A DNA stretch of 24,644 nucleotides from NCBI GenBank assembly GCA_003820635.1, contig RPOS01000292.1:1-24644 (forward strand), read 5' to 3'. The notes below the pieces were generated by a model that had not been told where the DNA came from, made no database searches, and saw only the letters and a list, made by a program, of their open reading frames with translations. Source of the DNA: Verrucomicrobiaceae bacterium (GTDB taxonomy: Bacteria; Verrucomicrobiota; Verrucomicrobiae; Verrucomicrobiales; Akkermansiaceae). Both the position numbers and the translations under genes were made by a program. Shown here piece by piece: positions 1 to 24,644 of the stretch. Numbering within the stretch: the stretch's first letter is position 1; each line of letters opens with the position of its first letter.

Positions 1-882
1 CACCAGCGAGCCTGTGCCGGTCTCATCAGTCATCGCTGCGAGCAGATTGGCGCTGCTGGGTGTGCCCAGCCATGTGGCAACGCCTGCGCCGAGCGAGGTA
101 ATACCGGTGCCGCCGTTGGCGACCGGCAACGTGCCAGAGACGTGCGTGGTCAGGCCGATCTTGCCCCATGCCGGGGCCACACCTACGCCGCCCGAGATCA
201 GTGCGTTGCCTGTGGCTACATCGGCCAGTTTGGACAGCGCCGTGGTGGTGGAGGCGTAGAGCAGGTCGCCCACTGCATAACTTGATTGCCCAGTGCCCCC
301 GCTGGTGGCGACCAAGGTAGCCGACAAACCCGCCGCTGTGCCGGTCGTGTTCTGGTTCAGCGTGGGAAAATCCGCTGCGACAGCAATCGACAGCACGCCT
401 GTGGTCGTGGTGTTTTTGACGATGCCTGTGCCCAGTGCGCCGAGGAATTGCGCGCCGGATAGCCCAGTGTCAGTTGTGCCCTGAACGATAAACTTGTTGG
501 CAAAGGCGACGTTAGCCGAGCCATCGACCGAGTTACCCGCGAGCGTGCGGGCCGTTGTCCATTTGGCCGCTGTGCCGGTGGTGTTCTGGTTGAAGGTGGG
601 CCACGTAAACGTGCCGGTGCTGAAGTTGCCAGAGGTGGGCGTGCCGAGCAGCGGAGTCACTAGCGTCGGGCTGGTGGAGAACACCACTGAGCCGCTGCCC
701 GTGCTGGTAGTGGTGCCCGTGCCGCCGGATAAAACTGGAAGCGCTGAGGCCAGCGTCAACGACGCCAAAGACGCCGTTGACCCTGATTGATACTTATCAG
801 TATTGAGGTTGGTAAAGTTCGAATCGACTTCGGCGTAGGTAAGCGCCGAGCCCTTACCTGCCCGAGTGACGATTGTCGACAT
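1..882 (-). CDS. Phage tail fiber-like protein, N-terminal part (runs off left edge)
   Basis: Reading the minus strand from an ATG at 882 gives 294 codons without a stop to the window edge, so the gene is 3'-truncated here. The N-terminus (MSTIVTRAGKGSALTYAEVD followed by SNFTNLN) is the type that opens many phage tail fiber or appendage proteins. The rest is low-complexity Gly/Thr/Ser/Ala with recurring units such as FNQNTTGTAA and LNQNTTGTAA and VANGGTG / ATSGGTG turns, as in beta-rich fiber shafts. The start overlaps the TAA of the preceding gene by one base (TAATG), suggesting coupled translation at the end of the virion operon. A receptor-binding role is inferred; the tip domain lies outside the window. 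Confidence 0.8.
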   Translation of the reverse strand, partial: MSTIVTRAGKGSALTYAEVDSNFTNLNTDKYQSGSTASLASLTLASALPVLSGGTGTTTSTGSGSVVFSTSPTLVTPLLGTPTSGNFSTGTFTWPTFNQNTTGTAAKWTTARTLAGNSVDGSANVAFANKFIVQGTTDTGLSGAQFLGALGTGIVKNTTTTGVLSIAVAADFPTLNQNTTGTAAGLSATLVATSGGTGQSSYAVGDLLYASTTTALSKLADVATGNALISGGVGVAPAWGKIGLTTHVSGTLPVANGGTGITSLGAGVATWLGTPSSANLLAAMTDETGTGSLV

Positions 883-1307
883 TAGCCCACCTGAATAATG
901 GCTGACCCTGCGGTAGCTGCCGGGAAGTTAATGGTAAACGTGCCGCTCGTAGAAGTCTTGTCTGCGCCAAAATCCAACACAGCAATCGCTTTGTTTGTCT
1001 TGGTGCTGTTGTAGATCAACGCGCCACGCGCCGTAATGGAGGACGATGTCCAAGACGTATTGCTGAACGTACAGATACCGGTTGTGCCATCAAGAGAGAT
1101 AGTCGCACCAGTAAGCGTATTGCCCCCCGCCGTATAGCCAGTACCTGAGCTGGAGACTTCATTTGATGTGGTGTATGCCGTTGTTGATGCGCCAAGAGTC
1201 GCCGCACTGGTATAGAGCGCGATTTTGATTACGTCAGTGTCCAAATCCTGCGCGCCACCAAGCATGTCAGTTTTGAAAGAGGACACCATCGTTTGTGTAA
1301 TTGCCAT
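882..1307 (-). CDS. Conserved phage virion protein, 141 aa, function unknown
   Basis: The 141-residue protein begins MAITQTMVSSFKTDMLGG and continues with a VIKIALYTSAA segment, then Gly/Thr/Ser-rich beta-strand-like sequence (TGYTAGGNTLTGA, ALIYNSTKTNKAIAVLDFG). This layout is common for small proteins encoded next to tail fibers in environmental podovirus-like phages, usually annotated hypothetical or structural. There is no signal peptide or membrane segment. It lies between an adaptor-like gene (2-bp gap) and the tail fiber (1-bp overlap), so a role in the tail or as a surface protein is likely. No catalytic motif is visible and the precise function cannot be assigned. Confidence 0.75.
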   Translation of the reverse strand: MAITQTMVSSFKTDMLGGAQDLDTDVIKIALYTSAATLGASTTAYTTSNEVSSSGTGYTAGGNTLTGATISLDGTTGICTFSNTSWTSSSITARGALIYNSTKTNKAIAVLDFGADKTSTSGTFTINFPAATAGSAIIQVG

Positions 1308-1308
1308 A

Positions 1309-1938
1309 TCAGCCTACCTTTTCGCGGAATTGCCCAGAACGATAAGCGTCCTGACGCAGCTTGCCATCGCCCAAATTCTTCAAAAGTCCGATAGCTTGGA
1401 CATAGAGTGTCTGATAGAGCTGAACCATGTCCTGTTCGCCCTTCATAAACCGAATAGCCTCGATGAGCGCGCCATTTAACAATGCCGAGTCAAACTCATC
1501 CCCAAGCCACGTTGTACCTGCGGTCACAATAGATTCTGGGTAGTATCCGTAGTGAAGCTCAGCGGTATAAGACGCATCAGGTGTCGGGCCAAGGATAAAC
1601 GCGCTGTTATCAAAATAGGCGTAATGCTTTGGGAATCCCGTTGCGGTTGGCGTGGGATATGCCTCTCGCATGAAATTCACGTCTTTGTTCAACAAGAAGT
1701 GATACGCCCCATCCCAATCAATCGCCGCCAACGAGTAGGCGTACAGAAAATCCGTAGGGACTGACAAATACTTGTTGTTGATGGACATGGTGCCCGTCAC
1801 GTTCTTACGCAGCGCAGGGATTTGAACAGAGTTATAAATCTTCTGTTCGGCCTGCTCTGTGAACATGGCGAGCTGATCCGCTGTGAACGTATTCTCACAG
1901 ATGTCTTGGATGTTCGTACACAGCGTCGCGTAATCCAT
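1309..1938 (-). CDS. Head-tail adaptor-like protein (SU10-type adaptor family)
   Basis: This 209-aa protein has an N-terminal helical segment (MDYATLCTNIQDICENTFTA, then DQLAMFTEQAEQKIYNSVQI), a central beta region (YLSVPTDFLYAYSLAAID, FILGPTPDASYTAELHYGYY) and a helical C-terminus. This matches the architecture of phage adaptor/connector proteins stacked under the portal; the family recognised is the SU10-like adaptor. Such proteins join the portal to the tail and are built as a ring. It sits in the tail-proximal end of the minus-strand virion operon, 2 bp before the 141-aa gene. The family call rests on remembered sequence patterns, not on a search; a tail-tube-associated role is the alternative. 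Confidence 0.7.
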   Translation of the reverse strand: MDYATLCTNIQDICENTFTADQLAMFTEQAEQKIYNSVQIPALRKNVTGTMSINNKYLSVPTDFLYAYSLAAIDWDGAYHFLLNKDVNFMREAYPTPTATGFPKHYAYFDNSAFILGPTPDASYTAELHYGYYPESIVTAGTTWLGDEFDSALLNGALIEAIRFMKGEQDMVQLYQTLYVQAIGLLKNLGDGKLRQDAYRSGQFREKVG

Positions 1939-1945
1939 GTTTACC

Positions 1946-2203
1946 TCAAGCCATAGGACCGCGAGCAGTTACGCCTTTAGTCGCAGCGCCATTGCCCCGA
2001 GTCTTGATGCCAGACGTTTTGGCTTCAGTATTAGCCGTCAACGATACGCCGTCCATAGGAGTCCAATTTTTCTTGAACTCTGTTTTAACCAGCTTGCCCG
2101 CTGGCTCCATCTTTACTTTTTTGCCTTGCATGGTATGTGGCTCCGCATAGGTTGAGGCTGGCCCAACTTCTTTTCCCATCAGCTTATGGCTGTATTGGGG
2201 CAT
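1946..2203 (-). CDS. Small basic phage protein, 85 aa
   Basis: The preferred start is the ATG at 2203, one base after the TGA of the upstream 61-aa gene (TGATATG). A longer frame back to 2266 would overlap that gene by about 60 bases with no better ribosome site. The protein begins MPQYSHKLMGKEVGPAST, is Lys-rich, and ends in a TRGNGAATKG/TARGPMA motif of a kind seen at the C-termini of small proteins in environmental phage structural operons. It has no membrane segment, cysteine cluster or catalytic motif. A virion-associated or DNA/RNA-binding role is possible from charge and context only; the function is unknown. Confidence 0.65.
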   Translation of the reverse strand: MPQYSHKLMGKEVGPASTYAEPHTMQGKKVKMEPAGKLVKTEFKKNWTPMDGVSLTANTEAKTSGIKTRGNGAATKGVTARGPMA

Positions 2204-2204
2204 A

Positions 2205-2390
2205 TCAAGCACCTTTTTTGTAGGTGAAAGCCGACTTCTTCTGGTTTGCGACTTTGGCCAGCCCACGTCCGAGCTGCTTCATTTGCAGATTTGTTTTGCC
2301 GCCTTTGGCAAAACCTTTAGCGCCGTGCATTTTCTTTTCGTGCGCTTTGACTTCGGTCTTGGCGACTTGCTTCATTGCAGACTTATCCAT
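2205..2390 (-). CDS. Small Lys-rich phage protein, 61 aa
   Basis: The 61-aa protein starts MDKSAMKQVAKTEVKAHEKK and includes GFAKGGKTN followed by QMKQLGRGLAKV, giving a strongly basic helix-turn-helix-like distribution but no recognisable DNA-binding fold. A GAGG ribosome site lies about six bases before the ATG. It belongs to a cluster of small Lys/Gly-rich proteins (2205-4353) that share an AKGG element. The gene is flanked closely by the zinc-knuckle protein and the 85-aa protein. The function is unknown; packaging into the virion or nucleic-acid binding would fit the charge but is inference. Confidence 0.65.
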   Translation of the reverse strand: MDKSAMKQVAKTEVKAHEKKMHGAKGFAKGGKTNLQMKQLGRGLAKVANQKKSAFTYKKGA

Positions 2391-2400
2391 GTTTAACCTC

Positions 2401-2766
2401 TCACGTTATCGTTACAGTGCCGATAATTCCTATGGCAACCAAATCATTCGGGGTTTCATTTGCTGTGAAATCTCGGGCACCCCCGACCGGATTCCAGCCC
2501 CACTGAATATCCCTCGACCCCGTAGCAACAGACGTTGCGATCAATGACAAATCAGGTCTAGGACGACGCAAAGCTTGAGGATCATCTACAGGATACATGC
2601 CTTGCATGTTCTGCGGGTGGTCAGGACTCCAGCACGCCGTGCATGCCAACATGTTCGTCTTTTTAGTCCGAACAATCAGCTCTTTTAGCTTCGGCAAGGG
2701 GTACCGGAACGCGCAGATGTCACAGAACCCGAACGCCCGTTTGCCTGCTGCAAACCGGTTGCCCAT
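2401..2766 (-). CDS. Zinc-knuckle virion-associated protein, 121 aa
   Basis: The N-terminal 50 residues hold two cysteine pairs, CDIC near residue 15 and CTAC near residue 42, a four-Cys arrangement expected to bind zinc. A conserved-looking segment follows (GMYPVDDPQALRRPRPD), then IQWGWNPVGG. The pattern fits a small phage protein that recurs beside gp4-like connector genes. The ATG at 2766 has a GAGG site (GAGGTAATC before ATG). The gene directly follows the 228-aa connector candidate, with only 2 bp between them, so it is probably co-translated and structural. It could instead be a minor head protein or a nucleic-acid-binding zinc ribbon. Confidence 0.7.
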   Translation of the reverse strand: MGNRFAAGKRAFGFCDICAFRYPLPKLKELIVRTKKTNMLACTACWSPDHPQNMQGMYPVDDPQALRRPRPDLSLIATSVATGSRDIQWGWNPVGGARDFTANETPNDLVAIGIIGTVTIT

Positions 2767-2768
2767 GA

Positions 2769-3455
2769 TTACCTCGACCTGAACATTCGTGGCACAAATC
2801 GAACCGAGGCTTTTTCCCGGTCTTCGCCTGCGGCAAGATCAAACTGTTCGTCGTATGTTGCCTTAAGCATTTGGATTCGGTCAGCCAGCGCGGGCTCTTT
2901 CATGGCAATGTAGTACGCCAGTCCTGCGACCAAACAGGGTAGAAAACGGAACTGAATGTCAGACGTTTCCACGCCATTGCCGGCATCTTGAATACGCCGC
3001 ATACGCCAGTACACTAGCGTGTAGGTTTGCGTGGCATCAGGCACAGGCCAGACTGTGACTTGGGGTGCATCCCGCAACCGCTGAACATAGAGCTGAATCG
3101 GACGCCCAGTGTTGTTCTTGTTGGGGATAGTTGCGTAGGTTGAGATGCTGATACGCGAGATTGCCAGATCAGCTTGCGTCGTGCCGCTGCCGGTGCGAAT
3201 GACATGATCGAGAAGGTCGATAGTGTCTGCGGGAAGGGTATATGTGGCGGTGCCCGGTGTGAGCACCTGAACGTTCTGTTCAAACGTCCACATGTTAAGT
3301 CCACGGTTCTGCCACTCAATCGTAAGCAGGTTCATGGAGCGCCGCGCTGTGCGCAGGTCATAACCCGAACGCATTTCACGACCGGCACGCTCCCACGCCT
3401 CTTCCGCGATCTCTGCGAAGTCCATATTAAACGCGGTTGTGCCGGATGTGGTCAT
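2769..3455 (-). CDS. gp4-like head-to-tail connector / tail accessory protein
   Basis: The 228-aa product opens with helices (FNMDFAEIAEEAWERAGREM, then RTARRSMNLLTIEWQNRGLN), followed by a beta domain (TATYTLPADTIDLLDHVIRT) containing VWPVPDATQTYTLVYW, then a helical tail. This is the layout of P22 gp4-type tail accessory factors, which bind the portal ring and prepare it for tail attachment. A GAGG ribosome site precedes the ATG at 3455. Together with the 209-aa adaptor-like protein it makes two candidate connector-layer proteins in the operon. The gp4 assignment comes from pattern recognition; structural comparison would be decisive. Confidence 0.7.
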   Translation of the reverse strand: MTTSGTTAFNMDFAEIAEEAWERAGREMRSGYDLRTARRSMNLLTIEWQNRGLNMWTFEQNVQVLTPGTATYTLPADTIDLLDHVIRTGSGTTQADLAISRISISTYATIPNKNNTGRPIQLYVQRLRDAPQVTVWPVPDATQTYTLVYWRMRRIQDAGNGVETSDIQFRFLPCLVAGLAYYIAMKEPALADRIQMLKATYDEQFDLAAGEDREKASVRFVPRMFRSR

Positions 3456-3457
3456 GC

Positions 3458-3703
3458 TTACCTCTTTGCCGTTTTAGCCGAAGCCTTGAATGCCGCCGCT
3501 GTCGGTGCGCCGGGAGCCCCCGGCTTACGCATCTTCTCGCCGGAACCTTTGGCGATTCGCTGCCGTTTGGCGTTGATGTTCTCGTACAGCCCGCCTTCGG
3601 CGTACACATCCACGTCCTGCGGGCGGTCTTTACGCTTGACCACCCGCTTCGGTTTGGGTTGTTTGGCAGGGTTAATTGCCCCCATTCCGCGACTAGGACG
3701 CAT
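3458..3703 (-). CDS. Small basic phage protein, 81 aa
   Basis: The ATG at 3703 overlaps the TAA of the upstream gene by one base (TAATG), which is preferred over a TTG six bases further upstream. The protein has an N-terminal Lys/Arg-rich part (KQPKPKRVVKRKDRPQD), a VYAEGG element, and a C-terminal stretch (NINAKRQRIAKGSGEKMRKP) ending in an Ala/Lys tail. It belongs to the group of small Lys/Gly-rich proteins of this operon, and its YAEGG resembles the YAKGG of its neighbours. The stop lies 2 bp before the connector gene. No enzyme motif or membrane segment is present and the function is unknown. Confidence 0.7.
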   Translation of the reverse strand: MRPSRGMGAINPAKQPKPKRVVKRKDRPQDVDVYAEGGLYENINAKRQRIAKGSGEKMRKPGAPGAPTAAAFKASAKTAKR

Positions 3704-3987
3704 TAGCAAACCCTACCCTTGGTCTTGCCCTTGCTAGCAATGCCATCAGCTCGCTTGGAAGCGGAACCCACAGAGCCGCCTTTGGCATAGGCTTTAGATT
3801 TCGCCGCCCGCATAGGCCGTTTAGCCGGAGCGCCTTCATCAGGCGACGGAGGCATACCCATCTCTGCGGTGTAAACGTCCGGCATCGGACGACGTACGGG
3901 CTTTTTCGTTTCAGGCTTTTTAGCAGGAGCGCCTTCGTCCGGGGACGGGGGCATACCCATATCTGCGGTGTAAACGTCACGAGCCAT
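3703..3987 (-). CDS. Small repeat-containing Lys/Gly-rich phage protein, 94 aa
   Basis: Two near-identical copies of DVYTAxMGMPPSPDEGAPAK, 33 residues apart, make up the first half. The second half is basic and ends in AYAKGGSVGSASKRADGI followed by ASKGKTKGRVC. The C-terminal KGKTKG signature is shared with the next upstream gene. The DNA shows the same duplication, about 99 bp apart, with mostly silent or conservative differences, so it is an internal tandem duplication that has been kept in frame. The ATG at 3987 has an AAGGA site. The function is unknown. Confidence 0.7.
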   Translation of the reverse strand: MARDVYTADMGMPPSPDEGAPAKKPETKKPVRRPMPDVYTAEMGMPPSPDEGAPAKRPMRAAKSKAYAKGGSVGSASKRADGIASKGKTKGRVC

Positions 3988-3996
3988 GATTGATCC

Positions 3997-4353
3997 TTAT
4001 TTGCACTTACCGCCAGCGGCCATCTTAATGACTTTGCCCTTGGTCTTACCCTTGGACTCAATGCCACCACCCTTGGCGTAGCACGCGCCGCCGCTCTTCA
4101 TGCCTTTGGCTTCGGCCTTTTCGTGCTTGACCATCGCTTTAGGAGCGCCTTTAGCCTTCATGAACGCCATTTCTTTCTTAACCATCGCTTTAGATTCTTT
4201 AGCCATGTCGCCACCCTCTTTGAATTGACGGCCTTTGTCAGCCGCAGAGAAATCTTTACCTACTGATACAGGAACGCCGACCTTCTTGGCAAACTTGGGG
4301 CTATGCGCGACAGCGCGCATGAAGTCCGCCTGCTTCTTGGAACTACTCGGCAT
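3997..4353 (-). CDS. Lys-rich phage protein with YAKGG/KGKTKG C-terminus, 118 aa
   Basis: The ATG at 4353 has a GGGAAG site at good spacing and is preferred over a TTG 21 bases upstream. The N-terminus, MPSSSKKQADFMRAVAHSPK, with SVGKDFSAADKGRQF downstream, is a motif seen in many environmental phage genomes. The middle is an alternating Lys/Ala/Met helix (KAMVKKEMAFMKAKGAPKAM) and the C-terminus carries CYAKGGGIESKGKTKGKVI. It overlaps the holin candidate by 11 bases. The protein is strongly basic and has no membrane segment. It could be a virion-packaged or nucleoid-like protein; no function is established from sequence. Confidence 0.7.
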   Translation of the reverse strand: MPSSSKKQADFMRAVAHSPKFAKKVGVPVSVGKDFSAADKGRQFKEGGDMAKESKAMVKKEMAFMKAKGAPKAMVKHEKAEAKGMKSGGACYAKGGGIESKGKTKGKVIKMAAGGKCK

Positions 4354-4537
4354 CGCCGCTTCCCTTTTTGCCAAACCAGCCTTGAACAGTATCCGTCTCG
4401 TAGATGCGAATTACTGTCCACACGATTGTGAATACCGCTGCGATGGAAGGCAACATGTCTGCCAGTGTCCCAACGACCGTAACGATTGATAAGGCATCCA
4501 CGGCATGCTTTACAGTCTCGCTTGTAGCTTCGCTCAT
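4343..4537 (-). CDS. Putative holin (small membrane protein), 64 aa
   Basis: The 64-residue protein has a short polar N-terminus (MSEATSETVKHA), a hydrophobic stretch from about residue 15 to 43 broken by ADMLP (IVTVVGTLADMLPSIAAVFT, IVWTVIRIYE), and a charged tail (GKKGSGDAE). Size, charged tail and location within a late operon fit small phage holins, which form membrane lesions that release endolysin. The broken hydrophobic region could be one long or two short membrane helices. No endolysin gene is seen in the window, so lysis partners must lie elsewhere. It overlaps the upstream 90-aa gene by four bases. A non-lytic small membrane protein is the alternative. Confidence 0.55.
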   Translation of the reverse strand: MSEATSETVKHAVDALSIVTVVGTLADMLPSIAAVFTIVWTVIRIYETDTVQGWFGKKGSGDAE

Positions 4538-4806
4538 TTACAGCCCCACCGTTTAAGACTAGCAGCCTTGCGTGTTGGCCGCCCTTTCTCATCTTTCATC
4601 GGGCCGGGCATCCCGCTCATGCGAGCGCAAAATGACTTCTTACGCCCTGCATCAGCTTTGGTCTTGGGGCTAGGCGCAGGCGCTTTCAGATTTGACCCTG
4701 TAGCCGCGTTGTACCGCGCACGCCCCTTGGCAGTAAGGCCCGCTCCCTGAGATACCGGGAGCTTTTCTCCTCGCCCTACCGCCAATGACACAGCCTTCTT
4801 AGCCAT
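4534..4806 (-). CDS. Conserved small basic phage protein, 90 aa
   Basis: The 90-aa protein is very basic. Its C-terminal half carries RKKSFCARMSGMPGPMKDEK followed by GRPTRKAASLKRWGC, a distinctive motif that recurs in small hypothetical proteins of many phages. The N-terminal half has GRGEKLPVSQGAGLTAKGRA, then RYNAATGSNLKAP. This two-part layout (GAGLTAKGR...YN..TGSNLK, then SFCARM.GM.GPM) is recognisable as a conserved family without known function. It overlaps both neighbours by a few bases, so translation is coupled within the late operon. There is no membrane segment. Confidence 0.75.
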   Translation of the reverse strand: MAKKAVSLAVGRGEKLPVSQGAGLTAKGRARYNAATGSNLKAPAPSPKTKADAGRKKSFCARMSGMPGPMKDEKGRPTRKAASLKRWGCK

Positions 4807-5080
4807 AAAACACCGTTACTTTTGCGGCGGTTGGCAACGTCACATAAATACCCGTTTCTGCCAAAATGCCTTCGCCCGGAATTAAATTGGCAAAGGGATT
4901 GTTGGTGTTGGCCGGTATGTTGAAACGCAGTAGTTCCGCTCCGCCATTGCCATCGGTAAAAATAATATCGCCAGCCGTTCCGCCTGAAAGACATTGATAG
5001 CCTTTTAGCCGAGTTCGGCCCGACACCATTGATCCGGTAGCTTCCACGTGCGCGGATTTTACGTCAGTCTGCATCCCCAT
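4799..5080 (-). CDS. Small virion protein candidate, 93 aa
   Basis: The sequence MGMQTDVKSAHVEATGSM, then GRTRLKGYQCLSGGTAGDII, then NPFANLIPGEGILAETGIYV is beta-rich with glycine turns and lacks charged helices, as in small phage decoration or tail proteins. A GGAG site sits six bases before the ATG at 5080. The gene lies between the 158-aa virion protein and the 90-aa basic protein and overlaps the latter by eight bases. No catalytic or metal-binding motif is visible. A structural role is inferred from context. Confidence 0.65.
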   Translation of the reverse strand: MGMQTDVKSAHVEATGSMVSGRTRLKGYQCLSGGTAGDIIFTDGNGGAELLRFNIPANTNNPFANLIPGEGILAETGIYVTLPTAAKVTVFYG

Positions 5081-5093
5081 GATGCGCTCCTAA

Positions 5094-5570
5094 TTAAGCG
5101 CTAACAGGGTTAGCAGTGCCGTTAGGCGCACGCTGCGCGTAGTTCACGGTGACAATGAAACGACCCGAGCCCAGTGTAGCTGTGCCGGTGACGTTCCGAA
5201 TCCACACGGTTGTATCGGCGGTGGTGGAGGTCTGCCATGCCAGCTGAGTAGCGGCTGTCGTGGTGCCTGTGAAACGACCGCCAGCGGTTGTGGCTACAGC
5301 AGCGGAGAGTTGTGCGCCACCGGAAGCATTGCCCACCGAAACCGTAGTTGTGCCTGTGGTCGAAGCAACCACTTGGTCAATCACGATGTTGATGATTTGC
5401 GCGCCTTGCGGCAGGATGATGCCCGAGTTGATGTCGAGCGTGCCGGTAGTAGTACCCGTCAGATCGCCAGAATCATAAGCTTGGGTAAGCACAACCAAGC
5501 CAGTGTTGCGGCCAGCGCCTTCGCGCACAGTGCCCGAGCGTACGGGACCGGAGAAAGTAGAAAAGCTCAT
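5094..5570 (-). CDS. Virion protein candidate (decoration or tail surface), 158 aa
   Basis: The 158-residue protein starts MSFSTFSGPVRSGTVREGAG and is then Thr/Gly/Ala-rich with regular beta-strand patterning (GIILPQGAQIINIVIDQVVA, TTTVSVGNASGGAQLSAAVA). The N-terminal SGPVRSGT and central LPQGAQI segments are shared by a common environmental phage family annotated as structural. It follows the HNH gene and is the first virion gene beyond the capsid terminator, with a GAGGA ribosome site before the ATG. A CCGGGG-TAAG-CCCCGG hairpin lies in the 92-bp gap upstream. The exact virion position is unknown. Confidence 0.7.
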   Translation of the reverse strand: MSFSTFSGPVRSGTVREGAGRNTGLVVLTQAYDSGDLTGTTTGTLDINSGIILPQGAQIINIVIDQVVASTTGTTTVSVGNASGGAQLSAAVATTAGGRFTGTTTAATQLAWQTSTTADTTVWIRNVTGTATLGSGRFIVTVNYAQRAPNGTANPVSA

Positions 5571-5662
5571 ATTGTCCTCACATGCGAGTTCGGTATGGGC
5601 GTTTGCATGTCATCGTCCGGGGACGTCGCGCATACCGGGGTAAGCCCCGGAATACATACGTT

Positions 5663-6304
5663 TTAGCACGTAGGTAGTGGGGGGTCAAGGGCGTTTGGAA
5701 ACGCCAACGCTGCGGAGTCATCCGGCAACAAGTTTGACTTGCGCAAGTTCTCTGCGCGAGTAATAACTCGCAGGTTCCACGGCACATGCAGCCCGCACAC
5801 GGTGTCTGATCGCAAGGGGTAGATATGGTCAACTACGTACGCTTCCCCAGTCGTTTTGGTCATTGTGATAGCAATCTGATACAGCGCTCGCATTTCAGAT
5901 TTTTGTTTGCGCGTGATCCACGGTGGAGTGGCTTGCCTGTGCTTGCGACGCCGCGCTTTAGTGTCTGCCCGAACCCAAACAAGATTTCGTTCTTTCCATG
6001 CTGTTTGATAGGCCCGTTTTTGATCTTTGGTTTGCAATTTTGCGCGGGCGATTACTTGCTCGCGATTTGCCAAATACCAATCATGTTTTTGCTCTTTTAC
6101 TACGTCATTGCGGTTGTAGGCAGCAAAGTAATCTGCCCGAGTTACTGCCCCACGTTTCCACTCGTCTCGTAAACATTCAACACAGGCGCCTTTGGTTTTG
6201 CGGGGCGCGATGTGCCCGTGCTTGCACGGCTCGCCAGTAAAGTAGTACTTGGCCCCAGTTGCTTTCGCTTCAGCGCGAGTTTTTGGCAGGTCTTTTGTGT
6301 CCAT
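5663..6304 (-). CDS. Free-standing HNH endonuclease (homing type)
   Basis: The 213-aa protein has an HNH nuclease core at about residues 157-191: VVDHIYPLRSDTVCGLHVPW followed by NLRVITRAENLRKSN. The D159-H160 pair, N177 and the final N191 are the expected catalytic and metal-binding positions. The N-terminus has a Cys/His cluster (CKHGH at 27-31, CVEC at 41-44) like a zinc knuckle, and the middle is a basic, DNA-binding-like region. The gene lies between the capsid terminator and a virion gene with its own AAAGGAG site and flanking non-coding DNA, which is typical for free-standing homing endonucleases inserted into phage late operons. Expected activity is nicking or cutting DNA at a target site. 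Confidence 0.85.
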   Translation of the reverse strand: MDTKDLPKTRAEAKATGAKYYFTGEPCKHGHIAPRKTKGACVECLRDEWKRGAVTRADYFAAYNRNDVVKEQKHDWYLANREQVIARAKLQTKDQKRAYQTAWKERNLVWVRADTKARRRKHRQATPPWITRKQKSEMRALYQIAITMTKTTGEAYVVDHIYPLRSDTVCGLHVPWNLRVITRAENLRKSNLLPDDSAALAFPNALDPPLPTC

Positions 6305-6382
6305 ATTCGCTCCTTTAGATTTAGTTACAGGTAATCCTAATTAACTGTACCAAAGTCTTTGTGAGAAAACAAGCTGGACAAC

Positions 6383-6408
6383 AAAAAAGGGGCCGAAGCC
6401 CCTTTTTT
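6383..6408 (-). terminator. Rho-independent terminator after the capsid gene
   Basis: A6-GGGGC-CGAA-GCCCC-T6 forms a perfect 5-bp GC stem extended by A/T pairs, 20 bases past the major capsid stop. It reads as an intrinsic terminator in both directions. It probably limits read-through from the heavily expressed capsid gene into the HNH and downstream virion genes, giving a graded transcript. Confidence 0.85.
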
Positions 6409-6427
6409 GCTACAAATCAACTACTTA

Positions 6428-7339
6428 TCAGCTCGCGCCGGGCGAACCAAACACACCCAGAGGATCGCTGACCCCAAAGGAATAGCGTTCGCGGGCCTTG
6501 TAACGGGTGTTGCCCGTTTCGAAGTCTCCATCCATTCCGGTCTGCATCGGAGTACGGACGAAATGCTTCATGCCGTTAGGCACGTCGGTCAGCAGGAACC
6601 AGCCGTTGATGTCGGTCAAGAAGTGATTGACCGCGTAACCTTCGGGGATCGAGCCGTTGTTCTTCAGCGCGTTGATGTCGTTGTCAGTGGTGCCGACACG
6701 CAGCTCTGTTTCGAGCAGGCGAGTTGCAACGAACATCAGTGCGGGCGGAACAACCAACTTACGGGGCTTGGCAGCGATCAGCAGGCCACGCTCGTCTGTC
6801 CAAGCAGCGATCTGAATGACAGCGGCTTCAAGCGAAGTCTCATTCAAGTCAGCGCCAGTAGACGGGCGGTTGCTGTTTGTTGCGCCATTGACCAGCGGGT
6901 GGTCTGTAGCGAACAGAGTCTTGCCGTCGCCGTAGGTCGGGCCACCAGCAAAGCCGTTGTTCAGAATCGAAGCGGCTTTGACTTGCTTGGTGTAGGCCAT
7001 ACCACGGGCCAGCGCCTTGGTATAACGAGCAGACAGGCTGTCGTACAAGTTATCTTCAATCGCTTCTTCAGTGATCGAGAAACCAAGGGCGATGGTTTCG
7101 TGTGTGTAGCGCGCCGTCCAAGCTTCTTGGGCGTTGTCGTACACAATTGCGGAACCTTCGTTTTTGACCGGCGCTTGACCGAAACCAGACAGCTTGGTTT
7201 CTTCTTCAAACGAACGCTCGGAAGTCTCGATTTCGTAGATTTCCTTGTGCTCTTCGCCGTAGCGCTTGTACTCCAGACCGAACAACGCATTCAGGCCCGG
7301 GAGAAGTTCTTTGAGTAGCTGTGAACGTGAAATAGCCAT
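6428..7339 (-). CDS. Major capsid protein (Mu gpT-like, HK97-fold)
   Basis: The 303-aa protein starts MAISRSQLLKELLPGLNALF and contains ERSFEEETKLSGFGQAPVKN and EAWTARYTHETIALGFSITE followed by EAIEDNLYDSL. The latter is the hallmark segment of Mu gpT-like major head subunits. ATDHPLVNGATNSNRP and LETELRVGTTDNDINAL follow, as expected for the peripheral and axial domains of that family. Length is typical. A GGAG site precedes the ATG, and the gene sits after scaffold and other head genes and before a strong terminator, as expected for the most abundant virion protein. There is no cleavage or protease domain in this ORF. Confidence 0.9.
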   Translation of the reverse strand: MAISRSQLLKELLPGLNALFGLEYKRYGEEHKEIYEIETSERSFEEETKLSGFGQAPVKNEGSAIVYDNAQEAWTARYTHETIALGFSITEEAIEDNLYDSLSARYTKALARGMAYTKQVKAASILNNGFAGGPTYGDGKTLFATDHPLVNGATNSNRPSTGADLNETSLEAAVIQIAAWTDERGLLIAAKPRKLVVPPALMFVATRLLETELRVGTTDNDINALKNNGSIPEGYAVNHFLTDINGWFLLTDVPNGMKHFVRTPMQTGMDGDFETGNTRYKARERYSFGVSDPLGVFGSPGAS

Positions 7340-7351
7340 GCTTCAGTCTCC

Positions 7352-8014
7352 TTAGACGCCGAGCGAGTTGTAGTAAGAGTGCACGCCCTGATTGAACTTG
7401 ACCACAAACTCGGGGTACAAATCAGATTCAGTGCCGCGCACAACATCAACAACGCGCATTGCGGTAGCAGCAGTAGTCACCAGACCGGCACCGTTGGAGC
7501 CGACAATCAGGTTGACGCCGGAATTGCCTGTACGGGTGTTGCCCGCAGTGACAAAACCAAGGGCGGCATTCTTGCCGATAGCGCCAGACCAGCCGGAGCC
7601 GTTTGTGCCGCTGTTGAATGTGCCCAGAGCGGCTGTGCCTTGAATCTGGAACAGTGCATCAGGATCATCAACCACGCGAACAAAAATGTCAGTGTAGCCA
7701 GCAGTGACCGCGTTGGCGGGCAGGTACTGGGCAAACTGTTGCTGGTTCAGATTGGGGGTAACGTAGCGAACGCCAACGCACACACCAACGATACCGGCAG
7801 TTGCGTCAGCAGACGTAGCCGGAATCTTGATACCAACTGGAGTTGTAGTGATGGAAGCCGGTTCGCCAGTGCTAGCAAGAGCGATCACATCGCCAGCGAA
7901 GATCGCGGCGGCTGTGTTAACCGAGAATTTGTATTCGCGGAATTGACCCGCGAAGACCTGACCGCCGACCAACTGGATCGGACGCAGGCCATAAGGAGAA
8001 AGCGTAGACGCCAT
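7352..8014 (-). CDS. Head structural protein upstream of the capsid gene, 220 aa
   Basis: The 220-residue protein starts MASTLSPYGLRPIQLVGGQV and continues FREYKFSVNTAAAIFAGDVI, with Gly/Ala/Thr-rich beta patterning throughout (VGVCVGVRYVTPNLNQQQFA) and no charged helices. This is the recognisable N-terminus of a conserved phage virion protein that precedes the capsid gene in many environmental phages. It is probably a capsid decoration or minor head protein. It is separated from the capsid gene by 12 bp and has a GGAG site. The precise place in the head cannot be read from sequence. Confidence 0.7.
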   Translation of the reverse strand: MASTLSPYGLRPIQLVGGQVFAGQFREYKFSVNTAAAIFAGDVIALASTGEPASITTTPVGIKIPATSADATAGIVGVCVGVRYVTPNLNQQQFAQYLPANAVTAGYTDIFVRVVDDPDALFQIQGTAALGTFNSGTNGSGWSGAIGKNAALGFVTAGNTRTGNSGVNLIVGSNGAGLVTTAATAMRVVDVVRGTESDLYPEFVVKFNQGVHSYYNSLGV

Positions 8015-8026
8015 GTGTAGCTCCTA

Positions 8027-8461
8027 TTAGGTTCCGTTACCGAAAGTGACCTTGGATTTTTTCTCTGCGAACAGAGGCATCCGAGGATCATTCTCGCGCA
8101 TAAAAGTGTTATCAACTGCGTGCATCTGATTTTCCGCTTGCGTGCGATAGTACGCATCACGGTCTTCAGCCATCTCAGTGGGGATTTTGCAGAGCATCAA
8201 ACCACCAATCACGATATTGTCGCGGTGCTTATCATTTTCGATAGCAGCCAGCTGAATCTCGGGGTGAGCCGACGCCTTAACCGGTTCCCAACCTTCACGA
8301 AGTTTTGCGGAAACATTCATGGGATCAGCTTGGTTCATCGTGGACATACGTACCCAGCGAAATACATAGCCCTGTTCAGGGGTAGGATCAGGCAGCAAGG
8401 AAGCGGGTGCCCAGCGGCGCTTACGAATTGCCGCATCACGTGAAGTTCTGTTCTCAGCCAT
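8027..8461 (-). CDS. Conserved head-region protein, 144 aa
   Basis: The protein carries RKRRWAPASLLPDPTPEQGY followed by VFRWVRMSTMNQADPMNVSA, then REGWEPVKASAHPEIQ and DNIVIGGLMLCKIPTEMAED. The WAPASLLPxPxPExGYxFRW and EGWEPV segments recur in phage genes lying between scaffold and capsid. It overlaps the scaffold gene by eight bases, and a GAGG site sits before its ATG. It has no transmembrane or enzyme motif. A head-assembly or minor structural role is inferred from its fixed place in the operon. Confidence 0.7.
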   Translation of the reverse strand: MAENRTSRDAAIRKRRWAPASLLPDPTPEQGYVFRWVRMSTMNQADPMNVSAKLREGWEPVKASAHPEIQLAAIENDKHRDNIVIGGLMLCKIPTEMAEDRDAYYRTQAENQMHAVDNTFMRENDPRMPLFAEKKSKVTFGNGT

Positions 8462-9401
8462 TTTGTTTCCTCATGTCTTCAGCAACCTGTCGAGCGTACT
8501 GCTCCAAAGTTAGACCAAGCCGTTTGGCAATAGCCTGTTGCGATGTTGTCAGTACGATTTTTCGGGGTGCGGCAGTGCGGGTCGCAGGAGCCACTACCGG
8601 TTTACGGCGTGGTTTCTCGTCTGGTTCAGATTCCTCGAACTGATCGGGGAACACTTGGCGCATACGACGGTTGATAGCGTCGTAGTATTCGTCGGATTGA
8701 AGGTCGACACCTTGCTTGTACAGCTTGTTGTGCAGCCCCAACGCAAAACTCGTCATCTCATCGTCAGACCCGAACCACGGATTATCTTGTGCCCATGCAG
8801 CGACTCGGGAATCTAACGGAGCTTGCGGCTGTGCCGGAGCGTTATTTTTAATTTCTACAGGAGATTCTTCCTCTTGTAAAGTCGGCAGCCTAAAGTTAGC
8901 CACTCGATCCGCTTTCAGCTTGGCGGATGTCATGTTTTCTTGGGCTGTTGTTACCTTATCTGGGTCGCCTTCTTCGTAGGCCGCACGAAACTGAGCCTTG
9001 GCTTGGGCCAATTCAACATCAGCGGAGCGTTTAGCTTGTTCGAGGAGTGCTTCCTGATTCTGATTAACGGTACTTTTGAGCTTTTTATTCTCTTCAATGA
9101 TCGACTGCGCCAGCTTCAGTGCTTCCTCGCGCTCACGCAAGGCGGATTCTTTCGCCCGACGCTCGTCGTGATAGCCCCGCGTGAAGTGCTGAATACGCTT
9201 CTTGACCTTGTCCGAATAGCCTTCCAGCTCATCCTCAGTCACGTCTGTCGGCGGCTCAGCAGGCTTGCGCCCGCGATCTTTCGCCGGCGTATCGTCGACT
9301 ACCTCAACTTCGAACTCATTGTCGTCGGCTTCAGCGGCGGGGGCTTTAGCCTTGGCCTCTTCCTTGTCGGGATCGGGAAACTCAAATTCAAACTTTTCCA
9401 T
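8454..9401 (-). CDS. Capsid scaffolding protein (putative)
   Basis: The 315-aa protein has an acidic, Glu/Asp/Ala-rich N-terminus (about residues 1-60). A long coiled coil spans about residues 63-150 (KKRIQHFTRGYHDERRAKES, EEALKLAQSIIEENKKLKS). A Pro-rich linker follows, then a basic C-terminal segment (about 265-315) with a short helical domain (SQQAIAKRLGLTLEQYARQV). An acidic elongated coiled-coil protein with a basic C-terminal coat-binding end, two genes upstream of the capsid, fits a scaffolding protein that templates procapsid assembly. A strong GGAGG site precedes the ATG. No protease domain is visible. Confidence 0.75.
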   Translation of the reverse strand: MEKFEFEFPDPDKEEAKAKAPAAEADDNEFEVEVVDDTPAKDRGRKPAEPPTDVTEDELEGYSDKVKKRIQHFTRGYHDERRAKESALREREEALKLAQSIIEENKKLKSTVNQNQEALLEQAKRSADVELAQAKAQFRAAYEEGDPDKVTTAQENMTSAKLKADRVANFRLPTLQEEESPVEIKNNAPAQPQAPLDSRVAAWAQDNPWFGSDDEMTSFALGLHNKLYKQGVDLQSDEYYDAINRRMRQVFPDQFEESEPDEKPRRKPVVAPATRTAAPRKIVLTTSQQAIAKRLGLTLEQYARQVAEDMRKQNG

Positions 9402-9410
9402 ATACCCTCC

Positions 9411-9779
9411 TTAAGGGCGGCTAATGCCACGGGGATCAGCAACAACAGCCTCGATGCTGTCGTCAGACATGAGGCGATACTCCACCCCTCGGAAGGTAAA
9501 CCGCGTGCCGCTGTTGCTGCGGAACATCACGTACTCACCGGCGGAACACCACGGCCCATGCGGGAACCGCTCAGGGTCTTTGTATGCCTGCGAGCCCATG
9601 TCCAGCACCAGCCCGATGGTCGACAGCACCTTCTCGTAGTGCACAGTCTTGGCATCTTTAACAATGCCCGATTCATACGTCTCGTCGACCACAGGCAGGG
9701 CGATCAGCAGCATGTAACCGACGGGTTTCGGCAGTTGCTTCTCGATCTCTTCTTCAGTGAATACGGGCTCAGTCATCAT
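9411..9779 (-). CDS. GroES-like co-chaperonin
   Basis: The 122-aa product contains LPKPVGYMLLIALPVVDETY followed by ESGIVKDAKTVHYEK, matching the Cpn10 first strand and mobile loop (GIV for GroEL contact). AYKDPERFPHGPWCSAGEYV and RSNSGTRFTFRGVEYRLMSD, then DSIEAVVADPRGI, match the rest of the beta barrel. Phage Cpn10 homologues such as T4 gp31 work with host GroEL to fold capsid protein; a similar role here is inferred from the neighbouring head genes. The ATG at 9779 (or 9776) overlaps the upstream stop by about ten bases and has a GGA site. A TTG further upstream at 9803 is less likely. Confidence 0.8.
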   Translation of the reverse strand: MMTEPVFTEEEIEKQLPKPVGYMLLIALPVVDETYESGIVKDAKTVHYEKVLSTIGLVLDMGSQAYKDPERFPHGPWCSAGEYVMFRSNSGTRFTFRGVEYRLMSDDSIEAVVADPRGISRP

Positions 9780-9966
9780 CTCGTTCCAAGTAGTTCTGCT
9801 CAAGGTCTGTAATCGCTGCTACTGCGTGGGTCAGCCCTCGGACGACCCCACACAGCTCTTTATACGTTGCGTAATCCCCCGCCTTGCCTTCAGCGAGGTG
9901 ATTACTTATCCGCACACTCTCCCCCTCCAGATTGCTCCGGAGGGCTTCAAACACTGTCTTCGCCAA
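9769..9966 (-). CDS. Small conserved phage protein downstream of portal, TTG start, 65 aa
   Basis: Translation must begin at the TTG at 9966, immediately after the portal TAA (TAATTG). No ATG or GTG start is available in the N-terminal part, and a strong AGGAG site lies seven bases before this TTG, inside the end of the portal gene. The protein (MAKTVFEALRSNLEGESVRI, then GDYATYKELCGVVRGLTHAV) is a short helical protein with an acidic tail ending DLEQNYLERDDD. It resembles the small proteins that follow portal genes in many podovirus-like genomes. Its function is unknown; a head-assembly accessory role is plausible. Confidence 0.7.
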   Translation of the reverse strand: MAKTVFEALRSNLEGESVRISNHLAEGKAGDYATYKELCGVVRGLTHAVAAITDLEQNYLERDDD

Positions 9967-12453
9967 TTATTTCTCCTTGGGTTTTCGTTGCTGCTGCACT
10001 ACGGTCTTCATCAGGTCCATCTTCAAACGATCTGCATTCTGCTTGTCTTGTGCTTGGAGCTGCGCGCCACTCTTCTGCGCGTCGAGCAACAGGCGCTGTT
10101 CCTCAAGAGACAGGCGACGGTCAGCCTGCTTGGCATCGAGCGCATCCTTCTGGGCCTTACGCTGGATGTCTTGCTGCTTGACCTGCAACTCCTGCTGCTG
10201 AATCTGCAACAGCGGGTCCTGAGCTTGCTGCTGAGCCTGCTGCTGGGCGGCCTGACTCTGGTGCATCTGCACCAGCTGCTTGGACGCATCGGCCACGAGG
10301 CGCGACAACTGCACCTCAAACTCCTCCGGCAGGGGCTTGTCCGGGGGCGGCAGAGGCACGCCAAGCTGTTCCTCGATCTGCTTGCGATAGCTGTACCCCA
10401 AGTGCTCGGCAACGTGCGCCATTAGAGCGGCCTGCATCTGCTGAGCCATCGGATTCTGGCCGAGTGTTGCGGCAATCATCGGGTCTTGCAGAAACGTCAT
10501 GTGCGCGGAGATATGCGCATCGTGATCTTGGTAGATAAACGCTTTGACCGGCTTGCCGATCATCACTGCCATGTTCTCGGAAATCGGATCGCGTGGCGTC
10601 TGGTCCTCGGGCATCGGCAGAATCTTGTCGGCGTTCTTTACGCCCAACACCTCGATCATCTGTCTGTGCAGGTACGGCAGGTCATAAATCTGAGGCGCAG
10701 CCTGCGCCATCTGCATAATCGCTTGATACTGCACAACCCGCTGGGCCATTGTCGAGCTGTTCGGGTCGCTGACCGGGATCACCTCAGTCGTCGCGTAGTC
10801 CTCGCGCCGTGCCTTACGGTTAGCGTGGCTGGGCTTGTAGTCATACTGGCTGGGCGCATACTCAGCGATGAGTGCCTTCAGCAGCTTGAACTCCTGCTTC
10901 ATGGCGTAGTGCACACGCGCCTGCACCGCAGCCATCGGCTTGAGAGTGCGCTCCAGAATAGCCAGCGTGGTGCCCACGGGCGCGTTCGCGCTCATATCGC
11001 TAACATTAAGATCGCTGATAGCCCCTAAACGTCGGCCTTCTTCTGTGATCTGGTTCAGCAGGGCGAGCAGAACTTGAGACGGCTCCTTGTACGGCAGCGG
11101 CATGATGTTGTCGCGGATGGCCCCCGAGGGGATGTCCACGTCCCGGAATTCTCCGGGTGCGATGGGCGTGTCGTCGCCCTTGATACGCATGCCACGGGCC
11201 TTGAGGCCACCCGGCAAGTTATTCAGCGTGCCCGCGTCCACCAGCTGACGGATGAGTGAGGTGCCTGCGCGTGCGTAGCCGCCGATGATGTGGATCAGCC
11301 CAAGGCCATAAAACCCAAACCCAATAATGTACGGGTAGTGTACGAAGTGCTGGCGCTTGAGCGGTGTCGGTGTGGGCCGTTGTGTCGCAGTCCCCGTGGG
11401 GTGTGCTGGCGACGGCAGGTGCGGCTCCCAGTTACGACGGATAGAGAGAATAGTCTGTGACCCACGGTCGAGCGTTACAACGTACGGGGACGGCAAGGGT
11501 GAGAGATTGTCTTCGTCTTCTGCTGCGTCGAACCCGGGAATGACGAGGTCTGCGTGGCACTCAAACAGCGAATACCGATTGTCATCAGTGATCGTAAAGC
11601 CCGAGTCCTCAGCCTTCTTCTTCTCGAGGTCGGTGTGATACGACCGCGCTTCGCCCAAGTCCACGTCCCGATAAAACTCGGATGCCTGCAACTTCTGCAT
11701 CTCCAGCTTGGTTTTGCGCAGGATGTGCGTCACACGCTCAGCGGTGTTTAGATCGGTGGCACCCCACGGCACAATAATGTCTTCAGCCGGCACGGTGATG
11801 CTAACTTGCCGGTCAAGGTTAGGGTCAAAGTAGACCTTCTTGAACACGCTACCCGCCAGCGCCAGATTAAACAGAGCCCGCTCGTGCTCCGTCCGATACT
11901 CGCTCATCACTTCCGTGATCTGGTAGTTCATGTCGTCCCGCACACGCTCCGCCGCTTTCTCTTTCTCCGGCGTGGATTCTCCGAGGATCAGCGTCTTCAC
12001 GGGGCCAGCGGCAGGGAATGTCTCCTGCATAGTCTCAGCTTGGAACCGAATGGCAGCTTCCGACAAGACGGCACTGTACACACCACAGGCGTCTTCCCAA
12101 GGCTCCATCCGCTCTTCATACTTCAAGCCCAGCACTTCCATACCTTTGACATACGTCTCAACCCAGTCTTTTCTGGATTGAATGTCGGTCTCGACTTCGT
12201 CGATCAGGTCTGAGGCCAGTGTGGCAAGGACGGACTCATCGAGGTAGTCAGCCAAGTTGGCATCAAATGAAATGTCTTCGTCGGTGTCGGTAGGAGAAGT
12301 GGATTCGCCAAGCGTAATCTCAATCGACCCATCGTCGAGCTGGGTCTGTGTCGAGGGAGAGTCGTCGAGGTCGAGGTCGAGCTCAAGCTGGAACGGCTCG
12401 TTGTCGAGCAGCGGGTTGGCGGAGGTCAGCGCCTTATCAACGTTTGTTGCCAT
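9967..12453 (-). CDS. Portal protein
   Basis: At 828 aa this is the longest gene of the window. It has an acidic N-terminus, a core with EPWEDACGVYSAVLSEAAIR, FQAETMQETFPAAGPVKTLI and VTIPAED-like turns, and a domain with HYPYIIGFGFYGLGLIHIIG. A Gln/Ala-rich helix runs from about residue 726 to the end (QQQAQQQAQDPLLQIQQQEL). The order terL-portal-head genes, the length and the long C-terminal helix match P22/SU10-type portals, which form the dodecameric DNA channel with a C-terminal barrel. AAGGA precedes the ATG at 12453. The protein is longer than the P22 portal (725 aa), mainly through the acidic N-terminus and the Gln-rich tail. Confidence 0.85.
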   Translation of the reverse strand: MATNVDKALTSANPLLDNEPFQLELDLDLDDSPSTQTQLDDGSIEITLGESTSPTDTDEDISFDANLADYLDESVLATLASDLIDEVETDIQSRKDWVETYVKGMEVLGLKYEERMEPWEDACGVYSAVLSEAAIRFQAETMQETFPAAGPVKTLILGESTPEKEKAAERVRDDMNYQITEVMSEYRTEHERALFNLALAGSVFKKVYFDPNLDRQVSITVPAEDIIVPWGATDLNTAERVTHILRKTKLEMQKLQASEFYRDVDLGEARSYHTDLEKKKAEDSGFTITDDNRYSLFECHADLVIPGFDAAEDEDNLSPLPSPYVVTLDRGSQTILSIRRNWEPHLPSPAHPTGTATQRPTPTPLKRQHFVHYPYIIGFGFYGLGLIHIIGGYARAGTSLIRQLVDAGTLNNLPGGLKARGMRIKGDDTPIAPGEFRDVDIPSGAIRDNIMPLPYKEPSQVLLALLNQITEEGRRLGAISDLNVSDMSANAPVGTTLAILERTLKPMAAVQARVHYAMKQEFKLLKALIAEYAPSQYDYKPSHANRKARREDYATTEVIPVSDPNSSTMAQRVVQYQAIMQMAQAAPQIYDLPYLHRQMIEVLGVKNADKILPMPEDQTPRDPISENMAVMIGKPVKAFIYQDHDAHISAHMTFLQDPMIAATLGQNPMAQQMQAALMAHVAEHLGYSYRKQIEEQLGVPLPPPDKPLPEEFEVQLSRLVADASKQLVQMHQSQAAQQQAQQQAQDPLLQIQQQELQVKQQDIQRKAQKDALDAKQADRRLSLEEQRLLLDAQKSGAQLQAQDKQNADRLKMDLMKTVVQQQRKPKEK

Positions 12454-12473
12454 TGGGTCGGTCCTTAATTGGG

Positions 12474-13976
12474 TCAGTAGTAGCCGCCTTTGCGGCGGAA
12501 AAAGACTGGTTCATTGTCCTCGTTATCAGTCCGCAAGGACAGCAACCCGCCCTTACGCACACGTGCTAAGGCCAAGGTACAGGCGTCGACCGCGTCGTCA
12601 TGCTCGGCGGCGGGGAACGATACAATCTCTTCTACGGTGGCTTGCGCCCAGTGAGTCTCCGGGAACCATACATGGCCGCTGGCAAACATGTCTGCCACGG
12701 CGTTGAGCCGTGCGATCTTGTCTTGGCCCTTGCCCGGGCTGTAGTCCTGCACAAAGATACCGCTGCGACGCATCTCGTCGATCAGCGGCTGGCCGCTGGC
12801 CTTGGCTTCGACAATCACGGAGTCTGGCTCCCACTCTTGGTACTGGTCGAGGGCCATTTGCTTGAGCTCAGGGAACTCCCACTTGCCTTTCACTTGGTTC
12901 AGCAAGATGACATTAGTGGAATTGTCTTCCTCATGGAAGAAAACGCCCCAAGTCTGGCACACGCTATAGTCCGACCGGGTCTTGGTAGTGAGCGCCGTGT
13001 CGTATGCCTGCACAATAAAGTCGACTTTAGGCGGGTCTTCGTGCGGCCACCACTTGATCCACTCCCGCTTGATGATGGCAGACTCCGAAGCCGTCGGATT
13101 CTGCATGTACTGCGCATTCCACTGCCACAGAATGTGCGACATCGACGCTTTTGTGCGCAGCAACGACTCAAGCGACCACTGTTCCGGCCAAAGTGACTTC
13201 GGCGGGTTGTCCGGGTCGGTCGATTCCTCATTGAGAATGGCAGGAAACTCAAAAATCTCGTACTGGTCGCCGTCCGGGTTAGTCGCGGAATCCTTAATCA
13301 AGCGTCCAATGAGGTCTCGCTGGTGCCAGCGGGTATGTAATATACATATCTTGCCGCCCGGCATGAGTCGCGTGCGTAAACCGGCAGAAAACCACTCGTA
13401 TAGCGCGTCTAAAGAGTCGAAATTACCCGCTTTAATGTCCTGTTCCGACAGCGGATCGTCGGCAACGATCAGATCGGCACCTCGCCCTGCCAGCGCACCC
13501 CCCGTACCAATGGCAAAATACTCACCGCCTTGGCTGGTATTCCACTTACCGGCAGCTTTCGCGTCGGATGCAATAGTCGTATCGGGGAAAATCCTCCGAT
13601 ACTCGGCAGTCTGCATCAAATTCCGCACTTTACGGGCCATATCCACCGCCAATTCGGCAGTGTGTGAGGCAACAATGACCTTGTGCGTGGGGTTCTTACC
13701 CAAATACCATGCCGGGTAATAGATGGAGATCATCTGGCTCTTGCCCATACGCGGGGCCATGCTGACAGCAATCCGATCCTTATACCCCTGCTCGACTTCT
13801 GTCAGCAACGCACCGAGCCGCTTGAGGTGCGTGCCAAACTTATAGGTGGCATCGAGGGCTGCAATAAACGCAAGGAAGTCGTTCTGGCAGATGGATACGC
13901 GCTTGCGCGACTCCAGCTCGTCCAGCAACGCCAGCAGGTCAGCTTTCTCCGCGTCCGGCATGTGCTGGAGGTTCAT
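12474..13976 (-). CDS. terL: Terminase large subunit (packaging ATPase-nuclease)
   Basis: The 500-aa protein has a Walker A variant APRMGKSQ (residues 74-81), Walker B LIVADDP (169-175) and a coupling motif ILHTRWH (212-218). The RNase H-like nuclease domain shows D326 (AYDTALT), E390 (VIVEAKASGQ) and the D460/D461/D464 cluster (EHDDAVDA), so both catalytic halves look intact. It drives ATP-dependent genome translocation through the portal and cuts the concatemer. The start overlaps the small-subunit stop by four bases (ATGA) and lacks a strong ribosome site, so it is probably translated by coupling. The length is normal for the family. Confidence 0.93.
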   Translation of the reverse strand: MNLQHMPDAEKADLLALLDELESRKRVSICQNDFLAFIAALDATYKFGTHLKRLGALLTEVEQGYKDRIAVSMAPRMGKSQMISIYYPAWYLGKNPTHKVIVASHTAELAVDMARKVRNLMQTAEYRRIFPDTTIASDAKAAGKWNTSQGGEYFAIGTGGALAGRGADLIVADDPLSEQDIKAGNFDSLDALYEWFSAGLRTRLMPGGKICILHTRWHQRDLIGRLIKDSATNPDGDQYEIFEFPAILNEESTDPDNPPKSLWPEQWSLESLLRTKASMSHILWQWNAQYMQNPTASESAIIKREWIKWWPHEDPPKVDFIVQAYDTALTTKTRSDYSVCQTWGVFFHEEDNSTNVILLNQVKGKWEFPELKQMALDQYQEWEPDSVIVEAKASGQPLIDEMRRSGIFVQDYSPGKGQDKIARLNAVADMFASGHVWFPETHWAQATVEEIVSFPAAEHDDAVDACTLALARVRKGGLLSLRTDNEDNEPVFFRRKGGYY

Positions 13977-14524
13977 TGTGCGGGGGTGGCAAACACGTCG
14001 TCAATAGTCTCATTGCGATGAGTCGGAGACGATGGCATCGTCATGTGCTCGCCTTCAATTACCTTGGACAGGCGCTCGCGCAACATCTGCTCCAGCTCTT
14101 CGGTTGGGCGATGGCGTAGCGTGATCTCGGCTTTTTCCGTGAACAACCCAACGTCGCTGATCTTGCCCAGCAACTCAAGGGCCTTAATCCGAATGCGTGG
14201 GTCGGAGTGGGCACTCTCCAGCAACAACTTGTTTGTGATGTACGTACGTAGCTGGACGGCAGACTCTACGACTTTGGTATCGTATTCTGAAAGGATTGCC
14301 TTCAGGTGCACCACCGTCCCCGGGCTTGAGAGGTCAAGGTCTGTGGCGTTCTGCGTACCCATAAACACAGACCGCGCTGTGGTCATGTCTTCGTCCGACA
14401 CCAGCACATTAGTCTCTAGTTCTGCCAGTGCTGCAAAGGCAGTATCGACGCGAGCTTGCAAGGTCTCAAACGTCGGCTGGTAATCGGAAAATTCAATGTC
14501 AGTATCTACGACTGGCGTATACAT
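13973..14524 (-). CDS. terS: Terminase small subunit (putative)
   Basis: The 183-aa protein precedes terL with an ATGA overlap and is the first gene of the minus-strand arm. Its middle is helical (VESAVQLRTYITNKLLLESA, then SDPRIRIKALELLGKISDVG), followed by LFTEKAEITLRHRPTEELEQ and a charged tail. This matches the oligomerisation and large-subunit-contact region of small terminases, although no clear DNA-binding HTH is seen at the N-terminus. The ATG at 14524 is preferred over a TTG six bases upstream; the ribosome site is weak. Assignment rests mainly on position next to terL and on the helical profile. Confidence 0.7.
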   Translation of the reverse strand: MYTPVVDTDIEFSDYQPTFETLQARVDTAFAALAELETNVLVSDEDMTTARSVFMGTQNATDLDLSSPGTVVHLKAILSEYDTKVVESAVQLRTYITNKLLLESAHSDPRIRIKALELLGKISDVGLFTEKAEITLRHRPTEELEQMLRERLSKVIEGEHMTMPSSPTHRNETIDDVFATPAQ

Positions 14525-14551
14525 AGGCAACCCGCACTAGGGTGAGGCTCG

Positions 14552-14579
14552 AATATAGCACGGTTCTACGTAAGCGCAA
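14552..14579 (-). promoter_or_regulatory. Candidate sigma-70 promoter for the late (terS) operon
   Basis: On the minus strand TTGCGC (14579-14574) and TATATT (14557-14552) are separated by 16 bp, which would start transcription about 20 bases before the terS ATG. The -10 box matches five of six consensus bases, the -35 only three of six. A late activator or phage factor may be needed; the nearby palindromes at 14595-14787 could serve that role. Confidence 0.4.
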
Positions 14580-14670
14580 GCCCGTATGGGTTAACTGAGT
14601 TAAGTTAGGCTTAGTCGTGGGCGAAATATATTTTTATGAAGGAGCTTAAGTTTACTTAAGGGGGCGTTAT

Positions 14671-14684
14671 CTGAGTTAACTTAG
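14671..14684. repeat. CTGAGTTAACTTAG palindrome, copy 1
   Basis: This 14-bp element is a palindrome with one mismatched pair around an AGTTAACT core. Identical copies lie 40 bp and 103 bp to the right. Confidence 0.8.
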
Positions 14685-14710
14685 CTTTTTCGGACACGCC
14701 CTATATTTTT

Positions 14711-14724
14711 CTGAGTTAACTTAG
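14711..14724. repeat. CTGAGTTAACTTAG palindrome, copy 2
   Basis: An exact repeat of the 14-bp element, preceded on the plus strand by CCTATATTTTT and followed by G, the same flanks as in copy 3. Confidence 0.8.
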
Positions 14725-14773
14725 GCTCGTTACTAAGTAAACTTAAGCGGCGTAGTGGGCGCGATATATTTTT

Positions 14774-14787
14774 CTGAGTTAACTTAG
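14774..14787. repeat. CTGAGTTAACTTAG palindrome, copy 3
   Basis: An exact repeat of the 14-bp element, preceded by GATATATTTTT. With its flank the conserved unit is about 25 bp when compared with copy 2. Confidence 0.8.
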
Positions 14788-14856
14788 GTAGGGTCGTGGG
14801 CTTTGAGTTTGCGAAACTCAGCACAAGCACAAGGGAGGAGTCACATCAGCCGGCGC

Positions 14857-14878
14857 GGGGGGTAGGGGTCGGGTGGGG
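14857..14878 (+). other. G-quadruplex-forming motif
   Basis: Four G-runs (G6, G4, G3, G4) separated by loops of only TA, TC and T meet the G3+N1-7 pattern on the plus strand. The motif lies about 47 bp upstream of the -35 box of the right-arm promoter. Formation in vivo is not shown by sequence. Confidence 0.6.
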
Positions 14879-14910
14879 TCGCGCCCTGGCCGTTCGTGCG
14901 CGCTGATCGG

Positions 14911-14923
14911 TCTAACGATTAGA
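14911..14923. promoter_or_regulatory. Palindromic operator-like element, site 1
   Basis: TCTAA-CGA-TTAGA lies one base upstream of the -35 box at 14925, so a bound protein would touch RNA polymerase. It is the first of ten copies of the dispersed palindrome in the right arm. Confidence 0.7.
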
Positions 14924-14924
14924 A

Positions 14925-14953
14925 TTGACATTCTGACTAGTAAAAGATATTAT
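14925..14953 (+). promoter_or_regulatory. Sigma-70 promoter for the right-arm operon
   Basis: TTGACA (14925-14930), a 17-bp spacer and TATTAT (14948-14953) make a near-consensus promoter. Expected transcription start is near 14960. An inverted repeat TGTAAGGT-N10-ACCTTACA (14963-14988) falls at the beginning of the transcript and could form a leader hairpin before the gene at 15030. Confidence 0.8.
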
Positions 14954-15029
14954 GTAGTCTGTTGTAAGGTTTAACGGTGCACCTTACAGCTCTTCACCTA
15001 AGCGCCCAGATATGACAGAGGAAACTATC

Positions 15030-15809
15030 ATGGATATTATTAAGACAATGCCTGCCGATACTCTGGCAACCTATCGCGCCCAATTTGAGAATGTGGGCAC
15101 TGCCACTGCGACCGCAATAGCGCGAGCAGATGTTGAGCGCGCTAAGATTATCAACGATCTTATGGATATTGCCCGCACTACTGGGGTTTCCCCGAAGGTC
15201 GCGACCGAAGATATTATGCGCGAGGTAGTGAAACCCTGCGCACGTACCAAGCCCGAGCAAGAAGAATTCAAGTTGCTAGAAAAAGCGGGGTCCATGCCGG
15301 CGACCCTTGCCGGGAAGCTCGGGTACAACATGGGGTTAGCCTACGGGCATAGCCTCGAGCTCGCATTTGCAAAGGGAATACCCTTTACCCCCTCGTTGTA
15401 CCACAATCACAAGAAAGAGCTCGCGGCCAAAAAACAGGCAGATCATGCGGAAAAGGTCGCGCAAGCGGAACAAGTGGCATCGGACAAGGCCGCGGAGGCG
15501 AAAGCCCTCGCAAGCAAGGCCGCAAAGGCGAAGGCAAGCGATGAAGTAAAGCTTGCCGCAGCACAAGCGAAGCTTGACGCGGAAAAGGCGCAGCAAGCCG
15601 TGCGCAAAGCGATTGATGCCGCGCCTGTCTCGCAGAAAACCGGCGGCCGTAAAGCCGCGCCAAAGTCCGGCCCGATAAAGGTCCTCACGCGTCACGAGGT
15701 GGCGCTGCATGCCACGGCCTTGGTTGCCATGCTGGAATCGATTGGCGAGCTGTCTGTGGCGTCTGAGGTGCGCGAGATTCTGGCAGATAACAATCTGCTC
15801 AGCATGTAA
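15030..15809 (+). CDS. Ala/Lys-rich coiled-coil protein, 259 aa, first gene of right arm
   Basis: The ATG at 15030 has an AGAGGA site about eight bases upstream; an in-frame ATG 18 bases earlier lacks one. The protein begins MDIIKTMPADTLATYRAQFE, has a globular N-terminal part to about residue 120, then a long Ala/Lys/Glu coiled coil (about 123-200: KKQADHAEKVAQAEQVASDK, KAAEAKALASKAAKAK), and a short C-terminal domain (VLTRHEVALHATALVAMLES). The composition resembles histone-H1-like or TolA-like helices, but no family is recognised with confidence. It is driven by the strong promoter at 14925 and is probably expressed early. A nucleic-acid-binding role is possible from charge; unproven. Confidence 0.7.
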   Translation: MDIIKTMPADTLATYRAQFENVGTATATAIARADVERAKIINDLMDIARTTGVSPKVATEDIMREVVKPCARTKPEQEEFKLLEKAGSMPATLAGKLGYNMGLAYGHSLELAFAKGIPFTPSLYHNHKKELAAKKQADHAEKVAQAEQVASDKAAEAKALASKAAKAKASDEVKLAAAQAKLDAEKAQQAVRKAIDAAPVSQKTGGRKAAPKSGPIKVLTRHEVALHATALVAMLESIGELSVASEVREILADNNLLSM

Positions 15810-15818
15810 AGCGCACTG

Positions 15819-15838
15819 CCCTGCCCGAAAGGGCAGGG
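15819..15838 (+). terminator. GC-rich hairpin after the first right-arm gene
   Basis: CCCTGCCC-GAAA-GGGCAGGG is a perfect 8-bp stem ten bases after the stop codon. No T-run follows, so it may be a weak terminator, an attenuator or an mRNA 3'-end stabiliser. Confidence 0.5.
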
Positions 15839-15839
15839 A

Positions 15840-15854
15840 TTCTAACGGTTAGAA
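15840..15854. promoter_or_regulatory. Palindromic operator-like element, site 2
   Basis: TTCTAAC-G-GTTAGAA is a perfect 15-bp palindrome placed between the hairpin at 15819 and the ribosome site of the 51-aa ORF. The outer base is T/A rather than G/C as in most other copies. Confidence 0.65.
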
Positions 15855-15867
15855 CTACGGGAAAATC

Positions 15868-16023
15868 ATGCTTGAATTACTCGCGTTGCTTCTTGAATGC
15901 CGCACTAGTGGCACCTTGCCCCCCGAGCTCTCGCGCCGGGTTGATACGGTGGTCAAAGATACCCTCGCACAATGCGATGCCCTGCTAGGGTGGCAGGAAG
16001 AGCTTGAGAGGCTTGACGCGTGA
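15868..16023 (+). CDS. Small ORF, 51 aa, unknown function
   Basis: An ATG at 15868 with a GGGA site opens a 51-codon frame beginning MLELLALLLECRTSGTLPPE and ending in an acidic helix (LGWQEELERLDA). The N-terminus is hydrophobic but short and carries an acidic residue, so a membrane segment is not convincing. The next ORF overlaps its stop codon (GTGA), which supports real translation. The gene is short enough to be missed by automatic calling. No family is recognised. Confidence 0.55.
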   Translation: MLELLALLLECRTSGTLPPELSRRVDTVVKDTLAQCDALLGWQEELERLDA

Positions 16024-16103
16024 GCGTAGGGCAGGAACTAGGCTGGCTCACGCTGGCGATCATGGCGGGCTTTGTGATTCTGGCATGGCTCTTTGAATGG
16101 TAG
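16020..16103 (+). CDS. Tiny membrane peptide, 27 aa, GTG start
   Basis: GTG at 16020 overlaps the TGA of the previous ORF (GTGA) and encodes 27 residues: a short polar N-terminus, then a single hydrophobic helix (WLTLAIMAGFVILAWLFEW). A strong terminator follows six bases after the stop. Overlap, one clean membrane helix and the terminator together support a real microprotein, perhaps acting on the host membrane. The function is unknown and chance coding is possible at this length. Confidence 0.5.
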   Translation: MSVGQELGWLTLAIMAGFVILAWLFEW

Positions 16104-16108
16104 GACAG

Positions 16109-16130
16109 GCCCGCTTCGGCGGGCTTTTTT
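16109..16130 (+). terminator. Rho-independent terminator
   Basis: GCCCGC-TTCG-GCGGGC followed by T6 is a textbook intrinsic terminator with a stable tetraloop. It closes the first right-arm transcription unit. Confidence 0.9.
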
Positions 16131-16277
16131 GCGCCCATCGATTTTGCCCGCGTCAGCGGGCGTGTCGTGGGCGAAACGTCATAGTAGTTAGTAGCGAGCG
16201 AGGGGCAGGCGAGCGGGCGCGAGGGCGTCATAGTGGCTGGGGGCGGGCGAGTGAGTGTATAATAAGATAGTAGTAGA

Positions 16278-16306
16278 TTTACAAATGGGTTAGGCGCCGT
16301 TATGAT
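16278..16306 (+). promoter_or_regulatory. Sigma-70 promoter with overlapping downstream operator
   Basis: TTTACA (16278-16283), a 17-bp spacer and TATGAT (16301-16306) predict a start near 16313, which falls inside the palindrome at 16312-16328. A bound repressor would block initiation directly. Confidence 0.65.
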
Positions 16307-16311
16307 GCAAC

Positions 16312-16328
16312 GGTCTAATCGTTAGACC
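16312..16328. promoter_or_regulatory. Palindromic operator-like element, site 3
   Basis: GGTCTAATCGTTAGACC has two 7-bp arms around TCG and overlaps the predicted transcription start. Its 3' end is three bases before the AAAGGAG ribosome site of the next gene. Confidence 0.75.
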
Positions 16329-16342
16329 TCAAAGGAGAAATC

Positions 16343-16687
16343 ATGTTTTCACGAACTGTATGGCCATTTAAAAACATGCAAGTGGGCGAGAGCTGCACCA
16401 TAGGCCCTGAACGCGCTGCGCGGGCTAAGACCTACTGCCACGTGTATGCGGCACAGGCAGGCAAGCGCATGACGTGGAAAACTGAGCGTGGGGGCAGTAT
16501 CACCGTGACTAGGCTGCCAGATCGCGCCACAACCCAGATAACCCTGACCGCAGACGAAGCAAGAGTACTGAAGGAGCTCTTCCCGAGCGCGGCAAGGCTG
16601 CGAGAGTTCTGCCGAATTATGGCCGGCAAGGTGAAGGCAACAGAGCTGCCGAACGGGTATATTAAACTAGAGAAAAGAACAGAATGA
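16343..16687 (+). CDS. Conserved small phage protein, 114 aa
   Basis: A strong AAAGGAG site precedes the ATG. The N-terminus, WPFKNMQVGESCTIGPERAA, with YAAQAGKRMTWKTERGGSIT and VTRLP downstream, matches a pattern common in phage proteins where a MxVGxS segment is followed by a basic beta-hairpin (GKR...T....GG..VTR). A C-terminal helical extension (TADEARVLKELFPSAARLRE) is added. The basic hairpin suggests nucleic-acid binding, but this is inference. It is a single-gene unit between its own promoter and the terminator at 16717. Confidence 0.7.
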   Translation: MFSRTVWPFKNMQVGESCTIGPERAARAKTYCHVYAAQAGKRMTWKTERGGSITVTRLPDRATTQITLTADEARVLKELFPSAARLREFCRIMAGKVKATELPNGYIKLEKRTE

Positions 16688-16716
16688 GTGTAACGCGTGT
16701 AACGTTTTGAGGCACT

Positions 16717-16747
16717 CCTGTAACGTGAAAACGTTACAGGTTTTCTT
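16717..16747 (+). terminator. Rho-independent terminator with 10-bp perfect stem
   Basis: CCTGTAACGT-GAAA-ACGTTACAGG followed by TTTTCTT ends the 114-aa gene unit. The stem contains the TGTAACG word that also occurs as free repeats nearby. Confidence 0.85.
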
Positions 16748-17133
16748 ATAGTGCAAGTGACTGATTTAACAGAGAGAGAGAGAGATAAATTAATTATTTG
16801 TTAGTAGTTGTAGCGCTGTTACGCTGTTTTTGGGGAGTGCGGCTGGGAAATTCCTTTTTCCCCCTTTCCTTGCTGGTTATAGAACATATCTTTCCGTGTT
16901 TTCGCTGAAAAGGGCTCCGGCAGCCACCCACCCTTTTTTGGCGTAACGTCACATCGATACCCCGTTGATTCTAAAGGCTTTTTAGACTAAGTGCGTAACC
17001 TATATTTTTTCAAGTCATTGATTTTAGGCAACAAAAAAGTGACGCTGTAACGTTTTTTTGGTTATAAAGTACTACGAGATTCTTTCATAACTATCTTCAC
17101 CTTGTTCATAATACTTCCCACTTACCCCTATAC

Positions 17134-17162
17134 TTGACAAACACGCCACCGTGTGATATACT
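17134..17162 (+). promoter_or_regulatory. Consensus sigma-70 promoter for the HTH regulator
   Basis: TTGACA (17134-17139), a 17-bp spacer and TATACT (17157-17162) predict a start near 17169. A weaker second promoter (TTGCTT-N18-TATTAT, 17169-17198) would start at the palindrome at 17206. Both lie upstream of the 114-aa HTH gene. Confidence 0.8.
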
Positions 17163-17205
17163 TGTATCTTGCTTCGTACGTATTTATCCTAGTATTATCC
17201 CCTCC

Positions 17206-17237
17206 GGTCTAACGATTAGACCACCCTGTATAGGGTG
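17206..17237. promoter_or_regulatory. Palindromic operator-like element plus hairpin, site 4
   Basis: GGTCTAACGATTAGACC (17206-17222) is followed at once by CACCCT-GTAT-AGGGTG (17222-17237). The pair lies in the leader of the HTH gene, 17 bases before its ATG, consistent with autoregulation. Confidence 0.75.
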
Positions 17238-17253
17238 CACAAAAGGACTCAAG

Positions 17254-17598
17254 ATGACCCCCAACCTCAAGCTTGAACTGTTGCCGACTCTCGACGGTTT
17301 ACCTTTACCCCTACAATATATAGAAGGCGTGCGTTATGTCATGCTGACAGGCCGCCTCTACCCGCTAGCGGAGTTTGTTGCCACTCTCCAGCACTACTCC
17401 AACCCCGAGGACATGCCCACCCTCTCGCTTGCCACCCTACCCACGGCCACGCGGGACCAAGATATTTACAAGCGCGTCACGTACGAGGGCCAGAGCATGG
17501 CGAAGGCTGGTGCCGTGCATGGCCTATCCCGCCAACGCGTTAAGCAGATCATTGACCACCTACGGGCCACCGCTGTAGCCCACCTACTTGACAAATAG
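17254..17598 (+). CDS. HTH DNA-binding protein, KorA/TrfB-like (putative repressor)
   Basis: The ATG at 17254 has an AAAGGA site and follows the leader palindrome; a longer frame back to 17134 would start on the -35 box and is rejected. The 114-aa product has an N-terminal domain (GLPLPLQYIEGVRYVMLTGR) and a C-terminal helix-turn-helix at about residues 71-100: YKRVTYEGQSMAKAGAVHGL followed by SRQRVKQIID. The spacing Q-S-x-A-x-A...H-G-L-S-R-Q-x-V resembles KorA/TrfB repressors of plasmids, which bind a short palindrome (GTTTAGCTAAAC). Sigma region-4-like HTH is the alternative. It is the best candidate to bind the ten GTCTAAC-type palindromes. Confidence 0.7.
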   Translation: MTPNLKLELLPTLDGLPLPLQYIEGVRYVMLTGRLYPLAEFVATLQHYSNPEDMPTLSLATLPTATRDQDIYKRVTYEGQSMAKAGAVHGLSRQRVKQIIDHLRATAVAHLLDK

Positions 17599-17616
17599 GC
17601 TAGTATATGATATAAT
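17588..17616 (+). promoter_or_regulatory. Perfect consensus sigma-70 promoter
   Basis: TTGACA (17588-17593), a 17-bp spacer and TATAAT (17611-17616) overlap the last codons of the HTH gene. The start is expected near 17623. The leader then contains a CCGCCTA-TTGC-TAGGCGG hairpin (17652-17669), the palindrome at 17668 and the hairpin at 17685. Confidence 0.88.
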
Positions 17617-17667
17617 ACATACTCAATACTGAGTTCTCGACCACAACCCAGCCGCCTATTGCTAGGC

Positions 17668-17700
17668 GGTCTAACAGTTAGACCCACCCTGCATAGGGTG
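17668..17700. promoter_or_regulatory. Palindromic operator-like element plus hairpin, site 5
   Basis: GGTCTAACAGTTAGACC (17668-17684) is followed by CACCCT-GCAT-AGGGTG (17685-17700), then AAGGA and the ATG at 17721. It has the same order as site 4 and lies about 45 bases after the predicted transcription start. Confidence 0.75.
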
Positions 17701-17720
17701 ACCACTACTAAGGACACATC

Positions 17721-18494
17721 ATGACATTGCCCACTGCATACGACTTACTTGCCGCCCACTACGACAAACACAAATACAAGCGAGGTGCCTACGTAGGCTC
17801 CGCCCCGCTAGACGCTCACAAACGACGCAAGACAAACCAGCGCGTGACCGTCAGCCCTCTGTGTGCAGAGGTCGTGTGCCACAAAACCCCCATCCTTCGA
17901 GCCTATCCCGACGGTCGAGTGCAGCTCGACGCCAGCTCGTGGCGCACTAACGTCACCAAGGACACGCTCAACAGCGCCCTCGCACGTATCAAACTGCCGT
18001 CTCGAATCTATTCACACAAGCGGTTCGGACTCAGCCAGTGGCACCTGTACAGCCCCACCCACGGCCACTACGCCTTTTACGATGGGATGTATCTCAACCA
18101 ACACGGCACACCCCGTCGATCCCTTCCGTTCAAGCGCAGGTGTATCGACACCACCCAATCCCGACCCTTCGCCGCTTCTGCACGGGAGTTCCGCTCAGTG
18201 TTCCCTGTGCTGCACGCTGGGGTGCCCGACACTAAAGACGCTGCCGCTGCCAACGATACGCAACAGCTCTATTACCAGCACAAGCTATATGACTCCCGAG
18301 CTGTTGCCCTTGCTATCACCACTCAGCCTGAGCTGTGGCCTGCCGTTGTTGCCGCGTACAGTCAACTATCTATTCACATCATGTGGCAACAGCGCAAGCT
18401 GCCAGCCAAGGACACCCTCAACCACATCCTCACTAAAGCCAAGGAGCACATGTACCACACGATAGAAACCCTCGTCACTCACATCCCTGCCTGA
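17721..18494 (+). CDS. Conserved phage protein of unknown function, 257 aa
   Basis: An AAGGA site precedes the ATG. Residues about 48-140 carry HKTPILRAYPDGRVQLDASS, then WRTNVTKDTLNSALA and QWHLYSPTHGHYAFYDGMYL. This matches a widespread phage domain in which a DG-rich strand is followed by W.T..TK...N, then W.L and F.DGM. That domain has no established biochemical role. The N-terminus is basic (KHKYKRGAY) and the C-terminus is helical. It is the first gene after the perfect promoter at 17588. A 21-bp piece of its 3' part is repeated just after the stop. Confidence 0.7.
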   Translation: MTLPTAYDLLAAHYDKHKYKRGAYVGSAPLDAHKRRKTNQRVTVSPLCAEVVCHKTPILRAYPDGRVQLDASSWRTNVTKDTLNSALARIKLPSRIYSHKRFGLSQWHLYSPTHGHYAFYDGMYLNQHGTPRRSLPFKRRCIDTTQSRPFAASAREFRSVFPVLHAGVPDTKDAAAANDTQQLYYQHKLYDSRAVALAITTQPELWPAVVAAYSQLSIHIMWQQRKLPAKDTLNHILTKAKEHMYHTIETLVTHIPA

Positions 18495-18509
18495 GTCTAA
18501 CCGTTAGAC
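18495..18509. promoter_or_regulatory. Palindromic operator-like element, site 6
   Basis: GTCTAA-CCG-TTAGAC starts on the base after the TGA of the 257-aa gene. No hairpin follows; instead a 21-bp sequence copied from within that gene lies next to it. Confidence 0.7.
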
Positions 18510-18510
18510 C

Positions 18511-18531
18511 CAGTCAACTATCTATTCACAT
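18511..18531 (+). repeat. 21-bp direct repeat of coding sequence at 18359
   Basis: The bases from 18511 to 18531 are identical to 18359-18379 (beginning CAGTCAACTATC), which encode part of SQLSIH in the 257-aa protein. The second copy lies in the leader of the ATPase gene and its last part (ATCTATTCA) is repeated once more. Confidence 0.75.
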
Positions 18532-18559
18532 ATCTATTCATCACCACTAAGGACACACC

Positions 18560-19624
18560 ATGAAAGTCACACTGCAACAAGCTGCCACCCTCGTGCAGAC
18601 CTGCGGACACACCAATACGTTCCTCCTGCGCGGTGCCCCGGGCATCGGCAAATCGAGCATCCTCACGTCCCTTGCACGTCACATGCCGGACTACCACCCT
18701 GCGTACATCGACTGCGCTAACCTAGACCTAGGCGACCTCGGGCTGCCTATCATTGACCGACCTGCCCACGCCATACCCACCACGACCTACGCCCCGAACG
18801 TACGGTTCGGTGCACACCAGCCACGCCCCGTGCTTATCATGCTCGACGAGCTGGGCAAGGCGTCCCGGCCGGTGCTTAACATGCTGTTGCCGGTCATCCT
18901 CGAGCGCAGGCTAGGCGACCATCCCCTGCCCCCGGGCTCTATAGTCTTTGCCACGACTAACCTCGACACTGACGGCGTGGGAGATAACATCCCGGCTCAT
19001 GCGTACAACCGCATGACTGTGCTGCCTATTGCCAACCCCACGGCAGAGGAGTGGATCAACTGGGCCACATCCTCCCCTCACAACGCCATCGCAGCAGAGG
19101 TGCTGGCCTTCGCCCAAGAATATTCCCAAGTGTTCGAGTGTTATGCCGACGACCCCACGACCAAGAACCCGTACATATTCAACCCCCTCAACAACCAGAC
19201 CCGTGCCTTCTGTAGCCCTCGGTCTCTCGCTCATGCCTCACACATCATCACGCATCGCCACACGCTAGGCGAAGCTACACTACCTGCCCTGATTGGCACC
19301 GTGGGTGAGTCTGCTGCCCGCGACATGGACGCCCTGCTGCGGCTGTCTGACAAGCTGCCGCCCACCGAGACTATTACCGAGCACCCGGACACTGCCCCAC
19401 TGCCCCCGGACACGGCCAGTTACTTTATCTTGGCCTTCAGGCTGGCGATGGACACGACCCGCACGACTATCGCCCCTGTCATGACGTATATCAACCGATG
19501 GGAGTCGTTCGAGGCCCGGGCGCTGTACATCACCACCGTGGCGGGCAACCGTGACAAGGCCCCGATGGCCTGTGCCGACTCGCTGTTCCGGCGTGCAGCG
19601 TCGGATATGGGCAAGTACTTCTAA
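18560..19624 (+). CDS. MoxR-type AAA+ ATPase
   Basis: The 354-aa protein carries Walker A GAPGIGKS (25-32), Walker B VLIMLDE (91-97), sensor-1 ATTN (131-134) and an arginine-finger-like R151 in AYNRM, in MoxR/dynein-type AAA order. These ATPases work as chaperones or remodelling factors and are usually paired with a VWA-domain protein, here the product at 22512. The pair is split by ten small genes rather than adjacent. An AAGGA site precedes the ATG. The TAA stop is embedded in the next palindrome. The C-terminal half (from about 230) has no recognised motif. Confidence 0.87.
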   Translation: MKVTLQQAATLVQTCGHTNTFLLRGAPGIGKSSILTSLARHMPDYHPAYIDCANLDLGDLGLPIIDRPAHAIPTTTYAPNVRFGAHQPRPVLIMLDELGKASRPVLNMLLPVILERRLGDHPLPPGSIVFATTNLDTDGVGDNIPAHAYNRMTVLPIANPTAEEWINWATSSPHNAIAAEVLAFAQEYSQVFECYADDPTTKNPYIFNPLNNQTRAFCSPRSLAHASHIITHRHTLGEATLPALIGTVGESAARDMDALLRLSDKLPPTETITEHPDTAPLPPDTASYFILAFRLAMDTTRTTIAPVMTYINRWESFEARALYITTVAGNRDKAPMACADSLFRRAASDMGKYF

Positions 19625-19650
19625 CCGTTAGACCCACCCTGTATAGGGTG
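19620..19650. promoter_or_regulatory. Palindromic operator-like element plus hairpin, site 7
   Basis: TCTAACCGTTAGA (19620-19632) includes the TAA stop of the ATPase gene. The hairpin CACCCT-GTAT-AGGGTG (19635-19650) follows. No convincing -35/-10 pair lies close upstream. Confidence 0.7.
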
Positions 19651-19669
19651 CACCAGCATGGAGACCACT

Positions 19670-19951
19670 ATGACACAACACACACCCGGGCCGTGGCACG
19701 TCGGCGTTAAACAAGCTGAAAAGATCATTTACGACGCTAGCGGCTGGGCAGTGGCGAATGCCACGGTCTACCACGGCGAGAATGATGCAAAAGCAAACGC
19801 TCGCTTGATCGCCGCTGCGCCTGACTTGTTGGAGGCGCTGAAAACGCTGCAAAGCATGGCGTCTACGTTTCCAAACGAACTTCACAAAGATCATCCGGAT
19901 GTAGTCGCAGCCCGTGCCGCCATTGCCCGAGCAACAGGAGATAACCAATGA
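19670..19951 (+). CDS. Small phage protein of the HTPGPW / AAPDLLEAL family, 93 aa
   Basis: The start is the ATG at 19670, seven bases after GGAG; an ATG 12 bases upstream has no ribosome site. The protein begins MTQHTPGPWHVGVKQAEKII and contains NDAKANARLIAAAPDLLEAL, both hallmarks of a very common phage/prophage protein of unknown function. The C-terminus is a short helix (DVVAARAAIARATGDNQ). It is followed by an ATGA overlap with the next gene. The AAPDLL element also occurs in the protein at 20350. Confidence 0.8.
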   Translation: MTQHTPGPWHVGVKQAEKIIYDASGWAVANATVYHGENDAKANARLIAAAPDLLEALKTLQSMASTFPNELHKDHPDVVAARAAIARATGDNQ

Positions 19952-20172
19952 ACTTAATCGAAGAGGCCACGATAGGCCAGCACTACATCTGCCCCGTGGA
20001 GTACGGCGACGTGACCGGACTGACTGATCACGAGGAGGCCCAGCTCAACCAATGGCTAGCCCACTACCCCGGCGCCACGTTCGTATTCGGAGATGAGGAT
20101 GAGTTCGCCCGGTGTGAGATCACCGGGCTAATGGGTAACTGTGTGAAGGTGAAGATATATGAAAGCGCATGA
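19948..20172 (+). CDS. Conserved small phage protein, 74 aa
   Basis: The ATG overlaps the previous stop by four bases. The protein is acidic and has a distinctive C-terminal half (FVFGDEDEFARCEITGLMGN, then CVKVKIY) in which DEDEFARCxITGLxG is a pattern seen in small phage proteins of unknown role. It has no membrane segment and only two cysteines in the C-terminal part. It belongs to the densely overlapping operon from 19670 to 21261 and is probably expressed early. The function is unknown. Confidence 0.65.
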   Translation: MNLIEEATIGQHYICPVEYGDVTGLTDHEEAQLNQWLAHYPGATFVFGDEDEFARCEITGLMGNCVKVKIYESA

Positions 20173-20353
20173 ACGAATGCTCTACACGGCTTTTTTTGTA
20201 ATGTTAGCTGCGCATGTGGGCCTTTTAGCCCTATGGATAACAAATGGGGCAAGCCTGCTCGTGATGTCACTAAACACTGCGCTTTCTGGCCTTGTTGGTT
20301 TCACCTGCGCTGTTGTTGTTGATTATTGGAAACGTAACCGGAGATCAATATGA
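20159..20353 (+). CDS. Small inner-membrane protein, two helices, 64 aa
   Basis: MKAHERMLYTAFFVMLAAHV opens with a short charged end and two hydrophobic helices (about 9-28 and 33-54: LLVMSLNTALSGLVGFTCAV), then a basic tail KRNRRSI. Positive ends and a short loop suggest both termini lie in the cytoplasm. It overlaps the previous gene by 14 bases and the next by four. It could be a holin-like or superinfection-related membrane protein, but location in the accessory arm, away from late genes, argues against the main holin. Confidence 0.65.
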   Translation: MKAHERMLYTAFFVMLAAHVGLLALWITNGASLLVMSLNTALSGLVGFTCAVVVDYWKRNRRSI

Positions 20354-20583
20354 AACCCAAGTGTGACTGCCTTAATTTCTGCGGTGACGACCCGCACATC
20401 GACAAGGGGCTGGTGCGACCGTGCCCGACCTTCCAGCAGGAGACGGCTAGGAAGCGATTGCACGACGCAGCACCTGACCTGCTCGCCTCGTGCAAGGAGT
20501 TGATTAACTGTGCTGACCATAACCGGGACATGGCCGAGATACGTAGGGCGCGTGCAGTAATACGTCAAGTGGAGGGGAAATGA
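20350..20583 (+). CDS. Small phage protein with AAPDLL element and Cys-rich N-terminus, 77 aa
   Basis: The N-terminus, MKPKCDCLNFCGDDPHIDKG, has three cysteines in seven residues and a fourth at CPTF, which may bind a metal. The C-terminal half, KRLHDAAPDLLASCKELINC, carries the AAPDLL signature of the gene at 19670, then a helix (EIRRARAVIRQVEGK). It overlaps both neighbours by four bases (ATGA). It looks like a fusion of a short Cys motif with the common AAPDLL helical unit; the function is unknown. Confidence 0.65.
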   Translation: MKPKCDCLNFCGDDPHIDKGLVRPCPTFQQETARKRLHDAAPDLLASCKELINCADHNRDMAEIRRARAVIRQVEGK

Positions 20584-20912
20584 AAGCACATGAGCTGCTG
20601 ATGTTCGCCGCTAACACTATCAAGGGCGAGTACCCGGAGGAGCAGTGGCCGGACTACCACGTGCCCGAGATGGAGCGCGCTGCCGCCGTCCTGCCTCAGC
20701 TGACCGACAACATCGAGAAGCTACTCAAACTGAACGCCGAGCGGGAGGAAACAGTGCGGAAGATGATACGCCTGACTCTGGCCTGTATGCCCGGATCGAA
20801 AGAGTACGTACGTCTTAATCTCAGCTCCGATTCTTACCAGAAGAAGCAGCATACAGAACGACGCAAGAAGTTAATCCAATCCCTTGAGGAGTATGCAAAT
20901 GAAGGCAAGTGA
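20580..20912 (+). CDS. Hypothetical helical protein, 110 aa
   Basis: The ATG overlaps the previous stop by four bases. The protein is mostly helical and charged: MKAHELLMFAANTIKGEYPE, then EMERAAAVLPQLTDNIEKLL, then KQHTERRKKLIQSLEEYANE. The first residues MKAHE match those of the membrane protein at 20159, possibly by chance. The end of the gene contains the AGGAG site of the next gene. No family is recognised. Confidence 0.6.
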   Translation: MKAHELLMFAANTIKGEYPEEQWPDYHVPEMERAAAVLPQLTDNIEKLLKLNAEREETVRKMIRLTLACMPGSKEYVRLNLSSDSYQKKQHTERRKKLIQSLEEYANEGK

Positions 20913-21261
20913 ACTGACAGGTATGGCGCTCAACCTAGCGGTTGATCTTGCCGAAGGGTGGCAGCTAGTCACCGCCACAGACAACGCAGGTAGCTACCCA
21001 TACCTGATGAAAGGAGACAAATATAAAGACCCTAAAAAGTCACGGTATGCGTCCAGTTGGATGCACGCAGGGCCGATCATCGAGCGGGAGAAAATTTCAG
21101 TGGCTTATGAGCCTTCATTGCTTTACGACGATTCATGTCGCTGGAAAGCACTCTTCCCAATGAGTGACAGAGAGCATGAGTACGGCCCAACCCCCCTCAT
21201 TGCAGCCATGCGTTGCTACGTCGCCTCAAAACTGGGCGACGAGGTAGACGTGCCGTTCTAA
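20899..21261 (+). CDS. NinX-like phage protein (DUF2591, ABA sandwich)
   Basis: The ATG at 20899 has AGGAG seven bases upstream; an ATG at 20893 is too close to it and a TTG at 20884 precedes it. The protein starts MKASELTGMALNLAVDLAEG and contains SSWMHAGPIIEREKISVAYE and EYGPTPLIAAMRCYVASKLG, the three hallmark segments of NinX/DUF2591 proteins found in lambdoid and many other phages. The length of 120 aa is normal. The role in infection is not known. The TAA stop is supplied by palindrome site 8. Confidence 0.85.
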   Translation: MKASELTGMALNLAVDLAEGWQLVTATDNAGSYPYLMKGDKYKDPKKSRYASSWMHAGPIIEREKISVAYEPSLLYDDSCRWKALFPMSDREHEYGPTPLIAAMRCYVASKLGDEVDVPF

Positions 21262-21286
21262 CCGCTAGACCACCCTGTATGGGGTG
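21257..21286. promoter_or_regulatory. Palindromic operator-like element plus hairpin, site 8
   Basis: TCTAACCGCTAGA (21257-21269) has one arm mismatch and includes the preceding stop codon. The hairpin (21271-21286) keeps its stem although A is replaced by G, because T and G can still pair as RNA. Confidence 0.65.
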
Positions 21287-21310
21287 CCAATTATTACCAA
21301 GGACACAATC

Positions 21311-21541
21311 GTGAAACTACGTAAACCCGGTGGGCAACCACCGTTTCGGGCGGACTATGGGATATACATCAAAGAGCTGCTTTCTACCATTCCGGCCACG
21401 TTTGCAGTAACTAGCAAGCGACATGCTGCCAGTGTGCGGTTTTTGTACAAGCTGGCGGAGTACCTAATGAGTGAAGAATACGCAGCTAAATCAGCCAAAG
21501 CTCTGGCCAAGAAAAACGGAGATCACCATGCTACGACTTGA
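21311..21541 (+). CDS. Small protein with GTG start, 76 aa
   Basis: By analogy with the other leaders (palindrome, hairpin, AAGGACAC, start codon) translation should begin at the GTG at 21311, eight bases after AAGGA; a GTG at 21284 lies inside the hairpin. The protein is basic: KLRKPGGQPPFRADYGIYIK, then ELLSTIPATFAVTSKRHAAS, then an Ala/Lys-rich helix. No family or catalytic motif is recognised. It overlaps the next gene by 14 bases. Confidence 0.6.
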   Translation: MKLRKPGGQPPFRADYGIYIKELLSTIPATFAVTSKRHAASVRFLYKLAEYLMSEEYAAKSAKALAKKNGDHHATT

Positions 21542-21695
21542 GACAACATCAAACGGACGCACGATTGTGCGGTTACACAAGGACTGGAACCCGACACGGA
21601 TAGGCCGAGCCTATACGCCACGGCCACAGATGTATGACCACCAGCGTGACCTGACACGCTTACAGACAGCACTACTTAAGGAGGCCAAGCAATGA
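21528..21695 (+). CDS. Small basic protein, 55 aa
   Basis: The ATG at 21528 has GGAG six bases upstream and is preferred over a GTG at 21471. The protein begins MLRLETTSNGRTIVRLHKDW and is Arg-rich with Tyr/Pro in the middle (RAYTPRPQMYDHQRDLTRLQ). It overlaps the acidic protein that follows by four bases (ATGA). The strong charge contrast (basic 55-aa protein before a very acidic 135-aa one) is notable, but no function can be assigned. Confidence 0.55.
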   Translation: MLRLETTSNGRTIVRLHKDWNPTRIGRAYTPRPQMYDHQRDLTRLQTALLKEAKQ

Positions 21696-22099
21696 GTGAC
21701 TATCTAAATGTTGACGAGCTACGGGACAGAGTGTCCGAGCTAGAGGATGAGCGCGATCAGTTCCTCGATGAGACGTGCGAGGAGGCTGGCATCGACGAAG
21801 ACCACGACGACTACAACAACCTGCGCGAAGAGACTGCCGAGGTATGGGAGAAACAACAGCCCGAGGGTCAGGAGTACGCCAAGCTAATCGACATTATCGA
21901 AGAGGTAGGTAGTGCCGACTTTCTCATTCATGAGAGTCATTTCAGCGACCATGTGCGGGAGATGCTGGAGGACGGAGGCGACGTGCCCAAGAAGTTGGCG
22001 TGGTACATCGAGATCGACTGGGAAGCTACCGCAGAGAACATCAGATCAGACTATTCCACCATTGAGATTGACGGACAGACTTATTACTACAGGGACTAA
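21692..22099 (+). CDS. Very acidic protein with ArdA-like C-terminus (possible DNA mimic)
   Basis: Of 135 residues about 42 are Asp/Glu and about 11 Lys/Arg. The C-terminal part, WYIEIDWEATAENIRSDYST followed by IEIDGQTYYYR, resembles the end of ArdA-type antirestriction proteins and of many phage genes annotated as antirestriction (IDWE.AA..L..DY...E.DG..Y). ArdA proteins mimic DNA and inhibit type I restriction enzymes; the acidic composition would suit that, but the N-terminal half is a coiled-coil-like acidic helix, not a full ArdA fold. AAGGAGG precedes the ATG. The assignment is tentative. Confidence 0.65.
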   Translation: MSDYLNVDELRDRVSELEDERDQFLDETCEEAGIDEDHDDYNNLREETAEVWEKQQPEGQEYAKLIDIIEEVGSADFLIHESHFSDHVREMLEDGGDVPKKLAWYIEIDWEATAENIRSDYSTIEIDGQTYYYRD

Positions 22100-22101
22100 T
22101 C

Positions 22102-22455
22102 ATGAACAACGTAGAAAAAACCGCATTGGATCGTGCTGTGCTGCTGCTCAACTCCATCAAGGCAAAGTACAAGATCATCTCCCCAGACGGCACGGAGTAC
22201 GGCGAGCTTGTGCTGGCCCCCGTCAAAACAAAACGTGTCTCGGCGCATCCGATTGGGGAGATGAGTAACTACTACCGACCAATGGTGATAGATATGCAGC
22301 CGGGCGATATGCGCATTGTGCCTGCGGGTAAATATGAGCTCGAAGGACTGCGCGGCACCATGTCTGGGTGGTTCACTGCACGTTGGGGTAAAGGCGCCGT
22401 TATCACCTCAGTCAACAAGCTCAATAACACTATTGAGGTGCTTCGCGTGGTCTAA
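22102..22455 (+). CDS. Conserved phage protein with DNA-binding-like C-terminus, 117 aa
   Basis: The N-terminal helix (NNVEKTALDRAVLLLNSIKA) is followed by NYYRPMVIDMQPGDMRIVPA, then ELEGLRGTMSGWFTARWGKG and AVITSVNKLNNTIEVLRV. The YY.P...M.PGD...VP and LRG..S.W....WG.G..I threads recur in many environmental phage proteins of unknown role; the Trp/Arg/Gly-rich segment suggests nucleic-acid contact. The TAA stop lies inside palindrome site 9, and a CTCAATA-ACAC-TATTGAG inverted repeat overlaps its last codons. Confidence 0.65.
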   Translation: MNNVEKTALDRAVLLLNSIKAKYKIISPDGTEYGELVLAPVKTKRVSAHPIGEMSNYYRPMVIDMQPGDMRIVPAGKYELEGLRGTMSGWFTARWGKGAVITSVNKLNNTIEVLRVV

Positions 22456-22465
22456 CCATTAGACC
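22449..22465. promoter_or_regulatory. Palindromic operator-like element, site 9
   Basis: GGTCTAACCATTAGACC includes the TAA of the 117-aa gene. It is not followed by the CACCCT hairpin. The ATG of the metallopeptidase/VWA gene is 47 bases downstream. Confidence 0.7.
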
Positions 22466-22511
22466 TGCTTCGCATCACGCTAACTACCAAGGAAACCACT
22501 AAGGAACAACC

Positions 22512-23699
22512 ATGCAAGTTCAAGACCGTATCAACAAGGCGAAGATCGCCATCATGAGACACCCACGCTTCTGCCGGTACGCCGGCATCATGGCATGTGG
22601 CAAGCTCACTATCACGGACACCATACCCACCGCTGCGACTGACGGGTGGAATGTCATGGTCAACCCCGAGTTCGTCTCCTCACTCACCGACCCACAACTG
22701 CGCCTGCTCATCCTGCACGAGCAGCAACACAAAGCCTACCGCCACCTGCGGGTATGGCGCTCACTCATCAACGAGAATGCCCAGCTCGCTAACATTGCGA
22801 TGGATCACTTCGTGAACCTGACCCTGATGGACATGAACGGCACAGATGACTTCCTCGCTATGCCCGCCCTAGGTGTGCAGCCTGAGCCTAAGTACCGGGG
22901 CTGGTCAGTCGGTCGTATCTTTGCCGACCTCAAGAAGAACCCGCCTCCTACCCCACCCCAGTCGTTCGACGAGCATCTGCCCGACAACGCACCCCCACCC
23001 GACGCCGATACATCCGACGCCGATACATCCGACGCAGCGCAACAAGCGTTCGACGACAAGCGCATCAAGGAGATCGACCAAGCGCTACGCCAAGGCGAGA
23101 TACTTGCCAAGCGACGTGCTGCCCAGATGGGCCTCGACAATACGCCCTCATTCGGTGAGCTGCTGCACCCTGCCCGTAACTGGCGTGAGGTGCTGCGTGA
23201 GTTTGTGAGTGAGACGTGCACAGGCCGTGACGAGGCGACATGGCGCAGACCTAACAGACGGTACTTAGACGCGGACATTTACCTGCCGTCTATGGTGAGC
23301 ACTACTATGACGCGCTTGGCTGTCGTGTTCGACACCAGCGGGTCGTGCTTCGGCACGGACATTGCCACGCGGTTCGTATCCGAGCTGGCTGTCATCATCG
23401 AGCAGGTCAAGCCCACGTACGTAGACGTGATGTATGTCGACACTCGCGTTGCTGCCCACCAGACCTTCGAGCACGGACAGTTTGCCGTAGCAGACCTGCA
23501 ACCCCGTGGCGGTGGCGGCACAGACCTGCCCGTTGCGTTCGACTACATGCACGCCAAGAACATCAAGCCTGACGCCTGTGTTGTGCTGACCGACGGCGAG
23601 ACGCCGTTCGGCACCCCACCCGGCTACCCCGTGCTGTGGGCACTCACTAGTCTAACGATTAGACCACCCTACGGCACCACCGTGCACATCGGAGACTGA
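22512..23699 (+). CDS. HExxH metallopeptidase-like / VWA domain protein (DUF2201 type), MoxR partner
   Basis: The 395-aa protein has an N-terminal domain with HEQQH at residues 69-73 (LRLLILHEQQHKAYRHL), matching the HExxH zinc motif of the DUF2201 N-terminal domain. A Pro/Asp-rich linker (about 143-177, with a duplicated DADTS) follows. The C-terminal VWA domain has MIDAS residues DTSGS (274-278), T337 in GGGGTD and D361 in LTDGE. Proteins of this type pair with MoxR ATPases; here the ATPase is at 18560. The combined activity is unknown, perhaps metal-dependent protein remodelling. AAGGA precedes the ATG. A copy of the regulatory palindrome lies inside the coding sequence near the end. Confidence 0.85.
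   Translation: MQVQDRINKAKIAIMRHPRFCRYAGIMACGKLTITDTIPTAATDGWNVMVNPEFVSSLTDPQLRLLILHEQQHKAYRHLRVWRSLINENAQLANIAMDHFVNLTLMDMNGTDDFLAMPALGVQPEPKYRGWSVGRIFADLKKNPPPTPPQSFDEHLPDNAPPPDADTSDADTSDAAQQAFDDKRIKEIDQALRQGEILAKRRAAQMGLDNTPSFGELLHPARNWREVLREFVSETCTGRDEATWRRPNRRYLDADIYLPSMVSTTMTRLAVVFDTSGSCFGTDIATRFVSELAVIIEQVKPTYVDVMYVDTRVAAHQTFEHGQFAVADLQPRGGGGTDLPVAFDYMHAKNIKPDACVVLTDGETPFGTPPGYPVLWALTSLTIRPPYGTTVHIGD
23650..23664. promoter_or_regulatory. Palindromic element inside coding sequence, site 10
   Basis: GTCTAACGATTAGAC matches site 4 exactly over 15 bases but is read in frame as part of SLTIRP, 35 bases before the stop of the VWA gene. The CACCCT stem that follows has lost its partner arm. 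Confidence 0.7.
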
Positions 23700-23700
23700 C

Positions 23701-24084
23701 ATGAGCTTGCCTGATGAAGCATTCGACCGTGACTGGAAATCATCCACAGTGCGGTTCGAGGAGGCGTTCGACGCCCACATTAACCGCAGCCTTGTGCTGG
23801 CGATCATGGCGGGAGCTGAAGCGGTACCCAGAACCATCAGGGTTAGGGTCGGAGGATTGACTATCCCGCCATTCACTTCCAGCGTCGCCTACGGGTGGTA
23901 TGGCATGCACCGATACCGTATGCCCTTCTGGGCTGTGAACGCCTGTGTGCTGCTGCTCGACCGGCCCGAGACACGCTACCTGTTCGACCTGCACCCCGAC
24001 GCTGTCGCCACGCTGGCTGGCTCGGGTAACGAGGACGCTCTCTGGGTGCTGGACGCTATGCGCTTGCTACACGAAGGAGACTGA
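23701..24084 (+). CDS. Hypothetical protein, 127 aa, paralogue of next gene at its C-terminus
   Basis: The protein begins MSLPDEAFDRDWKSSTVRFE and has a core with SLVLAIMAGAEAVPRTIRVR and SVAYGWYGMHRYRMPFWAVN. Its C-terminus (DLHPDAVATLAGSGNEDALW, then VLDAMRLLHEGD) aligns with that of the interrupted gene that follows (LPPDVVRTLAGAGNHAAVLL). Ribosome site GGAGA lies in the last codons of the VWA gene. The last codons of this gene repeat the same GAAGGAGACTGACATG junction. No known family is recognised. Confidence 0.65.
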   Translation: MSLPDEAFDRDWKSSTVRFEEAFDAHINRSLVLAIMAGAEAVPRTIRVRVGGLTIPPFTSSVAYGWYGMHRYRMPFWAVNACVLLLDRPETRYLFDLHPDAVATLAGSGNEDALWVLDAMRLLHEGD

Positions 24085-24085
24085 C

Positions 24086-24265
24086 ATGACTAACGCCTGG
24101 GACGACTTACCCAATGCCAAGCATATTGACCGAGTGCTGGCACACACTGCGGCACATCCGAAGAAATGGGCCGCTGCTTGGGACGCTGCTCGGGACGCTG
24201 CTCGGGCCGCTGCTTGGGACGCTGTTCGGGCCGCTGCTCGGGACGCTGCTTGGGACGCTGCTTGA
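24086..24265 (+). CDS. N-terminal part of the AWDAARDAA repeat protein, 59 aa up to TGA
   Basis: GGAGA lies seven bases before the ATG. The peptide MTNAWDDLPNAKHIDRVLAH is followed by repeats of A-W-D-A-A-R-D-A-A and ends at a TGA (24263-24265) in the middle of the repeat. If no read-through occurs, this is the product made. Confidence 0.55.
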   Translation: MTNAWDDLPNAKHIDRVLAHTAAHPKKWAAAWDAARDAARAAAWDAVRAAARDAAWDAA

Positions 24266-24399
24266 GCCGCTGCTCGGGACGCTGCTCGGGACGCTGCTCG
24301 GGACGCTGCTCGGGACGCTGCTCGGGGCGATGCTTGGGACGCTGCTCGGGACGCTGCTTGGGGCGATGCTTGGGCCGCTGCTCGGGACGCTGCTCGGTG
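24169..24399 (+). repeat. 12-bp coding tandem repeat (GCTGCTCGGGAC and variants)
   Basis: About 230 bp are built from a 12-base unit with third-unit variants (TGG for CGG, GCC for GAC, GGCGAT). Because the unit contains no stop in most frames, long spurious ORFs appear on both strands here. The array encodes A-A-R-D and A-A-W-D units. Confidence 0.9.
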
Positions 24400-24533
24400 C
24401 TTAATCGCATGGGACGACTGCGGATACATCCTCGACCTGCCGCCTGACGTCGTACGAACGCTAGCAGGCGCAGGCAACCACGCAGCGGTCCTGCTGCTGC
24501 CAGCTGTCATTGCCATGTACGAAGGAGACTGAC

Positions 24534-24644
24534 ATGCAGCTCACAGCCTTGCAGCTCAAAGAGAAAGACCCCAAGCGGTTTGAGAAAGAATACTACGACT
24601 GGTGCAACCACTACCCAGACCACGACTGGTGGGACTTCATCGAG
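24534..24644 (+). CDS. Partial conserved phage protein, 5' end
   Basis: An ATG at 24534 with GGAGA upstream begins MQLTALQLKEKDPKRFEKEY, followed by YDWCNHYPDHDWWDFIE, and is open to the window edge (37 codons). The Lys/Glu-rich start followed by a Tyr/Trp/Asp-rich segment is a pattern seen in phage accessory proteins of unknown function. Too little is present to assign a role. Confidence 0.7.
   Translation, partial: MQLTALQLKEKDPKRFEKEYYDWCNHYPDHDWWDFIE

Follow-up and report, generated by a model that had tools for sequence, protein, structure and literature searches.

Recurrent palindromes at early promoters and gene starts of uncultured phages: candidate operators of a phage-encoded regulator

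Here we describe a short palindrome that recurs within each of many related phages, stays within the early arm in the five long relatives examined, occupies set positions at promoters and gene starts, and has had its sequence replaced between relatives. On balance, we favor the reading that these sites are operators of a phage-encoded dimeric regulator, with the product of the first early gene as candidate, which would shut down the early arm and whose recognition code has diverged together with its targets. Recognition of DNA by a dimer is very likely, and the factor is likely to be encoded by the phage itself.

Results

In the window (the whole 24,644-nt stretch of DNA analyzed), TCTAANNNTTAGA is present in nine perfect copies and a tenth copy with one mismatch, all within 14911-23663 (Table 1). 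The structural arm (1-14910) holds no perfect or one-mismatch copy and four matches, all with two mismatches. At ≤2 mismatches, 15 matches are found in the window (mean of 4.8 and maximum of 13 in 100 shuffles), and in a de novo search the top recurrent palindrome of the window scores 52, whereas the highest score among 60 shuffles is 13.1. A dispersed palindrome in the right arm, with no copies in the structural arm, had been described in the initial annotation, and both points are borne out. Its list of 3-base centers is correct, and its site coordinates agree with ours within 2 bases, the offsets arising because outer arms were counted there. Its ten sites, presented as alike, include nine perfect ones and the imperfect site at 21257, and the arms GGTCTAA/TTAGACC given in its title are complete in only 4 of the 10. 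Site 1 does abut a −35 box, as had been stated, and our 10/12 promoter match agrees with the earlier placement of site 3 on a predicted transcription start. Sites 2 to 10 precede the next start called by our own script by 14 to 51 nt; for site 10, this spacing is identical in G002, G005, L070, and, with one mismatch, L071.

Table 1. Sites, predicted promoters, and selected genes in the early arm of the window
Feature	Coordinates	Strand	Remarks
Site 1, TCTAACGATTAGA	14911..14923	.	Ends 1 bp before −35 of leading early promoter; center about −43
Predicted promoter, first early gene	14925..14953	+	TTGACA-17-TATTAT, 11/12
First early gene, 259 aa	15030..15809	+	Candidate for site-binding protein
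Site 2, TCTAACGGTTAGA	15841..15853	.	14 nt before start at 15868
Predicted promoter	16278..16306	+	TTTACA-17-TATGAT, 10/12
Site 3, TCTAATCGTTAGA	16314..16326	.	On predicted start of 16278 promoter, center about +7; before start codon 16343
Predicted promoter	17134..17162	+	TTGACA-17-TATACT with TG, 11/12
Site 4, TCTAACGATTAGA	17208..17220	.	Center about +45 of 17134 promoter; before 17254
Small HTH protein, rival binder	17254..17598	+	Weak family matches below cutoff
Predicted promoter	17588..17616	+	TTGACA-17-TATAAT with TG, 12/12
Site 5, TCTAACAGTTAGA	17670..17682	.	Center about +53 of 17588 promoter; before 17721
Site 6, TCTAACCGTTAGA	18496..18508	.	Before MoxR-type ATPase gene at 18560
Site 7, TCTAACCGTTAGA	19620..19632	.	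Includes stop codon of ATPase gene; before 19670
Site 8, TCTAACCGCTAGA	21257..21269	.	One mismatch; before 21311
Site 9, TCTAACCATTAGA	22451..22463	.	Before VWA/metallopeptidase gene at 22512
Site 10, TCTAACGATTAGA	23651..23663	.	Inside end of VWA gene; 37 nt before start at 23701

Of 76 loci that were anchored on terminase or ATPase and spanned at least 6 kb, 41 contain a recurrent palindrome scoring far above shuffles. Its sequence and spacing vary by lineage (TCTAA-N3, TCTAA-N2, TTTTAAC-N, TTCGTAC-N, TACTGTC-N, and others), with at least 15 arm-and-spacing types among relatives, and the half-site or the spacing varies between close relatives; despite these differences between lineages, site positions are kept. 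The 58 perfect sites of five relatives, each about 64 kb long, lie within spans of 13.7 to 20.3 kb. Conservation in related phages, which the initial annotation had put forward as a test, therefore holds for the positions, whereas the sequence has been replaced, a combination that is stronger evidence than plain conservation. The coordinate control of the right (early) arm proposed there is likewise supported by site clustering and by the ties to promoters and gene starts. Because lineages use different palindrome versions at early promoters and genes, the data suggest that a phage-made protein controls early genes jointly and changes along with its targets.

Two top-listed TerL records lack a qualifying palindrome (DSL-LC04, best score of 5 in 45,000 bases, and HTVC023P, 14 in 48,001). 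DSL-LC04 is featured in a paper whose title refers to metagenome-assembled genomes. A scan of viral contigs, which may omit near records, for a site plus CACCCT hairpin start gave no match, nor did megablast against named phages, and a TerL search in bacterial genome contigs found none. Among the literature matches listed, from a corpus with subscription journals mostly outside its coverage, no such palindromes in other phages were found.

Strong sigma70-type promoters (≥10/12, early strand, 29 phages) have a site within −120 to +110 in 57 of 62 cases, with 5 lacking one. The favored positions are −42 to −67, nearly always at the leading promoter, and +27 to +65 at other promoters. At −70 to −36 we counted 16 site-promoter pairs (2.8 expected) and at +21 to +65 we counted 31 (3.8 expected), 25 of the latter at +36 to +53. 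Among 22 less related phages, the phage's own palindrome lies in the two promoter intervals for 32 of 46 promoters, compared with 15 of 716 promoter-motif pairs (2.1%) when palindromes of other phages are used. Most sites have no recognizable promoter, only 25% of 246 sites having one of ≥8/12 in the two intervals (7% in the control), and outside the arm that bears the sites, five relatives contain 13 strong promoter matches.

The leading-promoter set was drawn from 58 scanned terminase loci, of which 33 were chosen by eye; three (L020, L024, and L034) gave no open reading frame (ORF), and L025 and L036 were dropped since a different ORF was found, leaving 28. This means that, in L036/L069, a different ORF separates the promoter from the first gene. 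In the 28 loci, the −35 is followed after 69 to 108 nt by the start of the ORF behind site 1. Site 1 itself is often imperfect: the 40 bp preceding the −35 hold a perfect 6-bp-arm palindrome in 17 of the 28, and in 2 of these 17 (L028 and L061) this palindrome differs from the type of the lineage.

Sites also precede orthologous genes. A site lies near the start in 23 of 27 MoxR-type ATPase genes, 17 of 27 VWA genes, and 14 of 18 "257-aa" genes, compared with 20% for a random position; DNA polymerase (3 of 14) and a 114-aa gene (5 of 8) speak less strongly for gene starts than the ATPase does. The MoxR/VWA pair was rejected as the cause of the palindrome, since CRP-7, Littlefix, and Vibrio 1.026.O, the 3 phages examined among 191 named phage records that include the ATPase, have no recurrent palindrome in the examined stretch.

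Homologues of the first early gene occupy the same place in many relatives, and its profile matches 48 entries for genomes or loci, counting duplicates. The product belongs to a helical family without known relatives; its structure model is confident, with a helical core at residues 55 to 115 (pLDDT of 90). With half-sites set by eye and TerL corrected for, half-site distance and first-gene distance are correlated (0.47, P = 0.0005, 27 phages), and by protein part the correlation is 0.47 for the core and 0.14 for the C-terminal part (27 phages). This covariation is not specific to the first gene, the value for TerL given the first gene being 0.43, and L010 and L013 have similar first genes yet N3 and N2 spacing, respectively. 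A homologue is present without a clear palindrome in G006/L009 and L029 and was not detected in palindrome-bearing L053, L055, L081/L082, L089/L091, L096, L050, and G009 or on the short contigs L070, L072, L074, L076, L077, and L079. As for DNA binding, searches gave weak matches to unnamed PHROGs and no named family or solved fold in support: Foldseek against the PDB gave no match at E ≤ 0.001 for the model, and Foldseek and VIA yielded no usable fold, the top VIA rows matching long helices. The best viral match is an uncharacterized protein of an uncultured phage (E = 0.0021), and the G008 (L030) first gene had no match among named phages. Taken together, we consider the chance that the first-gene product is the operator-binding factor to be about even.

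Discussion

The sites are probably read as DNA, because site 1 precedes its promoter and the half-sites vary independently. At the two inner positions of TCTAA-x-N-y-TTAGA, the bases show no preferred combination (CA, 23; CG, 22; TA, 12; TG, 7; Fisher P = 0.42, with 14 sites left out, 9 of them the G-C of G004, which do pair). That the palindromes are instead RNA hairpins in leaders, acting in stability or translation, would fit the many sites directly preceding a ribosome-binding site and the other hairpin-forming repeat that follows four of the window copies. However, the position of site 1, C-A inner pairs as frequent as C-G pairs, the weak stem of the N2 forms, and the lack of an Rfam match in the window make hairpins highly improbable. 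Still less probable are centromere-like, DNA-organizing, or recombination-boundary sites. ParB-type and MatP-type palindromes are likewise dispersed and similar in length to the present sites, which lie at gene boundaries, but the close tie of the present sites to promoters argues against such a role; ParB_N and AAA_31 were unmatched in nine relatives, and no integrase or resolvase was found. In all, PF00589, PF00239, PF02195, and PF13614 had no match in the nine records, which may be incomplete.

In the favored model, one phage-encoded protein would bind as a symmetric dimer, with one half-site per subunit. The leading early promoter would have one operator directly ahead of its −35; others would lie mostly at +36 to +53 behind the remaining strong host-type promoters, and further ones in short gaps preceding internal gene starts. 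Early after infection, host polymerase would fire these promoters; as the regulator accumulates, initiation and elongation would be blocked at the downstream operators and the early arm turned off, while the regulator's own promoter, with its operator upstream, may respond differently, by weaker repression or activation. Protein and operators would have diverged together into lineage-specific codes. Repression seems somewhat more probable than activation because near-consensus promoters can do without an activator, operators are placed downstream of the start, and L015 has a palindrome copy inside the promoter spacer. A protein that binds the same operators mainly as an early-arm activator, with site 1 near a class II position and the downstream copies acting otherwise, would explain why site 1 is upstream of the −35 in every locus that was examined by promoter, with −42 to −47 a frequent position. 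It is nevertheless unlikely, given the variable distance of site 1 (−42 to −67), the near-consensus promoters, and the 31 pairs in which the site is 27 to 65 bp downstream of the start.

As to the binder, the initial annotation had pointed to "the HTH protein." This small protein has a recognizable HTH (Sigma70_r4, E = 0.00037; HTH_28, E = 0.0033; KORA, E = 0.18; and a weak Mor match, all below the cutoff), and its gene comes after site 4. An iterated profile found it in G002, G003, G005, L003, L036/L069, L074, L078, L080, and L008 but not in site-bearing G004, G008, G010, L018, and L038, so a general factor would need to be another protein; the KORA match recurred in only one of nine relatives (E ≤ 1, below the cutoff). 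We therefore consider it a doubtful binder. An 80-aa Xre/Cro-like HTH protein, HTH80, occurs in G002, G003, G004, G005, G007, and G008. Its recognition helix appeared to track the palindrome. HTH80 was rejected as a general reader, with a recurrent palindrome in 0 of 58 loci (≥6 kb, score of ≥22) of 80 kept relatives, a test that is one-sided because the loci come from other phages and cover only the stretch around the HTH80 gene. A host transcription factor is slightly less plausible still. There is a precedent in the host protein SrpA, which, according to the available excerpt of PMC5945682, binds palindromes in phage K5 promoters; however, half-site or spacing differs here between close relatives, and the sites change together yet remain at orthologous positions. 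PF00940 (T7-type RNA polymerase) had no match in nine records, where the control was likewise silent.

With a phage-encoded regulator as the preferred reading, one may speculate, though we think it rather unlikely, that phages without recognizable lysogeny genes control the early arm through a dispersed operator code whose reader is a new helical DNA-binding family encoded by the first early gene, code and reader being replaced as a set, as though selection kept co-infecting relatives from silencing one another. If true, this would be immunity-type specificity without lysogeny, with its many operator types among relatives. Should the first-gene product be the reader, a protein-DNA recognition code could be derived from natural variation alone, many different repressor-operator pairs would be on offer, and the question would arise why phages without visible lysogeny genes keep altering an immunity-like code.

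Dispersed operators that control initiation as well as elongation have been described earlier in temperate mycobacteriophages and, in a related form, in plasmids; here, such an architecture is seen in a wide uncultured lineage, together with symmetric sites, a repeated geometry to host-type promoters, and rich natural operator variants. According to the available excerpts, stoperators of cluster A mycobacteriophages, bound by the L5 repressor, lie at promoters and in many short intergenic spaces, and their consensus differs by phage type, matched to the repressor (PMC6550527, PMC9283540). The present sites are similar in location, copy number, and type-specific consensus. However, stoperators as described there are 13-mers without symmetry that a monomer reads, and they occur mostly in one orientation and all over temperate phage genomes, whereas the present sites are palindromes restricted to the early arm in the five long relatives, and no integrase was found in the nine, possibly incomplete, records. 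The start-associated repeats (SAS/ESAS) of cluster K, as excerpted in PMC3203893, accompany the starts of some of the genes, and about half come with inverted repeats; like the present sites, they are kept at orthologues with a consensus for each phage. SAS is an asymmetric 13-mer (GGGATAGGAGCCC), and the excerpt describes no sigma70 promoter tie for it. The window contains no match to GGGATAGGAGCCC at ≤2 mismatches. MrpR of the Bacillus prophage SPbeta, a single phage repressor with a 15-bp element (SPBRE) at various intergenic places, offers another likeness in its repeated element, but in the portion of PMC10516654 available its fold is that of a tyrosine recombinase and its role is to keep a prophage silent; here, PF00589 was matched in none of nine records and no such fold match was obtained. 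In the window, OB-like TTTAGC-N-GCTAAA has no match at ≤2 mismatches, and ParB-type PF02195, to which KorB corresponds, is found in none of the nine records. OB sites are dispersed over the IncP plasmid. The IncP KorA/KorB operators (OA, TGTTTAGCTAAACA; OB oligonucleotide with TTTAGCGGCTAAA) are, in the excerpt of PMC11790492, palindromic, of a length similar to that of the present operators, and involved in long-range silencing; KorA (TrfB) is approached here only by the weak, below-cutoff KORA match of the window HTH protein noted above. In its working, the proposed system would resemble stoperators or KorA/KorB regulons, but the defining features tested exclude membership in either group.

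Dispersed palindromes in the early arm

The initial annotation proposed that a palindrome is dispersed over the right arm and missing from the structural arm, and both points are borne out. A motif search of the window located nine perfect copies of TCTAANNNTTAGA and one with a single mismatch between 14911 and 23663, and none with fewer than two mismatches in 1-14910. The same palindrome was the top recurrent one in a motif-free search, scoring 52 against a maximum of 13.1 in 60 dinucleotide shuffles. The other long minus-strand ORFs beside the large terminase are taken for structural genes, judged by their arrangement.

Features of the window and their positions
Feature	Position	Strand	Remark
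Large terminase	left arm	minus
Repeat region	14581-14796		divergent region between terminase side and first early gene; repeated units, e.g., CGCGATATATTTTTCTGAGTTAACTTAGG, and inverted repeat GCTTAAGTTTACTTA; perhaps an origin or late promoter region
Promoter	14925		11/12 consensus matches
First gene, 259 aa	begins 15030	plus	opens right arm
Promoter	17134		11/12 consensus matches
Second hairpin-forming repeat, ACCCTG(T/C)ATAGGGT	17223-17236, 17686-17699, 19636-19649, 21272-21285		one mismatch in last
Small HTH protein	begins 17254	plus
Promoter	17588		12/12 consensus matches
257-aa protein	begins 17721	plus
MoxR-type ATPase	begins 18560	plus
VWA/metallopeptidase-like protein	begins 22512	plus
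Site 10	23651-23663		coding DNA, end of VWA gene
Ala-Arg/Trp-Asp-rich repeat, one frame	24168-24397		19 copies of 12-bp unit GGGACGCTGCTC; similar proteins in locus L074

Related phages have their own palindromes

Among the records searched, the nearest to the window has 55% of sampled words in common with it and is only 11.9 kb long; the motif is absent from it at up to one mismatch. IMG/VR relatives comprised 67 terminase loci, 29 ATPase loci, and several records of about 64 kb, and for named phages the top terminase identity among the matches listed was 46.9%, all 2663 being below 60%. Near relatives carry the same motif, and other relatives have a different one at corresponding places: TCTAACGTTAGA (N2, two centre bases) in phage records G003 and G005, TCTAAGCCTTAGA in G004, and ATCTAA-N3-TTAGAT in G008, and, in individual loci, TTTTAAC-N-GTTAAAA (L018), ATGTAAT-N-ATTACAT (L079), TTCGTAC-N-GTACGAA (L090, L092), TTCATAC-N-GTATGAA (L087), TACTGTC-N-GACAGTA (L083), TTCACAC-N-GTGTGAA (L084, L086), and TCCCGTA-N-TACGGGA (L027). 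Of the 76 loci that are anchored on the terminase or the ATPase and reach 6 kb or more, 41 scored at least 22 and were counted as recurrent; several low scorers in this set contain little early arm, and L036/L069 and L041/L068 are paired views of single contigs. In G006/L009 the early arm is present, yet the score is only 8-10. No recurrent palindrome was found in 58 control loci of another anchor or in 5 control stretches from named phage records, and 60 shuffles of four relatives gave a maximum of 10.7.

Position relative to promoters and gene starts

Five records, each about 64 kb long, contain 58 perfect sites in total, all confined to spans of 13.7-20.3 kb. We surveyed all promoters with at least 10/12 matches on the early strand of the site-bearing arm in 29 phages, some of them closely related; 57 of the 62 had a site (at most one mismatch) inside -120 to +110.

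Site-promoter pairs by position of the site centre
Interval	Observed	Expected
-120..-71	4	3.4
-70..-36	16	2.8
-35..-8	0	2.0
-7..20	1	2.4
21..65	31	3.8
66..110	10	3.4

The upstream pairs (-70..-36) involve the leading promoter in 15 of 16 cases, the remaining one being a second promoter of G010, and 25 of the 31 downstream pairs (21..65) have their site at about +36 to +53. Among 22 less related phages, the phage's own palindrome fell into these two main windows at 32 of 46 promoters, compared with 15 of 716 promoter-motif pairs (2.1%) when palindromes of other phages were used. Seen from the 246 perfect sites, a promoter match of 8/12 or better falls into these windows for only 25% (control, 7%), and a match of 10/12 or better for 15.9% (control, 0.1%). 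Three of nine strong reverse-strand promoters of the same arms are close to a site. Outside the site-bearing arm, 13 strong promoter matches were counted over the five long genomes. In locus L015 (1-1200), the leading promoter has a copy of the locus's own palindrome, GGTAAGGCTTACC, in the spacer between its -35 and -10 boxes, with another copy upstream.

A Shine-Dalgarno-plus-ATG follows within 75 nt at 111 of 222 perfect sites from 25 phages (random positions, 19%); 19 belong to the -35 class (random positions, 4%), and 92 to neither. A site is near the start of 23/27 ATPase, 17/27 VWA, 14/18 257-aa, 5/8 114-aa, and 3/14 DNA polymerase genes, the level for a random position being 20%. At the place corresponding to site 10, G002, G003, G005, L070, and L071 each carry a palindrome of their own; read by eye, the residues encoded ahead of the conserved VWA-gene end are unlike between the window and G003. 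In N2-type records, the ATPase (L)LML(D) codons form a perfect coding site, TCTAATGTTAGA, at the same place (G003 34775, G005 41134, G010 6791).

A candidate site-binding protein

The first gene lies behind site 1 and its promoter, with the ORF starting 69-108 nt past the -35 in the 28 terminase loci retained after some rows were dropped. Weaker similarity is found behind site 1 in ATPase loci L083, L086, L087, L090, and L092 (core profile match, E 0.00026, probability 42). The 84 homologues in a large protein set are labelled "hypothetical protein" or lack a name. AlphaFold2 predicts a confident helical model for the window protein (pLDDT 90, pTM 0.64), with a long helix, a helical core, a coiled-coil-like pair, and a C-terminal hairpin, which matched no solved structure at E <= 0.001. 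With terminase distance held constant, operator half-site distance correlated with first-gene distance in 27 phages (0.47, p 0.0005), the core showing this more strongly than the ends. We assigned half-sites by eye, relying on site 1 alone in some phages. With first-gene distance constant, half-site distance also tracks terminase distance (0.43), and hence linkage may explain the first-gene correlation. Exceptions occur both ways, namely, a homologue without a clear palindrome and a palindrome without a detected homologue. An 80-aa Xre/Cro-like HTH protein (L113:13754-13993) is conserved in six records here, and its relatives occur in 554 or more stretches of virus contigs.

DISCUSSION

The palindromes could be read as DNA or as RNA. 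Site 1 precedes the promoter for the transcript that would contain it. On either side of the centre, TCTAA-type sites have CA in 23, CG in 22, TA in 12, and TG in 7 cases (Fisher p 0.42; 14 of 78 sites with other pairs, 9 of them G-C of G004, were excluded), and the half-sites thus combine independently. C-A would be unfavourable in a paired RNA stem; its being as common as C-G argues against one. The position of site 1 and the independent half-sites fit binding to duplex DNA by a symmetric protein dimer. The second hairpin-forming repeat stands directly behind 4 of the 10 window sites (expected, 0.01) and also after a G003 site at 34150.

Since the window's promoters are near consensus and the site in most downstream pairs of the lineage lies between about +36 and +53, we favour repression: bound sites would block initiation or early elongation at strong promoters, copies at internal gene starts would act as roadblocks, and the copy ahead of the leading promoter may let the regulator's own gene respond differently. 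No member of the integrase, resolvase, ParB, or ParA families was found in nine relatives, whose records may be incomplete; early shut-off therefore seems a more likely purpose than prophage maintenance.

By analogy, the system would function most like the cluster A stoperators, described as operators at promoters and intergenic spaces with a consensus that varies by phage type (PMC6550527, PMC9283540), and also like KorA/KorB silencing (PMC11790492), SAS/ESAS (PMC3203893), and MrpR/SPBRE (PMC10516654). Unlike stoperators, its sites are symmetric and, in five long relatives, confined to one arm instead of spread genome-wide; it differs from KorA/KorB in that nine relatives gave no ParB_N match and the window no OB-like site, and from SAS/ESAS in that the window has no copy of the SAS sequence. 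On these grounds we do not assign it to any of the three and file it as a variant of dispersed-operator control, separate from these systems and, more tentatively, from MrpR/SPBRE.
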